Origin: Roseibacillus persicicus
Lineage (GTDB): Bacteria; Verrucomicrobiota; Verrucomicrobiia; Verrucomicrobiales; Akkermansiaceae
NCBI RefSeq assembly: GCF_014651675.1
Contig: NZ_BMXI01000004.1
Coordinates: 248,001 to 312,000 of the forward strand
Reading direction: 5' to 3'
Length of the DNA stretch: 64,000 nt
The translations under genes and the position numbers were made by a program. A model generated the notes under the pieces. It made no database searches. It had not been told where the DNA came from and saw only the letters and a list, made by a program, of their open reading frames with translations. Shown here in pieces: positions 1-64,000 of this stretch. The number at the start of each line of letters is the position of its first letter. The stretch's first letter is position 1.

Positions 1-2
1 AA

Positions 3-371
3 GAAAAAGTCATGGATGCCTTGGATGCCGGGGCTGCGGGCTACTTGCTCAAGTCGGCCACTCCGCGGGAAATCATTCGCGGATTAAAAGGCGCTTCCGA
101 AGGAGGAGTCCCACTGAGTCCGGCCATCGCGAAAACAGTGCTGGAGGAAATGAACTCTTCCCCCTCGCCTGAAGACTTCGACCTTTCGGAAAGAGAATTG
201 GAAGTGCTGCAATTGTTGGCCGAAGGATTGGCGAATAAACAGATTGCGGAGAGGCTGAATATTAGTCCCTTCACGGTGAATTTTCACTTCCGGAATCTCT
301 ACAAGAAACTGCAGGTTCAGTCTCAACCAGCGGCAGTTGCAAAGGCGTTTCGGGCCGGCTTGCTGAGTTAA
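3..371 (+). CDS. LuxR/NarL-family response regulator, C-terminal part (5' end outside window)
   Basis: This is the tail of a two-component response regulator; its start lies before base 1, because the frame is open to the window edge and the visible protein begins inside the receiver domain. The end of the receiver is recognisable by the conserved GAAGYLLK segment, where the lysine is the invariant receiver Lys. A LuxR-type helix-turn-helix follows, from about LSERELEVLQLLAEG to the SPFTVNFHFRNLYKKL recognition helix. It is clearly paralogous to the regulator at 11158-11805. It probably binds DNA as a phosphorylation-controlled dimer. By analogy with that second copy, a cognate kinase may sit just upstream, outside the window (inference). 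The ATG at base 12 is an internal Met, not the start. Confidence 0.9.
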   Translation, partial: EKVMDALDAGAAGYLLKSATPREIIRGLKGASEGGVPLSPAIAKTVLEEMNSSPSPEDFDLSERELEVLQLLAEGLANKQIAERLNISPFTVNFHFRNLYKKLQVQSQPAAVAKAFRAGLLS

Positions 372-433
372 AGAGCCGCTTGAATCCAAAGCGAGACGTC
401 CCTCCTACTTATTCGAGTGGGTAGGCAAGGCAG

Positions 434-453
434 TCAACTTGTGTCCAAGTTGA
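434..453. repeat. Perfect 8-bp inverted repeat in the leader of the first PEP-CTERM gene
   Basis: TCAACTTG and CAAGTTGA flank a 4-base spacer (TGTC). An alternative pairing is possible between CTTGTG-T-CCAA (from 438) and TTGGCACAAG (from 458), so the leader could adopt two exclusive hairpins. No T-tract follows. It could be an operator, a leader hairpin, or the 3' hairpin of the upstream response-regulator transcript. The rest of the 162-base gap shows no gene. Confidence 0.4.
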
Positions 454-533
454 TGAAGTTGGCACAAGAACCTTCGCGGGCATAGCTATCGCGGCAGGTT
501 AGCAGCAAAAAATATGCCAAAACACCTAAAACC

Positions 534-1493
534 ATGAAAAACCTCCTTCATCATACTCTAGCTAGCTCTCTCTTAGTCGGATCGGTCTCGGCCGCAACAA
601 GGTATATCGGTCCCGTCTTCGACCTCTTCGACGACACTGCCACCACGAACACCAATGCCGACAATTGGACCAATGGAACCCCCGGTGCGGGTAACGATGG
701 CAGCGTTGCCAGCAACTTCGATTTCTCAACCTTTGGGGCAAGCAACAACGGTAACGTCAATCCCCTGCCGAGCGGCACCTTCAGCGTAACGCAAACTGCT
801 GGGGCAGGAACAGGCGGACAGTGGAACTTAGCCGGTAATTCCGATTTCACATACAATCTCAACGGCGGGAGTATCACCAGTACTGCGGGAACATTCTTCA
901 TCAATGGCAACACCTTTAATGTTGCTGGAGGAGATCTGACCGCGAACACGATGCGCGTTTTGGGTAATCTCAATATCTCCAGCGGGTCAATCGCTGTGCC
1001 GGCCCTGGATATGGAAACCAACTCAGTTCTCACCCAAACGGGAGGCACAATTACCACGACCTCGGCTATCGTTCTTACTCAGTCCAACTCAGGTTCGAAA
1101 GTCGCAAACTTAGTAGGAGGCTCCTACAGCAATAGCTCCGCTTCCTTCTTGTTTGCGAATGCAAACATGGCCATTGGAATTGGTGGCGACTTTGTCTTGG
1201 ATGCTGGTTCCGCCACTGGCCTTTTCAACAATACCGGAGGCACCTCGACGATTAATTTCGCCTCTGATTGGACTGGCTCTCTGACACTGGATTCCGTGAC
1301 CGCATGGGATGATGTGTTCGAGGCGGAGGTGGGCCGAGTCACGGTTGAAGGAGTCAACATTGGTTCTGGCGAATTCGAAACCTATTTCCTCAACAACGCC
1401 GGGGTCATCACCTTGGTTCCCGAGCCTTCTACCGCGCTGTTGAGCCTTATCGCTTGCGGCGGTCTCTTCGTGCGTCGCCGTCGCCATTCCTAA
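534..1493 (+). CDS. PEP-CTERM sorting-domain protein with beta-rich ectodomain
   Basis: A 319-residue secreted protein of unknown function. Residues 1-20 form a signal peptide (MKNLLHHTLASSLLVGSVSA). The ectodomain is rich in Gly, Ser, Thr and Asn and contains regularly spaced GGS and GGT turns, as in a beta-helix. It ends in a textbook PEP-CTERM tail: VPEPS, a hydrophobic helix, then an RRRR cluster. In this family an exosortase recognises the tail and anchors or releases the protein at the surface; no exosortase gene is in this window. The whole ectodomain is repeated, diverged, at the N termini of the next two genes. No Shine-Dalgarno precedes the ATG. The gap to the next gene is only 33 bases, so the two are probably co-transcribed. 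Confidence 0.88.
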   Translation: MKNLLHHTLASSLLVGSVSAATRYIGPVFDLFDDTATTNTNADNWTNGTPGAGNDGSVASNFDFSTFGASNNGNVNPLPSGTFSVTQTAGAGTGGQWNLAGNSDFTYNLNGGSITSTAGTFFINGNTFNVAGGDLTANTMRVLGNLNISSGSIAVPALDMETNSVLTQTGGTITTTSAIVLTQSNSGSKVANLVGGSYSNSSASFLFANANMAIGIGGDFVLDAGSATGLFNNTGGTSTINFASDWTGSLTLDSVTAWDDVFEAEVGRVTVEGVNIGSGEFETYFLNNAGVITLVPEPSTALLSLIACGGLFVRRRRHS

Positions 1494-1526
1494 ACCTAAG
1501 ACGGAATTTTCACATAGCGGCAAATT

Positions 1527-4199
1527 ATGAAACTCAAAAAACTCCCTCCATTTATCGCACTCGCACTGGGCGTCCAGATTGCCGGTGCCCAAACAAACTA
1601 TACCGGACCAGTCTTCGACCTCTTTGCGGGCGAGGGCGACTGGAGCAACGCAACTCCGGGTGAAGGCAATGATGGCACGATTGCCATCGACTACGATTTC
1701 ACGACTTTAGGCGCAGCCGATAACGGAAATGTGAACCCCCTTCCGAGTGGCGCTTATAGTGTGACCCAGACCGCGGGTGACGGAACTGGTGGGCAGTGGA
1801 ACTTAGCTCAGAACCCTGATTTCACCTACAATTTGAATGGTGGAAGCCTGACCAGCACCGGTGGCACTGTCTTCGTTAATGGTCATACTCTCAATATTGA
1901 TGGGGGCTCGCTGAGCAAGACTGGGGGTGAAACCCGCGTCGCAAGTGGTGGAGCCTTGAATCTTTATACCGGTAGCTACACTGGGACGAACACCAGACTG
2001 ATTGGAGGGTCGTCGATCACTGTGGAAGGTGGAACCTTCTCCAGTGGGACCCTCGACCTGGAAGGAGGGACATTCACTCAATCGGGCGGAACGGTCACAA
2101 CCACCTCAGCCAAAGCCTTGGCTCAGTCTGCCGCAGGTTCGAAAATTGTGGAGCTATCAGGAGGTTCCTTTCTGAACAACTCGGCAACAGCCTTGCTGGC
2201 GAGCTCCAACTTGACTGTCACTATCGGGGGAGACTGGACCTTCGATGGCCCATCCGTAACCAGCCTCTTCAGTAGTCCCGGTGGCACTTCGACGATTGAT
2301 TTCAACTCGGATTGGACGGGTTCCCTGACCCTGGATGCAGCTACCTTGTGGGACGAAGTTTTTGAGGAAGAGGGTCGGGTCAGCGTCAATGGAACTGCTG
2401 TGACGGCCGACAACTTCGAGTTCTTTTTCCAAAATGACAGTGGCGTCATCACCTTGCTCCCACTCACTTCTCGCATGGCCCAATGGACCGGGCTCGGTGG
2501 GTCCACTTGGGATTTTTCGACAACCGCAAATTTCGCCTTCAACGATGCGGCTGAACCCTTGAACAATGTCACCTTCAGCACCTTTGCGACCACTCCCCTT
2601 GATGTTGCTATTTTTGCAGATAATTACGAGTTCGATGGTGGAAGCTCCCCAGTCGCTACTTCAGATGTCAACGTCGAAACGGGAGGAATCTTCGACAGCT
2701 TGGTGTCATTCACCAGCGACTCCACTCCATACGTAGTCACTAGCTCGGATGCCAATGGAATAGCAGGTTCCACTAGCGTCTCGATCGAGGGTAGCTCAAC
2801 AGTAACCCTCTTGGGAACCCACGCCTATACAGGAGCAACCACTATCGAAGGGGGCACCCTGAACCTGGGAGATGGCACGACGGATGGTTCGATTGTGGAC
2901 AGTGCGATAGCCAATGATTCCGTGTTGGTTATCACGAACATGGCGGACATCACCCACAATGGCCTCATTAGCGGTGATGGTTCTTTTCAAAAGTTAGGGG
3001 CGGGAATCCTGACTTTGGCTGGGAATTATTCCAATGTTGGAAGTGTAACTGTTTCCAATGGTGAACTTGTCTTCTCGGGAACGATGGGCGCAACTTCTTA
3101 CAGTATTGCTCCTTCAACCGTGCTCGAGATTAATTCTGGGAGCGGTTTTAACGTGGGCGGGGCGAGCACAACCTTCACTGGTGGGGGGACACTCCGCAAA
3201 ACCGGCAGCGGCACGATTGGCTGGGGAGCCGCGGCGGCTACCTTCGCATTCGAATCGGGCGCTCTGATAGACGTTCAGGCTGGCTCCTTCACCGGAGCTG
3301 CCGCCGGAAACGAAGTCTCCCGAAGAGAAATTTGGACTGATAACCTTTCTGATCTCCACGTCGAATTTGGAGCAACTTTCGCGGGGGTTGAGGGAAATAT
3401 CCGAGTCGACAGCCTGACGGGCGAAGGAACGATCACTTCCGGATTCAATCCAGAGAATACGGGCTATACCGCGTTCACGTTTGGAGTAGACAATGGAAGT
3501 GGTGACTTTGGCGGTTTCTTGCGAGATGGGGCAATTTCTGGCAATTACACAAAGGTTGGGACAGGAACACAAACTCTCTCAGGTCAAAATTTCTACACTG
3601 GAAATACCACCATTGAAGAAGGAGTTCTCACCCTCTCTCCAAGTGGAGAGTTGACCGCATCCCCAGCAGCGAATGGAGTAAGCAATGTCGTCCAAGGCAT
3701 CTCTGGAGGAACAGGAACCTTCAATCTCGACGGGACCTTGGTGGTCGAGATCAGCGAAGACACCGCACAGTTCAATGGTAGTAGCTGGCGCTTGATCGAC
3801 GATACTCATTTGACGGTCAACTATGGGGCAAGCTTCTCCGTCGGGCTGTTCGATGAGATTGGCTTTCTGTCATTTACTGAATCTGCTGGAATTTGGACTC
3901 TAGTCGACGGTGACAACACCTGGACCTTCTCAGAAGCAACAGGAGTGCTCTCTCTCGCCAATTCGAATGCCGGAACAATTACCATCACTGATTCCGGTTT
4001 CGATGAAAGCGGGAACTACTTCATTGAGGTTGCAGAAGGCGTTGCCGGATTGACGGTCACCACTTCGCCGGATCTCGATACTGCTTTCGCCGCCGCCTCG
4101 GGAGTCAGCAATGACGGAGTCAATCGCTTCACCATCGCTGCCAGTTCCTTGGATAGTGACAGTGATGGCAAAGACTTCTTCCGAGTCGAAGCGCAGTAA
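1527..4199 (+). CDS. Secreted autotransporter-type beta-strand repeat protein
   Basis: An 890-residue secreted protein. The signal peptide spans about 1-22 (ends AGAQ). Residues about 25-310 copy the ectodomain of the upstream PEP-CTERM protein, including the NPLPSG and SVTQTAG blocks and the DWTGSLTLD block. The central part contains passenger-associated (PATR-like) repeats of the form YTGATTIEGGTLNLG, GAGILTLAGNYSN and YTGNTTIEEGVLTLS, which are predicted to stack as a beta-helix. There is no outer-membrane autotransporter barrel and no PEP-CTERM tail. Instead the last 75 or so residues form a small domain ending DGKDFFRVEAQ, which resembles the ends of other secreted proteins in this window. 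Surface adhesion or matrix is plausible; no enzyme motif is visible. Confidence 0.82.
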   Translation: MKLKKLPPFIALALGVQIAGAQTNYTGPVFDLFAGEGDWSNATPGEGNDGTIAIDYDFTTLGAADNGNVNPLPSGAYSVTQTAGDGTGGQWNLAQNPDFTYNLNGGSLTSTGGTVFVNGHTLNIDGGSLSKTGGETRVASGGALNLYTGSYTGTNTRLIGGSSITVEGGTFSSGTLDLEGGTFTQSGGTVTTTSAKALAQSAAGSKIVELSGGSFLNNSATALLASSNLTVTIGGDWTFDGPSVTSLFSSPGGTSTIDFNSDWTGSLTLDAATLWDEVFEEEGRVSVNGTAVTADNFEFFFQNDSGVITLLPLTSRMAQWTGLGGSTWDFSTTANFAFNDAAEPLNNVTFSTFATTPLDVAIFADNYEFDGGSSPVATSDVNVETGGIFDSLVSFTSDSTPYVVTSSDANGIAGSTSVSIEGSSTVTLLGTHAYTGATTIEGGTLNLGDGTTDGSIVDSAIANDSVLVITNMADITHNGLISGDGSFQKLGAGILTLAGNYSNVGSVTVSNGELVFSGTMGATSYSIAPSTVLEINSGSGFNVGGASTTFTGGGTLRKTGSGTIGWGAAAATFAFESGALIDVQAGSFTGAAAGNEVSRREIWTDNLSDLHVEFGATFAGVEGNIRVDSLTGEGTITSGFNPENTGYTAFTFGVDNGSGDFGGFLRDGAISGNYTKVGTGTQTLSGQNFYTGNTTIEEGVLTLSPSGELTASPAANGVSNVVQGISGGTGTFNLDGTLVVEISEDTAQFNGSSWRLIDDTHLTVNYGASFSVGLFDEIGFLSFTESAGIWTLVDGDNTWTFSEATGVLSLANSNAGTITITDSGFDESGNYFIEVAEGVAGLTVTTSPDLDTAFAAASGVSNDGVNRFTIAASSLDSDSDGKDFFRVEAQ

Positions 4200-4241
4200 A
4201 AATCTGAAATACTAAAAATCTAGTAATCACCCCCTTTCAAG

Positions 4242-4283
4242 CAGGCTACTTGGGTAATCAGCTTACCCAAGTGGCCTGTTTTC
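4242..4283 (+). terminator. Rho-independent terminator after the beta-strand repeat gene
   Basis: A 16-bp stem (4242-4257 with 4263-4278, one G-U pair) closes a 5-base loop and is followed directly by TTTTCT. It lies 43 bases after the stop at 4199 and before the start at 4309, so the sulfatase gene is probably transcribed separately or by readthrough. Confidence 0.85.
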
Positions 4284-4308
4284 TATAAAAATCGATTTCT
4301 CGCACCCG

Positions 4309-7300
4309 ATGCGTCCCCTTTCCATGTCCCGACTTCACTGTTCAACCCTCTTGGCCGCCTTCGTCTCTCTGACTTCTGAAGGCTTTTCTCAAACCAATCT
4401 CAGCGGATCCGCTTTCGACCTCGATGGTACCGGCAGCTGGGACAACGGCACCCCGGGAGCAGGCAACGATGGCTTCATCGCTATCGACTACGATTTCTCG
4501 GCCTTGGGCGCAGGCGATAATGGCAACATGAATCCCCTTCCAAGTGGGGCCTTCAGCGTGACCCAGACTGCGGGCAATGGCACCGGCGGACAGTTCAACT
4601 TGGTCGGCAATCCTGATTTCACCTTCCATTTGAACGGAGGAAGTCTGTCTAGCACCAGCGGGACTTTCTTCGTGAATGGCCATCGCTTCCGCATCGACGG
4701 AGGAGCGCTCACCACGACAAACCAAGCTCGTCTGCGAGGTGATTTCACCATCTCCAGCGGGAGCTTCTCCACCCCCAATCTCGATCTGGAAGAAAACACC
4801 GTTCTCACTCTTACCGGCGGAACCATCACCACCACCTCCAACATCGCGATCAATCAATCCAATGCGGGTGAAAAAACCGCCAATCTGCAAGGGGGATCTT
4901 TCGTCAACGGCTCGGCAACCTCGCTTCTTACCAATGCCAACGTGACATTGAGCATTGGAGGCGACTTCAGCTTCAACGCGCCCTCTGTCACTGCGCTTTT
5001 CAACAGCAGCGGCGGCTCTTCTGGCATCCATTTCTCTTCCGACTGGACGGGCTCAATGACCCTCGATTCCGCGACTGCTTGGGACGACGTTTTTGAAGCC
5101 GAATGGGGTCGGGTCACGGTCGACGGAGTGAGTATCGCACCTGGCGAATTCGAAACCTTTTTTCTCAACACCAACGGGGTGATTACCCTCTCCTCCAACG
5201 TCCCGCCGCCCCCGTCTTCCAATGTTGAAATTTCCTCAGTTGCGCCCACGGCAGAAATCCTCTCGGCCAATAATTTGGGCACCACCTTTTCTCGGATTTT
5301 CGACGAAGACCGGAACACGAACCACGCCCGGGGCCAGTTGTTTGATTTAGGTAAATCCCCGAGCGGCGGCTACCAAATCACGGGGATCACTATCCACAAA
5401 AACAGCAGCCAGACCTTTTCTAACGACACTCTCTCCGTTCGCCTCTTTAGCGGCTCTCGCACAGATTGGGATAGTGGAACTGGGCATAGCACCTCCTCCG
5501 ACCGATCCAATTATTTCGCCGGCACTCAGGTCAACGAGCTCTATTCCGAGCCTTTTCTTCTCAATGGCCCCATCGCCGGAGACCGTTTCGTGACCTTGGA
5601 GTTTGCGGAACCTGTTTTCGTCCCGGACGAGTCCAGCTTCGGCTTTCTCCTAACCTATGACGAGTCCAGCGCGTCCAGTCCCGACTACTTTCAATACAAC
5701 GAAGGAGAGACCCAGGGCCGGATTCAAGTGACTGCCACCGCGCACGAAACAGCAGACACCCGTCACCTGCGTTATTTCGTTCATGGAAATGCCTTTGAAG
5801 ACGGATTTCCTACCACAGATGAGGACGAGGATGGTCTCTTTGATATTTGGGAAACCGTGCACTTCGGGAACTTGGAACAAACCGCCTCCGACAATCCCGA
5901 CGGGGACTGGCTTGATAATTTGTCCGAACAAAGCGAAGGAACCAATCCTAACTTGGCGGACACTGATAGTGATGGCTTGGATGATGATGTGGAAGTCGCG
6001 GGAGTGACCGATCCCACGAACCCCGATAGTGATGGGGACAGCCTCCTCGACGGGGTGGAATCCAATTCGGGAAGTTATCTCTCGTCAGGCGATACGGGGA
6101 CAAACCCTCTGCTGGCAGATACCGATAGCGATGGCATCAACGACGGCATCGAGATCACCCTGGGATCCGATCCTTTTGACAACACGAAACAGCCTGCCGA
6201 ACGCCCTAACATCATTTTCATCATGATCGACGACCTCGATACGCGCGAGATTGGGGTCTACGGGCAGGCCACCCTCAAAACTCCGCGAGTGGACCAGATG
6301 GCTGCGGAGGGCATGATGTTCACCGACTACTACACCGCCAGCCCCGTCTGCCATTCCTGCCGCTCGCAACTGATGACAGGTCAGGACTCCCGTCGAGGAC
6401 AGGATCGGACCAACTCGGTTCTCAACCTAGAGGCCGAGCGCGTCACGATCGCGGAAACCCTTAAGCAAGCCGGATACACCACCGGATGCGTAGGCAAGTG
6501 GGGACTGGGAACCGCCGAGGGCACGGGCGCGCCATGGAACCAAGGATTCGACTTCTTCTGTGGCTATCTCGATCAGGTCAACGCCCATCGCTTTTTCCCC
6601 AAGTTTCTCTGGAGGAATCAAGAGCAGATCTACTTCGACCAAGCGCTTGCGACCGCGAACGGAAGTGAGCTCTATATTCCCGGGGCGCAGAACTTCAATA
6701 CCCAGACCGATGACTGGAATGATGCGGTGGGCAATGTTTGCTCTCACGACGTAGTCGTCTCGGAAGGCCTGCAATTCATTGAGGACAATGCGGATCAGCC
6801 TTTCTTCCTCTACTGCGCATGGACCCCTCCGCACGCCTACTTCTACAACGCGGCGCGGGTGGAAGCGCTCACCGATGCGGACGGACTGATCTACGATCAC
6901 ACCGACCCCGAACAAACTCTGTTAGAAGAACTCTATCCTGGGGCTCCTTTCGGCACCGACGGTCAGGGGCGGCCACGTTTCGTCCCCCACACTTATGCGA
7001 CGATGGTTTCCGCTGCTGACCGCGACACCGGCCGCATCATCGACAAACTCTTCGATCCCAACGAAGACGGGGACTCCTCCGACAGCATCGCGGACAATAC
7101 TCTCGTCATCTTCTGTTCAGACAATGGAGAAGATGAACCCACCTTTCTAACCGCTCAACACCTCAAGCTGGGGTTCAACGATCTGCGCGGCATGAAGCGG
7201 GACACCTACGAAGGTGGAATTCGCTCTCCCTTCATCGCCTGGTGGCCGGGAAAAGTCCCCGCAGGGTCGACCTCGGATGTCATCGGCACCTTCGCGGACA

Positions 7301-8418
7301 TGCTTCCGACCTTTGCCGAGGTCGCGGGACTCGCCACTCCTCCGCACCTAACAGGCCGCTCGATTCTGCCCGCCCTCCTCGGTGGCGACGAGTCTACCTT
7401 GGAGCCGAGGGAGTATCATTACTGGGAGTTCCCCGGTTTTCGTTCAGTGCGAAAGGGCGACTGGAAGCTGGTGCGAACCCGCAACGACATCAACCCACCC
7501 AACTACGAGCTCTTCAATCTCGCGAGTGATCCTCTGGAAAGCAATGACCTCTCCGGCAGCGAAAGCGAGATTCTCAATCGCCTGATTCCACTCATCGAGG
7601 GCACCCACGAAGTGCCCGTCGACAGGTATTACCGCGACTTTGAAGAGTTCTTTGTGCAGTCCGGATTCTCCGACAACTCTGGCTTCAAAATTCGAGAACT
7701 CGATGGTTCGGGAGCCTCCAACGGCTACTCCCTCACCTCGACAAATGTTGGCTACGGCTTCAACTACCTCCCTTTCGAGACGGGTTTGAGCCAAGCCGTC
7801 ACCTTCGACCTCGTGATGCAATTCCCCTCCGGTGGAGCTGGTTCCTTTCTGTTAGGAGCCAGTGATACCCGAGCGGAAGCCCTGGCCCTTCGCATCGATT
7901 CCGACAACCAGCTCCTCGAAGTCCTCTCACAAGGAAACGCGATTGCGAGCGGGCAGTTTCAAGCCGCCGACTTTGCGGGCAATCGGGCCGAGCTCACTCT
8001 CGCCTTTGCTCCTACAACCGGAGTTGGCGAAGTTCAGTTGGGGGATTTCTCTTTGTCCTTCAGTGCCGGCACAAGCTTCAACCCTCTCCAATTCTGGGGA
8101 TACGAAGTCGAAAACACCACGATGGAGACCAGCCGTCCCCGATGGAAATTGGGAAGCTTTGCGGGAGCTGCCATCGACTTGAAGCAGCAAGGAGGAAGCC
8201 TCTTCGGAAGCTACCAACTGCCGCTCTCGGTCGGTGAGACGGTGGTCCCGCAATATAGCTTTAATCTCGAGACCTGGTATGACCACCCTCCCGGCCTTCG
8301 GGTGGCCCAATCGAGTGGTTCCCAAGGAGAGGTCTTTGGCTTTTGGGCCCTGCCCGACGACAACTTTCTTCGGCAAAATTCCGAGCGTCTTTTTCTTCGC
8401 TACCGCAGCGGAAAATAG
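4309..8418 (+). CDS. Modular secreted sulfatase (shared N-module, TSP3-like calcium repeats, sulfatase)
   Basis: A 1369-residue secreted chimera. Signal peptide about 1-27; residues about 28-297 are the third copy of the module seen in the two upstream genes; a Pro/Ser linker (PPPPSS) leads to a beta-sandwich of about 190 residues. Acidic repeats of the type DSDGDSLLDGVE and DTDSDGINDGIE (about 505-625) look like thrombospondin-3 calcium repeats. The sulfatase domain starts near 633 with PNIIFIMIDDLD (metal-binding D641/D642) and has S937-D938-N939-G940. The formylglycine site reads C681-H-S-C-R685 followed by SQLMTG; Ser replaces the usual Pro or Ala at position 3 of C-x-[P/A]-x-R. About 250 further residues end in LFLRYRSGK. 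Substrate is probably a sulfated polysaccharide (inference); no cognate maturase is in the window. Confidence 0.85.
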   Translation: MRPLSMSRLHCSTLLAAFVSLTSEGFSQTNLSGSAFDLDGTGSWDNGTPGAGNDGFIAIDYDFSALGAGDNGNMNPLPSGAFSVTQTAGNGTGGQFNLVGNPDFTFHLNGGSLSSTSGTFFVNGHRFRIDGGALTTTNQARLRGDFTISSGSFSTPNLDLEENTVLTLTGGTITTTSNIAINQSNAGEKTANLQGGSFVNGSATSLLTNANVTLSIGGDFSFNAPSVTALFNSSGGSSGIHFSSDWTGSMTLDSATAWDDVFEAEWGRVTVDGVSIAPGEFETFFLNTNGVITLSSNVPPPPSSNVEISSVAPTAEILSANNLGTTFSRIFDEDRNTNHARGQLFDLGKSPSGGYQITGITIHKNSSQTFSNDTLSVRLFSGSRTDWDSGTGHSTSSDRSNYFAGTQVNELYSEPFLLNGPIAGDRFVTLEFAEPVFVPDESSFGFLLTYDESSASSPDYFQYNEGETQGRIQVTATAHETADTRHLRYFVHGNAFEDGFPTTDEDEDGLFDIWETVHFGNLEQTASDNPDGDWLDNLSEQSEGTNPNLADTDSDGLDDDVEVAGVTDPTNPDSDGDSLLDGVESNSGSYLSSGDTGTNPLLADTDSDGINDGIEITLGSDPFDNTKQPAERPNIIFIMIDDLDTREIGVYGQATLKTPRVDQMAAEGMMFTDYYTASPVCHSCRSQLMTGQDSRRGQDRTNSVLNLEAERVTIAETLKQAGYTTGCVGKWGLGTAEGTGAPWNQGFDFFCGYLDQVNAHRFFPKFLWRNQEQIYFDQALATANGSELYIPGAQNFNTQTDDWNDAVGNVCSHDVVVSEGLQFIEDNADQPFFLYCAWTPPHAYFYNAARVEALTDADGLIYDHTDPEQTLLEELYPGAPFGTDGQGRPRFVPHTYATMVSAADRDTGRIIDKLFDPNEDGDSSDSIADNTLVIFCSDNGEDEPTFLTAQHLKLGFNDLRGMKRDTYEGGIRSPFIAWWPGKVPAGSTSDVIGTFADMLPTFAEVAGLATPPHLTGRSILPALLGGDESTLEPREYHYWEFPGFRSVRKGDWKLVRTRNDINPPNYELFNLASDPLESNDLSGSESEILNRLIPLIEGTHEVPVDRYYRDFEEFFVQSGFSDNSGFKIRELDGSGASNGYSLTSTNVGYGFNYLPFETGLSQAVTFDLVMQFPSGGAGSFLLGASDTRAEALALRIDSDNQLLEVLSQGNAIASGQFQAADFAGNRAELTLAFAPTTGVGEVQLGDFSLSFSAGTSFNPLQFWGYEVENTTMETSRPRWKLGSFAGAAIDLKQQGGSLFGSYQLPLSVGETVVPQYSFNLETWYDHPPGLRVAQSSGSQGEVFGFWALPDDNFLRQNSERLFLRYRSGK

Positions 8419-8590
8419 CAAAGCCTGACGAAGAACTCCGAAGTGATGGAAGCGCAGACGCAGGCGTTCTTCATTTGAAGTAAGCATTTTCAAACTGGGG
8501 TGAGGCCCCCCTTTCCGCGAATCTCGGTCGAAAGATTTTAAGGTTCTCCTTTGACGGCAAATTGCCTTCAATCTGGCGAATCCTTATTGA

Positions 8591-11161
8591 ATGCCGTTTT
8601 CGTTGTTTCTTCGCCTTGCCCTTTTTTCCGTCGCTCTCTGCGGACAACTTTTCGTGGCTGCTGCGGAAACTGCGATTGCTCCCTATCAAGCTGATCCGCA
8701 CACCCTCCACCTCTGGCATCTCGATGAGGCAAAAGCGCCCTTTCGCGACGAAGGACCAACCCAGACCGACATGCTGGGATTGTTCAACGGGGCCAGGCCG
8801 TCCCAGAACTCCTACCCGGGCTTGGGCAAAGCCATATCCTTCAATCACAATGTGGGAGGAACGCCTGGGAATTCGGACTTGATGGGAGCGGTCCTCATCG
8901 CCAAGGAGGAACTCGCCGAGGGTGCGGCTGACCGCGTGGACTCCTCTTTTCAGTATTTTGGTGAGGATGGCGCTTTCACCTTTGAAGCAGTTGTCAAACT
9001 CGACCAGCACCCCTCCGAGGCCGAGGTGATCGCCCTTTCCATTCTTTCCATGGATGGGGAGGACAATGAACGCATCTTCAACTTCCGAATCGAGAGGCAG
9101 GGATTTCTCACCTTCAATCCTCTACCCGATAGCGGCAGCACCGGCGGAGCAATGGCCACGATTCCCACAGTCGGCCCCCATGCTCTCAATACCAAAGACT
9201 GGTTCCATGTCGCTGTCACCTACAACGGGCGCGAGGAAACCTCGGCCAACCTCCGCCTTTATTGGACGCGGCTAGACAGCGGAGCCACCGAGGCCAACCT
9301 CATCGGAGGTGGCACCCTTTCCAATGACCTCAACGGTAGGCTGGGTGACTTGGCCATTGGTAATGAGGCGCGCAATCACTTTAACGCGGAGGCGGAGCCC
9401 TTTTGCGGCAACATCGACGAGGTGCGAATTAGTTCCCTCGCTCGCCACGAGACCGACTATCTATTTGTCCCCGGAGAAATGCGCGTCCCTTCGGAAAAGT
9501 TCGATCCCTCCCCATCTAACAAAGCTCGCTCGGATGGAAAGATTCTTACCATTACCGAGATGCGGGTCGACGGAAAGCCAGTCGCTTTGCCAGACCGACC
9601 CGGTTCATCCCCCCTGACCTTACCCCCGGGCATTCACCGCATTGACTTCGACCTCCAATTCAACAGCCAACTCCAGTCCCTCAGCGGCTTGTCCGACATT
9701 CGCTGTCAGATGGAAGGCTTCGACGAAAGCTGGCGCAATGCCGATGCCGGGATGAGTCTGACCTTCCAAGTATTAGATGCTCAAGACCGTATCGTCTCGC
9801 AGAATCGCCATCTGGTAAACGGCAGCAGTGACGGCTGGAAGACCCCGATTTCCGAGTCCACCTTTGGCCCACGGGCCGAACCTTTGTTCATTCCTCTCAC
9901 TGGCAGGAAACTCAGAATCAGCCTCGACTCAGGGCCTCCCGATACCACTGGCAACTTTGCCATCAGCCAATTGAACCTTTCGCTGGCCAGTGATTCCGCG
10001 AACTCCTTTTGGCCCAACTCCAACTTGGCCGACGGAGAAAACCTCGACTCCCCTGCCGGAGTTCCCCGCGGTTGGACCCGAAGCGGCGGCGACCCGGCCA
10101 TCGCCCAAGTCGATCGTTCTTCGACGAGCCGGTTTCTCGTGTTAGTTGATGGAGAGCAAAGCAAGTCCGGCAGCTGGATCTCGGAGATCGACCTCGATCC
10201 CGAAATTCATCTTGGGAAAACCATCTCGTGCACTTGGAAGGAATCCTACAATGTCTTTGCCAAGGGAGTCCATCAATCCAGCTTTCTCAATGTCTCTAGC
10301 GGCGACTATGTCTTTCGGGCGGTGGGCCTCATCAATGGCGAGCTCATCGACGGTCCTGACCTCGTGCAGGCCTTTCGGGTTCGCCCTGCGCTGTCCGAAC
10401 GAGCTTGGTTCTGGCCCGCACTGACGTCGGCCACCGTCGCTCTTTTCGCCCTCGCACTGTTCCGGCACGCCCGTCGGCTCAACCGACGACGCCTCCGTCA
10501 GATGTGGTTTGAAAATGCCATCGAGCAAGACCGCATCCGCATCGCCCGCGACATGCATGACGACCTCGGCAACCGGATTTGCTTTCTCCGCATGACCGCC
10601 GCCCGTGCCAAAGAGGAGGCTGAACGCGACCCAGCCAAGTTGAAGCAACATCTCGGCAAGTTGGGTGCCTCCGCACGTGAACTGGTCAACGCCATGAACG
10701 AGCTGGTCTGGGCCGTGGACCCCAAATACGACACCTTGGATCACTTGGCCTCCCACCTGACGCGTGTCGCGGAAGACGTCTTTGGCGACAGCACCATCCT
10801 CTGCCGCTTTGACATCCCTTCCCGGGTTCCCGACTACGTGCTGGGGTCCGACTATCGCCATCACATCTCTCTCGCGGTGAAAGAGGCACTCTACAATGTG
10901 GTCAAACACGCCGGCCCGTGCGAAGTCCATCTCTCTCTCGATTGCAGTGACGACCAATTGAATATCGAGGTGCGAGACAACGGCTGCGGGTTCGATCCCA
11001 AACAGACAGATCCGATCTGCAACGGCTTGAAAAACCTCGTCGGACGAATGAAAGACTTGGGCGGCAGCTGTAAAATTATATCTTCTCTCGGGAAAGGAAC
11101 ACAGGTCTGCTTGAGCGCACCCCTTCCCACCCAGGATGAAAGTTCCTGCCCCATACTATGA
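8591..11161 (+). CDS. Sensor histidine kinase with extracytoplasmic LamG sensor domain
   Basis: An 856-residue membrane histidine kinase. Signal sequence about 1-25. A LamG/concanavalin-like domain spans about 35-300 with the block W204-FHVAVTY and then YWTRLDSG. A second extracytoplasmic region, about 315-600, resembles an interrupted Y_Y_Y domain (ends GDYVFRAVG). One transmembrane helix lies at about 606-627 (WFWPALTSATVALFALALF). The cytoplasmic part is a HisKA_3/HATPase module: phosphoacceptor H656 in RDMHDDLGNR, N-box EALYNVVKHAG, G1 box DNGCGFD and G2 box GLKNLVGRMKDLGG. Its stop codon overlaps the start of the response regulator (ATGA at 11158-11161), so the pair is translationally coupled. 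The LamG subtype matches that of the convergent rhamnosidase, which suggests a related glycan as signal (inference). Confidence 0.9.
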   Translation: MPFSLFLRLALFSVALCGQLFVAAAETAIAPYQADPHTLHLWHLDEAKAPFRDEGPTQTDMLGLFNGARPSQNSYPGLGKAISFNHNVGGTPGNSDLMGAVLIAKEELAEGAADRVDSSFQYFGEDGAFTFEAVVKLDQHPSEAEVIALSILSMDGEDNERIFNFRIERQGFLTFNPLPDSGSTGGAMATIPTVGPHALNTKDWFHVAVTYNGREETSANLRLYWTRLDSGATEANLIGGGTLSNDLNGRLGDLAIGNEARNHFNAEAEPFCGNIDEVRISSLARHETDYLFVPGEMRVPSEKFDPSPSNKARSDGKILTITEMRVDGKPVALPDRPGSSPLTLPPGIHRIDFDLQFNSQLQSLSGLSDIRCQMEGFDESWRNADAGMSLTFQVLDAQDRIVSQNRHLVNGSSDGWKTPISESTFGPRAEPLFIPLTGRKLRISLDSGPPDTTGNFAISQLNLSLASDSANSFWPNSNLADGENLDSPAGVPRGWTRSGGDPAIAQVDRSSTSRFLVLVDGEQSKSGSWISEIDLDPEIHLGKTISCTWKESYNVFAKGVHQSSFLNVSSGDYVFRAVGLINGELIDGPDLVQAFRVRPALSERAWFWPALTSATVALFALALFRHARRLNRRRLRQMWFENAIEQDRIRIARDMHDDLGNRICFLRMTAARAKEEAERDPAKLKQHLGKLGASARELVNAMNELVWAVDPKYDTLDHLASHLTRVAEDVFGDSTILCRFDIPSRVPDYVLGSDYRHHISLAVKEALYNVVKHAGPCEVHLSLDCSDDQLNIEVRDNGCGFDPKQTDPICNGLKNLVGRMKDLGGSCKIISSLGKGTQVCLSAPLPTQDESSCPIL

Positions 11162-11805
11162 AAAAGAACACCCTCGCTGTCGTCGAAGATGAAAGGCCCC
11201 TCCGGGAGCTCTTGGAAGAATTGATCGAATCATCCGAGGGGCTGGAACTTTGCGCTTCCTACTCGACTGCCGAGGACGCCATCAAAGGGATCCCGAAAAG
11301 CGGCGCGGAGATCGTCCTGATGGACATCCAGCTGCCGGGAATGTCCGGCATCGAATGTGTCGCCCAACTGAAAAGAATCTGCCCACAGATTCTGGTGCTG
11401 ATGGTCACCATCGACGATAAGAACGACCGCATCTTCGAAGCCTTGGCCGCGGGAGCATCGGGCTACTTGCTGAAGTGCGATGTTCCTAACAAACTCCTGG
11501 AGTCAATTCAGGATCTGATGTCGGGAGGCTCCCCTATGTCCAGCGCGATCGCGCGAAAGGTGGTGCAGCACTTCCAACACGATCCCCCTACTCCTGCGGA
11601 CGAGAACCTCAAGCTCACTCCCCGCGAAACTCAGATTCTCGATCTCTTGGCAAAGGGGCGCCTCTACAAAGAGATCGCAGCCGAACTCGGAATCGGCTTT
11701 GCCACCGTTCACACTCACCTCCAGAGAGTCTATGACAAGCTCCACGTCCGCACCCGCACCGAAGCCGTGATGAAATATATCGGCCACGGCGAGAACTCGC
11801 CCTAG
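11158..11805 (+). CDS. NarL/LuxR-family response regulator, partner of the LamG kinase
   Basis: A 215-residue two-domain regulator. The receiver has the acidic pair E10/D11, phospho-acceptor D56 (LMDIQLPGMSG), switch T84 and invariant K106 in GASGYLLK. The LuxR-type DNA-binding domain covers about 148-205 (LTPRETQILDLLAKG then ATVHTHLQRVYDKL). Translation starts within the kinase stop codon, so the two proteins are made together and should act as one phosphorelay. Targets cannot be read from sequence; the secreted sulfatase, rhamnosidase and repeat proteins around it are natural candidates (inference). It is a paralogue of the truncated regulator at the left edge. Confidence 0.93.
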   Translation: MKKNTLAVVEDERPLRELLEELIESSEGLELCASYSTAEDAIKGIPKSGAEIVLMDIQLPGMSGIECVAQLKRICPQILVLMVTIDDKNDRIFEALAAGASGYLLKCDVPNKLLESIQDLMSGGSPMSSAIARKVVQHFQHDPPTPADENLKLTPRETQILDLLAKGRLYKEIAAELGIGFATVHTHLQRVYDKLHVRTRTEAVMKYIGHGENSP

Positions 11806-11838
11806 GAGCCGACTTCCATCAGCCTCGCCGGACCGAAT

Positions 11839-11857
11839 CCTTTTCCAAGGAAAAAGG
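11839..11857. terminator. Possible short hairpin between convergent genes
   Basis: CCTTTTCC and GGAAAAAGG pair with one bulge in the 54-base gap between the response regulator and the convergent rhamnosidase. The A-run and T-run lie inside the stem, so this is a weak terminator candidate that could serve either strand. Confidence 0.3.
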
Positions 11858-11859
11858 GC

Positions 11860-14800
11860 TCACGGGAGATTCACTCGCGCGCGATAGAATGCCCGGGGCG
11901 AATCAGGCAACGTGTCGTCAATGAGGGTCACTTCCTCATCTTCGAGCAGAACTGAAGTGGTATCTACGGTCTCCCACTGGAGCGGCTCTAACAGGGTCGA
12001 ACGTTCGAGAAGGTAGAATCGACCTCTCTTTCCAGGGACGGAGAGTTGAAAGAATTCCACATCCAGATCGACCTCCATCTCTTGGACCTCGAAGTTCTCA
12101 CCTGCATCGAGAGGATCCGTGTTGGCAAGGAACTCTTCCAATGTGGTCTTCCCGTCTCCATCGAGATCAAGGGAGTCACCTGAGACAACCGGATTGGAAG
12201 CCTCGCTCCCGAACATAAACGCTTTCCAGTTCTCCTTCAGAACCTCGACGTCTGGAGTAGCAGAATCACTGAGCCAGATCACGTGTTCACCCGACGGCAC
12301 GTTCTCGATTACCAAATAACCATTCTCCTCTACCGCAGGAACCACCACACCGTCACAAATCACGGAGGCCTCGGCGAGCCCTTTGGAAGGAACGAGAATT
12401 CGGGCGGACATGTTGCCAGGAATCTCGACCCGAAGCCTGAAGGTCGACGGCGAATTCTCATCCACTGCCACCATCACTGGACCACGAATAGTAGGGATCT
12501 TTCCCGATGCCGAGGTGAGCCCGTTGACTCCGTCGCCAGTTCCCATCTGCGGCTTGATTTCGACTTCCCCATAGCCCGCAGTCAACGGCTTGAGACCGAG
12601 AACATAGCGCGGGATGATGTTCCCCGGCACAGCGCCCCAAGCGTGATTCCAATCCTGATTGGGCTTAAACTCTTGCCCCCAGGCTTCCATACTGATGGTC
12701 GCCCCCTCTTCAATCATGTTCCACCAATGACGTTTGTATTGCGGGTCGGTGTCCGTCATCAGACCAATGGCATAGTCTTCCTCACCGCCTTCAAAGAGCG
12801 CCTCCATGAGGTATTGGGCGCCGTAGACGCTACACGCCATATGTTTGGTCTTGAGAAAATCCATCACCGCAGTCACCCGGTCCTCCGGAACCAAGCCATG
12901 GGCCATGGCAAAGAAGTTGGCGTGGGCCGAGACATGAGAACGCGACGCCCCATCCTGATAGAGACTCCCGTTCCAGAAGCTCGTATTGAAGGCGGACTCT
13001 AACAGGTCAGCTCGGGCGGTGAAGTCTGCCGCATCGCTTCCGTTATCCAGCTCGGTGGCAATGAGGGCCATCAGGCGCAGCGCTTTGTAGTGGAAAGCGT
13101 TCACCACTGTGTTCAAGTTGCTGAAGCTATAGTTATCCCGCTCCCCCGCCGGCCAATCCACAATGTCACGCGGAACCCCGCTGGTCTGACTTTGCAGCAA
13201 ACCATCCGAGCGGCTCCAGTCGAGCAGCAGCTGAGTCTTCAAGGAATCATAGTTGGCAGCCAAGGCCTCCTTGTTCCCGGTCTGCATATAATCGGCCCAA
13301 GCCATGAGGTGAAAGTGCAGTCGCCACTCAGTCGGCCAGGTCGGGTTATCGAGCAAGTGCTCGTAGCTCTGGCGCGCAATGGTGAATTCCCTTTCGACCC
13401 CATAGTGGCTCAGCTGATTGATGTAGGCATCCGCCTCATAGGGCAATCTCTCCCGATCGCCATCGACATAGACCCCGGCAAAGGAAGTGGCTTTCATGGA
13501 GTATTGGCAAAGGTCCCACACCGCGTTCAAGGTGCTATCCGAGGAAACAAAGGAAGCAGCGTCTTCATCAAACGGAGTGTGAAGCACCACCTGCCGCACA
13601 TTCCCCAAGGTGATGGGCTCGGGTGAACCCAGGATTTCCACATAGCGAAAGGGCATCACCCCACCGGTCCAGGAAAGGTCGATCCCAACCGAAGTGGTCG
13701 AATAATGAACATCATAGCTTTGCGCCCCATTGCGCAGAGATACCGAAGTCGATCCCGAGCGAATCGTGCCACCGGGACTCATATTCACTGACGTGCCAAA
13801 GGCCTTTTCCCCCATTCTAACTTCCAATGATTGACCGGTATAGTTTCCGTCCAAGTGAAGAGTTAAATACCCAAAGGCGTCGCGACCGAAATCAATGTAG
13901 TAATTTCCACTCCCCTTGTCCACAACGGTAACGGGGGCAACCTGAGTGTCGAAGTCGGGTTGGTAACGACCCGACCATCGGTTCTCGGAGGAATTGCTCA
14001 CACTCCGTCCACCGTTCGGGGTAGAAGTCGCCTCCGTTTTGAACAACTGAATCTTGGACCACCCTGACGGTTCTTCACCTTCGCCCCAAGTTCTCACCCG
14101 CCAGAAGTAGGTCCGCCCACGAGCCAAATCGGTGGTGAAGGGGGCGACATTGACCGAGGCATTCGAGAGAACTTTGCCGGTGGCGAGAACATCACCCGTG
14201 CCAGCGCCAACCAAACCGGCGGTGGATGAGACAATGATTTCGTAGGCACTCTGGACCTCACCGCGTTTGCCGGGATGAAAAATCCACGCGAACTCTGGCT
14301 GAGTATCAGGAATGGTGGTGAGATGAGGATAAGCCAAAAGATCCACCATCAACCCGCTTGGCCTGGTCGAGTCTACCGCAGCGCCTGGAAAGTCAGCTGG
14401 GTCGTTGGGATCGGTATTTGCCGCCTGCTCGGCCGAATTCGAGAAGCTATCTCCATCAGGGTCACCGCTCCCCGTCTCGTTCAGCCCACCAAACGACTGC
14501 TCTTCCCAATCATCCGAAAGGCCATCAGAATCCCCGTCTCCGGGAACCGAACTTGCAGCCGCAGGGTCTGAAAGCGCGATAAACTCAGCGCTGTTGGAAA
14601 ACCCATCCCCATCGAAATCATCCTGAGGAAAGACATCGATGATGGAATTCAACCCGTCGCCCGTAGTTGCATCCACAATCGATTGCTCCCAGGAGTCCAG
14701 CAGGCCGTCCCCATCCAGGTCATTGGGATCATCGAACACAGTTGGGTTCGTCGCATTGTTTTCCTCCTCTTCATTGGAATAAATATCTCCATCCGGATTG

Positions 14801-16686
14801 TCGGTTCCATTATAGGCGAAAATATCGGGAAAATAAGCCAACTCCCAATTGTCGAGCAAGCCGTCCTCATCGAGATCATCAGGATCATTCGCGACCACCG
14901 GATTGGTCCCAATCGTGAACTCCTGCTCATTGGTGAGATCATCCGAGTCGAAATCATCACTCGCGATCACATCCTCAATGCTGACGACGGCATCCCCTTC
15001 GTCAGCCGCTACAATCTGGAGCTCCCAGGAATCAGGGAGCCCGTCACCATCCACGTCATTGGAAAGGCCAAAGAGAAACTCATTGGCACTCTTGTCTCCT
15101 TCCCAGATGGCCACCTCATCGATGCATCCTTGCAGACTTTCACTCGATGCATCACGGAATTCATTGCCAATCCCGAAGTCGCCATTTCCGTCAGAGACGT
15201 CAGCAGTCATATCGAAGCTGCCAATCGGATTGGCTGCCACCACGCCGCTATCGACCCTCGTCCAATAGAAAGTGAGGTTATCTGATTCGGCCTCATCCCC
15301 GGTGTAAGTCACCGCGACATGAAACCACTCATCAGCGACAAAGGCATGGGGGCCGCTGGTCGGAATCTCCGCGTCGAACGGGTTGCCTATCAGCGCTGAT
15401 ATTGAGTGAAAGCGCAGGTCGGCACCATTATTGAAGAGAACGAACTGGAAGGGACGATCCCCGTCGGAATTCTCATCATCCATACTGATAATTTCCCGTG
15501 GCGAGCCCGCGACAGAATCGAACTTCACCAAAGCCTCTATCGTCCACCCCACCAAAGTGTGGTTGGCACCCAAAACTTGCGAGACATTCACGTCACTCCC
15601 CCCGAGCAACCCGTCATCGCTGTCACTCAGTTCGACCGCGTCCCCGAAGTTGAAGACCCCGGTGACTCCAGCACCGGGATTGCCGACCGAACTCAAGGCA
15701 AGAGAATTTCCGTTTCCCGTATCCGCAAACGGAGCTGCGGACTCGTTCAAATGCCAAAGGTGAAGAGGAGTTCCATCGGAGTAAGGAACGGGTAGACTCT
15801 CTGAGAAGATAAATTCATCAACGGCCCGCGCCACCGTGCTTACCCGTCCTTCGTCCAACTGTCCCTGCACCCCTTCATCCAACCCCAGGTTCCCACTGCC
15901 CCGTCCCTCGTTGCCGAAGACCAAGGGAGAGTCGATGGTCCCATCGAAAGAAACGGCCCCCTCCGCACTGACGAAGACTTCGTTGGCTATCGGCGCGCCG
16001 CTATCGAGCCTCGTCCAGTAGAACCGGACCACCTCGCTTCCGGCCGATCCACTGCCGTCATAGGTCACCGCGACATGGAACCACTCGTCAGCAACGAAGG
16101 CATGATCGCCGGTGATAGACGTAAGATCGAAAGTCACCGCGCTCCCCCCGGGAACCGGATCGAAATTGAGCACTCCTCCGTTGTTGATTCGAAATTGAAA
16201 CGCTCGCGTCAACTGGCCGTCCCCACCCCAGATGTGCATGTGATTGGCTTGAGTGAGGGAGGGTAGCTTCACCAAGGCCTCCAGCGTAAACTCGTCTCCC
16301 AGCAAGGACATGTCGAACCGGTCCGCGGGTTCCACACTTTCAAAATTCCAAGAACCACTCTCATCGACGTCCACCCCGACGCCCTCGTTCACCCCCACAT
16401 TCAGCGCATTTCCAAAACCTGAAAAGCCGGAGGTCGAAGAAATCGCCTGGGCACTCGCAGGCACACTGCTGCCCGCTGAAAACACCCCATCATAGATTCC
16501 TGGTGAAGCCGCATTCACGAGAGCGCTCCCGCTTCCTTCATCCAAATGATAAAGAATCAAGGTGTCGCTATCGGTCTGCTGATAAGGCGCAACCCCTTGC
16601 GCCGTCGCAGGCGAGGCACTAAAAATAAAAATGAGAGAAAGCCCCAGAGTGAGCGGGGATTCAGGGCGAGAGTTTGAAAAAGACAT
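11860..16686 (-). CDS. Secreted GH78-type alpha-L-rhamnosidase with two LamG domains and TSP3-like repeats
   Basis: A 1608-residue secreted protein. Signal peptide about 1-29 (ends ATAQG). LamG1 about 30-300 (W202-FHVAVTY), LamG2 about 305-545 (W454-FHVAVTY). Four acidic repeats of the DLDGDGLLDSWE type form a probable calcium-binding stalk at about 550-790. A fibronectin-like region with FAWIFHPGKRGEVQSAYEI and GRTYFWRVRTWG leads into the six-hairpin catalytic domain. The segment YVDGDRERLPYEADAYINQ corresponds to the GH78 active-site loop, with E1079 as the likely general acid; downstream is GAVPGNIIPRYVLGLKPL. Near the C terminus are an EF-hand/dockerin-like DLDGDGKTTLEEFL and a final domain ending RAFYRARVNLP. 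Expected to remove terminal alpha-L-rhamnose from a polysaccharide; substrate specificity is unproven. It faces the LamG kinase and regulator. Confidence 0.85.
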   Translation of the reverse strand: MSFSNSRPESPLTLGLSLIFIFSASPATAQGVAPYQQTDSDTLILYHLDEGSGSALVNAASPGIYDGVFSAGSSVPASAQAISSTSGFSGFGNALNVGVNEGVGVDVDESGSWNFESVEPADRFDMSLLGDEFTLEALVKLPSLTQANHMHIWGGDGQLTRAFQFRINNGGVLNFDPVPGGSAVTFDLTSITGDHAFVADEWFHVAVTYDGSGSAGSEVVRFYWTRLDSGAPIANEVFVSAEGAVSFDGTIDSPLVFGNEGRGSGNLGLDEGVQGQLDEGRVSTVARAVDEFIFSESLPVPYSDGTPLHLWHLNESAAPFADTGNGNSLALSSVGNPGAGVTGVFNFGDAVELSDSDDGLLGGSDVNVSQVLGANHTLVGWTIEALVKFDSVAGSPREIISMDDENSDGDRPFQFVLFNNGADLRFHSISALIGNPFDAEIPTSGPHAFVADEWFHVAVTYTGDEAESDNLTFYWTRVDSGVVAANPIGSFDMTADVSDGNGDFGIGNEFRDASSESLQGCIDEVAIWEGDKSANEFLFGLSNDVDGDGLPDSWELQIVAADEGDAVVSIEDVIASDDFDSDDLTNEQEFTIGTNPVVANDPDDLDEDGLLDNWELAYFPDIFAYNGTDNPDGDIYSNEEEENNATNPTVFDDPNDLDGDGLLDSWEQSIVDATTGDGLNSIIDVFPQDDFDGDGFSNSAEFIALSDPAAASSVPGDGDSDGLSDDWEEQSFGGLNETGSGDPDGDSFSNSAEQAANTDPNDPADFPGAAVDSTRPSGLMVDLLAYPHLTTIPDTQPEFAWIFHPGKRGEVQSAYEIIVSSTAGLVGAGTGDVLATGKVLSNASVNVAPFTTDLARGRTYFWRVRTWGEGEEPSGWSKIQLFKTEATSTPNGGRSVSNSSENRWSGRYQPDFDTQVAPVTVVDKGSGNYYIDFGRDAFGYLTLHLDGNYTGQSLEVRMGEKAFGTSVNMSPGGTIRSGSTSVSLRNGAQSYDVHYSTTSVGIDLSWTGGVMPFRYVEILGSPEPITLGNVRQVVLHTPFDEDAASFVSSDSTLNAVWDLCQYSMKATSFAGVYVDGDRERLPYEADAYINQLSHYGVEREFTIARQSYEHLLDNPTWPTEWRLHFHLMAWADYMQTGNKEALAANYDSLKTQLLLDWSRSDGLLQSQTSGVPRDIVDWPAGERDNYSFSNLNTVVNAFHYKALRLMALIATELDNGSDAADFTARADLLESAFNTSFWNGSLYQDGASRSHVSAHANFFAMAHGLVPEDRVTAVMDFLKTKHMACSVYGAQYLMEALFEGGEEDYAIGLMTDTDPQYKRHWWNMIEEGATISMEAWGQEFKPNQDWNHAWGAVPGNIIPRYVLGLKPLTAGYGEVEIKPQMGTGDGVNGLTSASGKIPTIRGPVMVAVDENSPSTFRLRVEIPGNMSARILVPSKGLAEASVICDGVVVPAVEENGYLVIENVPSGEHVIWLSDSATPDVEVLKENWKAFMFGSEASNPVVSGDSLDLDGDGKTTLEEFLANTDPLDAGENFEVQEMEVDLDVEFFQLSVPGKRGRFYLLERSTLLEPLQWETVDTTSVLLEDEEVTLIDDTLPDSPRAFYRARVNLP

Positions 16687-16839
16687 AAATAAAAAAAGGA
16701 AATGGGGGATGCGGCAATGAACGTTCGACTAGAGAGCCAGCCCGTGATTGAGATTTTTTAATCTCCAAACTGTCCTCTTTCGGAGAGGGCTTCTGCCAGC
16801 TACTGGACTCGAATGCCCAAGGCAAAAACCACCCTACAA

Positions 16840-16871
16840 CCTCTTGGTCGACTCGTAAGTTGACCAAGAGG
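16840..16871 (-). terminator. Strong hairpin, probable terminator of the 16906-19197 gene
   Basis: A 14-bp stem (16840-16853 with 16858-16871, one G-U pair) closes the tetraloop CGTA, 34 bases past the stop of the gene on the minus strand. No uninterrupted T-run follows immediately on either strand; on the minus strand the nearest run is TTTTT about 11 bases on. It could also be a structured leader element of the rhamnosidase transcript. The remainder of the 219-base gap holds no gene. Confidence 0.55.
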
Positions 16872-16905
16872 CCGGCAAAAGTAGGGATAGGTTTGTTAGA
16901 GTTAT

Positions 16906-19197
16906 TTAGAGGGACTCGATACGGAAGAAGTCGTTCCCATCCGTATCCAGCGCGGAAGCAGGCACGGTGAAAGTATCGACATTGTCATAGGTCGCGTTCA
17001 CCTCTTCAGTGAAGTCAGCCGATGAAGTCAAATCATCCGAAGAAGTGAGAATGAAACCAGGACCACCGGGAGAGAACTTGATCTTGAGGTCCGCGCCTTC
17101 GAAAAAGATGTCGACAATCTCCGGTCCGACTGGTCCGGCTTCGACTAGCTCATTGGTTAGTCCATAGAGATGCAGGGTATCGAATCCTCCCGTGCCCGCA
17201 TTGGCTCCCAGAGGCATCGGTGCCTCAACGACCAAGTCGGAACCTTCGGCGGTGTAGCTATAGGAAATGAAGTAAGCTTCATCGTCATTTCCAAAACCCA
17301 GCACCTTGCTCGGGCGGTCAAAGGCCAAGGAGTTCCAGGGTTGCACCTCCTCGCTGCCATTGATGAAAGTGAGGTCAATCAAGCGTCCGCTATCATCCAG
17401 AGGAGACCAGGCCCGTGTGTAAATGCGAAGTTCATAGGTCGACCCTGGGGCAAGCCCCGAGAGGGTAAAAGTCTGAGCTCCCCCGGGAGGCGCGATGCCA
17501 TTCGAGTAGGTGAATCCACTCAGCAAGTCGATGACCTCACTGCCGGTGACTCCCCCGCTGGAAGGCAGCCAACTCCCTAGATTCGCAGCGGCAATCTGGT
17601 TCTTTCCACTCGGAGCCGTCCACTCGAAATTCGCTGGCGCTTCCGTGGTATTCAAAACATCAAAGTCCACCCCATTGACTGTGGTTGCATATCCCCCGCT
17701 AATTGCGTGGGTGTAGACCTTGCTGTCACTGATGCCCGAACTCGCATCATCGGTGATCTGGGTCACACTGACGCTGGCAGAAACAGAAGGAGGAACACTG
17801 CTGTCCAGGAGAGGGTCACTTCCCTGTGCGAGCTCATAGCCATCCTTGGCCCCGTCTCCATCCGAATCCAAATTGTTCCCGGAGGTCCCCACAAGAGGCA
17901 AGGTCTCCACCGCTCCCGATCCTGTTTCATTAAAATCAGTCAAGCCATCGAAGTCCGAGTCAGGATTCGTCGGATCAGTCTGATTCCGGTCACCCACAAA
18001 TTCGAACAACTCCTCCTCATCGGTCAGGCCATCATTATCGGTATCAGAGGATCCGGGATTGATATCATAGGCCGGAAGATCCAAGAAACTACCCTGGAAA
18101 ATCGCGTATTCCTCATCATCGAAAATGCCATCGCCGTCAGCATCATTGCCGACGGAAAGAGAAGTGAGGACCCCTTTCCAACGCAATTCCCACTCATCAT
18201 TGAGACCGTCGAGGTCGTCATCCTTGGAGACTGTAATGGTAAGAATCATCTCCGTGGTCAGGTTTCCAGTCGCAACATCAGTCGCCTCGACTCGAATCGA
18301 GTAAGTCTGCCCATCAACGGGATCTTCCCCCGCAGCGGTGAAGTCGGCGTTGGTCAGCAACTCATCGGAATGAGTCCCTCCGATCTGAAACAAGCTGTTG
18401 TCTGTGTCGCCTTCTCCCGAAACCAAAGAAAACGTCGAATCTTCAAAGGCCTCAAAAACAGTGGCAGTGAGAATCCCTACCAAGAATCCGGTCGCTTCGC
18501 CAGTCGCGAAAGTGGCTTCGCTGATACTGAACTCATAGCCATTTGGGGCTGCAGCGATGCAGAAGTTATCCAGATCACCCAAAGTAGAGAGCGCCCGGAC
18601 ATCCGAGTAGATTCCAACATAGTTTCCGGAATTCGGAACAACCGGACTCCTCGTGGTCACCACCTCCCGATCTTCCCCATTGTAGAAACCCGCTTGATAA
18701 GTGTTCTCTTCGATCCGTGCGATAAAGAGTTTGTCGTAATCGGTAGTGATGCGGCGGGGGTTGTCATACTCCACCGTTCCGTCAAACCCACGGCAGAAGA
18801 TGCCATTGTTCTTGGCGTAGACCGTTATGTAGTCCTCACGCACTCCAGTCGTAGGTGCCGTGCCCCCGACGTAGAGTCCCAAGCTGTCGTTTCCTCCGGG
18901 TGGCTCAAAGTTGGAGAGTTCAACTTGAACCTCCTCCCCCACCGCAAGGGCTAATCCGTCGTAGGTGAAGGCTGATTGCTCAATACCATCGTAAACTGAG
19001 GTTGTCAGCTTTAAGACTTCATCGACAATTTCCCAAGCGAAGGCATTACTCCCGGTCCCTCCCGCATCAAGGATTACGGTACTAGTCCAATTTGAGAGGT
19101 CATTACTAAAGTCATCAATGATAACTTCTTCCGCTTGAAGAAAGTTACTGCTTAGAAAAGCAGTTAGTAAGATCGGTTTGAGTGTTGTGAGTTTCAT
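16906..19197 (-). CDS. Secreted modular protein with TSP3-like calcium repeats
   Basis: A 763-residue secreted protein of unknown function. I place the start at 19197 because MKLTTLKPILLTAFLSSNFLQAEE is a good signal peptide, while the longer frame adds 30 residues of poor character. Residues about 25-210 match the neighbouring PEP-CTERM protein almost block for block (SNWTSTVILDA, DGIEQSAF, LGLYVGGTAPT, NYVGIYSD). A cadherin-like stretch follows, then acidic repeats such as DADGDGIFDDEE, DTDNDGLTDEEE and DSDGDGAKDGYE. A beta-sandwich of about 170 residues comes next and a C-terminal domain ends DGNDFFRIESL. There is no PEP-CTERM tail and no catalytic motif is visible. Binding or structural roles at the surface are plausible. 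Confidence 0.8.
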   Translation of the reverse strand: MKLTTLKPILLTAFLSSNFLQAEEVIIDDFSNDLSNWTSTVILDAGGTGSNAFAWEIVDEVLKLTTSVYDGIEQSAFTYDGLALAVGEEVQVELSNFEPPGGNDSLGLYVGGTAPTTGVREDYITVYAKNNGIFCRGFDGTVEYDNPRRITTDYDKLFIARIEENTYQAGFYNGEDREVVTTRSPVVPNSGNYVGIYSDVRALSTLGDLDNFCIAAAPNGYEFSISEATFATGEATGFLVGILTATVFEAFEDSTFSLVSGEGDTDNSLFQIGGTHSDELLTNADFTAAGEDPVDGQTYSIRVEATDVATGNLTTEMILTITVSKDDDLDGLNDEWELRWKGVLTSLSVGNDADGDGIFDDEEYAIFQGSFLDLPAYDINPGSSDTDNDGLTDEEELFEFVGDRNQTDPTNPDSDFDGLTDFNETGSGAVETLPLVGTSGNNLDSDGDGAKDGYELAQGSDPLLDSSVPPSVSASVSVTQITDDASSGISDSKVYTHAISGGYATTVNGVDFDVLNTTEAPANFEWTAPSGKNQIAAANLGSWLPSSGGVTGSEVIDLLSGFTYSNGIAPPGGAQTFTLSGLAPGSTYELRIYTRAWSPLDDSGRLIDLTFINGSEEVQPWNSLAFDRPSKVLGFGNDDEAYFISYSYTAEGSDLVVEAPMPLGANAGTGGFDTLHLYGLTNELVEAGPVGPEIVDIFFEGADLKIKFSPGGPGFILTSSDDLTSSADFTEEVNATYDNVDTFTVPASALDTDGNDFFRIESL

Positions 19198-19303
19198 GAG
19201 TTGCTTTGCTTGTTGACCCTGCGCCTCGGGATGCCTCCAGAAGACAAAGCCAGAGTAGAAGAAGATAGAATCCCCCTTTGGAGTCAAGGGACCTTCCTTT
19301 CCC

Positions 19304-19354
19304 TAAACACTATTATGGACAAGGTATCTCAAGCATCATCCATAATAATGTTTA
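19304..19354. promoter_or_regulatory. 16-bp inverted repeat between divergent secreted-protein genes
   Basis: TAAACACTATTATGGA (19304-19319) and TCCATAATAATGTTTA (19339-19354) pair over 16 positions with one G-U, around a 19-base spacer. It lies in the 263-base divergent gap between starts at 19197 (minus) and 19461 (plus). It could be a shared operator with two half-sites, a leader hairpin of the plus-strand transcript, or the trace of a small mobile repeat. A weak promoter-like pair TTGACC (19371) and TATCCT (19392) with a short 15-base spacer lies to its right. Confidence 0.5.
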
Positions 19355-19460
19355 CATGCCTCGACCTATCTTGACCCAGTGCGCCCATCCGTATCCTACT
19401 GGACGTTGCGCTCGAAAGGAAAACTGTCCTTCCGGCTCAGATAAAAGAACCAAAACTCAA

Positions 19461-20186
19461 ATGAAAAAATCAACAACTCTTGCACTCCTGCTCAGTGGAA
19501 TCGGTGGCGTCACAGCTCTCCAAGCGGCATTGGTCGCAGACGACTTCAGTAGTGGACTGGGGAACTGGACTTCCACCGTGATTCTGGATGCCAACGGAGG
19601 CGGCAGCAATACCGCGGCATTCCAAGTGAACAGTGGGCAACTCGAACTGAATACGACAGTTTTCGACGGCATCGAGCAATCAGCCTTCATCTACAATGGA
19701 CTTTCTCTCGCGATCGGCGAAGAGGTCCAACTCGATGTGATTTCCTTCAGCGGAAATGACGGCAACGACGCTCTAGGTCTCTACGTGGGGGGCACCGCAC
19801 CGACGGTTGGTGTCCGACAAGACTACGTCACCGTCTACAACAAGAATTCCGGCGGACTCTTTACCCGCGGCTTTGACGGGCCTAGCGAATTCCCCAGCTC
19901 TGGTTCAAGCATAGGAAATCCAACTTACGAGACCCTCTTCATTGCCCGCACCGACACCAATACTTTCGAAACGGGGTATTACGCTGGAGGCGTCCGCACC
20001 GTTGGGCAAACCCGCACTCCCGGCACTCCTAACAGCGCGGACTATGTCGGCATTTATTCCGACGCCCGGAACCTGGGGACAATCGGCAGCGTGGACAATT
20101 TCCGGGTGGTCGCCATCCCTGAGCCTTCGGTCGCCCTACTCGGAGGTTTTGGCTTCTTGGGGCTCCTGCGCCGGCGGAGGGCATAG
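19461..20186 (+). CDS. PEP-CTERM sorting-domain protein, paralogue of the divergent neighbour
   Basis: A 241-residue secreted protein. The start at 19461 gives the signal peptide MKKSTTLALLLSGIGGVTALQA; the open frame extends 61 codons further upstream without coding character. The ectodomain matches residues about 25-210 of the divergently transcribed protein (GNWTSTVILDA, FDGIEQSAFIYNGL, LGLYVGGTAPTVGVRQDY, DYVGIYSDARNLGTIG). It ends in a PEP-CTERM tail: IPEPS, a hydrophobic helix, RRRR. So the same ectodomain is anchored here and fused to calcium repeats next door. The function of the ectodomain is unknown; the overall pattern resembles a small carbohydrate-binding beta-sandwich, but this is only inference. 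Confidence 0.85.
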   Translation: MKKSTTLALLLSGIGGVTALQAALVADDFSSGLGNWTSTVILDANGGGSNTAAFQVNSGQLELNTTVFDGIEQSAFIYNGLSLAIGEEVQLDVISFSGNDGNDALGLYVGGTAPTVGVRQDYVTVYNKNSGGLFTRGFDGPSEFPSSGSSIGNPTYETLFIARTDTNTFETGYYAGGVRTVGQTRTPGTPNSADYVGIYSDARNLGTIGSVDNFRVVAIPEPSVALLGGFGFLGLLRRRRA

Positions 20187-20226
20187 GAACACTCCACTCG
20201 ATTAAGTCGGGGGCCTCAACTGCGAT

Positions 20227-20275
20227 AAAAAAAGGCGAGGCAGCTATCGAAATAGCCAGCCTCGCCTTTCTTGTT
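20227..20275. terminator. Bidirectional rho-independent terminator
   Basis: AAAGGCGAGGC (from 20231) pairs with GCCTCGCCTTT (to 20269); GCTAT and ATAGC form an inner stem around the tetraloop CGAA with a small internal loop. A-rich sequence precedes it and T-rich sequence follows, so it can serve both the PEP-CTERM gene and the convergent isomerase gene. Confidence 0.88.
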
Positions 20276-20286
20276 AGAATCTAAAA

Positions 20287-21306
20287 CTAGCCGTGCACTT
20301 GATTGATATCGATCATCACGGCCAAAATATCATTCCAAGTTTGCTGCTGTTCCAAAGTGCTGTTGGGGAACATGCAGCCATCCCAACAGATGTGCTGAAT
20401 CTCCGGTCGCTGATTCCCCTTCTCATCGAGAAGCCAAGACTTGGCACACTTCACAATATCCAACTTCCCGTTTGGATCCTTGGCAGGACAGTGACGTCCA
20501 GTCTTGTCGTGTGCTCCGGTCCCGTGGACCGTCCCGTCATTCTGGGCTACGTGGAAATCGTAAGTCCAGGGAGCAAGCTTGGAAGTCATCTCCGCATAAG
20601 CGGACTCGAATTCTTCCTCACTGTGTCCCTCAGAGAGCAAGCGGTGTTCCTCCGCGTTATACCCTAGCAAAAAGAGATAAGTGTGGGCGAGGTCAGCTTG
20701 GAAGCCCAAGCGCCCGGGGAGGCCGACAGCCTCCAGCAGGTCGAGCATGTCTTTCCAAGAGTGCATCCCGCCCCAACAAATCTCCCCTTCCGCTACTAGT
20801 ACCTCGTCGAACTCCTCCGCGACTTTTGCTGCTTCGGTGAAGGTTTGCGCGATGAGTTTCGTGTTGGCTACAGGATCTTTGGCCCAGTCCTCGACCCCGC
20901 AAGCAGAGTCGATGCGGATCGAGCCATACTCGCGAACACCATGTTCGCGCAGGACCTTGGCGTATTGGCAACCTTTACGCACGGCATTCACGAACGCGGT
21001 GCGTTCATCGGCCGACCCCATGGCGCTGCCTCCCTCGGTGTCGGGCCAGATTGGCGCCACCACCGAGCCGACTTTCAAGCCCGCGTTTGCGATCTTGTCA
21101 GCCAGTTTTCGAATCTCGGCATCACTCGCATCAATATCGAGATGCGGTTGATAGAGAAAGAGGTCCACTCCATCAAAGGTCTTTCCCTCCACTTCACTCC
21201 GAGTCGTGAGTTCCAGCATCCGGTCGAGACTGATGGGCGGCTCCGCAGAGCCCTCCTCTTTCCCGACCAGACCGGGCCACATTGCATTGTGTAATTTCCA
21301 AGCCAT
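20287..21306 (-). CDS. Sugar phosphate isomerase/epimerase (xylose isomerase-like TIM barrel)
   Basis: A 339-residue protein of the AP endonuclease 2 / xylose isomerase-like TIM-barrel family. Characteristic strand and metal-site segments are visible: FDGVDLFLY near the N terminus, [24 protein letters not shown] (metal-ligand Glu), [14 protein letters not shown] (Asp and His ligands) and [10 protein letters not shown] near the C terminus. No signal peptide, so cytoplasmic. Family members isomerise or epimerise sugars or inositol derivatives; substrate cannot be named here. It lies 11 bases downstream of the giant heme-binding fusion protein on the same strand, so it is probably co-transcribed with it, a pairing that suggests one carbohydrate-oxidation route (inference). 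Confidence 0.85.
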
Positions 21307-21317
21307 TCGTTAGTAGT

Positions 21318-24300
21318 CTATTTTTTGAGAAGCTCCTCCGGTGAATAGAAGCCCACTTTGTCTTTAGTCTTCTCGCGAACTTCTTTCACTTCCGCAGGAG
21401 TAACAGGTTCGGACTTGTTGCCGAACGAGTTCCGCACATAGGTCAAGACCGCTGCCACTTCCTCGTCCTTCAGCATGCCACCGAAGGGAGTCATGGGAAC
21501 TTGGCCGGGATACTTCACACCCTTCACCTCGATTGGTCCCATAAGACCATTGAGGGTCAGCTTGATCAAAGCCTCCTTATCGTCGTTCACCCACTTGGTG
21601 CCTGCCAATGGCGGGAATCCAGCGGAGGGAAGTCCGTTGCCGTCCTCCTGGTGACAAGTGATGCAGAAACCTTCACGATGATAAATCTCGTGACCGGTCC
21701 GGTAAGCGTTGCGGAATTTCTTCGCGAGGTGCTTGGGAATGACAGCCTTTGCTTCCTCGTCGCCGCCATGCTCGATTCCTTTCAAGCGGTCGAGTGAAGT
21801 TTCAATCGGCTTCTCATTCCACATGTCCTTGGCTCCTTCTGCCGCTGCAGTCGCAATTTCAAGACCTGCAGCATTATCCATCCATGAAGCAGTGACAGCA
21901 GCTTCCATCCGAACCCGTCCATGAGAATCGGAGGCGGCGGTGAGAAGCAAGTCTTCGGAACCAGACACGAACTCGTAGTTGTAGCGCAGGACCCTAACGG
22001 CAGCGGCACGGACGCGATGGTCTTCAGACTGAAGCAAAGACTTCAGCAAGTCCTCGTCCAAACGTCCGATACCCCAACCCACCCAGAGTGCTTCCAAACG
22101 AGCATGCTCGTCAGTCTGCTTGGCAACCCAAGCCTTGGTCGCTGCAGCGACTTCGTCCGCATCGTGGCCGCGCAGTTCGCGACGGGTGCGGTAGCGAGCG
22201 CGATACTCGGGCTCCTTAAGGTTTTCCAACAACTGGGATACCGAAGCTCCCGCAACCGGGGCGGACTTGACCAAAGGACGGTCCTTGGCGGTGATGCGAT
22301 AGATCCGACCATGCGCATGGTCACGATAGGGGTCGCGAGCGTTGTGCTGCATGTGCCCAATCAGGACGTTGTGCCAGTCGACCAGATAGAGGGAGCCATC
22401 AGGGGCGAACTCGAGGTCAACGGGGCGGAAGTTGCCATCTTTGGAAACGACCAGGTCCTGGCGGTGCTCCAACTTATAGCCGGTGCCGTCTTCTTTGACG
22501 CTGTGCTGCTTGATTCCAAGGAAACCAATGTTGTTACAGAGCAGCATGTCGCCATGCATCTCCTCTGGGAAATGACGGGACGAAACAAACTCCAATCCAG
22601 AAGTCGGGCGCACGCGATGACTCTCTGGAATGAGGTCGTGGGTACCGGGGTTTTTCACTCCATAAGGGGTTTTCATGGAAACTGGCAACATCCAGTTCAC
22701 CTTCGTTCCTGAAGTGTGCAGGAAGAAGTCCTGACCCCACTCGTCGAATGCAACTCCCCAAGGATTGGGAATCGAAACCTGAACCGTGCGCTCAAGACGC
22801 TTGAGTCGTGGAGAGTAGCGATAGAAGCCACCATCAACCCCGCGAACCGCACCGCGCATGGTCTCGGTGTTGGAGTGAAGGAAGACCCCTTCGGAAAGCA
22901 TGAAAGCTCCGGAAGGATCCGCGCAGAAGGCACTCACCGCGTGGTGGGTATCGTGATGGTCGAAACCAGTCATTACGATCTCCTGGGTGTCGCACTTGTC
23001 ATCGCCATCGGTGTCGCGCATCAGCACGAGGTGAGGCGCTTGGGAAACAAAGACGCCATACTCGGAGAGTTCGAAGCCCATGGGGAGGCTGATTTTGTCG
23101 ACAAAGACAGTCTCCTTGTCAGCTTTGCCGTCGCCGTCGGTGTCTTCGTAAATCAGAATTTTGTCGTCGGGATAGGCATCGCCGGGACGGTAATGCGGGT
23201 AACTCGGCATTGTGGCAACCCAGAGGCGGCCCTTATTGTCGAAGGCCATTTGCACGGGATTGGCCAAGTTGTCGAACTCACGCTCGGAGGCGAAGAGCTC
23301 AATCTGAAAACCATCGGCAACCTCGAGGCTATCGATAGCATCCTGACCATACTTATACTCAGTGCTGCCGTTTTTCACACTCGGCTTGTAGTTGGTGTCC
23401 ACCGGCTTCAGTTCGGTAGTCTTGGCATCGGCCGCAGCGAGGTCGAAGGCCCTTCCTTCGGCAGCGGCCCAGATCGCTTGGTCGCGGTTTTCAGTCATCT
23501 CGCGATTCTTCTTAATCTCGTCGGGATAGTTGTCGGGGCCAAACGGCTTGTATCGACGACCGTAGACGTGAACGCCGTTGGGCATGCGGTAATCATTCAT
23601 CCAGTGCCAGTTCTTGGCCTCAACCGCTGCGTAAACCTTCTCCAACTGAGGAGCCTCAAAGCCCTTGGCGTTGAAGAGAGCCTTTACCAGCTCACGACCC
23701 AACCAGCGATAACCCTCGTCACCGGGGACGACCCCGTAGGGAGTCTTCACAGTAGAGCCACCCAGTTCGGCGCTCTGTTGAGTCATTTCGAACAAGTTGA
23801 CGAAGCCAACTTTTTTCTCCGCCGCGACCTGAGCCATGACAGCCACGTAGTCCGTCAAATCGGCGACACGGGTCTCGTAGTCTTCCACCCAAGTCTCGGG
23901 CGCGATTGGAGAGATCAGCACCAACTTGGGTGCGGCCTGACCGTTGTATTTTTGCGAGCGGGAATGGTCGATCCAAGCATTCAGTTCAGCCTGAAACGCA
24001 TCGAGACCACTCTTACCATCGAAGGATTCACTCCATCCGAAGAAGCCCAGGACGGTGTCGGCTTTCAGCGTGGTCAACCACTCATCTTCAGTGGGATAAT
24101 GGCCAGTGCCCTTGTGGATGCTGAACTCGGGTCGAATCTTGTCCGCACCGGGGAATGCCCACTGGGATTTGCGGGAAGGATGGGGACGGAAGCCTGCCGT
24201 AAAACCAGGGTGGCAAAGGTTGCGCACTACCAGCTTTTTGCCAGGAAAGGCAGTCTGCAAGTAAGCCTCAAAGTGAGGGTGGCGCTGCATGCCATCACCC

Positions 24301-25424
24301 AAACCGCCACCGACAAAGACCAAACGCTCACCGTCTTTCACCTCTCCGAAAGGCAAAGTAGTTTCCTGAGCGGAAGCCTGCTCATCTCCCTTCGACACGG
24401 TCCAACCAGCGGGAATCATTCCGTCGGGGAGACCCGTGGAAGCCGAAGAGCCGAGCTTGAAGTCGTCCACTTGAAGATTGCGCTTAGCAAAGAAGCCCTT
24501 CTGCTTGATGAAGCCATAGAAGGTTGGATTGAAGGCATCGACAGGGGTCACATCAGCTTCAGCGGGAACTTTCTCGTCAGTCAGAAAGAGGGCCGCATTC
24601 ACCATCAAACGGCGAAGGTCTTCGCTTAAGAAGTCAACGGATGCTCCCATTGTGGTCGCAAATGTCAGCCCCTTCGTCGAGCCATTGGGTGCGGTGTATT
24701 CACGCAACCAAGCGAGTGGCTGCATGGGCTTGTTCTTCTCTCCTTCCACCGCTTTGGAATCGGGAGTCAGTCCATCAGTCACCTCTCCTCGTAGAAGAAT
24801 GGTCGAGTTGTCGGGCTTCACGGCCCTGATTCCGTAAACATCAGAGGGTCCGAAGACATCGGATACCCCGTTCAGGATCGCGTGGCCTTCGTTCGCCTTC
24901 TCAATCACTCCGCGGGCTCCTTCGACCTTGTGCTTACCATGGTGGCTCACCCATCCATCTCCGATAATCCGGGGACCAAAGGTCTTCCACTTGAAGCCCT
25001 CAGTCTCCCCGTCGCCCGTAAAGGCATGGGTTGAGGTGCGGAATCCGATCACCGGTTTCCCCTCATTCAAATAATCAGCCAGAATCTGATAAGAACCATC
25101 GTCCAGACGTCGAAAACGAGTGCCAATGATCATCAGGTCGGCATCCTTCAGCTCCTCAATCCCCGGCATGCTGCGCTGATTGTTGGGGTCGATATACTTG
25201 CCCTCACTGTCCATGGAGAACAAAACGGTGCAGTCATAACCAAAGCGCTGACTGAGAATCTTGGCGAACATGGGTCCGCTTTCTTCTCCTCGATATTCTT
25301 CGTCTCCGGTTAAGAAGACGATCTTCTTCCCTTTGCCGACACCCTCTTTTCCTTCGAAATGAAGCTGTCCCTCTGCCGTGGACCAAAGTCCGGTAGCGAC
25401 TACCGCTAAAATCAATTTTCTCAT
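21318..25424 (-). CDS. ThuA / SGNH hydrolase / PVC-type membrane-bound dehydrogenase with HEAT and cytochrome c domains
   Basis: A 1368-residue exported fusion. I set the start at 25424 (MRKLILAVVATGLWSTAEG signal peptide) instead of the upstream GTG or ATG. Order: ThuA-like domain about 30-285 (KIVFLTGDEEYRGEES); GDSL/SGNH-like region about 360-600 (RLVFVGGGLGDGMQ); a long link; a beta-propeller of the PVC membrane-bound dehydrogenase type about 715-1060 (FDNKGRLWVATMPSYPHY, DTDGDDKCDTQEI); HEAT-like helices about 1085-1230; and a C-terminal cytochrome c domain with C1254-I-T-C1257-H1258 and a downstream MTPFGGML that can supply the distal Met. It probably oxidises a sugar or related substrate in the periplasm with electron transfer through its own heme. 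The substrate is unknown. It has an operon-like relationship with the isomerase gene. Confidence 0.87.
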   Translation of the reverse strand: MRKLILAVVATGLWSTAEGQLHFEGKEGVGKGKKIVFLTGDEEYRGEESGPMFAKILSQRFGYDCTVLFSMDSEGKYIDPNNQRSMPGIEELKDADLMIIGTRFRRLDDGSYQILADYLNEGKPVIGFRTSTHAFTGDGETEGFKWKTFGPRIIGDGWVSHHGKHKVEGARGVIEKANEGHAILNGVSDVFGPSDVYGIRAVKPDNSTILLRGEVTDGLTPDSKAVEGEKNKPMQPLAWLREYTAPNGSTKGLTFATTMGASVDFLSEDLRRLMVNAALFLTDEKVPAEADVTPVDAFNPTFYGFIKQKGFFAKRNLQVDDFKLGSSASTGLPDGMIPAGWTVSKGDEQASAQETTLPFGEVKDGERLVFVGGGLGDGMQRHPHFEAYLQTAFPGKKLVVRNLCHPGFTAGFRPHPSRKSQWAFPGADKIRPEFSIHKGTGHYPTEDEWLTTLKADTVLGFFGWSESFDGKSGLDAFQAELNAWIDHSRSQKYNGQAAPKLVLISPIAPETWVEDYETRVADLTDYVAVMAQVAAEKKVGFVNLFEMTQQSAELGGSTVKTPYGVVPGDEGYRWLGRELVKALFNAKGFEAPQLEKVYAAVEAKNWHWMNDYRMPNGVHVYGRRYKPFGPDNYPDEIKKNREMTENRDQAIWAAAEGRAFDLAAADAKTTELKPVDTNYKPSVKNGSTEYKYGQDAIDSLEVADGFQIELFASEREFDNLANPVQMAFDNKGRLWVATMPSYPHYRPGDAYPDDKILIYEDTDGDGKADKETVFVDKISLPMGFELSEYGVFVSQAPHLVLMRDTDGDDKCDTQEIVMTGFDHHDTHHAVSAFCADPSGAFMLSEGVFLHSNTETMRGAVRGVDGGFYRYSPRLKRLERTVQVSIPNPWGVAFDEWGQDFFLHTSGTKVNWMLPVSMKTPYGVKNPGTHDLIPESHRVRPTSGLEFVSSRHFPEEMHGDMLLCNNIGFLGIKQHSVKEDGTGYKLEHRQDLVVSKDGNFRPVDLEFAPDGSLYLVDWHNVLIGHMQHNARDPYRDHAHGRIYRITAKDRPLVKSAPVAGASVSQLLENLKEPEYRARYRTRRELRGHDADEVAAATKAWVAKQTDEHARLEALWVGWGIGRLDEDLLKSLLQSEDHRVRAAAVRVLRYNYEFVSGSEDLLLTAASDSHGRVRMEAAVTASWMDNAAGLEIATAAAEGAKDMWNEKPIETSLDRLKGIEHGGDEEAKAVIPKHLAKKFRNAYRTGHEIYHREGFCITCHQEDGNGLPSAGFPPLAGTKWVNDDKEALIKLTLNGLMGPIEVKGVKYPGQVPMTPFGGMLKDEEVAAVLTYVRNSFGNKSEPVTPAEVKEVREKTKDKVGFYSPEELLKK

Positions 25425-25609
25425 CGTCTGTTTAGTTACTGCCCCGAAGCACGGGTGATTGCACATTTTTTTTGCCGAATCTGAGCCATCATCCCAAGCC
25501 TGTGATGATTTCCGCCAAACTTATGGTTTATTCTCTTTCAAGAAACGTTCCATAAACTCTATTGGAGGAAATCTGAGGACATCAGACCCGTCCACTCTCC
25601 AGCTTTGTC

Positions 25610-26065
25610 ATGAAACCACGCACCCCTCTTCGCCACGAACTCGCTGAACTCCATGCCATGGCCCTGGAGTTGGCTGAATTCGAGAAAATCACCCACTTGG
25701 TCAAGTCCACCCCAGCTGATCTGGAAAGAGCGATGTTTGAAGAAAAAGTTCTCGAAGGACTCGTAGTCGATGCGCCGGATGGTCAAGGTCTGGCTGGATT
25801 TGCCATTTTTTATCGCAATTTCTCAAGCTTCACAGGCAAGACCGGACTCTGGTTGGAGGACCTCTATGTGCGGCCAGAATATCGTGGACATGGCTTCGGC
25901 CGCGAGCTCTTGGACCACTTCCTTTCGCTAGCAAAAGACCGGGGGTGCGGCCGCGCGGAGTGGTCGGTCCTCGATTGGAACACAAGCGCCATCGAATTCT
26001 ATCAGTCCCGCCAGGCCGATGTGATGCCGGACTGGCGTATCTGCCGAGTCACTTTCCCGGCCTGA
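25610..26065 (+). CDS. GNAT-family N-acetyltransferase
   Basis: A 151-residue cytoplasmic protein with the whole GNAT core. The acetyl-CoA pyrophosphate loop is YRGHGFGREL, preceded by the beta-4 strand LWLEDLYVRPEY, and the C-terminal NTSAIEFYQ is also typical. The closest pattern is the diamine/spermidine N-acetyltransferase-like branch, but the substrate cannot be assigned. It is a single-gene unit: it diverges from the dehydrogenase gene across a 185-base gap and converges with the prepilin peptidase with only 17 bases between stops. In the upstream gap I see only a 6-bp TTATGG/CCATAA repeat and no clear promoter. Confidence 0.88.
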   Translation: MKPRTPLRHELAELHAMALELAEFEKITHLVKSTPADLERAMFEEKVLEGLVVDAPDGQGLAGFAIFYRNFSSFTGKTGLWLEDLYVRPEYRGHGFGRELLDHFLSLAKDRGCGRAEWSVLDWNTSAIEFYQSRQADVMPDWRICRVTFPA

Positions 26066-26082
26066 ATCTCTCGCCCATTCAT

Positions 26083-27207
26083 TCAGCCCCCGACGGTCAT
26101 CAGGCCGAGATACCACTCCCAGATTTTCCATCCTCCAAAAGCCCAGGTCACCCCCGCCAAGGCCAAAAATGGGCCGAATGGCAAGGGTTTGCCCAAGCCA
26201 ACCCGCAACAGCAGGGCACCCAACAGAGCATAGAGAGACGAGCCAAAAAGCGTGAAAATCACCGCAGGCCAGCCCAGAAAGGCCCCGATCATGGCCAACA
26301 AGGGAGGGTCGCCTCCACCCATCGCCTCGCGGGGGCGAACCACTTCTGTTGCCTTCCCAGAAAGCGAACTGATTTCTTCAATCTTGAAAATTTGTTCCCC
26401 GATGGCGACCTGCTCCCCTCTCATCACGAGACTCTCGCCTGCCACTTTCTTGCCATCCACAAGGAAGTCGCAACCATCCATCATAAGCTTGTCGGTGGGC
26501 CGATAGAACATATCACCCCATTCGAAGGCTTCCCCGTCGAGCACGAGGCAGAGCTGACCCATCGGATCGTCCTCCTCCGGCTCGCGCAGTTCCCAATCAA
26601 CCGGCTTTTCAAAAGAAAACTTCTGCTTTCCGAACGCCAGCTTCCCCCCCCAGACCACGAGCTGCAAAACCGCGTAACCCGCTGCAAACCCAACGAGAGC
26701 CTCCCGCCAGCCCGGCCAGCCCAGGTCCGACTTTACCAAAGTCACGAGCTCGGGAAAAAAATAAGCGCCCACAATCGCAAATGCGGCCCCCCACCAAGTC
26801 ATCTTGACCGGAATAATGTAGTGCTCGGCATCAATGAAGGAAATGCTGACCAACAAGGTTAGGAGCACCATCAGGAGAAAGGCCTCGCCCGGCTGCCCGT
26901 TCATCCCAAAGAAATACCAAGCCGCGCCCCACAGAATCATAGTCAAGGCTTCCACCAATACGTAGCGCACCGGAATCTTCATCTTGCATTCGGCGCACTT
27001 GCCCCGCTGCCAGACCCAGGTGAAAATTGGGATATTCCGATACCACGGAATGTCTTTCCGGCAGCCGGGGCAAAACGAACGCTTGGGCTCATTGACCGAC
27101 ATATTGAGCGGCACCCGATAGATCACCACGTTGAGGAACGACCCCACGCAGGCGCCCACGAATAAGACAACAAACCACCAAAACGGACTGCTCCAAGCTA
27201 CGATCAC
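26083..27207 (-). CDS. Prepilin peptidase (A24 family) with inserted cytoplasmic domain
   Basis: A 374-residue polytopic membrane protein that would cleave prepilin or pseudopilin leaders and methylate the new N terminus. The N-terminal DiS_P_DiS region contains VGSFLNVVIYR and two zinc-binding pairs, C-P-G-C and C-A-E-C. The first catalytic Asp lies in FIDAEHYIIP and the second in the GxGD-type motif MGGGDPPLL. Between them is a soluble insertion of about 100 residues (from FGKQKFSFEKP to KATEVVRPRE) that ordinary PilD lacks. No other pilus or secretion gene is nearby. Translation begins at GTG (27205-27207). Confidence 0.88.
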   Translation of the reverse strand: MIVAWSSPFWWFVVLFVGACVGSFLNVVIYRVPLNMSVNEPKRSFCPGCRKDIPWYRNIPIFTWVWQRGKCAECKMKIPVRYVLVEALTMILWGAAWYFFGMNGQPGEAFLLMVLLTLLVSISFIDAEHYIIPVKMTWWGAAFAIVGAYFFPELVTLVKSDLGWPGWREALVGFAAGYAVLQLVVWGGKLAFGKQKFSFEKPVDWELREPEEDDPMGQLCLVLDGEAFEWGDMFYRPTDKLMMDGCDFLVDGKKVAGESLVMRGEQVAIGEQIFKIEEISSLSGKATEVVRPREAMGGGDPPLLAMIGAFLGWPAVIFTLFGSSLYALLGALLLRVGLGKPLPFGPFLALAGVTWAFGGWKIWEWYLGLMTVGG

Positions 27208-27331
27208 GGCGGAAACCTAGCAGCCCACCCCACAACCCCGAACTGAAAAGTTTGGCAGAACGAAATACTTCATCATCCTTCCAGACGCAGGTGCCCCGAG
27301 GGGCTGCCATGCCGATGTAGAACCCTCTTCC

Positions 27332-27358
27332 GATTCAGAAAATAGGCTTTCCTGAATC
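27332..27358. repeat. 7-bp inverted repeat upstream of a small acidic gene
   Basis: GATTCAG and CTGAATC flank 13 bases, and two more A-T pairs can extend the stem after one mismatch. It ends 28 bases before the ATG at 27387. It could be an operator or a leader hairpin; the 179-base gap otherwise shows nothing recognisable. Confidence 0.3.
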
Positions 27359-27386
27359 CTTCCCGCTATTAATAAAAGGCCACCAC

Positions 27387-27635
27387 ATGGACGATCCCGA
27401 AATTCTCGCTCTGCTGCCTGCTATCGAAGAACAACTGACCTCATCGGAAACCCCTTTCGTCGCCAGCACCCTGACGGGTCTGTCGGCTGAAGACGACATC
27501 GAGGAAGAGGAAGCCAAATACATGATCGCCTTTTGCCTCGCTGATGAAATTGAAAAGATGGACCGTGAGGAGCGTCCGTTCGATCTGGAGCGCTACAAGC
27601 TCCTTCTCACCCTTCTGCCTGCTCTGCCCCAATGA
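27387..27635 (+). CDS. Small acidic protein of unknown function
   Basis: An 82-residue, strongly acidic and leucine-rich protein with no signal peptide or membrane segment. Three helices are likely: residues about 4-18, 33-57 (EEEEAKYMIAFCLADEIEKM) and 66-80. The frame has the third-position GC preference of its neighbours and a clean ATG, which supports it as a real gene. I do not recognise the family. It converges with the PEP-CTERM gene at 27696-28346, 60 bases away. Confidence 0.6.
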   Translation: MDDPEILALLPAIEEQLTSSETPFVASTLTGLSAEDDIEEEEAKYMIAFCLADEIEKMDREERPFDLERYKLLLTLLPALPQ

Positions 27636-27695
27636 TTCAGGCCCGGCTCGAGGGTGATGCAGATTTCATCCGATAGAGAGGGAACGAAGCCACCT

Positions 27696-28346
27696 TTATA
27701 GCCTAGTCCACGTTCGGACCCTGGTGTTTATGATCACAAAGGACACCCCAATCGCGAAAAAGAGAGGAAGCTGCGGTTCTGGGATCGTAGCAATGGAAGC
27801 AAGTTCCAGACGCAAGTTCGGCTCAACCCGACTAGCCGAAAATACAATCTCCGCCGGGCTAAAAGTGGACTCACTCGTGAACGCTGAAAACGGGATCTCG
27901 ATTGTTCCAGGCCCCTCCAGAGCAAATAACTCACTTGAAATACTAGATTCCACCCCATCGACAGTGAGGTGATATGAACCTCGCCAAAAACCGGAATCCA
28001 CATAGGAAAAACTCAGTAGGAAAGCGGTGTCTCCACAAGCCAACAGGTCAATCTGGTCTTCAGGCTCGATAGAGTAGCTCAGGGACAAATACCCAAAGTC
28101 GCTGCTCAAGAAGGAAAATGCCGTTGCCTCGGTGTCAACTGTCAGGTTCAGAGGTGCAGACCTCAATGAACTAGCGCTAATCGATCGTCGTCCCCCGAAG
28201 ACCAAAGCAGGATCCAAGCCTTCCTGTGAAATTGAATCCGAGTGATTAAGAGCGAGCCCCCCCACGCTAAAGTCATCGACCGTGATAGCGCCGTTTGAAA
28301 ATCCTGCAGGAAAGAGCAAACCGCAAGCAAGCAAAAGCCTTTTCAT
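27696..28346 (-). CDS. PEP-CTERM-like secreted protein
   Basis: A 216-residue secreted protein. The signal peptide is about 1-19 (MKRLLLACGLLFPAGFSNG). The ectodomain is a predicted beta-sandwich starting ITVDDFS, the same opening as in two other secreted proteins here, and contains GYLSLSYSIEP and FWRGSYHLTVDG. The tail reads IPEPQ, a hydrophobic helix, then a basic stretch RVRTWTR, so it is a degenerate PEP-CTERM signal without the usual RRR cluster. Function is unknown. The gene has lower third-position GC than its neighbours by eye, which may indicate a younger or transferred gene. Confidence 0.75.
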   Translation of the reverse strand: MKRLLLACGLLFPAGFSNGAITVDDFSVGGLALNHSDSISQEGLDPALVFGGRRSISASSLRSAPLNLTVDTEATAFSFLSSDFGYLSLSYSIEPEDQIDLLACGDTAFLLSFSYVDSGFWRGSYHLTVDGVESSISSELFALEGPGTIEIPFSAFTSESTFSPAEIVFSASRVEPNLRLELASIATIPEPQLPLFFAIGVSFVIINTRVRTWTRL

Positions 28347-28503
28347 GAATCTACATTGTATTCACCGATGTGGGAGTGCAAGTTTAAATCTCTCGAGAGT
28401 TTCACGATGCCTCACTTCAGAGAAAAGCCGATTTTCTATCACGTTGGAGACAGCCATTCATTCTCAGTGGTGATGGAAGCTTCTCGGCCGACAAGTCAAT
28501 TGT

Positions 28504-28872
28504 TCAAGACGCGCCAAATGACGATTTCATCATCTGTATCTTCGCAATTCTACGGATTGCCAGGAAAAATATCACCAACCCCAGCCAAGTCAGAAGCGCT
28601 AAGAATCCGCCGTGATTCCTTGAAGCAATGACACCCAGAACCACTAGTGCTGGCAGCACGAAACAATAGAGTAATCCCTTGGTAATGGGTGACTCACTCG
28701 CCTTTAGGCCCAACCACGCAGCCGTGCCCATTGCGATGCCTCCAAAGACTTGCCCGAAGCCCCACGCATCCTCCCCATCAAGGCCAGAGTAGCCAACGGC
28801 GATCAATACACTCACCAGCGTGACCAGGCGCATATATTCTTTTTCCATACTTCGGCGAATCTTGAACTTCAT
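28504..28872 (-). CDS. Small integral membrane protein of unknown function
   Basis: A 122-residue protein with a basic N terminus (MKFKIRRSMEKEY) and four likely membrane helices: about 15-30, 39-57, 65-83 and 89-108. It ends in a basic patch RRIAKIQMMK. No catalytic or transport motif is visible. It is separated from the rhomboid gene by 55 bases on the same strand, so it may be co-transcribed with it. Translation could instead start at Met 9. Confidence 0.6.
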   Translation of the reverse strand: MKFKIRRSMEKEYMRLVTLVSVLIAVGYSGLDGEDAWGFGQVFGGIAMGTAAWLGLKASESPITKGLLYCFVLPALVVLGVIASRNHGGFLALLTWLGLVIFFLAIRRIAKIQMMKSSFGAS

Positions 28873-28927
28873 CTCTCCCGTTAGGTTCTGGGCCCCTCCA
28901 AGAGGGCGGTTGAGGACAGCCTAAGTC

Positions 28928-29677
28928 CTATCCCTTGATTGTATAGAACTCATAGCTCCGGTTTTCCGGCTCTTTTTTCATCATCAGGCGAGCACCCAAA
29001 CCTGCAACCACCCCTGCCACGAATCCCCCGATGTGCGCCGCGTAGGCGACTCCACCGGTTTGCGAATTCTGCCCGACCGTTCCCCATCCACTGAACAGTT
29101 GCATCGCAATCCACATTCCGAGCACCACCACTGCAGGTACTGAGACCATGTGAAAGAGAAAGATTGAGTTGACCCGATTCTTGGGAAAAAGGACCAAATA
29201 AGCGCCCATCACTCCCGAGATGGCACCCGACGCACCTAAATTCGGAATCACACTATCCGGCCCCAGGGCCACCTGCGCGACTGTGGCCGCGATTCCACTG
29301 AAGAGATAGAAGAGCAAGAACTTCATGGGACCAAAACGGTGCTCCACATTGTCCCCGAAAATCCAGAGATAGAGCATGTTCCCGCCGATATGCCCCAAGC
29401 CTCCATGCATAAACATAGCCGAGAAAATTGTGAAGTAGATGAGAGCCGGTCCGGGTGCTTGCGGAACCTCAATCGCCCCCTGTGGCCCCTGCACAATCTG
29501 TGGCTCGACTAAATCCTGGCCAGTGACGATCTCCTTCGGGATCACGCTCCAGCCCAGAGTGAACTCAGGATTCAAGGACTGCCATCCAAAGAGAAGGACA
29601 TTGAGAACAATCAAAGCAATGGTCACTTTACCGGGTCCTATCAAATGACGATCATCATCGCTGAGGGGGAATATCAT
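28928..29677 (-). CDS. Rhomboid-family intramembrane serine protease
   Basis: A 249-residue polytopic protease. The catalytic serine is S150 in GASGAISG and the catalytic histidine is H215 in AAHIGGF; H91, H96 and N100 in MHGGLGHIGGN form the oxyanion-side motif. An extra loop rich in Gln and Pro (about 52-76) lies between the first and second membrane helices. Rhomboids cut membrane-anchored substrates within or beside the bilayer. No substrate is evident, though PEP-CTERM proteins are abundant in this genome. ATG start at 29677 without Shine-Dalgarno. Confidence 0.92.
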   Translation of the reverse strand: MIFPLSDDDRHLIGPGKVTIALIVLNVLLFGWQSLNPEFTLGWSVIPKEIVTGQDLVEPQIVQGPQGAIEVPQAPGPALIYFTIFSAMFMHGGLGHIGGNMLYLWIFGDNVEHRFGPMKFLLFYLFSGIAATVAQVALGPDSVIPNLGASGAISGVMGAYLVLFPKNRVNSIFLFHMVSVPAVVVLGMWIAMQLFSGWGTVGQNSQTGGVAYAAHIGGFVAGVVAGLGARLMMKKEPENRSYEFYTIKG

Positions 29678-29884
29678 GCCTCAGCCTGCGTGATTTCCGG
29701 TCCCTTGCAAAGAGAGGAACGTATCACGAAGAAATCCGGGAATAAATCAGCTCCCGACGCATCCTGCATGGCAACGATAGTTTCTCCTCAGGTGTTCATA
29801 TCTCGAACTCACCCGTTCCGCTCCTGTTTTCCTCTGTTATTTCGAACTTCGCCCGAACAAAAAATTCACCAAAAGCCGCTTTAC

Positions 29885-29900
29885 TTGACCAAAAAGTCAA
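29885..29900. promoter_or_regulatory. TetR-type operator palindrome upstream of the efflux operon
   Basis: TTGAC and GTCAA flank six bases (CAAAAA), a symmetric 16-bp site 15 bases before the TetR-family start. Spacing and symmetry fit a TetR dimer, so autoregulation of the whole operon is likely (inference). The rest of the 238-base gap to the rhomboid gene shows no gene. Confidence 0.6.
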
Positions 29901-29915
29901 ATAGCTTGCCCGCGC

Positions 29916-30545
29916 ATGGGACGAACCTCTACAGCCCCCCTTCAGCTTCAGGAAGCTCTCATCGAGCTTATCTGGGAGCAGAGCTACGCCCACGTCACCA
30001 TCGATGCCATCTGTGAGAAGGCCAAGGTGAAGAAGGGCTCTTTCTATTACTTTTACAAATCGAAGGGAGCACTCGCTCTCGACGCCTTTGATCATCATTG
30101 GGAAACAGTGAGCCGTCCCAACCTCGATAGAATTTTTTCCGTCTCCAAACCTCCCCAGCAGAGACTGCAGGATTGGCTTTCCTTCGGGTATCAAAAGGTG
30201 CTCACCCAAAAAAAAGAACAAGGGCAAATCAAAGGCTGCCCTTTCTTCAACATCGGTCAAGAGACCAGCAAAATCGAACCCGAAGTGAGCGCCAAGATCG
30301 GTGACTTCCTCTCCCACTTCGTCAATTACATCGCCGCCACCTTGCGCGATGCCAAAGAATCGTCCCAGCCTGAAATCAAAGACCCCGAAGCTTTGGCCCG
30401 AACCATTTTCAGCTTGGCCCAAGGGAGCCTGACGCAAGCGCGCATTCTCAATTCTCCGGCTCCCCTCGCGGATTTGCCCGAAGCCGTTTCTCGACTATCA
30501 GGTCTAGAAATTGCGTCTCATCCAAAAGAAATTCTCACCGCCTAA
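29916..30545 (+). CDS. TetR/AcrR-family transcriptional regulator
   Basis: A 209-residue repressor. The N-terminal TetR helix-turn-helix is clear: YAHVTIDAICEKAKVKKGSFYYFYKSKGALA at about 24-54. The C-terminal ligand-binding domain is variable, with the GCPFFNIGQETS motif common in one AcrR subgroup. It is the first gene of an efflux operon (MFP, RND pump and outer-membrane factor follow on the same strand, starting 36 bases downstream). It probably represses the operon through the palindrome at 29885-29900 and is released by a pump substrate. Confidence 0.92.
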   Translation: MGRTSTAPLQLQEALIELIWEQSYAHVTIDAICEKAKVKKGSFYYFYKSKGALALDAFDHHWETVSRPNLDRIFSVSKPPQQRLQDWLSFGYQKVLTQKKEQGQIKGCPFFNIGQETSKIEPEVSAKIGDFLSHFVNYIAATLRDAKESSQPEIKDPEALARTIFSLAQGSLTQARILNSPAPLADLPEAVSRLSGLEIASHPKEILTA

Positions 30546-30581
30546 CCAAGGCAGACTCTCAATTCACCCGTTCAACACACC

Positions 30582-31829
30582 ATGACCCCGGAACCATCCG
30601 CACAACCTCAATCGAAAAACGGCCTGGGAGGCCGTATTCTCCTGTTCCTCTTTCTCGCTGTCCTGTTGGCAGTGGGAGTCTGGATCGGACTACGAACTCT
30701 CCAAAAAACCAAAACCGTCGGCGAAGAGCAAGGCGGGGGCGGTGCGCCGCAAGGCCCCCCACCCTCCGCAGTAGACGTGATACCGGTCCAACTGGTTTCA
30801 TCCCAGAATACCCACCGGGTTGTGGGTTCCATTCGGGCGGTTAGCCGCGCTGATGTCGCTGCCCGCGAGGAAGGAGCCCTCACCGAAATCTTCGTCGACG
30901 AAGGTGACACCATTGAGAAACACCAAATCCTCGCCCGCCTCGATCCCCGCCGTCTCGAAGCCCAGATGGCACAGGCTCAAGCGACTCTCACCGCAGCCCG
31001 CTCCCTCATCGCCCAGCGCGAGGCCGAGCAAGCACGCAGCACTACCGACCTGAAGATGAAGCGCAGCCTTTTCGAACAAAGCGCTATCTCCCAAGCCGAA
31101 TTGCTCGACGCCGAACGCTCCTTCAAAGTTGCTGACTCGCAGGAAAAAGCAGCACGGGATTCCCTCACTGCTGCTGCGGCGGCTCTGAAGCTCCTCGACG
31201 TGCGCAAGCAGGACCTCGTCATCCGTTCCCCCTTCGATGCCCGAGTGGTATCCCGTCACGCGGAGTTGGGCGAATGGCTACGCGCTGGCGACCCGGCCTT
31301 CACCATCATCACTTCTAACAAGGTCGAAGCTTGGCTCCAGGTTCCCGAGCGCTTTGCCGGGATGATTGAGCAGGGTGATATTGAAGTCGAGGCCGCTGGC
31401 CAAACCTTCACCGCCACCAATCTCCGGACGGTGCCCGAGGCCAACAACTCAACCCGGGTGATGACCGTCATTGCGGATATCGCCGATCCTGAGAACGTGC
31501 TTTTGCCCGGTCTCTCGGTCACCGCCAACCTCCCCGTCACTGACGATTCCCAACGTCTCGCGGTGCCCAGTGACGCGCTCGTCACGACCTACGCCGGTCG
31601 CGCCATCTACCGGGCCAACACCCGTGAGAATAACCTTCCGATCGCCGAGCAATTGCCCGTCACTTTCCTTTTCCAACAGGATGGTCTCGCCTTTATCGAA
31701 TGCGAAGGACTGGAACCCGGTGACTTGGTTGTCACCGACGGCAACGAGCGTCTCCGCAGCGGAGCCTCCCTGATGTTACCGCCCCCGGCGCAAGCCTCCA
31801 ACGAAAGCCCGGACGCCGCGAACCTCTAA
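30582..31829 (+). CDS. RND efflux periplasmic adaptor (membrane fusion protein)
   Basis: A 415-residue HlyD/AcrA-type adaptor. A membrane anchor at about 18-41 follows a short cytoplasmic tail. A Gly/Pro-rich linker (GGGGAPQGPPP) leads to the barrel-sandwich half-motif (AAREEGALTEIFVDEGDTI, lipoyl-like), an alpha-hairpin of about 100 residues rich in Ala and Gln, the second half-motif (IRSPFDARVVSRHAELGEWLRAGD), a beta-barrel, and the membrane-proximal domain. It bridges the RND pump to the outer-membrane channel. The pump gene begins 12 bases after its stop, consistent with one operon. Confidence 0.93.
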   Translation: MTPEPSAQPQSKNGLGGRILLFLFLAVLLAVGVWIGLRTLQKTKTVGEEQGGGGAPQGPPPSAVDVIPVQLVSSQNTHRVVGSIRAVSRADVAAREEGALTEIFVDEGDTIEKHQILARLDPRRLEAQMAQAQATLTAARSLIAQREAEQARSTTDLKMKRSLFEQSAISQAELLDAERSFKVADSQEKAARDSLTAAAAALKLLDVRKQDLVIRSPFDARVVSRHAELGEWLRAGDPAFTIITSNKVEAWLQVPERFAGMIEQGDIEVEAAGQTFTATNLRTVPEANNSTRVMTVIADIADPENVLLPGLSVTANLPVTDDSQRLAVPSDALVTTYAGRAIYRANTRENNLPIAEQLPVTFLFQQDGLAFIECEGLEPGDLVVTDGNERLRSGASLMLPPPAQASNESPDAANL

Positions 31830-31841
31830 TTTTCCGTTTCC

Positions 31842-34800
31842 TTGAATTCCCTTATCTCAGCCGCATTGCGGCAACCGATCAGCGTCACGGTCGCGGTCTT
31901 CCTCGCCGTCTTTTCCGGCATTCTGGCCATCGCCCTGGTCCCCGTGCGAATGACGCCCGAGGTCTCTTCCGTGGTGGTCTCGGTCACCACCAACTGGGAG
32001 TCCGCTTCCGCCGAAGAAATCGAATCCGATATCATCGAAGAGCAGGAAAAAGTGCTCGGCGAAGTCACTGGATTGACCTCCATGATTTCGACCTCCGCGG
32101 CGGGGCAAGGCTCCATCCGTTTGGAGTTCGAGACCGGCACCGACATTGAGAAAGCCAATGCGGAAGTGCTGCAAAAGCTCGACGAAGTTCCCGGCTATCC
32201 CGACGGCGTGCTGCAACCGGTCGTCGAACCCATCGACATCGAGTCCGTGGACTGGATCGCATGGGCCGGCATCTCATCCTCCGACCCCGCCTTTCCGGCC
32301 GAAACTCTTTACGACCTGATGGAAAGACGCATCAAGCCTCGCTTGGAGCGCATCGAAGGCATCTCCCAAGTCGGGATGCGTGGAGCGGTGCAGTCGGAGC
32401 TTCACATCCGGGTCGATCCCGAAGCCCTCGCCCAACGCGGCATCACCTACTCCCAATTGCGGTCCGCGATTCAGAGCGCCAACGCCAACTTCTCGGGAGG
32501 GCGCATCGTGGATGGCAAGCGCGACCTGCGACTACGGTCCACGGGACGCTTCGAAGATCTCGATTCCATCAAAGAGACCGTCATCCTGCGCACTCCGGAA
32601 GGTCAAGTCACCGTGGCCGACATTGCTACGGTCGAAATGGCCTACAAGGAGCCCACCTCCTGGGTGCGGGCACGGGGCCAGCGGATGCCGTTCTTCAACT
32701 TCCAGTTGCAACGCGGCGCCAACCTTTTGGAGACCATGGGCTTGTTGAAAGCAGAGTTTGATTTGCTCAACGAACCCGGCGGCCTGTTGGAACAAGAAGC
32801 CCGCGAACTGGGTCTCAACGGCACCTTGGAGATCGTGCAGACCTACGACTCCACCACCTACGTTGAGGACGCCATTGCCTTGGTGAAATCCAACATTCTG
32901 GTGGGAGGAATTCTTGCCACCATCACCCTTCTCTTCTTCCTGCGCTCCATTCGGACGGTGGGAATCATTGCGATTGCAATTCCGGTTTCCATCGTTTCTT
33001 CCCTGGTCGTTCTTGTGTTGTTAGGACGCTCCATCAACATCATTTCCCTCGCCGGTCTGGCCTTTGCCATTGGGATGGTCGTGGACAACGCCATTGTGGT
33101 GATTGAGAACATCTATCGCCACCTGGAGATGGGCAAGAAGGTGCGCCAAGCAGCCTTGGAAGGCACGCAGGAAGTGGCCGGCGCGGTGCTGGCCTCCACC
33201 ATGACGACCTTGATCGTCTTCGCCCCCATCCTGATGATTCAGGAAACCGCAGGGCAACTCTTCCGCGACATCGCGCTCGCCATCATGGCCGCAGTGGGAC
33301 TTTCGCTCATCGTCTCTCTGACCGTGATTCCGACAGCAGCGGCCCGCTTCCTGCGGGAGAAGTCGAACAACGAGGAAAAGAGCGCCTTTGACAAAGCCTT
33401 CGACAATCCGTTCTTCAAAATCCTGGGACTCCCCTTCGCGCCCCTGATGTGGCTCTTCAACCACATGCCCAACATGGTGGCCAATATCATCGGGAAGATT
33501 AACGCCAACTGGCTCACCCGCGTTTTCGTAGTGGTGGGCTTCACTGCCCTGACTCTCTTTGGGACGGTCAAGCTCCTGCCACCCCGCGACTACCTGCCCA
33601 CAGGTAACCGGGAGTTGGTGCTGAGTCTTCTTTTCCCGCCGCCGACCTACAACTTGGAGCAGCTTTCCGATATCGGAACCCGCATCGAGGACAAGGTCCG
33701 ACCCTATTGGGAAGCGACCCCCGACAAGTTCCAAATCGAGTCCGTCCGGCGCGGAGAGTTCTCCGACGGTGTCGACAATCGCACCGAGGTCCCGGTCTTC
33801 CCCCCGGACCCTGTTCGCCCGCCGACCGTCTTGCCGCCCAAGATTGAACACTACTTCCTCGTCTCCTTCGAAGGACGGATGTTCCAGGTCGTTCGCTCCG
33901 GGGATAAGAAGCGCGCGGTAGACTCCAAATACCTCCTGCAAGAAGCCATCAGCGGCATCCCCGACACCCGTGGCTTCGCCTTCCAAGCTCCTCTCTTCCG
34001 TATTGCCGGAACCACCGGTTCTGCCATCAAGATCGACATTCAAGGCAATGACCTCGAATCCATCAGCAGCACGGCGGGGACCTTCTTGGGTGCGTTGGTT
34101 GGTAAGTTTGGCCCCTATAGTATCCAATCCTCACCACCCAATTTCGCCCTCCCAGTCGAAGAAGTTCGCATCGTGCCAGATGATGAGCGCTTGCGCGAAA
34201 ACGGCCTGACGCGCACCGACTTGGGTCTCGCGACCCAGGCTGCCGGGGAAGGCATCCTCCTTTTCCGCGACTACGAACAAAACGGCGAACTCAAGGACAT
34301 CAAGCTCATCAACCAGGGCACCTTCTCCGAGCGTCCTTTCGAGAGTTTGCTCGACACTCCAGTCGCCACCGCCACTGGTGCGGTGACCGATCTCCGCTCC
34401 CTTTCCGCGATTAAGCGGGTGCAGGGTCCCGATCAGATTCGTCACGTGGACCGTTTGCGGGCGGTTACCCTGGAGGTCACTCCCCCCGCAGGATTGGCCT
34501 TGGAAACAGCCATCGCCCAAGTGGATGAACTGGTTCAAGAGCTGAAAAAATCAGGCCAAGTCGCTCCCGGCGTCACGGTCGAGATTGCCGGCTCAGCCGG
34601 ACCTTTGGCGGAAATCACTACTGCTCTGGTCGGAGACGGAACTTTCTTCAAGACCCTTACCTCCAGCGTCGTGTTAGCCCTCTTCGTGATTTATCTTTTG
34701 CTGGTGATTCTTTTCCAAAGCTGGTCCTACCCGCTGGTGATTTTGCTTTCGGTTCCCTTGGCAACCTTCGGGGGCTTCCTTGGCCTCTTCCTGGTCCACA

Positions 34801-35207
34801 AGTGGTCACTCTCCGACCCCTACATGCCGGTTCAGCAACTCGACGTCTTGACCATGCTCGGCTTCATCATCTTGGCCGGAATCGTGGTGAACAATGCCAT
34901 CCTCATCGTTCACCAGACTTTGAACTTCATGAAGGAAGATCCGAACATGATTCCAGACGAAGCGATTCGGGAGTCCGTTCGCTCCCGCGTGCGGCCCATC
35001 CTGATGGCGACCCTCACTTCCGTGGGCGGAATGCTGCCCCTGGTGGTGCTTCCCGGTAGCGGTTCGGAGCTCTATCGCGGACTTGGTGCCGTGGTGGTCG
35101 GAGGCCTTGCGGTCTCGACGATCTTTACTATGTTTCTCGTTCCAGCCGTTCTGAGTATCGTCTTGAACCTGACCAAGAAAGTCACTTCCCACACCGCCAA
35201 CGCCTAA
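31842..35207 (+). CDS. RND-family efflux pump permease (AcrB/HAE1-like)
   Basis: A 1121-residue proton-driven exporter. TM1 is near residues 12-31 (PISVTVAVFLAVFSGILAIAL). The TM4 proton-relay motif is GMVVDNAIVVIENIYRH with D415 and N416. Two large periplasmic loops follow TM1 and TM7, and the second internal repeat has GIVVNNAILIVHQTLNFM. Length is slightly above the usual 1030-1060, due to an extended region after the first membrane bundle (about 505-575). The start is TTG at 31842; there is no ATG upstream in frame, and translation from TTG gives the expected MNSLISAALRQP beginning. Substrate is unknown. Confidence 0.93.
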   Translation: MNSLISAALRQPISVTVAVFLAVFSGILAIALVPVRMTPEVSSVVVSVTTNWESASAEEIESDIIEEQEKVLGEVTGLTSMISTSAAGQGSIRLEFETGTDIEKANAEVLQKLDEVPGYPDGVLQPVVEPIDIESVDWIAWAGISSSDPAFPAETLYDLMERRIKPRLERIEGISQVGMRGAVQSELHIRVDPEALAQRGITYSQLRSAIQSANANFSGGRIVDGKRDLRLRSTGRFEDLDSIKETVILRTPEGQVTVADIATVEMAYKEPTSWVRARGQRMPFFNFQLQRGANLLETMGLLKAEFDLLNEPGGLLEQEARELGLNGTLEIVQTYDSTTYVEDAIALVKSNILVGGILATITLLFFLRSIRTVGIIAIAIPVSIVSSLVVLVLLGRSINIISLAGLAFAIGMVVDNAIVVIENIYRHLEMGKKVRQAALEGTQEVAGAVLASTMTTLIVFAPILMIQETAGQLFRDIALAIMAAVGLSLIVSLTVIPTAAARFLREKSNNEEKSAFDKAFDNPFFKILGLPFAPLMWLFNHMPNMVANIIGKINANWLTRVFVVVGFTALTLFGTVKLLPPRDYLPTGNRELVLSLLFPPPTYNLEQLSDIGTRIEDKVRPYWEATPDKFQIESVRRGEFSDGVDNRTEVPVFPPDPVRPPTVLPPKIEHYFLVSFEGRMFQVVRSGDKKRAVDSKYLLQEAISGIPDTRGFAFQAPLFRIAGTTGSAIKIDIQGNDLESISSTAGTFLGALVGKFGPYSIQSSPPNFALPVEEVRIVPDDERLRENGLTRTDLGLATQAAGEGILLFRDYEQNGELKDIKLINQGTFSERPFESLLDTPVATATGAVTDLRSLSAIKRVQGPDQIRHVDRLRAVTLEVTPPAGLALETAIAQVDELVQELKKSGQVAPGVTVEIAGSAGPLAEITTALVGDGTFFKTLTSSVVLALFVIYLLLVILFQSWSYPLVILLSVPLATFGGFLGLFLVHKWSLSDPYMPVQQLDVLTMLGFIILAGIVVNNAILIVHQTLNFMKEDPNMIPDEAIRESVRSRVRPILMATLTSVGGMLPLVVLPGSGSELYRGLGAVVVGGLAVSTIFTMFLVPAVLSIVLNLTKKVTSHTANA

Positions 35208-35213
35208 CAACCT

Positions 35214-36611
35214 ATGAACCAACGCACTCTTCCGACCCTTCTGATCACTTGCGCGGGCCTCACCTTCTCGGCCTGCACCAATGTTGGCCCCAATTATCAA
35301 AAGCCCAGCGACAACCTGCCGGATGCTTTCAAAAACGCCAATTGGCCTGCAGCCCCCTCCACCGGCGATCCTTATACCGCCTTTCGCGATGGCGAGCTCA
35401 ACCGACTCCTGCGAGCTGCCGAAAAGAACAACCAGGACTTGTCGGCAGCCTTGGCGCGCATCGACCAGTCACGGGCACTGTTAGGTCTTTCCCGTGCCGA
35501 TCAAACTCCGACTTTGGTAGCGGATCTCGCGGGCAACCAAAACCTGGATAGTCGCAATACAAGACTTCCGAGCTCCGGCGGAGCCTACCGCGATTACGAC
35601 GCCCAGTTGACCCTAGCCTACGAGGTGGACCTCTGGGGTCGAGTGCGTCGTGGAGTGGCACAGGCCGAAGCGAACTTGTCCGCGACCGAAGCCGACTACG
35701 CCGCCGCCCTTCTATCGCTCAAGGGCGAGGTGGCGCGCAACTATTTGACCCTTCGCTCCCTCGACCGCGAGATCGCCCTCCTCGATCAAACCTCAGATTT
35801 GCGGAAGCAGCGACTCGACCTCACTGGTTCACGGAGAAAGGCCGGCACCGCCAGCGGGTTGGATTTTGCCCGGGCAGAAACCGAATACCAGAGCACTCGG
35901 GCCGAGGTTGCTCGCTTGGCCCAGCGTCGTGGCGAGTTAGAGAACTCACTTGCCGCGCTCACCGGCGAAGCTGCTTCCACCTTCGCCATCGCGCCCAAGG
36001 TCAGCACTCCTCACATCCCGCAGGTCCCCAGCGGAGTTCCCTCCGATCTTTTGCGCCGTCGTCCTGACATCGTCGCGGCTGAACGTCGCCTCGCCGCGAG
36101 CAATGAAGGAGTCGGGGTCGCCATTGCGACCTACCTCCCCAGCCTAACTCTAACAGGGGTAGGCGGAGCGCGCTCCTTGCAGGCGGCCGATATTTTCAAT
36201 CCCAAATCAGTCTTCTACTCGGCTGGGGCGGGACTCTTCACCCCCATCATCCAGGGTGGCCGGGTCAAGGCGGACAGGGAACAAGCCGAAGCCCTCTTTC
36301 GCGAAGCCCTCGCGACCTATCGCCAGACAATGCTGAGCGCGATTCGCGATACTGAAAACGCTTTGCTGGGAGTCCGTTCCCAGGACCAAGCTTTGGCTTC
36401 CCAACGCAAAGCGACGGAAGCATCCGAGCGCACCGCCCGTTTGGTTCGGGTGCGATATGAAGGCGGACTCGACTCCCTCTTCGAAGTCACCGAAACCGAA
36501 CGCCAGACTCTCGAACAAGAACGCCTCCTCACCCAGACCGAGCTGACTCGCCAATTGGCTGCTGTGAATCTGATTCAGGCGCTGGGTGGTGAATGGAAAG
36601 CGGCGAAGTAG
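35214..36611 (+). CDS. Outer-membrane efflux lipoprotein (NodT/TolC type)
   Basis: A 465-residue outer-membrane factor. The signal peptide ends in a lipobox, TFSA-C21, so the mature protein should be lipid-anchored. The NodT-type start CTNVGPNYQKP is followed by two repeats of the TolC alpha-helical barrel; LTLAYEVDLWGRVRRG and IATYLPSLTLTGVGG are typical of the family. With the adaptor and pump directly upstream (6-base gap to the pump) it completes a tripartite export system. Confidence 0.94.
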   Translation: MNQRTLPTLLITCAGLTFSACTNVGPNYQKPSDNLPDAFKNANWPAAPSTGDPYTAFRDGELNRLLRAAEKNNQDLSAALARIDQSRALLGLSRADQTPTLVADLAGNQNLDSRNTRLPSSGGAYRDYDAQLTLAYEVDLWGRVRRGVAQAEANLSATEADYAAALLSLKGEVARNYLTLRSLDREIALLDQTSDLRKQRLDLTGSRRKAGTASGLDFARAETEYQSTRAEVARLAQRRGELENSLAALTGEAASTFAIAPKVSTPHIPQVPSGVPSDLLRRRPDIVAAERRLAASNEGVGVAIATYLPSLTLTGVGGARSLQAADIFNPKSVFYSAGAGLFTPIIQGGRVKADREQAEALFREALATYRQTMLSAIRDTENALLGVRSQDQALASQRKATEASERTARLVRVRYEGGLDSLFEVTETERQTLEQERLLTQTELTRQLAAVNLIQALGGEWKAAK

Positions 36612-36720
36612 TTTTCTTCCCAAAAAACTCCAGAAACTTGGCGGGTTGAGGGAATAGAATTCACGGTCGTTCTTCTCACCAACTCAACATTGTCGTTGAA
36701 CCCACACAGATCCCACAAAG

Positions 36721-37437
36721 ATGAAATACTCCCCTAGCAAAACCACTCCACTCCTTGCGGCCCTCGCCCTCACCTCCTTGAGCGTCTTCGCGGAAAACCT
36801 CCAAGTTGAATTGGATAAACAGAAAGCTGCTTTCGAGGAAAAAGCTCCCGCTGAAAAGATCTCGGAATACGACAAAGGCATCAAAGCGGTGCAAGAATCC
36901 GGAGTGCTGGAAAAAGCCCTGAACGTCGGAGACACCGCCCCCGACTTCACATTGAAGAATGCGACGGGCGAAGAGGTCACTCTTTCCACCCTTCTGAAAG
37001 ATGGTCCCGTCATTCTCACCTGGTATCGCGGATCCTGGTGCCCCTACTGCAATATCGCCCTGCGAAGCTATCAAGAGAACCTCGACAAGTTCAAGGCGGC
37101 CGGAGCCCAGTTTGTCGCGCTCACTCCCGAGCTGCCCGACAAGTCCTTGCCGACCTCCGAGAAGTATGAACTGCAGTTCGAAGTCTTGACCGACCTCAAC
37201 AGCGAAGTCGCCAAGAAGTTCGGCCTCGTCTTCACCATGACCAAGTGGGTTGAGGATGCCATGCGTGACTTTGCCGACCTGAAGAAATACAACGGTGACG
37301 AGTATGACGACACCACCCTTCCGTTGAGTGCAACCTACATCATTCAACCCGACGGAAAGATCAGCTACGCCTTCCTCGATGCGGAATACCGCAATCGCGC
37401 GACTCCCGAGCAAATCTTGGAAGCGCTGAAAAAGTAA
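36721..37437 (+). CDS. Exported peroxiredoxin-like (AhpC/TSA family) protein
   Basis: A 238-residue protein with a signal peptide about 1-24 (ends LSVFA). A helical N-terminal segment of about 45 residues precedes the thioredoxin-fold domain: GDTAPDFTLKNATGEEVTLS, then WYRGSW-C107-PY-C110. Instead of the typical PxxxTxxC of 2-Cys peroxiredoxins it has a CxxC pair, as in the peroxiredoxin-like subgroup. It likely reduces peroxides or disulfides in the periplasm. It is a single gene 109 bases after the efflux operon, with its own terminator. Confidence 0.88.
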   Translation: MKYSPSKTTPLLAALALTSLSVFAENLQVELDKQKAAFEEKAPAEKISEYDKGIKAVQESGVLEKALNVGDTAPDFTLKNATGEEVTLSTLLKDGPVILTWYRGSWCPYCNIALRSYQENLDKFKAAGAQFVALTPELPDKSLPTSEKYELQFEVLTDLNSEVAKKFGLVFTMTKWVEDAMRDFADLKKYNGDEYDDTTLPLSATYIIQPDGKISYAFLDAEYRNRATPEQILEALKK

Positions 37438-37447
37438 TTCCCTTTTC

Positions 37448-37484
37448 GCATTCCCCAAGGGCTGCTCAGGCGGCCCTTGGGATG
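37448..37484 (+). terminator. Long hairpin after the peroxiredoxin-like gene
   Basis: A 12-bp stem with one G-U pair (37454-37465 with 37470-37481) has loop TCAG and is extended by GCAT/ATGC beyond a two-base bulge. No T-run follows, so it is a strong structure but an imperfect intrinsic terminator. Confidence 0.6.
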
Positions 37485-37579
37485 CCTGCGATTACAAATC
37501 CAGGCTTTCTTTCTCACCCTTCGGGCGAATAAACTCTCTCCTTGTGCCGCTATAGTAGGTAACAAGATTAGAAACCATT

Positions 37580-38185
37580 ATGAGTGATTCCCCGAACAAA
37601 CTCCCCCGCACCCGTCGCTGGCGCGCGCCCATCATCATTCTGGCCGTGCTCGGCTTGGGCGTTGCAGTTGCTGGCGCGGCCATCTGGTGGGCCAACCGTC
37701 CCATCCAAGCCACGATCCTGACCGCCCCAGAAAAGGCGGCCGTCGAACAGAAGCTGGCAGCGGTCGAACAAGAGCCGTCCGATCCGGAATATGTCCCCGG
37801 AGGAAAGGAGATTATCCTCACCGAGCGCGAGCTCAACGGACTGCTCCACGAAAACACCAACATGGGTGACCAGCTGAAGCTGGAGCTGGCCCGTGATGCC
37901 GTGCACGCCCGCCTCAGCGCGGATATTCCCGAGGACTTTCCCATCATGGCGGGTAAAAAGCTGAAGGGCAAAGCGCGCTTCGTCGTGAAGAGCGAAACCG
38001 GTGCTCCGGCCCTCATCCTCGATGACCTGACCATCTGGGGAATCTCCCTCCCGAATGCCTGGCTGGGCGAATTGAAAGGACAGAACCTCTTGGGCAACGT
38101 CATTTCCTCTGACGGCGGTTCGCTTGCCGGCGTGGAAGACATCTCGGTCAGCAATGGCCAGTTGGTCATCAAACTCGCGGAGTAA
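37580..38185 (+). CDS. Membrane-anchored protein, possibly YpmS/DUF2140-like
   Basis: A 201-residue protein with a basic N terminus (TRRWR) and one membrane helix at about 15-37. The remainder is extracytoplasmic: KEIILTERELNGLLHEN, then repeated beta strands with LKGKARFVVKSE and LILDDLTIWGISLP, ending SNGQLVIKLAE. This layout (anchor, LTERELN-type segment, beta domain) resembles the YpmS/DUF2140 lipid-binding-like family, but the match is by eye only. It precedes the DUF4340 gene by 60 bases on the same strand and is probably co-transcribed. Confidence 0.7.
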   Translation: MSDSPNKLPRTRRWRAPIIILAVLGLGVAVAGAAIWWANRPIQATILTAPEKAAVEQKLAAVEQEPSDPEYVPGGKEIILTERELNGLLHENTNMGDQLKLELARDAVHARLSADIPEDFPIMAGKKLKGKARFVVKSETGAPALILDDLTIWGISLPNAWLGELKGQNLLGNVISSDGGSLAGVEDISVSNGQLVIKLAE

Positions 38186-38245
38186 GCCAAAACCATCGCA
38201 AAATGCGGTTGCTCCCTAGACCGCTTCGGAGCAACCTTTCCGCTG

Positions 38246-40168
38246 ATGCGATCCAAGATTTTCACCACAGCCCTCGCCTTGCTGGCTCTCGCCAGTGGAG
38301 CGATGGCTTTTTTGCATCTTACCCAGAAGGATCTCTCTTCGCTTTTTGGCGATCCTCCGGCTGAAAAAGGCAGTCGCCTTTTCGAATTCCAGCCGAATGA
38401 AATTCGCGGAATCATCATCGAAGCGGGTGGCAAGCCCCAAGGCTATGAAGAGCGACAGGGGCAATGGCTACTCAAGGGTGGTGCTTCCCCGGACCGCGCC
38501 GACTATCGAGTCTTGGAGGCCCTCCTCGCCTTTTCTGCCGACTTGACCATTCTCGACAGCTTCCCCGCCAATGAGGACAATAAGAAAGCGATGGGACTGT
38601 CCCCAGCGCGCGCCCATATCCAGCTGAAGGATGACAGCGGCAAATCGATCGCCGATTTCTCCTTTGGAAAGAAAGGGGCCTGGCAGCGACACATTCCCGC
38701 CCCGGACCAATACACCGCGCCGCAGAACTGGCCTTCGGTCTATCTCCTCCCACGTGGCAGCGAGTCCATCTACTTGTGCTCCTCTCCCTATCTCGACGAC
38801 ATCCTGGTGAACGGTTTCGGACCCCACCGTGACTTGCGCCCTTTCTTCTTCCCCCCCGAACTGCTCGCCGAAGTCACCATCGCCCGCCCCAACGGCAACT
38901 TGGTCCTCGCTCGCAGCAATCCGGCGGCCGCTTGGAAGATCGTGAAGCCTTTCAAGCTGGATGCGGACTCCGAAGCCGTCGCCGAGTTGGTAGGAGGCCT
39001 CTACAAGCTCACCGCCAAGACCGCCAGCAACAAACCCGCCCCTCCCAGCGGAGAGCCCTCCTTGCAGCTCGGACTGCGCTTCTTCTCCCTCGACGGCAGT
39101 GTGCACGAGGTCCCTGTCACCCTTTCTCTAACAGAACCTAGCAAGGAAGAATATTCCTACTACCTCGGACGGCTGGACGACTGGCGCAAGAGCATCGAGT
39201 TCCAGATTCCCCGCTCCACCACCGAACAGCTCATCGGAGTCGACGAACTACCATTGACGATTGAACGTCTACGCGGGGCCAGCTTGTCGGGCTTGGACCT
39301 CCGCCAGTTGAGAAAGCTGAAGATCGAGACCCCTGAGCTGACGGGACCTCTGGAAATTGAAATTGGTAAAAGTCCCATCACCGGCGAATGGCGGGCCCAA
39401 CGACGATATGCCGGGAAGGTGAGCCCGGCCAATGAGCTCACCTTTTTTACGGTGAAAAAGGCTCTAACGGAAGAGAAGGCGCTCGCATCCGTCTCCGATT
39501 CTGTCGACGACCTCTCTCTCTACGGACTCGACACACCAATCTTGAGTCTTTCGATGGAGCTCTTTGATGGCACCGCAGAAACCATTTTCTTCGGCGAGAA
39601 AATTGCCGCGGATGGCGTCCCACACTATTACTTTCGGCGCAATGAGTCCCATACCGTCATGGAGGTGGAGTCTAGCAGCTTCTACAAAATTGCATCCCGT
39701 CCCTACCTGTGGAGAGATGCAACGATTTGGAATTTCAACTTGGTAGACTTAAAAATTCTTCAGATCGAGCGCGAGGGTCTGCAACCGCTTGTCCTTAATT
39801 ACAGTGACCTCACACAAACGTGGTCGGCCCGCCTTGGGAACGAAGAAGCGACCGCTCTGTTGAACGAAAACCGGGCTAACCGTTACCTGGAAACTCTCGA
39901 AGGACTCAAGGTTACTCGCTGGCTGGGTCCAGATCATGAGCCCGCCGCTCGAGCACTGCAGAATCCGGTTTTCACTCTCACCGCATTCTTCCAAAGACCA
40001 GACGAGTCGAATGCCCCGGTCGAAAGAAAACGTCTCCGACTCGCTGGTGCGGGGCAATCGGGAAGCAGTCCATTCTATTACGGCCAAGTCGAAGGAGACA
40101 GCCAGTTCTTCATCCTTGATCTCGCATCGGTAACCAAGCTGGCAGAGCCTTTGTTAGAGAGCGAGTAG
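38246..40168 (+). CDS. DUF4340 domain-containing protein
   Basis: A 640-residue protein with an N-terminal membrane anchor or signal (MRSKIFTTALALLALASGAMAFLHL). The rest is extracytoplasmic and contains repeated DUF4340 blocks, for example the early LFEFQPNEIRGIIIEAGGK, GQWLLKGGASPDRADYRVLEALL and SPARAHIQLKDDSGKSIADFSFGKK. Such proteins are often found with ABC-2/Gld-type transporters; no transporter gene is adjacent here, so the copy is apparently isolated. Molecular function is unknown. The 34-base gap to the convergent apaG contains no clear terminator. Confidence 0.82.
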   Translation: MRSKIFTTALALLALASGAMAFLHLTQKDLSSLFGDPPAEKGSRLFEFQPNEIRGIIIEAGGKPQGYEERQGQWLLKGGASPDRADYRVLEALLAFSADLTILDSFPANEDNKKAMGLSPARAHIQLKDDSGKSIADFSFGKKGAWQRHIPAPDQYTAPQNWPSVYLLPRGSESIYLCSSPYLDDILVNGFGPHRDLRPFFFPPELLAEVTIARPNGNLVLARSNPAAAWKIVKPFKLDADSEAVAELVGGLYKLTAKTASNKPAPPSGEPSLQLGLRFFSLDGSVHEVPVTLSLTEPSKEEYSYYLGRLDDWRKSIEFQIPRSTTEQLIGVDELPLTIERLRGASLSGLDLRQLRKLKIETPELTGPLEIEIGKSPITGEWRAQRRYAGKVSPANELTFFTVKKALTEEKALASVSDSVDDLSLYGLDTPILSLSMELFDGTAETIFFGEKIAADGVPHYYFRRNESHTVMEVESSSFYKIASRPYLWRDATIWNFNLVDLKILQIEREGLQPLVLNYSDLTQTWSARLGNEEATALLNENRANRYLETLEGLKVTRWLGPDHEPAARALQNPVFTLTAFFQRPDESNAPVERKRLRLAGAGQSGSSPFYYGQVEGDSQFFILDLASVTKLAEPLLESE

Positions 40169-40201
40169 GCGTTTCCCGACGAAGCCCCATGGTGGCTAAA
40201 C

Positions 40202-40588
40202 TCAAACCCAGTCAGGCACGGCCATTCCAAACTCTGGAATAGCGACAAAGACTCGCCGACCTGAGTCCGTCACTCCGTAGAATGCGCCACATGCAGTGCC
40301 ACTGCCGGCCAAGACATGATAGCTGTTGTAGGAATAGCGGTCCTTGGGAGGCAAGACCGGACGCTGCCCGACAATCCCGTCCCCTTCCAGCACGGTAGTC
40401 TCGCCGTTATGTTCGCGCACCACCCACTTGCGGCCGTGAAGAGTCACTTGCTCGTCTGAATCATTGATAATATCCACGAAATAGACGAATGGATGGGGCT
40501 TCTCCTCGGGAGCTTCCAAGGTTGGCACATAGAGCACCTCACTCACCTGAACGGAAAGTCCTTTCAATTCCTGCCATTGCTCGTCCAC
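40202..40588 (-). CDS. apaG: ApaG domain protein
   Basis: A 128-residue protein matching ApaG over its length: FVYFVDIINDSDEQVTLHGRKWVVREHNGETTVLEGDGIVGQRPVLPP followed by SYHVLAGSGTACGAFYG. ApaG is a small fibronectin-fold protein linked to Co2+/Mg2+ homeostasis by mutant phenotype; its biochemical role is not settled. The start codon is GTG (40586-40588). It lies 55 bases downstream of the TIGR01777 epimerase on the same strand. Confidence 0.9.
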   Translation of the reverse strand: MDEQWQELKGLSVQVSEVLYVPTLEAPEEKPHPFVYFVDIINDSDEQVTLHGRKWVVREHNGETTVLEGDGIVGQRPVLPPKDRYSYNSYHVLAGSGTACGAFYGVTDSGRRVFVAIPEFGMAVPDWV

Positions 40589-40643
40589 AGCGCGAGGCTA
40601 GGTTGCGGAGAATATTTGCCAAGCATCCTTCCCGCCATTGCCT

Positions 40644-41513
40644 CTAATTCAATGATTCCAACAAGGGCTTGAGCTTCGCGTATTTGAATTCATAGCCCGT
40701 CCGCTCAAGCACCGTCGGCTGGGCCCGATAGCTCGCTAAAAGGGCGTTGGCAAAATCTCCCAAAACGAGCTTCAGGGCAAAGGGCGGCACCGGAAAGATC
40801 GCCGGACGATGCAGCACCTCGGCCAGGACACGCGTGAACTCGGCGTTTGTCACCGGATTGGGGCCCACCAGATTAACTGCACCTCTCACCTCCGTGGTCT
40901 CCAAGCTATGCACGATTCCACCCGCCACATCATCGAGATGGATTGTAGGCCAGAACTGTTTCCCATCTCCCAAGCGGCCACCGGCCCCAAGCTTGAAAAT
41001 CACTTTCATTCGGGTCCATGCGTCTGCCTCTTTCCCGAGTACAACTCCAATCCTCCCCAAAGCGACCCGCACCCCCAACTCCTCGGCCTTCACTGCGGCA
41101 GCCTCCCACTCCTCGCAGAGACCGGCCAAATAATCAGACCCCATCGGCGACTCCTCAGTAAGAATATCCTCCCCCTGGTCTCCGTAATAGCCAACGGCAG
41201 AGGCGTTCACCAACACCTGCGGTCGTTCGGAATCAGGAAGGGCAGCCATCTGTGCCACGATATCATCTGTGACCCCAACCCGGCTCTCATGGAAACGCTT
41301 CTTGTTCTCTTCGGTCCATCTTTTGGCTATCGATTCCCCCGCAACATTGACGACCGCATCTAGGCCGGCAAACCCATCCTCCAATCTGCGCCAATCGCCT
41401 TCCCGTTCATCCGGATTGCGACTAAAACCAGTCCAAGTATGGCCCCTGTCTTCTAAAGCGGCCCGCACCGCACCGCCAACTAAACCACTCGCGCCAACAA
41501 TTCCTACATTCAC
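40644..41513 (-). CDS. TIGR01777-family NAD(P)-dependent epimerase/oxidoreductase
   Basis: A 289-residue extended short-chain dehydrogenase of the YfcH/SulA-like family. The Rossmann loop is V6-G-A-S-G-L-V-G13. Family blocks include GLDAVVNVAGESIAKRWTEENKKRFHESRV, NASAVGYYGDQG and ALGRIGVVLGKEADAW, and the C-terminal DUF1731 region has VLGDFANALLASYRAQP. The substrate is unknown. GTG start. It is the middle gene of a minus-strand run, 16 bases after the PEP-CTERM protease and before apaG. Confidence 0.9.
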   Translation of the reverse strand: MNVGIVGASGLVGGAVRAALEDRGHTWTGFSRNPDEREGDWRRLEDGFAGLDAVVNVAGESIAKRWTEENKKRFHESRVGVTDDIVAQMAALPDSERPQVLVNASAVGYYGDQGEDILTEESPMGSDYLAGLCEEWEAAAVKAEELGVRVALGRIGVVLGKEADAWTRMKVIFKLGAGGRLGDGKQFWPTIHLDDVAGGIVHSLETTEVRGAVNLVGPNPVTNAEFTRVLAEVLHRPAIFPVPPFALKLVLGDFANALLASYRAQPTVLERTGYEFKYAKLKPLLESLN

Positions 41514-41529
41514 GGCGCAGGATAGACCA

Positions 41530-42591
41530 CTATCGACGTCTTCTCAAACTGAATGCCAAAGCAAGTCCGAGCAAGCTCAGCGAGGATGGCTCGGGGATCA
41601 CCGACCAACCCACATCACGGAGCGCCGCAACGTCCATATTGGTGAGCTCCAAGCGCCTTTGCACCGAATTTAGATTCGCTTCAGGTTCCATCAGGAGGTC
41701 CTGAGGTTGTCCCAATCCTACGGTTCCGACTAGATTGGGGTCTCCATACTCGAAAATGGGTGAATCGTAACTCCCGTCGCTCCAGTGAAAGTCATCGCTG
41801 GAATCGAGATCAAGGAAGGTAGCGGAGGTGTTGTTGGCTTGATTGTATTCGTCCAAAACGCTGGCTCCGGTATAGCCACCTGCTCCATTGTGAGGCAATT
41901 GGTTCCAATCTGAAGCAAGCCCCAGAGCATGTCCCAGCTCGTGAAGAGCAATGGAATAAAAATCCACCAGCCCTGATCCGGCAACTTGGTCCAAGGCAAA
42001 ATGCCAGGCGGTCGCGGTATTGAAAGTTATCGCTCCGCCCCAGCGGGGAAGATCCTTACCGCTATCAGTTGGGGTGTTGTCATCGAAGCCCCGGTGGTAG
42101 GGACCATCGATATCATTGAAAACCCCTGAAAAATTTGTGCCGCCCCCGGTTCCTCCCAGTCCCGCAGAAGACAGAGCCCTTCCTCCCGCATAGAGAATCC
42201 ACTGGTTCTTTTGCAGTCCTTCAAAGCCATAAACATCCGCCCCGGACAAGCCCCGCGCTACCAGTGGGTCTGATTTATCATCTGCAGCAGTGCTGATTTG
42301 AATGGTATCTCCCGTCCCCGGGTGAGTGAAACCCAATCGCCATCCTTCACCGGTGCCGGTATCAGTGCCGCTGGGAGAAACTCCCAAAAGATTACTGTTA
42401 ATCACCCGACTATAGCGAGCCGCTACCGCTTCCAAGGCCTCACGCCGCTCGGGAGTATTGAAGAAGTTATTGGTATCATAACTGTAGTCGACAACGATTT
42501 CGAAAGCCGAGAGCCTGGCTACGGAGCTTGTTAGAGTAACTGTTAGAAAAAATGTCGAGAACTTGGGTACGGGGACTATTAATGATTTCAT
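41530..42591 (-). CDS. PEP-CTERM zinc metalloprotease (metzincin-like)
   Basis: A 353-residue secreted protein. Signal peptide about 1-29. The catalytic helix reads H217-ELG-H221-ALG-LASD: the position that holds the third zinc ligand in HExxHxxGxxH metzincins is Ser (S227), followed by Asp. A later FHW and a Met-turn-like LLMEPE suggest the leishmanolysin arrangement with a distant third His instead. The tail is VIPEPS, a hydrophobic helix and RRRR, a PEP-CTERM signal. It is probably a surface-anchored protease. It lies 159 bases downstream of a related protease gene on the same strand. Confidence 0.83.
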   Translation of the reverse strand: MKSLIVPVPKFSTFFLTVTLTSSVARLSAFEIVVDYSYDTNNFFNTPERREALEAVAARYSRVINSNLLGVSPSGTDTGTGEGWRLGFTHPGTGDTIQISTAADDKSDPLVARGLSGADVYGFEGLQKNQWILYAGGRALSSAGLGGTGGGTNFSGVFNDIDGPYHRGFDDNTPTDSGKDLPRWGGAITFNTATAWHFALDQVAGSGLVDFYSIALHELGHALGLASDWNQLPHNGAGGYTGASVLDEYNQANNTSATFLDLDSSDDFHWSDGSYDSPIFEYGDPNLVGTVGLGQPQDLLMEPEANLNSVQRRLELTNMDVAALRDVGWSVIPEPSSLSLLGLALAFSLRRRR

Positions 42592-42646
42592 TTAAGGGGG
42601 CCCCGCCAGAAAACACTAAAGAAATGCTAACAGTCAACCCCTTAAA
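42591..42646. repeat. 9-bp inverted repeat in the leader of a protease gene
   Basis: TTTAAGGGG (42591-42599) and CCCCTTAAA (42638-42646) are perfect complements 38 bases apart, immediately upstream of the minus-strand ATG. A TTGACT hexamer (minus strand, around 42632-42637) lies inside, so this may overlap the promoter. The wider gap 42592-42750 is AT-rich and has no gene. Confidence 0.4.
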
Positions 42647-42750
42647 ATTTAAAATGCATTTTTTTGCAGTCAGCAAACCAAGATCACCTGCCTTTCGACC
42701 GCATCCCTACTAACTCACCGCCAATGAATTAAGGCGAACCACTCCCCTCG

Positions 42751-43638
42751 CTAGCGGCGACGCTTCAAAATACCCAATAAACCCAGACTCAAGAGAGCCA
42801 AAGACGACGGCTCGGGCACGATGGTGAATCCGATGTCCTGGAGCGAAGCAATGGACGTGAAACTCAGGTATCCACTGCCACTCAACACGCCAGTCATTAG
42901 TTCGTCATCTAACGACTCACCAAAGTTGTCGCCATAGAGAACGGTTAGAGCAGCACTCCCATCGCCCGGATCGCTATCGAATCCCGGGGAATTCTCAGAA
43001 GCAAAATTGTCGAGCACTTCGTTCCAATGGCCGTTTGCAGTTCCTTCTCCCCCATCGAGCTCAATCGGAATATAGGTCGCGGATGGATCAAACTCAGCCT
43101 GATAGGCGGCCAGGGCCGCAGCACCCACGTATTGCCCGGCCACCCCTCCTGCCAGAGTTCGATTACTATTTCCACCTACCTCATCAGAGTAGACTTCATT
43201 GTCTTCCCACAGGGTGCCAATCCCGAGAGCGTGGCCGATCTCATGCCTCACAGTGAGAGGATTCAGGGCACCCGCGTCGGGATGGGTATTGAATTCAGCC
43301 TGACCACCCAGAGCCAGAATATACCGATTATTGCTGGTGTTCGCGTCCGCTACAAAGTTACTAAACCCCAAACCATTGGGTCCCGCAGAACCGAGAAGAA
43401 CTCCTCCTCCTGATGAGGCCTGCGAAAAGGAGTCCACTTCCAGAGTCCAAGTCCGGGAAACGCCATCTTGATATCCAGTAATGATGTTGGACCAGAAGTC
43501 TACCCCATCTTGAAAGAACTGCTTCTCGGCAGCGGTGTAGTTTGCGTCCGCATTGGGAGTAAAATTGACCGCAAAGGTGATCGTTCCCGAAGCGAAGCCC
43601 GTTCCCAAAATGAAAGTTAGTAGCAAAGTGTTCCTCAT
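42751..43638 (-). CDS. PEP-CTERM zinc metalloprotease (leishmanolysin-like spacing)
   Basis: A 295-residue secreted protein. Signal peptide about 1-17 (MRNTLLLTFILGTGFAS). The zinc helix is H132-EIG-H136-ALGIGTLW, followed about 65 residues later by GHWNEV, whose His is the likely third ligand, and then the Met-turn DELMTGVL. This spacing is characteristic of leishmanolysin-type metzincins. The C terminus is a PEP-CTERM signal: VPEPS, hydrophobic helix, KRRR. It is divergent from lptD with an 89-base shared upstream region. Expected role: surface-retained proteolysis. Confidence 0.85.
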   Translation of the reverse strand: MRNTLLLTFILGTGFASGTITFAVNFTPNADANYTAAEKQFFQDGVDFWSNIITGYQDGVSRTWTLEVDSFSQASSGGGVLLGSAGPNGLGFSNFVADANTSNNRYILALGGQAEFNTHPDAGALNPLTVRHEIGHALGIGTLWEDNEVYSDEVGGNSNRTLAGGVAGQYVGAAALAAYQAEFDPSATYIPIELDGGEGTANGHWNEVLDNFASENSPGFDSDPGDGSAALTVLYGDNFGESLDDELMTGVLSGSGYLSFTSIASLQDIGFTIVPEPSSLALLSLGLLGILKRRR

Positions 43639-43727
43639 AACTAACTTACGCTAATCAACCTCTCTTATGTCCCACAAGGAGAAAGTCGGCCTTTACAGAC
43701 ATCCCTCCAACCAACAACACTTGTCCG

Positions 43728-46199
43728 GTGAGAGGATATTTCTTCAGGCTTCACATTCTCTCGATTTGGCTGGTCCAAGGTTCATTGGGGCAGACCCCGT
43801 CGGACGCCCCTTCCCAGACCACCCCCACCCTCCCAAAAACCGACACCCCTTCGGTGGCGGAAGGTCTCATTACACCGTCCACAGTCGTTCCCTCCGGGTT
43901 CACTATGCGAGCTGAAAGGTTTGACATTGAGAAGCTCATGGACACTGGGAACTTGGAAGCGACTGGCAACATTCGGGTCGTCACCGACAAGGGCGATACC
44001 ATCCTGTCCACCCGTGCCATCGCGGAGAAAGCTGATGGAAACGAAGACTCATTCACTTTCAAAATGCTCGACAACGTCAGGCTGCGAACGACCAACGGAA
44101 TCGAGGTCTATTCTGACCAAGCGACCATTGAGGAGGCTACCAAGAGCATCGTCTTTTCCGGAGATGTTTCCGCCTACCAAGGGACCGCTCTGCACCGTAG
44201 CGACTCGGTGACGTATAACTACGACACCCGTAAACTCTCCACCAACCAGCTACGGACCTCATTTGCTCCTGTTCTGTTGGAGGCGGGCAACTTTCGCGCA
44301 ATCGAAAGCCCGGAGGGAAATTACTACCAAGGCACTAATGCCGGAGTGACCACCCACGATTCAGCGACCCCGAACTTCTGGCTTCGCGGCGAGGAAGTCA
44401 CCGTGCTCCCCGACGACAGAATTCGCTTTCGCAATATGAGGCTCTATGCGGGAGGAAGACCCATACTCTGGCTCCCGGGCTTGACTCAAAAGTTTGATGG
44501 AGAATTCAACTATCGCCCCACCCCCGGATTTCGCTCGAACTGGGGCCCCTACCTACTCAATCAATACTCACATGATTTCGGAGGATTGCGTGATGTCCGA
44601 ACCGGACTCTTGAGCGACCCGACCCACCAGCTCACTTGGCATGGTGACCTATACGGCCAACGAGGAGTTGGTCTTGGCCTGGATGTGGAATCCTATGCTC
44701 AAAAGGCGAATCCGAATTTGGGAATTATCTCCGGATACTACATCCATGACTTCGATCCCTCCGAACGGCGCTCGGCCGAGCCCCGCACAAATTTCGACCA
44801 AAGTGAGCGCTATCGCCTGCAGGTCCGCCAACGTGCCGAGGTCAACGCCCTTCCCGGCGCGAAAGGGCACGCCGACATCAACATGACCCTGCTGTCGGAT
44901 CGGTTCTTCCTGGAGGATTACCGGACCAAAGACTTCACCACCGACTTTCAGCCCGACAACACCCTCTCCCTTTCCCAAAGCTGGGATGACAATCACCTGC
45001 TCACGGCGTGGACCCGCCTGCGAATCAATGAGCACTATCGCAGCGACCAGAGGCTCCCCGAAGTCGCATTCGACCAAATTCGCAGGCCCCTTTTTGGCTC
45101 TGCCATCCTGCATGAAAGCCAGAATACAATCGGACTCTACCGCGAAGAACTAGCCGACTATGTCGAGGATGATCTTCGGGCCGAATACGATGACCCGAGC
45201 ACCTCGGCATCGCGGCGGAACACCATCGAGGGCTTTCTCGCCAATACCGGCTTCGCTCGCTTCCACACCTACCACGAGCTGTCTCTGCCAATGAAGCTCG
45301 ATTCCGGGCTCCACGTGATCCCCCGGGTGGGCATGGGGCACACCCGCTACGAAGGAATTCAAGGACCACTCGATTCGCAGAGCCGCACTCACTTCAGCGC
45401 ATCGGTGGATGCTTCCCTGAAGTTCACCAAGCGCTATCCCGATTGGATATCCAAGCCCTTGGGACTCGACTCGGCCCTTCACGTCTTTCAACCCTATACC
45501 ACCGCGACGATTCTCAAGACCGATGCTCTCGACGCCACCTTCCGCCCCATCGACAAGCTCACTGCCTCTACCCGACCGCGGGCCCTCTACCCCGGGCGTT
45601 TCGCAGCGATTGACGATCTGACCGACTGGAAAATCCTCCGCCTCGGTGCTCGCAATCGCCTCTTGACCAGGAGGGATGGCTCCTCACATCAGTGGCTGGA
45701 AGTGGACACCTACATCGACGTGTTTGGAGAGGATCCGGAGTTCAACCGTAGCGTCTCCAATCTCTATACCGACGTCCACTGGTCTCCCCTTCCCTGGCTG
45801 GACCTCACGGTCGAAACCCAGCTCCCCCTTTTCTCCGATTCAAATTTCACCGAAGTAGCCACCGGGCTGGAATTCATGCCCAACGAAAATACCGAAATCG
45901 GAGTCACCCATCGCTACCTGCAGGGACACCCAATCCTGAGCGACTCGAACAGGTTGGAATTCCGGGCTTATCATCGCATCAATGAAGAATGGGGAATTGG
46001 AGCGACCCACCGGTGGGAATTTGCAGACAGCACGCTCGAGTTCCAGCAATACTCGCTCCATCGCAACCTCGACTCATGGGCCTTTACGATGGGAGTTTTC
46101 ACTCGCGATAATCTGGATCAAGACGAGTATGGAGTGCTCTTCGGCTTCACCCTAACGGACTTCCCTTCACTTTCATTACCATTGGAAGTGAACAACTGA
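43728..46199 (+). CDS. lptD: LPS-assembly protein LptD (OstA/Imp family)
   Basis: An 823-residue outer-membrane protein. After a signal peptide (about 1-21, ends GSLGQ) and a Pro/Thr-rich linker comes an OstA-type beta-jellyroll (LEATGNIRVVTDKGDTILSTRAIAEK, then GIEVYSDQATIEEATKSIVFSGDVSAYQG). The C-terminal barrel starts near RFRNMRLYAGGRPILWLPGL, a typical LptD transition, and continues to FGFTLTDFPSL. It inserts lipopolysaccharide or a related glycolipid into the outer leaflet. It shows the organism is diderm. The partner LptE is not recognisable nearby. Confidence 0.88.
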   Translation: MRGYFFRLHILSIWLVQGSLGQTPSDAPSQTTPTLPKTDTPSVAEGLITPSTVVPSGFTMRAERFDIEKLMDTGNLEATGNIRVVTDKGDTILSTRAIAEKADGNEDSFTFKMLDNVRLRTTNGIEVYSDQATIEEATKSIVFSGDVSAYQGTALHRSDSVTYNYDTRKLSTNQLRTSFAPVLLEAGNFRAIESPEGNYYQGTNAGVTTHDSATPNFWLRGEEVTVLPDDRIRFRNMRLYAGGRPILWLPGLTQKFDGEFNYRPTPGFRSNWGPYLLNQYSHDFGGLRDVRTGLLSDPTHQLTWHGDLYGQRGVGLGLDVESYAQKANPNLGIISGYYIHDFDPSERRSAEPRTNFDQSERYRLQVRQRAEVNALPGAKGHADINMTLLSDRFFLEDYRTKDFTTDFQPDNTLSLSQSWDDNHLLTAWTRLRINEHYRSDQRLPEVAFDQIRRPLFGSAILHESQNTIGLYREELADYVEDDLRAEYDDPSTSASRRNTIEGFLANTGFARFHTYHELSLPMKLDSGLHVIPRVGMGHTRYEGIQGPLDSQSRTHFSASVDASLKFTKRYPDWISKPLGLDSALHVFQPYTTATILKTDALDATFRPIDKLTASTRPRALYPGRFAAIDDLTDWKILRLGARNRLLTRRDGSSHQWLEVDTYIDVFGEDPEFNRSVSNLYTDVHWSPLPWLDLTVETQLPLFSDSNFTEVATGLEFMPNENTEIGVTHRYLQGHPILSDSNRLEFRAYHRINEEWGIGATHRWEFADSTLEFQQYSLHRNLDSWAFTMGVFTRDNLDQDEYGVLFGFTLTDFPSLSLPLEVNN

Positions 46200-46230
46200 A
46201 GAGCCCCTCAAAACATCCACATCCTATATT

Positions 46231-46869
46231 ATGACCGACGAACAACTCATCGAATCCTTCAACTGGCGTTACGCGACCAAGATCTTCGATCCCGGGGCAA
46301 AGATTGCCGAGAAAACCTGGCACACATTGCAGGAGTCCATGCGACTCAGCCCTTCTTCATTCGGCTTGCAGCCTTGGCACTTTGTCAGCATCACCAGCAG
46401 TGACCTGCGGCAGCAACTTCTCCCTCACAGCTGGGGGCAGAAGCAAGTCGTCGACAGCTCCCACATGGTGGTTCTTTGCACTCGCACCGACATCGATGCG
46501 GCCTTCGTGGAAGAATTCATCGCCTCAACCGCAGAGCAACGCAATGTCACCGTCGAATCCCTAAAGGGTTACCGTGACGTCGTGGTGGACTTCATCAGCG
46601 CAATGACTCCCGAGGTTCGGGTGCAGTGGTGCAAGAGGCAGACCTATCTAGCCCTGCAAAGGTTGATGGACGCCGCAGCCCTTCTCCAAGTGGACGCTTG
46701 CCCAATCGAGGGATTTTTGGCTGCGGAATACGATAAGATTCTCGACCTTCCAGCCAAGAACCTCACAGCCACTGTCTGCTGCGCTCTAGGCTACCGTTCT
46801 TCAGAGGACAAATACGCCGAGCTCGCAAAGTCACGCTTCCCCAAGGAAAAACTTTTCACCGAACTCTAA
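46231..46869 (+). CDS. NAD(P)H-dependent oxidoreductase, nitroreductase family (NfsB-like)
   Basis: A 212-residue FMN-dependent nitroreductase-fold protein. The N-terminal FNWRYATKIFDPGAKI, the FMN-binding SPSSFGLQPWHFV and the late DACPIEGF block match the NfsB group. It likely reduces quinones, nitroaromatics or related compounds with NAD(P)H in the cytoplasm. It starts 31 bases after lptD on the same strand, so it may share its transcript, and is followed by a strong terminator. Confidence 0.92.
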   Translation: MTDEQLIESFNWRYATKIFDPGAKIAEKTWHTLQESMRLSPSSFGLQPWHFVSITSSDLRQQLLPHSWGQKQVVDSSHMVVLCTRTDIDAAFVEEFIASTAEQRNVTVESLKGYRDVVVDFISAMTPEVRVQWCKRQTYLALQRLMDAAALLQVDACPIEGFLAAEYDKILDLPAKNLTATVCCALGYRSSEDKYAELAKSRFPKEKLFTEL

Positions 46870-46896
46870 GCGTTCGGACCCTGCGCAAGCTGAATT

Positions 46897-46937
46897 GAGA
46901 AAGCCCGCCGACTACAGGCGCACTTTCTCTTTTTTTT
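46897..46937 (+). terminator. Rho-independent terminator after the nitroreductase gene
   Basis: GAGAAAG and CTTTCTC enclose an inner CGCC/GGCG stem with a small internal loop, followed by eight T residues (46930-46937). Confidence 0.88.
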
Positions 46938-46970
46938 GAATACCCCAGCCCATCCCCCGTTCAACGTTCT

Positions 46971-48308
46971 ATGAAGTCTCATGGGAAGATGGCGTTGGTG
47001 GGAATTTTGGCGATGGGTGTTGGTGTGCTGATCACTCTGAGTCTGGTCGAGCTCCGCAACGATTCTCTCGCGAGTCAAAAGAGGGCGGAATCCCAGCAGC
47101 TCCAGAAGACCGAGTTGCCGGAAGAGATTTCTCCAGCCGGGGAAGATGAAAACCCGGGTCTGGCCAACGCCCTCAAGCTGGAAGAATACCGGGAGAAAAT
47201 CCGGCTTGGTGTCGAGCAGCGGGAACTCGAGCGAGAAGAACAACTGGCCGCCCAGCGCCTGGAGCAAGAGCGTCTCGCCTTGGCCAGAGTGGAAGAGGAA
47301 CGGCTGGCCGAAGAGGCCAAACTGCAGCAGGAGCTCATCGCTTCTCAGAATTTGGCTCTTGAGCTTCAACATCAGGCTGAGCTCGCCCGTTCCGCTGAAG
47401 AGCAGCGAAAATTCCAGGAAGAAATGCGGCGTGAACAGACCGCGCTCGCCCAGCTCGAGGCAAACTTGGCCGAACAGCGTCGCATTGATGAAGCCAATTT
47501 CCGTCGGGATGAAGCCGAGAGACAGCGAATCGCATTCCGCGAGGAGCAGCAACGAATTGCTTTCGTTCTTCAGCAACAGGAACTCGCCCGACAGAGAGCT
47601 CACCACGAGAGAAACCGCCATAAGTCGCGCCCGAATCACTTGCCATTGGATCAAAGGCGAAGTGAAGAATTACGCAAGAGACGTGAAGAGGCTGCCCGTC
47701 AGCAGAAGCAGCGCGAAAAGGAACAACACGAAGCAGCCAGACGGCAGGCCGAGGAGCTGCGTCGGCAGCAAGAAAAGAAGGATGCCGACAGACGTCGCAT
47801 GAACCTAGAGCGCCAGCAAAAGGAATCCCAAGAGGCAGCCAAGCGTGAAGCGGCCGCTGCGGCACAACGTCGCGCCGTGGAAGAACGGCAACAGCAGGAG
47901 GCGCGCGAAGCCGCCCAACGGAAAGCGGAAGAACTTCGCCGCCAGCGAGAGAAACAAGACATGGACAGGCGACGGGCAATCCAGGAGCGCCAGCAGTGGG
48001 AAGCCCAAGAGTCCGCCAAACGGGCAGCCGAACAGCAACGCCAACAACGGGAAGCGCAAAAGGCCGCCCAGCAGGCCGCCGCGCAAAGACGCGCCGAACA
48101 AAAACGTCAACTCGAGGAGGCTCAAAAGGCCGCTCAGCGTCAAGCAGAGCAGCAACGTCAACAGCGTGAAGCTCAGGCCGCAGCCCAGCGCGCGGCCGAA
48201 CAACAACGGCAACAGCGGGAAGCACAAGAGGCCGCTCGACGCCAAGCCGAACAAGCCCGCCAGGCTCAAAGAAAAGGAGCTAACGATTCAGGCTCAAAGC
48301 GCCGGTAA
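46971..48308 (+). CDS. Membrane-anchored long-helix protein rich in Gln, Arg, Glu and Ala
   Basis: A 445-residue protein with one N-terminal membrane helix (about 7-26, MALVGILAMGVGVLITLSL) and then about 400 residues of almost unbroken charged helix. From about residue 255 on, imperfect repeats of AAEQQRQQREAQ dominate. No Pro occurs in the repeat zone except in a short hinge near residues 218-228 (KSRPNHLPLDQ). The pattern suggests a single alpha helix or coiled coil that could span the periplasm, as in TolA, but there is no recognisable C-terminal TolA domain. The reverse strand also stays open here as a by-product of the codon pattern. Function unknown. Confidence 0.72.
   Translation: MKSHGKMALVGILAMGVGVLITLSLVELRNDSLASQKRAESQQLQKTELPEEISPAGEDENPGLANALKLEEYREKIRLGVEQRELEREEQLAAQRLEQERLALARVEEERLAEEAKLQQELIASQNLALELQHQAELARSAEEQRKFQEEMRREQTALAQLEANLAEQRRIDEANFRRDEAERQRIAFREEQQRIAFVLQQQELARQRAHHERNRHKSRPNHLPLDQRRSEELRKRREEAARQQKQREKEQHEAARRQAEELRRQQEKKDADRRRMNLERQQKESQEAAKREAAAAAQRRAVEERQQQEAREAAQRKAEELRRQREKQDMDRRRAIQERQQWEAQESAKRAAEQQRQQREAQKAAQQAAAQRRAEQKRQLEEAQKAAQRQAEQQRQQREAQAAAQRAAEQQRQQREAQEAARRQAEQARQAQRKGANDSGSKRR
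47995..48270 (+). repeat. Tandem imperfect repeats encoding AAEQQRQQREAQ-type units
   Basis: Several diverged units of about 42 bases encode repeats such as AAEQQRQQREAQ and AQRQAEQQRQQREAQ. They lie inside the coding region above and could mediate length variation by recombination or slippage. Confidence 0.6.
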
Positions 48309-48419
48309 AGGGCAGAAGCGAAAACCCGCAGCCCAATCAAATTTCTCTCCCGCAGAATGGAGATCTTGAGCAAGGCTTCAACGGTTGCCTCTGAGCCCTG
48401 ATTGCGGTAGGTCAATCAA

Positions 48420-49361
48420 TTAGAACTCGAACTCGTCCACCAATACTTGGGCGTCGGAATCACTCGCGGCGTAAGACTCACTCTCACTCGGTGTGCCGGT
48501 CGCAACTCCTGCAGACGGAATCTCAGTTTGGGTTGCTTCCAGTTGACTCATTTTAGCTGAAAAGCATACCAATGCGACAAAGAGAACCGCCAGCAAAGTC
48601 GCGAAAATCCAGAGTCCACGCTGGCTGTTCCGCTCCATTTGGCGAAGAACAGTGAGAACGTCATCGCTGGATTGCTCCAGACGCTCGGTATTTTGCTTGG
48701 CAGCCTCGGCCACTTTCTCGAAGTGGGCATCCATCCGGCTCCCCAAATCTCCGACGCTCGCCACGGCCGTCATTTGATTTTCGGCCAAACCGGCAACTGC
48801 TTGATTCACTTTCTCAACTCCGGACTGCACCACATTCACCCCACCGTGGATGGCGTCCATGGAAGTTAGCATTTTCTGGTCACGCTCAACCGTGCTGCCG
48901 ATGCGTTCCCGGATGGAGGTCAGAATCTCGCTGGCTTCTTCCTGCCGGGTCTGCAGACGCTCAATCCCGGCTACCGCAGCAGGAAACGGGCTCAGAGCCT
49001 TGGCCACATTGTGCCGGCTTTCCGTCTCCAGTTCGAATCGGTCACGAATATCTTCCGTGCTGTGTAGGAGGCCCGCGTAGCTGGCGCGAAGATCCTGCAG
49101 CTCAGCGGCCAGCTGCTCCTCACGCATCCGGCGCTCGGCGCGACCTTTGAAAAGCTTGTGAAACCAATTTTTTGAACGTGCAAAAGGTTCAGAGTCTCTC
49201 TCCCTTTCGAAGGCCATCTCGGGAGTGGGGAAATCGTGGACACCCGCCTCGAACGGAACGTCCTCGAGATTTTTTTTCATCTCTTGGAGGGATGAGGGCG
49301 TCACAGGAACGGGAGCCTCGATGAAAGACTCGGTTGTCGTGCGGAATGGGGAAGCGCTCAT
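48420..49361 (-). CDS. Coiled-coil protein with C-terminal membrane segment, unknown function
   Basis: A 313-residue protein. I choose the ATG at 49361 because it is preceded at 8 bases by AGAGG, a real Shine-Dalgarno, which is rare in this window; a GTG three codons upstream overlaps that site. The N-terminal 70 residues are low complexity, followed by a basic patch (KNWFHKLFKGRAERRMREEQ), a long coiled coil (about 95-250) with spaced hydrophobic heptads, a membrane helix at about 252-272 (GLWIFATLLAVLFVALVCFSA), and a 40-residue acidic tail. It could be a tail-anchored or cell-envelope scaffold protein. No family recognised. Confidence 0.68.
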   Translation of the reverse strand: MSASPFRTTTESFIEAPVPVTPSSLQEMKKNLEDVPFEAGVHDFPTPEMAFERERDSEPFARSKNWFHKLFKGRAERRMREEQLAAELQDLRASYAGLLHSTEDIRDRFELETESRHNVAKALSPFPAAVAGIERLQTRQEEASEILTSIRERIGSTVERDQKMLTSMDAIHGGVNVVQSGVEKVNQAVAGLAENQMTAVASVGDLGSRMDAHFEKVAEAAKQNTERLEQSSDDVLTVLRQMERNSQRGLWIFATLLAVLFVALVCFSAKMSQLEATQTEIPSAGVATGTPSESESYAASDSDAQVLVDEFEF

Positions 49362-49368
49362 TAGATTC

Positions 49369-49375
49369 ACCTCTT
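49369..49375 (-). promoter_or_regulatory. Shine-Dalgarno site that fixes the start of the coiled-coil gene
   Basis: The minus strand reads AAGAGGT eight bases before the ATG at 49361. Nearly all other starts in the window have no such site. A TATAAG hexamer lies about 13 bases further upstream on the minus strand and could be the -10 element. The rest of the 170-base gap shows no gene. Confidence 0.5.
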
Positions 49376-49540
49376 AAGGCAATCTCTTATAGGCACGCCT
49401 GTCAGGTGCAGAGAATCCTCTTTCTGACATGCATTTTTCAAAAAAAAGACGACTACCTCACTGTCTTGCGAGAGGAATGGAGGCCAGATCCCTTATCTCT
49501 CAAAGCTTTCAACCCCATACAAAATACTCCTTAACAGAGG

Positions 49541-50368
49541 TTAAAGTTCACCCATCGCCAGATATGATGACCAACTCTTTGGGTCAGTGGCGAAAAAGTC
49601 GCTCAAGAGTTGATACAACTCTGGGTGCTCTTCTTCCATCTTCCGCGCCTTCTCAAAGAAGGTCTCGGTTGCCACGGCAAAGAACTCGGCCTCATTGGTT
49701 GTGCCATAGGAATCCATCACCGTCTTGCGCCCACTGTCGACGTCATCACAGAGAGTTTTGAACTCTCGCCCAAAGACCTTGGGCCAACTCTCGAAATCCG
49801 CGTTCGGAGGCAACTCAGGAAAGCCATCCGCCGGCCCATTGACGGTGTCAAGTTGGTGGGCGAATTCGTGAAGGACAAGATTGTGTCCATCCTCGTCATT
49901 CAGTCCCCCGCCACGCACACTGTTCCAAGCCAGCACCACCGTTCCCCGGCTCCAACTCTCTCCCTGACGAACGCTTTCCATCCCGTAGTCATCCTTGACC
50001 CGATAGGCGTCGGGATACATCAGGATTGCCCGAAGCGCAGGATAGGGAGCTCCCCGTTGATTGCTCCACAACAGGCAGGCCTGGGCTGCAACCACGGTGC
50101 GCATCTCGTCCGTGACATCAAGGAGTCCCCCGCAGGCTTCGAAGACCTTCTCATCGAGAAAAACGAGGGCCAGCCCCTCAATCTCGGTGCGCAGGCCCTC
50201 CGGCAGCTCGTCCCAGAGCTTCCAATTCTGTCTAACCCATTGATGTTGCTCTTCGCTGAAGGTCGAAGTGGCCAGCAGCCTGCGCCGCTGGCTGCGCTTC
50301 TTCCAACGCCAATAACAGATTCCCAGAACCACCGCCGTGGCCACGAGAATAACCAGAATTCCGTCCAT
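49541..50368 (-). CDS. M90-family zinc metallopeptidase (MtfA-like)
   Basis: A 275-residue protein with one N-terminal membrane helix (about 4-20) and a cytoplasm-facing peptidase domain. The zinc site is H167-EFA-H171-QLD in LVLHEFAHQLDTVNG, as in MtfA, and the later NEAEFFAVATETFFEK supplies the third ligand Glu region. In Escherichia coli MtfA binds Mlc, but distant homologues have no established substrate. The MtfA fold is usually soluble; the membrane anchor is an added feature. It follows the Jag-like gene with a 10-base gap, so the two form an operon. Confidence 0.88.
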   Translation of the reverse strand: MDGILVILVATAVVLGICYWRWKKRSQRRRLLATSTFSEEQHQWVRQNWKLWDELPEGLRTEIEGLALVFLDEKVFEACGGLLDVTDEMRTVVAAQACLLWSNQRGAPYPALRAILMYPDAYRVKDDYGMESVRQGESWSRGTVVLAWNSVRGGGLNDEDGHNLVLHEFAHQLDTVNGPADGFPELPPNADFESWPKVFGREFKTLCDDVDSGRKTVMDSYGTTNEAEFFAVATETFFEKARKMEEEHPELYQLLSDFFATDPKSWSSYLAMGEL

Positions 50369-50378
50369 GGACAGGAAT

Positions 50379-50834
50379 CTAGGAACCAGCCAAACGAAGG
50401 GTGATACGCTTCATGCGATCATTCCCTCCCGGCGAAGTGGTTTCGATCTCGGGATCGTCGACCACCGCATTGTGGGCAATACGCCGGTAGTAAGCGTTCA
50501 AAGGCTTCAGGCGAAACGGCTTGCCGGTCTCTTTCACTTTGGCGGCTGCCTCGAGGACCGTTTCACAAAGCTTTTGCTCCTGCTCGACCCGATAATCCTC
50601 GCAATCAATGCGCACCCGCGCGGCGTCGGGATTCTTTTTCTGCAAAATCCGATTCACGAGGTATTGAATATCGTCGAGACGGTCTCCGCTCCGTCCGATC
50701 AGGTATTTCCCCTGTTCGGTGCGAATCTGGAGCACGGTCCCCTCCTCACTCTCCTCTTGTTCAATGCTGTAGGCGAACCCCAGTTTTCCCAGGATCGAAT
50801 CCAGCACTTCTTCTGCTTGCTTAGCGTCACTCAT
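50379..50834 (-). CDS. jag: KH and R3H domain RNA-binding protein (Jag/KhpB family)
   Basis: A 151-residue protein. After a short helical start comes a KH-type domain (VLQIRTEQGKYLIGRSGDRLDDIQYLVNRILQKK) with the G-x-x-G loop as GRSG. It is followed by an R3H domain (AAAKVKETGKPFRLKPLNAYYRRIAHNAV) with the conserved R-x-x-x-H spacing. Family members bind RNA and often sit beside yidC; here the neighbour is an MtfA-type peptidase. No Jag_N domain is present, consistent with the short form in many phyla. Confidence 0.9.
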   Translation of the reverse strand: MSDAKQAEEVLDSILGKLGFAYSIEQEESEEGTVLQIRTEQGKYLIGRSGDRLDDIQYLVNRILQKKNPDAARVRIDCEDYRVEQEQKLCETVLEAAAKVKETGKPFRLKPLNAYYRRIAHNAVVDDPEIETTSPGGNDRMKRITLRLAGS

Positions 50835-50887
50835 ATTCTGATAGCGGAATCCTACTCAGTCAGCCCTTGTGGTCAACAAAGCTTAAT

Positions 50888-50902
50888 CCTGTCTGTGACA
50901 GG
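50888..50902. repeat. Small hairpin in the hisG-jag divergent gap
   Basis: CCTGTC and GACAGG enclose TGT. The repeat lies in the 217-base gap between the divergent jag and hisG starts and may be an operator. I see no T-box, leader peptide or histidine codon run in this gap. Confidence 0.3.
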
Positions 50903-51051
50903 CAGGTCACTGGAAGAAGAACAGGAATCGGTCTTCCTCGCCTTCGAGACTCCAACGAGAGCCTTGCCCTCCGAGGCAAAAAGCATGTCTTCTTTCGGTG
51001 TCGGTTAGTTCTTGCTTAATCAGCCTCGGGTGATAACAACCCCGCCCCGCC

Positions 51052-51927
51052 GTGAGTCAGCAATTGAAAATCGCCCTCCCCAAAGGCTCCCTCCAGGAAC
51101 CGACCCTCTCGCTCTTTGAGAAGGCCGGCTACAATATTTATTCTTCCGACCGGGGCCTTCGCCCTTCTTCCGATGACTCTGATCTCGATATCTATATGAT
51201 TCGGGCGCAGGAAATCGGACGCTACATTGACCAGGGTTTTGTCGATTGCGGCATCACCGGTTACGACTGGGTCTATGAGAACAAAGTCGACTTGGAGGAC
51301 TTGGCCGAACTACCTTATTCCCGTGCTTCCACCCGCCCGACCCGATGGGTGCTGGTCGTCCCGGAGAACTCTGAGATCCAGACCGTGCAAGACCTCGAAG
51401 GCAAGCGCATTGCCACCGAGGGAGTCGGAATCACCGAACGCTATCTAGCTGAAAAGGGAGTTTCCGCAAAACTGGAATTCTCCTGGGGTGCGACCGAGGT
51501 GAAGGTGCCCGACTTGGTGGATGCCATCGTGGACGTCACCGAGACCGGCTCCTCTCTCCGTGCCAACAAGCTGCGTATCGTTGATGAGCTACTGCAATCT
51601 TTCCCCCATTTTTACGCCAATCCCAACGCTTATCGCGATGATTGGAAAAAAGAAAAAATGGATCGTATCGTCATGATGCTCAAGGGGGCGCTGGAAGCCC
51701 GCGACAAGGTTGGCCTCAAGCTCAATCTCCCGAAGAGCGCGCTCGAACCCGTCTTGGAAATCCTTCCTTCCCTTCGTCGACCCACCGTCTCGCCATTGGC
51801 GGATGGGGACTGGGTCGCGGTCGAAACCGTGATTTGCGAGTCGATCGCCCGTCAAATTATCCCTGACTTGAAAGTTTTGGGAGCAGAGGGTATTATTGAA
51901 TTCCCCCTGAACAAAATTGTCCCCTGA
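51052..51927 (+). CDS. hisG: ATP phosphoribosyltransferase, long form
   Basis: A 291-residue enzyme for the first step of histidine synthesis (ATP plus PRPP to phosphoribosyl-ATP). The N terminus KIALPKGSLQEPTLSLFEKAGY and the block DVTETGSSLRANKLRIV are diagnostic. The length and the C-terminal segment (LADGDWVAVETVICESIARQIIPDLKVLGAEGIIEFPLNKIV) show the long form with the HisG_C regulatory domain, usually feedback-inhibited by histidine, so no HisZ is needed. The start is GTG at 51052. No other his gene is adjacent. Confidence 0.95.
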   Translation: MSQQLKIALPKGSLQEPTLSLFEKAGYNIYSSDRGLRPSSDDSDLDIYMIRAQEIGRYIDQGFVDCGITGYDWVYENKVDLEDLAELPYSRASTRPTRWVLVVPENSEIQTVQDLEGKRIATEGVGITERYLAEKGVSAKLEFSWGATEVKVPDLVDAIVDVTETGSSLRANKLRIVDELLQSFPHFYANPNAYRDDWKKEKMDRIVMMLKGALEARDKVGLKLNLPKSALEPVLEILPSLRRPTVSPLADGDWVAVETVICESIARQIIPDLKVLGAEGIIEFPLNKIVP

Positions 51928-51971
51928 ATCACTCTTAAGAAAGTAAGAACCCCAACCTAAGAAAACACCTT

Positions 51972-52076
51972 ATGGGCTCATTAAAGAAACGCCGGAAAAC
52001 AAAAATCAATAAGCATAAGCGGAAGAAGCGTATGCGCGCGAACCGCCACAAAAAGCGCCTTCGCTACAAGTCCTAG
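51972..52076 (+). CDS. 34-residue basic protein, AURKAIP1/COX24-domain type
   Basis: A very small gene (ATG at 51972, TAG at 52074-52076). Its 34 residues are more than half Lys, Arg or His: MGSLKKRRKTKINKHKRKKR and then MRANRHKKRLRYKS. This matches the AURKAIP1/COX24 domain proteins of Bacteroidota and Verrucomicrobiota, thought to be small ribosome-associated proteins related to the mitochondrial mS38. It sits 44 bases after hisG and has its own terminator just downstream. Confidence 0.85.
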   Translation: MGSLKKRRKTKINKHKRKKRMRANRHKKRLRYKS

Positions 52077-52118
52077 GCTCCAAGCCGACCGACTCCGTCC
52101 TGATGCACGGAACCTTTC

Positions 52119-52143
52119 AAGACGCCCGAGGGCGTCTTTTTTT
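52119..52143 (+). terminator. Rho-independent terminator after the mini-protein gene
   Basis: AAGACGCC (52119-52126) pairs with GGCGTCTT (52131-52138) around the tetraloop CGAG and runs into seven T residues. Confidence 0.92.
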
Positions 52144-52218
52144 GTGGCTTCGACCTTCATGCCCGAGAAAATGGTTTTTTCTGGTGTGAGGCAGGCTTTT
52201 ACAGACGTTATCTTGTGT

Positions 52219-53877
52219 ATGCTAATTCCCAGAACTCTTTTTTACCTCGCGGCTACCACCAGCCTGTTGGCGGCTGATGAATTCGGCGAACCTCCCGTGA
52301 AGGCTCCCTTCCAACAAGGTGAAGATTCTTTTGCGACCGATGATTGGTGGAACGAGAAGCCTACCAACATTATCGACCTACGGGTTGATCGCGACCAGAC
52401 GGTGGCCTTTGGCATCTACACGACCAGCAATGGGATTCTCAAGCTGACGGCCCAACTCTATCCCCTCTACCCGAAAGAAACGCGCACGGTGCGTCTGGAA
52501 ATCGATGATGACGGCAAGTGGGTGGAGATCGGCCGCCAGGATATTAACGACATCGGCTGGTCGACCTCATTTCGCATTGCGGACTGGGATATGACCAAGG
52601 ATGTGAAGTATCGTCTGCTTCATGGGGAAAAAGCCTCGTTCGAGGGATTGATTCGCAAGGATCCCATTGGCAAAAAGGAAATCGTCCTCGCCGCCCTGTC
52701 GTGCAATTCCAATCGCGACCGTGGCTTGCGCGAGGAATACACTCGCAGCATCAATGCCCAGGACCCCGACCTGATTTTTTTTGCCGGGGATCAATCTTAT
52801 GACCATCGTCAACACACCGCAGCGTGGTTAAAGTTCGGCCTCGCTTTCAAAGAGCTTTTCCGTAGCCGTCCCTGCGTCACCATTCCCGACGATCACGACA
52901 TTGGACAGGGCAACCTATGGGGAGAGAATGGAAAGAAATCGAATACCAAGGTCGGCCACGATGGCGGTTACATCTATCACCCCGAGTATGTCAAAATGGT
53001 GGAGCGCCAACAGTGTGGTCACCTGCCCGATCCCTACGACCCCACTCCCGTCGAGCAAGGCATCGGGGTCTATTACACCAACCTGATTCTCGGTGGAGTC
53101 GACTTCGCGATCCTGGAAGACCGGAAATTCAAGACCGGTCCCATGGGACGCCACCCCATGAAAGGGCCTCGTCCGGATCATATTCGTGACGAGAACTATG
53201 ATCCCCAGGTTGTGGACGTGCCAGGTCTCAAACTGCTCGGTGACCGTCAGCTCTACTTCCTGGAAGACTGGTCCGACGACACCGAGGGCGTCGCGATGAA
53301 GGCTGTCCTTTCTCAAACAGGATTCTGTGGTGGGGCCCACTTGCATGGATCCAAGGACAACCGCCTGCACGCCGATATGGATTCCAATGGCTGGCCGCAA
53401 ACGGGGCGTAACGAAGCGCTGAAATTGATTCAAAAGGCCAATGCCGTCCACATCGCGGGCGACCAACATCTGGCCACTCTGATCCAGCATGGAATCAACG
53501 AACACGGGGACGGTCCATGGGCTTTCGTCGTTCCGGCCATCGTGAACACCTACTACGGTCGTTGGTGGTGGCCGGAGGATGAGAAGGCGGGCCCCAACGC
53601 ACCGGAAGGGTCAACCCTCCCTTGGGTCGGCGACTACAAGGACGGCTTTGATAATAAGATCACGATGCACGCCTATGCGAATCCCACGAATGATCGTTCG
53701 ATGCTTCGCGAAGGCGGTAATCCCGATCCGAATGGCTGGGGCGATGGCTGGGGGCTCATTCGGTTTGATAAGTCAGCTCAAGATGTCACTTTCGAGTGCT
53801 GGCCACGTTTTGCCGATGTCACCAAGCCCGACGCCAAGCAGTATGAGGGCTGGCCAAAGACCATCTCCTTGGACTAA
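52219..53877 (+). CDS. PhoD-like alkaline phosphatase-superfamily exported metallophosphatase
   Basis: A 552-residue exported protein. The start at 52219 gives a clean signal peptide (MLIPRTLFYLAATTSLLAA); an in-frame GTG further upstream overlaps the terminator and is unlikely. After a beta-rich N-terminal domain come the metallophosphoesterase motifs of the PhoD type: ALSCNSNRD, IFFAGDQSYDH, the metal-binding PDDHDIGQGN, and AVHIAGDQHLATL near the C terminus. It probably hydrolyses phosphodiesters or phosphomonoesters in the periplasm with Fe/Ca. The SatD gene follows after 10 bases. Confidence 0.88.
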   Translation: MLIPRTLFYLAATTSLLAADEFGEPPVKAPFQQGEDSFATDDWWNEKPTNIIDLRVDRDQTVAFGIYTTSNGILKLTAQLYPLYPKETRTVRLEIDDDGKWVEIGRQDINDIGWSTSFRIADWDMTKDVKYRLLHGEKASFEGLIRKDPIGKKEIVLAALSCNSNRDRGLREEYTRSINAQDPDLIFFAGDQSYDHRQHTAAWLKFGLAFKELFRSRPCVTIPDDHDIGQGNLWGENGKKSNTKVGHDGGYIYHPEYVKMVERQQCGHLPDPYDPTPVEQGIGVYYTNLILGGVDFAILEDRKFKTGPMGRHPMKGPRPDHIRDENYDPQVVDVPGLKLLGDRQLYFLEDWSDDTEGVAMKAVLSQTGFCGGAHLHGSKDNRLHADMDSNGWPQTGRNEALKLIQKANAVHIAGDQHLATLIQHGINEHGDGPWAFVVPAIVNTYYGRWWWPEDEKAGPNAPEGSTLPWVGDYKDGFDNKITMHAYANPTNDRSMLREGGNPDPNGWGDGWGLIRFDKSAQDVTFECWPRFADVTKPDAKQYEGWPKTISLD

Positions 53878-53887
53878 ATAGGCCTCG

Positions 53888-54568
53888 ATGGCCGAAAAAT
53901 CCTTCCTCGCGGTTCTCACTGGCGACTTGATCAAGTCGTCGTCTTTATCTCCTGACGAACTCGATCAAGTTCGCGAGCTGGTGCTGGCCTCGGTGCGAGA
54001 GCTCGACTCGTGGGCTCCGTCCGACTCGCCTGTTATCGTGGGATCGGCGGAATTCTTCCGTGGAGACAGTTGGCAGGCGGCCTTGGTCCAGCCTCAGTTT
54101 GGTCTGCGAGCCGCTCTCTATCTGCGCGCCAAACTGATTCACCAGGGGCTCTCCGATAGTCGGGTCGCCATCGGTTTGGGCTCGGTTGATTCCATAGAGA
54201 CCACGCGAATCTCTTTATCCAGCGGCGAGAGCTTTCAGCTTTCCGGCCACGCCTTGGACAATCTCTCCAAACAGATCGACCTTACCATCGCCATCGCGGT
54301 GGAAAGAGAAGCAATTCTCAGCGAGTGGCTCCCTGTGGTAGCCCAACTCTGCGACGGCTATTTGTCCCGCTGGACTCAACGCCAGGCCGAAGTCATGACC
54401 CTTCTCCTCCATCCCGACAAGCCAACCCATCAGGAGATCGCCAATCAGTTGTCCGTCACTCGCCAGACCGTAACCGCCACCGTCGAAAGCGCTCAAGGAA
54501 GCGCCCTCGAGGTTGCTGTGGAGACGTTCGAAAATTCTCTCACCAAGCTCATCGAGGCCCGCCCCTAA
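53888..54568 (+). CDS. SatD-family protein
   Basis: A 226-residue protein. The N terminus FLAVLTGDLIKSSSLSPDEL and the region RVAIGLGSVDSIETTRISLSSGESFQLSGHALDNL match the SatD family. The C terminus (LHPDKPTHQEIANQLSVTRQTVTATVESA) is a helix-turn-helix, so it may bind DNA. The partner gene directly downstream encodes a DUF3307 membrane protein, the usual companion of SatD. The role of the pair is not known in detail; a link to acid tolerance was described in streptococci. Confidence 0.85.
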   Translation: MAEKSFLAVLTGDLIKSSSLSPDELDQVRELVLASVRELDSWAPSDSPVIVGSAEFFRGDSWQAALVQPQFGLRAALYLRAKLIHQGLSDSRVAIGLGSVDSIETTRISLSSGESFQLSGHALDNLSKQIDLTIAIAVEREAILSEWLPVVAQLCDGYLSRWTQRQAEVMTLLLHPDKPTHQEIANQLSVTRQTVTATVESAQGSALEVAVETFENSLTKLIEARP

Positions 54569-54668
54569 GCAACCATATTCGTTTGCTTTCCCAATTGCAG
54601 CCATATTCATTTGCCTTTTCGATTGCAACCCCGCCCGCTTGCCTCTCACCTTAGACCATTCTGACTTC

Positions 54669-55394
54669 ATGCTCGTCACCTTCATTCTCCTCCTGACCGG
54701 ACACCTCCTCGGAGACTTCGTTTGCCAGACCAATTCCATGGTCGCGAACAAAAAGAAGCCTCTGATTCTCGTGCTTCATGTGGCCGTGGTCACCCTCGTC
54801 ACCGGCTTGATTCTGGGCGTCTTTCATCCCCTCGTGCTTGCTATTGTCTTTGCCACCCACCTCCTTCTGGATGCGCTCAAGACCTATCGTTTTCCCGATA
54901 ATCTGCGCAGCTTCCTCATCGATCAAGGCCTCCACCTTCTCGTCATCTTCGTGATCGCGCTGAAGATGCCAGAATTCGTGGGCGACTCCTTCTGGCTGGA
55001 TACCGGGGACCTCGATCTCGGGCTTTTTTATCTAAAAGCCATGATCACCTTGTCCGCCTTTATCCTCCTCGTGCCAGCGGGCGGCACCCTCATCTCCAAG
55101 GCAACCCAACGCTTCTCCACAGAGATCGGCGACTCCCTCGACGGGCTCAAGGACGGCGGAAAAATCATCGGATATCTGGAGCGCTCGCTAGTCTTCCTTT
55201 TCATTCTCGTCGGTCACCCTGGTGGAATCGGATTTCTCGTCGCAGCCAAGTCCATCCTCCGCTTCGGAGACATCAAGGATCCCGGCCAACGCAAAGTCAC
55301 CGAATACATCATCATCGGCACCTTTCTCAGCTTTGGCTGGGCCCTGCTCGTCAGCGTTCTCGCGCAAAAGGCTTTTGAATACTTCAGCTCCTAA
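54669..55394 (+). CDS. DUF3307 integral membrane protein
   Basis: A 241-residue polytopic protein. The start at 54669 is chosen because MLVTFILLLTGHLLGDFVCQTNSMVANKKK is the conserved DUF3307 opening; an open frame 52 codons longer overlaps satD and lacks coding character. Further blocks are HLLLDALKTYRF and IDQGLHLLVIFVIALK. Six or so membrane helices are likely. It forms a two-gene module with SatD (100-base gap). Confidence 0.88.
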   Translation: MLVTFILLLTGHLLGDFVCQTNSMVANKKKPLILVLHVAVVTLVTGLILGVFHPLVLAIVFATHLLLDALKTYRFPDNLRSFLIDQGLHLLVIFVIALKMPEFVGDSFWLDTGDLDLGLFYLKAMITLSAFILLVPAGGTLISKATQRFSTEIGDSLDGLKDGGKIIGYLERSLVFLFILVGHPGGIGFLVAAKSILRFGDIKDPGQRKVTEYIIIGTFLSFGWALLVSVLAQKAFEYFSS

Positions 55395-55456
55395 GCGTGC
55401 AGAAAAAGACCCAGCCACCCTTTGCCAGTCCTTTCACTTCCCCTTAAACTAACGGC

Positions 55457-56434
55457 GTGAGCGACCACCTTTCCATTGCCCGCCAAGTCATTCGACTGGA
55501 GGCGGAAGCCCTGCAAGCCTTCGAAGCTCGCCTGGATGAGACCTTTGCCAGCGCAATTGAAGGCCTGCTCACCGTTCTCAATAGTAGGAAAAAGATCGTC
55601 CTCGTCGGGATTGGCAAATCAGGAAACATCGCCCACAAGATCGCCGCAACCCTGACCTCGACAGGCTCTCCCGCCGTCGTGCTCCATTCCCAGAACGCCC
55701 TCCATGGAGACCTTGGCCTCCTGGCGGAGGGTGACGCTGTGATCGCGTTGTCCTATTCGGGCGAAACCAGCGAGTTACTCGACCTGCTTCCCTATCTCAA
55801 ACGCCGCTCGGCTTGTCTGGTCGCCCTCACGGGAAAACGTCGCTCCACCCTCGCGACCCACGCCGATCATATCATCGACACCTCGGTCCCAAGGGAAGCC
55901 TGTCCGCTGGAGCTGGCCCCCACCTCTTCATCCACGACCATGCTGGTAGCTGGCGATGCCGTCGCGATGGCTCTGATGAGCGCGCGTGGCTTCACGGCGG
56001 AAGACTTTGCCCAATTCCACCCCGGCGGTTCCCTCGGTCGCGCCCTGCTGACGACGGTTGGCGAAATCATGCGGACTGGCGACCGTCTCGCCATCGTTAC
56101 TCCTGATCATACCGTCTTCGAGACTCTCAACGCCATGACGCGCGCCAAGTCCGGGGCCGCCATCGTCCTCAACGCCGACCGCTCACTGGGCGGCATCTTC
56201 ACCCACGGCGACTTTGCCCGCTCCTTTCAGAACCAACCCGACGTCGGCTCCCGCACGGTCTCCACCCTGATGACTCCCCAGCCCATTAGCATTTCCGCCA
56301 AAGCCCTCGCCGCCGAAGCCGTCCGCCTCGTCGCTGAGCGCAATATCGACGACCTCATCGTCCTCGATCCTGATTCGCAAGAGGTCCTCGGACTCGTCGA
56401 CTCGCAGGACTTGGCGAGCTTGAAGCTCACCTGA
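55457..56434 (+). CDS. kdsD: Arabinose-5-phosphate isomerase (KpsF/GutQ family)
   Basis: A 325-residue enzyme converting ribulose-5-phosphate to arabinose-5-phosphate, the first step toward Kdo for lipopolysaccharide. The SIS domain has VGIGKSGNIAHKIAATLTSTGSPAVVLHSQNALHGDLG and ALSYSGETSELLDLLPYLK. Two CBS domains follow (MRTGDRLAIVTPDHTVFETLNAM and MTPQPISISAKALAAEAVRL). Translation starts at GTG (55457). Together with lptD it supports a Kdo-containing outer membrane. It stands 62 bases after the DUF3307 gene. Confidence 0.92.
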   Translation: MSDHLSIARQVIRLEAEALQAFEARLDETFASAIEGLLTVLNSRKKIVLVGIGKSGNIAHKIAATLTSTGSPAVVLHSQNALHGDLGLLAEGDAVIALSYSGETSELLDLLPYLKRRSACLVALTGKRRSTLATHADHIIDTSVPREACPLELAPTSSSTTMLVAGDAVAMALMSARGFTAEDFAQFHPGGSLGRALLTTVGEIMRTGDRLAIVTPDHTVFETLNAMTRAKSGAAIVLNADRSLGGIFTHGDFARSFQNQPDVGSRTVSTLMTPQPISISAKALAAEAVRLVAERNIDDLIVLDPDSQEVLGLVDSQDLASLKLT

Positions 56435-56497
56435 TCACGCTCGAAGCGGGCTCATTTCATCCTTCGACTTTTCCCCAGAACACGCTAGTTTTTGTCC

Positions 56498-57877
56498 ATG
56501 GCTGGCGAAAATCCGGAATCCAATTGGCTGCGTATGGCAAAGACAACCGCGCGGCGCTTCAACTGGGCTTGGTTCTTGGACAAGCTTTCTCTCCCACTCC
56601 TCATCGCGGGATTGCTTGGCGCCTGCCTCATCATGTTGGCGCGGCGGGAATGGACCATTTTCCCGTGGGCCCCTTCCCTAGCCATTGCGGCCGGGGTGCT
56701 CGCCAGCGTGGCCCTCATTGCCTGGTTGGTTGCCCGCCGCCACTTCACTACTCAAGACACCGCCCTGGTGAGATTGGAAGCCGCGATGAAGCTTAACAAT
56801 TCCCTCACTGCGGCACGCCACGGAATCGCCCCTTGGCCCAAAGCCGTCACCGAAAGCTCGGACGGCACTTCATGGAACTGGCCCCGCCTTCTCGTGCCCC
56901 CCTTGGCCACCTTGTTCCTTCTCTCACTCGCTTTTCTACTACCCATCTCAGCAAAGAACGACCCCAACGCGGCCCCTCCCGAGGAGCCCGCCAACCGTCA
57001 ATCCCTGCAGGCCAGTATCGACGAACTGCGCAAGGATGAGGTCATTGACGAAGAGTATCTCGACGAGATCGAAGAGAAGGTCAAAGAGCTCCGCGAGCAG
57101 CCCAAGGAAGAATGGTTCGACCACTCTGCCCTCGAAGCCACCGACAGCCTGAAGGAGGCCCACGAGCAACAACTGAAAGAGCTGGAGCGCGATGTCCGCA
57201 AGGCCGAACGAGCCCTCAATGCTTTGCAAAATCACAGCCAGGGAATGACCCCGGAAACCCGCGAGCGACTCCTCGACGAATTCGACCAATCTCTGGAAAA
57301 GATGAACAACGGAGCCATGAAGCCGAACAAAGAGCTGCTCAAACAACTCGGCGACATCGACCCCAACCAGCTCGGCAACCTCACCCCCGAACAACTGGAT
57401 CAACTGCGTCAGAACATGCGCGAACAAGCCCAGAAGATGCAAGGAGCAGGCGGCCAACCCCAGCCCGGTGAAGGTGAAGGCGAAGGTGACGAATGGCTCG
57501 ACGAACTCATGCAAGAAGGCGGTCAACCCGGTCAGGGCCAAGGGAACGAACCAGGTCAAAATGGCCCCGGCCAGAACGGTCCCGGCCAAGGAGGAATCAA
57601 CCGGGGACCCGGAACCGCCCCGGGAGTGCTCGGACAGGAAGGTGAAGAACTCGGAATCGGAGGATTGGAAGGACTCGAATCCCGTGACCTCTCCAACACT
57701 CTCCCCGGAGATTTGTTAGAATTGCAAGACGGTGAGCACAATGTCGACAAAAGCAAAGTCGGCGTGCGCGAAGGAGGTGCGGTGGAAGACCTCGGTGAAG
57801 GCGGCGAGCTAATCTGGAAAATCGCGCCCGACCTTCACCCGAACGAGAAAAAAGCCTTACGCGAGTTTTTCAAATAA
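56498..57877 (+). CDS. Membrane protein with coiled coil and Gln/Gly-rich region
   Basis: A 459-residue protein. I prefer the ATG at 56498 over a TTG two codons earlier. Three membrane helices lie at about 27-46, 53-76 and 131-150. The rest is a charged coiled coil (about 175-260, KVKELREQPKEEW and KELERDVRKAERALNAL), then a Gly/Gln/Pro-rich segment with GQGQGNEPGQNGPGQNGPGQ. The last 40 residues, GELIWKIAPDLHPNEKKALREFFK, look conserved and possibly functional. Comparable proteins occur next to MoxR/BatA-type clusters in related bacteria, but none is adjacent here. Function unknown. Confidence 0.7.
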   Translation: MAGENPESNWLRMAKTTARRFNWAWFLDKLSLPLLIAGLLGACLIMLARREWTIFPWAPSLAIAAGVLASVALIAWLVARRHFTTQDTALVRLEAAMKLNNSLTAARHGIAPWPKAVTESSDGTSWNWPRLLVPPLATLFLLSLAFLLPISAKNDPNAAPPEEPANRQSLQASIDELRKDEVIDEEYLDEIEEKVKELREQPKEEWFDHSALEATDSLKEAHEQQLKELERDVRKAERALNALQNHSQGMTPETRERLLDEFDQSLEKMNNGAMKPNKELLKQLGDIDPNQLGNLTPEQLDQLRQNMREQAQKMQGAGGQPQPGEGEGEGDEWLDELMQEGGQPGQGQGNEPGQNGPGQNGPGQGGINRGPGTAPGVLGQEGEELGIGGLEGLESRDLSNTLPGDLLELQDGEHNVDKSKVGVREGGAVEDLGEGGELIWKIAPDLHPNEKKALREFFK

Positions 57878-57923
57878 GCTCCACCCGGAACCTCCTCACA
57901 AGGTCGCTGCGACTGAACAAACC

Positions 57924-58262
57924 TCAGTCTTCCTGCGGAGCTGAAGTCCGGCTGGCTTTGAGCTCCTCGTTGGGATCGACAAATTCGGAATCGTAGCCTT
58001 TGGCGTAGTTGAAAAGATGCTTCCAGCCGTACTCGAAGTAGGCCTCCTTCTCCTCTTTGCTCAAGCCATGCCAGATCGTAACATTGAAGGCCCGTGTGAC
58101 CTTCATCATCATCTTTAACGTCAAACGACGCCCCTTGCGAGCCCGCTGGACTTGCTTGTGGGTCAATTGCTCGGTGGAAATTTCCACCAGCTCATGATTG
58201 GTCAGACCCCAGTCGGTCATCAGTTTGTCAAGCGGCTGGGGGCCGAGGTCCATTTCTTCCAT
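57924..58262 (-). CDS. Helix-turn-helix-like protein of unknown function
   Basis: A 112-residue, strongly charged soluble protein. It begins MEEMDLGPQPLDKLMTDWGL, then a helix pair LTNHELVEISTEQLTHKQVQRARKGRRLTLKMMMKVTRAFN that resembles a Cro/XRE-type DNA-binding fold, and a C-terminal helix KEEKEAYFEYGWKHLFNYAKG. It lies 98 bases downstream of guaA on the same strand and may be read with the purine genes. Regulatory role is inference. Confidence 0.65.
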   Translation of the reverse strand: MEEMDLGPQPLDKLMTDWGLTNHELVEISTEQLTHKQVQRARKGRRLTLKMMMKVTRAFNVTIWHGLSKEEKEAYFEYGWKHLFNYAKGYDSEFVDPNEELKASRTSAPQED

Positions 58263-58360
58263 AGAGGGAAAAGGTTAAACGCTTTTTGCAAAAGGAAAAG
58301 AACGGAGCGCGGGTAGAATGAGATTCATACCAGCCCCCTTTCCGTCCTTCACCCGCTCAT

Positions 58361-59884
58361 TTACTCCCATTCGATACTCGCCGGCGGCTTGGTGGAGACG
58401 TCGTAAAGCACCCGGTTGACACCGGGCACATCGTTGAGAATGCGGTGACTGGTCTCGCGGAGAATCTCGTAAGGCAGTTCGACCCAATCGGCGGTCATGG
58501 CATCTTCGCTAATTACAGCGCGCAGACCTACCGCCCACTCGTAGCTCCGTTCGTCGCCTTTCACTCCCACTGTCTTGACTGGGATGAGGCAAGCATAGGC
58601 CTGCCACACCTTATCATACCAACCATGCTCGCGCAGCTTGCCAATGAAGATGTCATCGGCGTCCTGAATGATACGGACCCGCTCCCGATCGACTACTCCC
58701 GGACACCGCACGGCCAAGCCGGGTCCAGGGAAAGGATGACGATTTACAATATCGGGCTGGATGCCCAAAGAAATGCCCAGCTCGCGCACTTCATCCTTAA
58801 AAAGCTCGGCCAGAGGCTCCAACACTTTGCCCTGTCTCTGAAGCTCCAAAATCCGATCCACCCTATTGTGGTGAGTCTTGATTTTGGAAGCTTTGGAGCC
58901 TTCGTTCGAGGCACTTTCGATGACATCCGGATAGAGGGTTCCTTGAGCTAACAACTCGGCGTTCCCAACCGCTTCCCAGAAGACGTCGATGAACAGGTTG
59001 CCGATGATCTCGCGTTTCTTCTCAGGCTCGGCCACCCCTTCAAGTCTTTCGAAAAAGAGTTCACTGGCATCGATGGTCTCGATGGGCACTCCCATGCGCT
59101 CGAAGTTCTTGCGAACCTCCACCCCTTCATCTTTCCGCATCAAACCATGGTCCACGAAGATGGCGCGCATGTTGATACCGGCCTCGTTCAGAAGAACCGC
59201 CAACACCGTACTATCAACCCCGCCACTGACCCCACAAACGACCTGCTTGTCGCCAACCCGCTCCCGGATCTCGGCAAGCAAGTCCCGCTTCATGTCTTCG
59301 ATACGAAACTCGGTGAGACCTTTCGCGAGGTGAAGGAAGTTCCGCAGCACTTGGGTGCCCTCGTGACTATGGGTGACCTCGGGGTGAAACTGAATACCGT
59401 AAAAACGATCTCCCCAGCCCAGACTGACTGGAGTTCCGTGCTGATTCTCGGCCAAGACCTTGGTTTCTCCGGAGAGATTCTTCACCGTATCGGAGTGACT
59501 CATCCAGATCTGTGAACGCTCGGATAGATTGGCAAACAGTCCTGTCTTTTCTGTCGGAATAAGCTGGGCCGGACCATACTCCCGACGATCACTCGGCTCG
59601 ACCGTTCCTCCGAACTTCAGATTCAACAACTGCATCCCATAACAAACTCCCAGCACGGGAACGCCAAAGTTGTCGAGTGTTGCGAAATCGATATCGGGAG
59701 CATCGGCATCAGCGGTGCTCTTTGGCCCCCCCGACAGAATGATCGCTCCGGGTTCACCCAGCCGGGAAAGGTCCTCGGGCCGGTAGAGCTTGGCGAAATA
59801 GCCCAACTCGCGGACGCGACGGACAATGAGCTGAGTATACTGCGAGCCGAAATCCAGCACCGCGACGTGGTTCACTTCTTCCAT
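58361..59884 (-). CDS. guaA: GMP synthase (glutamine-hydrolysing)
   Basis: A 507-residue two-domain enzyme making GMP from XMP, ATP and glutamine. The class I glutamine amidotransferase has the nucleophile C81 in GVCYGMQLL and the H167/E169 pair in FHPEV. The ATP-pyrophosphatase loop is S220-GGVDS. The C-terminal dimerisation domain ends YDVSTKPPASIEWE, the standard GuaA terminus. It follows guaB with a 20-base gap, so guaB-guaA form an operon on the minus strand. Confidence 0.98.
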   Translation of the reverse strand: MEEVNHVAVLDFGSQYTQLIVRRVRELGYFAKLYRPEDLSRLGEPGAIILSGGPKSTADADAPDIDFATLDNFGVPVLGVCYGMQLLNLKFGGTVEPSDRREYGPAQLIPTEKTGLFANLSERSQIWMSHSDTVKNLSGETKVLAENQHGTPVSLGWGDRFYGIQFHPEVTHSHEGTQVLRNFLHLAKGLTEFRIEDMKRDLLAEIRERVGDKQVVCGVSGGVDSTVLAVLLNEAGINMRAIFVDHGLMRKDEGVEVRKNFERMGVPIETIDASELFFERLEGVAEPEKKREIIGNLFIDVFWEAVGNAELLAQGTLYPDVIESASNEGSKASKIKTHHNRVDRILELQRQGKVLEPLAELFKDEVRELGISLGIQPDIVNRHPFPGPGLAVRCPGVVDRERVRIIQDADDIFIGKLREHGWYDKVWQAYACLIPVKTVGVKGDERSYEWAVGLRAVISEDAMTADWVELPYEILRETSHRILNDVPGVNRVLYDVSTKPPASIEWE

Positions 59885-59904
59885 AAAAAATCTGTTTGTT
59901 AGAA

Positions 59905-61362
59905 CTAGCCGCCCAGAGGCTGATAATTGGTTGGTTCCTCTGTGATGGTGACATCGTGTGCGTGACTTTCACGCAATCCGCCCGGGGTGATGCGAACGAA
60001 CTCCGCGAACTCGCGCAGTTCAGCCAAGCTATTGGCTCCCACATAACCCATTCCCGATCGCAGCCCTCCCATCAGTTGGAAAAGAACATCAGCCAAAGGC
60101 CCCTTGTAGGCCACCCGACCTTCGACCCCCTCCGCAACCAGCTTGCCACTGCTGTTCTGGCTATAGCGATCGCTCGCTCCCTTTTTCATCGCCCCCAGAG
60201 ATCCCATCCCGCGATAGGTCTTAAAGCGACGACCTTGATAGTGAACCGTCTTGCCCGGACTCTCACGAGTTCCTGCCAACAGAGATCCCAGCATCACCAG
60301 GTCCGCGCCAGCGGCCAATGCTTTGACCACATCTCCGGAGTAACGGATTCCTCCATCGGCAATCACGCGCACCCCCGCCTCGCGGGCCACATCGGCCACA
60401 TTGCGGATGGCGGTGAACTGCGGCATCCCCACCCCCGCAATCACGCGGGTGGTGCAGATTGAACCCGGGCCGACTCCGACCTTGATCGCGCTGGCCCCAG
60501 CCGAAATCAAATCACGGGCTCCTGCCTCAGTCACTACGTTGCCCGCAATCACAGGAAGCTCGCCCAGCGAGCGCAGCTCGCTAATCACATGCATCACACG
60601 GTCGGTATGACCGGTAGCAGCATCGATGAAAAGAGCGTCCGCCCCGGCTTCCATAAGCGCCTTTCCACGGTCCAAAAAGTCTGGACCCACCCCCACAGCC
60701 GCCCCACAGCGGAGACGTCCGTCCGGATCCTTGGCCGCACTGGTATAGGTGATCCGCTTTTCAATATCAGCCCCGGTAATGAGACCTACTAGTTTTCCAG
60801 TAGCATCGACGAGGGGCAGCTTTTCAATGCGATTTTCGTAAAGAATCCGGCGGGCATCCTCCATTCCGGTATCCGGTCCACCCGTTATCAGACGATCAAC
60901 AGGGGTCATCACTTCCGCGACCTTCTCGGTATCACCGTCAAAGTAACGCAAGTCCCTGCCAGTGACCATTCCTTCCAGAATTCCCTCGCTGCTCACCACC
61001 GGAAAGCCAGAGAAACCACGCTCCTCGACCAAGTCCCGGACCTGGCCGACACTCATCTCCTTGGTTACGATTTCAGGGCGGTGGATCACCGCGTTCTCCG
61101 AGCGCTTGACGCGGGAGACCATCACGACCTGCTCGTCGATGGAGCAAGCCCGGTGAATCACCCCGATCCCACCTTCGCGGGCCAGTGCGATGGCAAGTTC
61201 GGACTCTGATACCGTATCCATCGCTGCCGAAACGACAGGTGAAGTGAGTTCGATATCAGCGGTTAGGGTACTACTTAAACTCACCGCATTGGGAAGCACA
61301 CTGCTTCGCTGCGGGACTAAAAGGACGTCGTCAAAAGAAAGGCCTAGAATGGGCTCTGCCAT
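59905..61362 (-). CDS. guaB: IMP dehydrogenase
   Basis: A 485-residue enzyme oxidising IMP to XMP, the committed step to GMP. The catalytic loop is VGVGPGSI-C303-TTR. Two CBS domains (about 95-205) are inserted in the barrel, and the flap region has [20 protein letters not shown]. The N-terminal [14 protein letters not shown] is diagnostic. It is the upstream partner of guaA. The gap to the preceding HAD-family gene is 69 bases. Confidence 0.98.
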
Positions 61363-61431
61363 GGGCGAATGAAGGGAACTGGGCGACGATGATCAAGCCC
61401 GAAGTGCAACTAAGATGGCATCGCCCGCCTA

Positions 61432-62025
61432 TCACACCAAATGCATGGGCGCGGGAACGGCCACAACCTGCATTCCGGCCAATTGAGCAGCCATAATGCC
61501 GGGAGCAGCATCCTCGAACGCGACGCATTTCGTAGGCTCGATACCGATGCGCTCGGCAGCCTGAAGGAAGACTTCGGGGTCCGGCTTGCCGTTGGTCACA
61601 TCATCAGCAGTCACCACCTCATCAAAGAGGTCGGAAAGCCCGAGAACCTGCAGAGTCTTTTCCGCAACCAAGCGGGAACCACCTGTGGCAATCGCCATCG
61701 GCACCTTGCCGCGCCAAGTCTTGGCATACTCGACGACTTCTTCATTGAGCGTCACTTGGTCGAGCCGCTCGAGAAAAGCCTTCTTCTTGGCGAAGGCAAC
61801 AGTGTCCGGATCCAACTTCAGGCCGTATTCCTCATTCAGCTGAACCACGATGTCCTTGGTGGGACGTCCGCCCATGGCGTAGAAAACGTCCTCGCCAAAA
61901 ACCCCATCCGCTCCGACTTGGGACAAAGCCTCACACCAAGCCTCGAAGTGAGCTGGCATTGAGTCAACCAAGGTTCCATCCAAATCAAATACCAATCCTT
62001 CAAAGCCGTCTGTGGGAAAATCCAT
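61432..62025 (-). CDS. HAD-superfamily hydrolase, beta-phosphoglucomutase-like
   Basis: A 197-residue phosphatase or phosphomutase. I place the start at 62025 (MDFPTDGFEGLVFDLDGTLVDS) because the motif I aspartates D14 and D16 then lie where they usually do; the longer open frame adds 54 residues without family features. Motif II is ATGGSR, the conserved Lys lies in GKPDPEVF and motif III is AFEDAAPGI. A cap domain is present at about 20-85. It may act on a sugar phosphate or nucleotide; proximity to guaB-guaA hints at nucleotide housekeeping (inference). Confidence 0.88.
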   Translation of the reverse strand: MDFPTDGFEGLVFDLDGTLVDSMPAHFEAWCEALSQVGADGVFGEDVFYAMGGRPTKDIVVQLNEEYGLKLDPDTVAFAKKKAFLERLDQVTLNEEVVEYAKTWRGKVPMAIATGGSRLVAEKTLQVLGLSDLFDEVVTADDVTNGKPDPEVFLQAAERIGIEPTKCVAFEDAAPGIMAAQLAGMQVVAVPAPMHLV

Positions 62026-62363
62026 AGCTGAGACGCAAGTGCCGAAAAGAATGCGATACTTCAAGCTGATATTCGCAGATTTGTGAAACAAGTTCGCCAC
62101 GCCACCCGAATTGAGAGCAATTTCGGCCCCAGAATCGTTTGTCCTCAAGGTTTTGCGGAAACTTGGCGGGGAAACCTCGCCCAGCAAAATTCTCTACTCA
62201 GATTCATTACTTTTTCCAGGGAAAAGGAAATACCCATAGATTCCCACCCCTGACAGTCTCTCCAATTTCTCCCCTCCCCGGCCCGTCATTCAAAGTCCTT
62301 CGCCAAAAAACCTCTCCCCAAAAGCTTTCCCTCCTGAAAATCCTTGTCCAGACTCCCGCGCAC
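62026..62363. other. Divergent intergenic region between the HAD-hydrolase gene and purB
   Basis: 338 bases without a convincing gene; open frames extend into it from both sides but show no conserved residues. A 7-bp hairpin with one G-U pair (62165-62171 with 62175-62181, loop AAA) is the only clear structure. Promoters for both flanking genes must lie here. I see no purine-riboswitch-like core, but this was judged by eye. Confidence 0.5.
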
Positions 62364-63782
62364 ATGATTCCGAACGTCCTCGCTGAACGCTACGCTTCTC
62401 CCGCCCTGAAAGATATCTGGTCTCCCGAAGGCCGCATTTTGCTCGAACGCGAGCTTTGGCTTGCCGTCGCCCGCGCCCAGAAAGACCTCGGTCTCGACAT
62501 TCCCGACGAAGCCCTCGAGGCCTACGAGGCGGTTAAAAATCAAATCAACCTCGAATCCATCGATGCCCGCGAGCGCATCACCCGTCACGATGTGAAGGCC
62601 CGCATCGAAGAGTTCAATGACCTCGCCGGCCACGAACAACTTCACAAGGGCATGACCTCGCGCGATCTGACCGAAAATGTGGAGCAGCTCCAAGTCTATC
62701 GCTCCCTCCTTCTGATGCGCGACAAAACCGTCGCTGCCTTGGCCCGCCTCGCGAAACTCGCGACTGAGACCGGCGACCTCGTCATCACCGGCCGCACCCA
62801 CAACGTCGCCGCGCAAAGCACCACTTTTGGGAAACGATTGGCGATGTTCGGGGAGGAACTCATCGATGCCCTCGGCCGCTTCGAGCATCTCATTGCCAGC
62901 TATTGCGTGCGTGGGCTCAAGGGCGCGGTCGGCACCCAGCTCGACCAGCTCTCGCTCTTTGATGGTGATTCCGCCAAAGTGGCCCAACTGGAAAAGAGCC
63001 TCGCCAGCCACCTCGGCATTCCCGATGTCTGGGAAAACGTGGGCCAAGTCTACCCACGCTCACTTGATTTCGCCGTGGTCTCCTCTCTGGTCGAACTCGG
63101 GAGTGGTCCTTCCTCCTTTGCCAAAACCCTCCGTCTCATGGCAGGTCACGAAACCGCCTCGGAAGGCTTTGCCCCCGGCCAAACCGGCTCCTCAGCGATG
63201 CCCCACAAGATGAATTCGCGTTCCTGCGAGCGCATCAACGGTTTCCATGCCATTTTGAAAGGCCACCTCGCGATGGCTTCTTCCCTGGCCGGCGATCAGT
63301 GGAACGAGGGAGACGTCTCTTGCTCCGTGGTGCGGCGCGTGATGTTACCCGATGCCTTCTTTGCCTCCGACGGATTGTTCGAAACCTTGCTCACTGTTCT
63401 CGATCAGATGGACACCTATCCCGCCGTGATCGAGAAAGAGAATCTCCACTACCTCCCCTTCCTCCTCACAACCACCATCATGATGGCGGCAGTGAAGGCA
63501 GGAGTCGGCCGCGAGACCGCACACCATGTCATCAAGGAGCACGCCCTCGCCACCGTTGCGGACCTGCGTGGGGGAAGCTTGACCAAAAACGATCTCCTCG
63601 AGCGCCTTGCTGCCGATGACCGTCTGCCTCTCGACTTGCCCGCTTTGGAGAGCCTCCTCGATGCGAACAAGACCAACACCGGCAATGCTCCCGCGCAGAT
63701 TGAAAGCTTCGTTAAAACCGTGGCCGAAGTTGTCGCCAAGCATCCCGATGCCGCCAGCTACACCCCCGGCGACATTCTCTAG
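62364..63782 (+). CDS. purB: Adenylosuccinate lyase
   Basis: A 472-residue enzyme of the fumarase/aspartase superfamily acting twice in purine synthesis (SAICAR and adenylosuccinate cleavage). I set the start at 62364 (MIPNVLAERYASPALKDIWSPE), the normal PurB beginning, instead of 75 codons earlier. GMTSRDLTEN at about 96-105 and the signature G275-SSAMPHKMN identify the active site. The C terminus has DVSCSVVRRVMLPDAFFASD and runs to SYTPGDIL. With guaB and guaA nearby it makes this end of the window a purine locus. Confidence 0.95.
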   Translation: MIPNVLAERYASPALKDIWSPEGRILLERELWLAVARAQKDLGLDIPDEALEAYEAVKNQINLESIDARERITRHDVKARIEEFNDLAGHEQLHKGMTSRDLTENVEQLQVYRSLLLMRDKTVAALARLAKLATETGDLVITGRTHNVAAQSTTFGKRLAMFGEELIDALGRFEHLIASYCVRGLKGAVGTQLDQLSLFDGDSAKVAQLEKSLASHLGIPDVWENVGQVYPRSLDFAVVSSLVELGSGPSSFAKTLRLMAGHETASEGFAPGQTGSSAMPHKMNSRSCERINGFHAILKGHLAMASSLAGDQWNEGDVSCSVVRRVMLPDAFFASDGLFETLLTVLDQMDTYPAVIEKENLHYLPFLLTTTIMMAAVKAGVGRETAHHVIKEHALATVADLRGGSLTKNDLLERLAADDRLPLDLPALESLLDANKTNTGNAPAQIESFVKTVAEVVAKHPDAASYTPGDIL

Positions 63783-63833
63783 TTTTTATTTCTGATCATC
63801 TCTCCGTCTCTACCGAACAGCTCCCCCAACCGT

Positions 63834-64000
63834 TTGTCCCATCACTCCGATCACGAAGCCGAGCACACTCCCGAAGCCATTCGGGATCGGATCTCGCAAG
63901 GCTCCAGCCAAGACTTCCTCAAAGACTCCATTTACGGAGCAATTGATGGAGCGGTGACCACCTTCGCGGTGGTCTCCTCGGTAGCGGGGGCTGGTCTCCC
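63834..64000 (+). CDS. VIT1/CCC1-family transporter, N-terminal part (cut by window edge)
   Basis: A partial gene with about 55 residues visible. The frame reads through to the window end. The first codon is taken as TTG at 63834, giving MSHHSDHEAEHTPEAIRDRI, followed by QDFLKDSIYGAIDGAVTTFAVVSSVAGAGL. The block DSIYGAIDGAVTTFAVV is the conserved first membrane helix of VIT1/CCC1 iron or manganese transporters, and the His/Glu-rich start could bind metal. The TTG start is plausible given the family length but unproven. It is 51 bases after purB. Confidence 0.8.
   Translation, partial: MSHHSDHEAEHTPEAIRDRISQGSSQDFLKDSIYGAIDGAVTTFAVVSSVAGAGL

What the first reader, a model, noticed from the sequence alone, without database searches (positions are those of the whole stretch)
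8591..16686. Sensor kinase and a convergent GH78 rhamnosidase carry the same LamG subtype, suggesting direct sensing of the enzyme's own glycan
Seen: the kinase sensor (residues about 35-300) and both LamG domains of the rhamnosidase share W-FHVAVTY (W204 in the kinase, W202 and W454 in the enzyme), then YWTR[LV]DSG, and a common opening of the type L-W-H-L-[DN]-E. Kinase and response regulator are translationally coupled. Known: HisKA_3 kinases with extracytoplasmic sensors control sugar-degradation loci. Inference: the pair detects the rhamnose-containing polysaccharide that the enzyme binds, and controls this locus, including the sulfatase and surface proteins. I am not aware of a described system with this sensor architecture.
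Basis: partly seen in the sequence, partly recalled or inferred. Interest (0 to 1): 0.75.

Follow-up and report, generated by a model that had tools for sequence, protein, structure and literature searches.

The report
Sugar-lectin kinase beside rhamnosidase gene
A bacterial sensor protein carries the same unusual sugar-binding-type domain as the rhamnose-cutting enzyme encoded next to it, and a good part of its relatives in other Verrucomicrobiota sit beside such an enzyme too, so it probably tells the cell when that enzyme's sugars are present.

Summary
The kinase LamG aligns with both GH78 LamGs (35-36%; E 4e-31, 1e-37). Among 56 Laminin_G_3 matches in this genome it retrieves only those two strongly. 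In 13 kinase-bearing genomes, 12 of 22 non-kinase domains of this subtype, in 6 of 13 loci, lie within 15 kb of a LamG kinase (0.11 loci expected). Ten of 22 LamG kinases have a GH78 within 10 kb (0.41 expected). Nine of these ten GH78s fall in one subclade that splits as the kinases do.

The interpretation needs correcting. All 22 kinase LamGs form one clade (100/99): the sensor domain has one origin and was not copied from this enzyme. Seven of ten partner GH78s lack LamG; 12 of 22 kinases have no GH78 nearby. Another two-component pair sits just upstream of the surface-protein and sulfatase genes, so control of those is unproven. Ligand and regulation are untested. Best reading: a two-component regulator of a GH78 locus with an enzyme-type lectin domain as sensor.

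The parts
8591..11161 (+). LamG sensor histidine kinase, 856 aa: N-terminal signal/TM (by eye), LamG (about 26-300), all-beta region (301-604, no Pfam match), TM about 605-630 (by eye), HisKA_3, HATPase_c
8666..9484 (+). LamG sensor domain of the kinase
11158..11805 (+). NarL/LuxR-type response regulator (Response_reg + GerE), overlaps the kinase stop by ATGA
11860..16686 (-). GH78 alpha-L-rhamnosidase, 1608 aa: signal peptide (by eye), LamG1, LamG2, TSP3 repeats, Ig_Rha78A_N, 6-hairpin catalytic domain, C-terminal tail
15784..16602 (-). GH78 LamG1, in the enzyme clade of L067/L068/L035 proteins
15037..15789 (-). GH78 LamG2, sister to the LamG of the L034 GH78 (L079, Luteolibacter pohnpeiensis); model pLDDT 84.9
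16687..16905 (-). Intergenic stretch upstream of the GH78 gene; presumed place of its promoter (no motif demonstrated)
   Evidence: and gene layout

Best explanation
A two-component system that regulates a GH78 rhamnosidase locus and whose periplasmic sensor starts with a lectin-type LamG domain of a family otherwise found in secreted proteins, several of them glycan-active, of the same bacteria. Shown here by sequence: the domain match, one origin of the sensor LamG among the kinases found, recurrent linkage to GH78, mostly to one GH78 subclade, and matching splits of kinase paralogues and GH78 types. Inferred: a rhamnose-containing oligosaccharide released by or destined for the GH78 binds the LamG (perhaps with the following all-beta region), the signal crosses one TM helix to HisKA_3, and the LuxR-type regulator switches GH78 expression. 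The LamG was probably recruited once from secreted proteins onto a kinase family whose other members start at the all-beta region, and was then inherited with the kinase.
For: Domain match and genome-wide specificity. Kinase LamGs one clade, 22 of 22 and 30 of 30 with eight further kinases, joined with 10 enzyme domains (SH-aLRT 97) in the outgroup tree. Relatives without LamG: of 13 ORFs in loci L082-L149 that match the all-beta region none matched the LamG query; nine of them match both the all-beta region and the kinase core well and have only about 22-98 residues in front. GH78 within 10 kb of 10 of 22 LamG kinases against 0.41 expected; among eight further kinases two more (L075 8 bp behind the regulator gene, L080 about 7 kb away) have a clear GH78 of another type. 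GH78 is, with TSP3, the commonest Pfam family among 105 flanking proteins of 13 loci (9 proteins each). GH78, kinase and regulator co-directional in L034, L038, L039, L042, L044, L045 and L051; in L040 GH78 and the split kinase are. Nine of ten partner GH78s are in a starred set of ten rows and split as the kinases do. Fold: LamG2 model best matches AbnA domain 4 (Z 20.6, 195 aligned, rmsd 2.6), which PMC9110388 (passages) reports binding arabinopentaose.
Against: No ligand, expression or regulator-binding data. In this window the GH78 is convergent, not co-transcribed. Twelve of 22 LamG kinases have no GH78 within 10 kb, including all eight of one subclade. In 8 of the 21 genomes with a hit the subtype occurs without a LamG kinase found. 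Loci are related by descent, so the chance estimates overstate independence. The kinase-sensor model is modest (pLDDT 68.6; model residues 18-94 under 50). A shared fold does not show sugar binding.
Confidence: 0.6

Rival explanations
1. The LamG is mainly structural or binds the cell's own envelope/matrix glycan or protein; the pair senses envelope state, and its place beside GH78 reflects gene-cluster inheritance only.
For: The subtype also occurs in secreted proteins in which Pfam finds little but LamG and TSP3 (L034:1788, L035:13664, L041:6196 and L043:6272 proteins). PEP-CTERM proteins lie beside the kinase in L038 (over the cut-off) and L035 (just under), and one starts the window's gene row at 534. 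Twelve of 22 kinases have no GH78 within 10 kb.
Against: Two kinase paralogue clades track two GH78 types; recurrent GH78-kinase-regulator order; best fold match is an oligosaccharide-binding enzyme domain.
Confidence: 0.2
2. The sensor senses the very same polysaccharide through the same binding site as the enzyme's LamGs, controlling the whole locus including sulfatase and surface proteins.
For: 40 columns conserved in both kinase (at least 90%) and enzyme (at least 80%) LamGs; all five kinases of the window's subclade have LamG-bearing secreted proteins in their flanks against 1 of 17 others.
Against: Seven of ten partner GH78s lack LamG; deep kinase/enzyme split; 23 kinase-only fixed positions; a second two-component pair upstream of the sulfatase genes.
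Confidence: 0.15
3. The resemblance is a recent gene conversion or copy from the neighbouring enzyme without functional meaning.
For: Only that the three domains are adjacent and alike.
Against: The kinase LamG is closer to 21 other kinase LamGs (48-60%) than to its neighbours (32 and 38%).
Confidence: 0.02

Closest known systems
Bacteroidetes hybrid two-component systems (HTCS), PMC3243724 (passages read)
   Same: Periplasmic sensor linked to a polysaccharide locus; that paper reports four sensor domains that bind oligosaccharides of the target polysaccharide.
   Different: Per that paper the usual sensor has Reg_prop propellers and a YYY domain in one polypeptide with an AraC-type output; here LamG in front, no Reg_prop or Y_Y_Y Pfam match, separate LuxR-type regulator.
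Clostridium thermocellum SigI/RsgI biomass sensors, PMC4711584 (passages read)
   Same: Sensor module of the kind found in secreted enzymes: CBM3, PA14 or a GH10-like module; that paper gives the RsgI6 GH10 module as 57% identical to Xyn10D.
   Different: Anti-sigma factor with the module on the outer cell surface; here a histidine kinase with LamG in a Verrucomicrobiota bacterium.
AbnA domain 4, Geobacillus GH43 arabinanase, PMC9110388 (passages read)
   Same: Closest solved fold of the enzyme LamG2 model (Z 20.6) and in the top tied group for the kinase model (Z 13.1); ConA-like sugar-binding accessory domain.
   Different: About 16% identity; arabinan; no signalling role described in the passages seen.
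NarXL/UhpBA-type HisKA_3 kinase with LuxR-type regulator
   Same: Kinase core and regulator families.
   Different: NCBIfam matches of the kinase cover only its last third and score far below the curated cut-offs.

Membership tests
HisKA_3 / LuxR-type two-component system | HisKA_3 + HATPase_c kinase with adjacent receiver-HTH regulator | tested here: met
   All four families over the Pfam cut-off
Laminin_G_3 (PF13385) | Match over the curated cut-off in kinase and enzyme | tested here: met
   41.3 and 73.3 bits, cut-off 27.6
GH78 alpha-L-rhamnosidase | 6-hairpin catalytic and C-terminal domains | tested here: met
   Bac_rhamnosid6H 149.9 bits, Bac_rhamnosid_C 37.9 bits; aligns with solved rhamnosidases 6i60, 3cih, 2okx
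GH78 alpha-L-rhamnosidase | Hydrolysis of alpha-L-rhamnosides | not testable with these tools
   The presumed acid (E of DRERL) and base (E of SMEAW) align with E of DER and E of LWERW in 6i60; their catalytic roles are recalled, not from a call
Bacteroidetes HTCS | Reg_prop propellers, YYY domain, AraC output in one chain | tested here: not met
   None of these in the Pfam scan of kinase or regulator
Y_Y_Y domain (PF07495) | Match to the Pfam model | tested here: inconclusive
   No match up to E 0.05; region 301-604 is mostly beta strands in the model; likeness to such domains is recalled and by eye
RsgI biomass sensor | Anti-sigma domain with cognate SigI | tested here: not met
   Histidine kinase and regulator instead
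Glycan-binding module (CBM) | Demonstrated sugar binding | not testable with these tools
   Fold match only

The most novel reading that the evidence does not exclude
A family of Verrucomicrobiota sensor kinases acquired, once, a glycan-binding LamG from secreted glycan-active proteins and uses it as a periplasmic read-out of the neighbouring enzyme's sugar; kinase paralogues then specialised with their GH78 partners, so the sugar sensed can be predicted from the linked enzyme. This would be a two-component counterpart of the RsgI principle.
Probability: 0.4. Interest if true: 0.7.

Novelty: new variant of a known kind. Interest (0 to 1): 0.52.

Why it matters
To my knowledge (recalled) sensors of Verrucomicrobiota polysaccharide loci are little studied. 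A sensor domain of the same narrow family as secreted proteins of its locus gives a concrete, testable rule for matching orphan kinases to glycans, and a single-origin domain gain with matching splits of sensor and enzyme is a clean case for studying how sugar specificity of signalling evolves. Print: paper searches were judged by their listings (titles, starts of abstracts); no listed paper appeared to describe a LamG-sensor histidine kinase. The two papers holding 'LamG' with 'histidine kinase' and 'polysaccharide' use the words for separate proteins in the passages seen. The library lacks most subscription journals.

Tried and rejected
Recent copying from the local enzyme: rejected, kinase LamGs form one clade. 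Shared regulator motif among eight upstream stretches of the window: pairs of 18-mers with at most 4 mismatches were 6, against 0 to 9 in ten shuffles; nothing found, and the test is crude. Rooting the LamG tree with five other LamGs of the genome: the outgroup did not hold together (two rows on the wrong side, long branches), so descent from enzyme LamGs is only suggested. Close-relative scan of genome contigs with the kinase alone found nothing; the alignment scan worked, and its table keeps the best 80 of 528. PDB sequence search with the LamG profile: two hits up to E 1, the better one over 17 positions only; with region 301-604: nothing meaningful. Foldseek with the whole kinase sensor gave mostly generic beta-sandwich hits. 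Many fold hits are lectin-like binding domains of clostridial neurotoxins; this is the common ConA-like fold and was not pursued. One search scored at most 8 candidates a genome, so counts were taken, where all candidates were scored; these two calls covered the 13 kinase-bearing genomes of the 21 with a hit.

Full report
What is there. The window (G000:C4:248001-312000) encodes an 856-aa kinase at 8591-11161(+), a LuxR-type regulator at 11158-11805(+) that overlaps it by ATGA, and a 1608-aa GH78 at 11860-16686(-), tail to tail. Kinase and enzyme LamGs align over most of their length at 35-36%.

Is it more than chance? Yes. The genome has 56 Laminin_G_3 matches. With the kinase LamG as query the only strong hits besides itself are the two domains of the neighbouring enzyme (2.7e-28, 6.1e-26; next 7.8e-5). 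I fetched the other 53 domains: four versions of the shared motifs each occur in 0 of 53, though a looser form of the first occurs in 20 of 56.

Other genomes. Of 288 genomes of the order, 21 held a match to the kinase LamG at E 1e-6; in 387 genomes of the phylum, 11 held a profile match at 1e-15, eight of them in the same family, with up to six candidates a genome scored. Twenty-two kinases with this LamG come from 13 of the 21 genomes, all of one family; in the other eight the subtype was found only in other proteins. A scan of titled genome records gave twelve LamG kinases (L070-L081) among the best 80 loci kept; four are on contigs of the same length and place as ours; records include Luteolibacter pohnpeiensis, L. 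marinus and Haloferula sp. BvORR071.

Linkage. In the 13 genomes the subtype profile finds 44 domains: 22 in kinases and 22 elsewhere; 12 of these 22, in 6 of 13 loci, lie within 15 kb of a LamG kinase, against 0.11 loci expected from random placement. Ten of 22 kinases have a GH78 within 10 kb, against 0.41 expected from 90 GH78 matches. The split is uneven: 0 of 8 in one subclade, 10 of 14 in the rest. The loci are homologous, so these figures show maintained linkage, not independent events. Of eight further kinases, five (L071, L072, L073, L075, L080) join that subclade of eight (13 rows, SH-aLRT 100). None of the eight further kinases has a subtype LamG protein in its flank, but two, L075 (8 bp behind the regulator, convergent as in the window) and L080 (about 7 kb away), have a full GH78 of another, higher-scoring type (406-407 bits). 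Several of these contigs are short. So GH78 neighbours are not confined to one kinase subclade.

Gene order. GH78 lies just upstream of, and in the same direction as, the kinase in L039, L042, L044 and L045 (gaps of about 60-135 bp), with one ORF of 264-290 aa between in L034, L038 and L040, and downstream of the regulator in L051. In L041 and L043 secreted proteins with two LamGs are divergent from the kinase across about 94 and 232 bp. In the window the GH78 is convergent, so co-transcription is not possible there.

Trees. All 22 kinase LamGs form one side of a branch (100/99), also with eight more kinases (30 of 30, SH-aLRT 99). The enzyme's LamG1 and LamG2 sit in separate enzyme clades; LamG2 is sister to the LamG of the L. 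pohnpeiensis GH78 (L034/L079). With a weak outgroup the kinase clade joins 10 enzyme domains (SH-aLRT 97), which suggests descent from secreted-protein LamGs. In loci L082-L149, 13 ORFs match the all-beta region and none of them matched the LamG query; nine are clear all-beta-plus-kinase proteins with about 22-98 residues in front, while L086 is cut by its contig end, L142 lacks the kinase match, and L102 and L106 match over about 80-120 residues only. So the LamG looks like an addition. In the GH78 tree (10 partners, 19 others chosen) nine of ten partner enzymes and one enzyme 49 kb from its genome's kinase form a starred set of ten; it splits into {window, L034, L043} (with LamG) and the short enzymes, as the kinases do. 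G157 and G143 each have kinases of both clades, so this is not only a species tree; inside the short group species history cannot be told apart from pairing.

Against the simple 'same glycan' model. Seven of ten partner GH78s (592-618 aa) have no LamG and no C-terminal F[FYW]R tail, which hints at a different compartment from the big enzymes (inferred). Forty columns are conserved in both kinase and enzyme LamGs, but 23 are fixed in kinases while no residue reaches half of the enzyme rows; at some of these the commonest enzyme residue is the same. A second kinase-regulator pair ends at window position 371, directly upstream of the PEP-CTERM, PATR and sulfatase genes.

Fold. The LamG2 model (pLDDT 84.9) matches AbnA domain 4 best (Z 20.6, next group 18.2), which binds arabinopentaose according to PMC9110388 (passages). 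The kinase sensor model is weaker (pLDDT 68.6); AbnA, tetanus-toxin-type and CBM40 lectin domains are tied at the top (Z 13.1-12.2). This says lectin-like; it does not name the sugar.

What the sugar may be. GH78, a sulfatase in this window and in L043, and BNR_4 proteins carrying the same LamG subtype (L038, L055) would fit a sulfated rhamnose-rich algal polysaccharide such as ulvan. That BNR_4 includes ulvan lyases is recalled, not from a call. This is a guess.

Compared with what is known: it works like an HTCS (oligosaccharide read-out of a polysaccharide locus) and, in using an enzyme-type module as sensor, like RsgI; it is a member of neither (membership table).

Noticed in passing
window 1-371; L223:13495-15726 and 15733-16371 (G000:C4): A second kinase (743 aa, kinase core match 3e-30, no LamG match) and LuxR-type regulator directly upstream of the PEP-CTERM, PATR and sulfatase genes of the window; a rival regulator for them.
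   Followed up: partly
C-termini of LamG secreted proteins; window GH78 end at 11863: 18 of 24 non-kinase LamG-subtype proteins end in F[FYW]R plus 1-9 residues, against 8 of 398 other predicted ORFs of 180 aa or more and 0 of 7 short GH78s. May be a C-terminal sorting or secretion signal; the 24 are related proteins.
   Followed up: partly
L046, L048, L049, L050, L052, L053: The kinase subclade of eight has its own conserved neighbours: in six loci a protein of about 1155-1262 aa (three members scanned, no Pfam match), and five flanking proteins match 3keto-disac_hyd.
   Followed up: partly
L040:7589-8914 and 8842-10317: LamG kinase lies in two overlapping ORFs (frameshift or assembly error); left as is.
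   Followed up: no
L038:4764-8918, L055:6310-9612: BNR_4 proteins with the same LamG subtype; possible polysaccharide lyases.
   Followed up: no
window 20287-25466: Sugar-isomerase-like TIM barrel gene and a 1382-aa PVC-type haem-binding CxxCH protein; its GDSL-lipase match is under the Pfam cut-off.
   Followed up: no
window 26083-36611: Type IV prepilin peptidase and an RND efflux set (HlyD, AcrB, outer-membrane channel).
   Followed up: no
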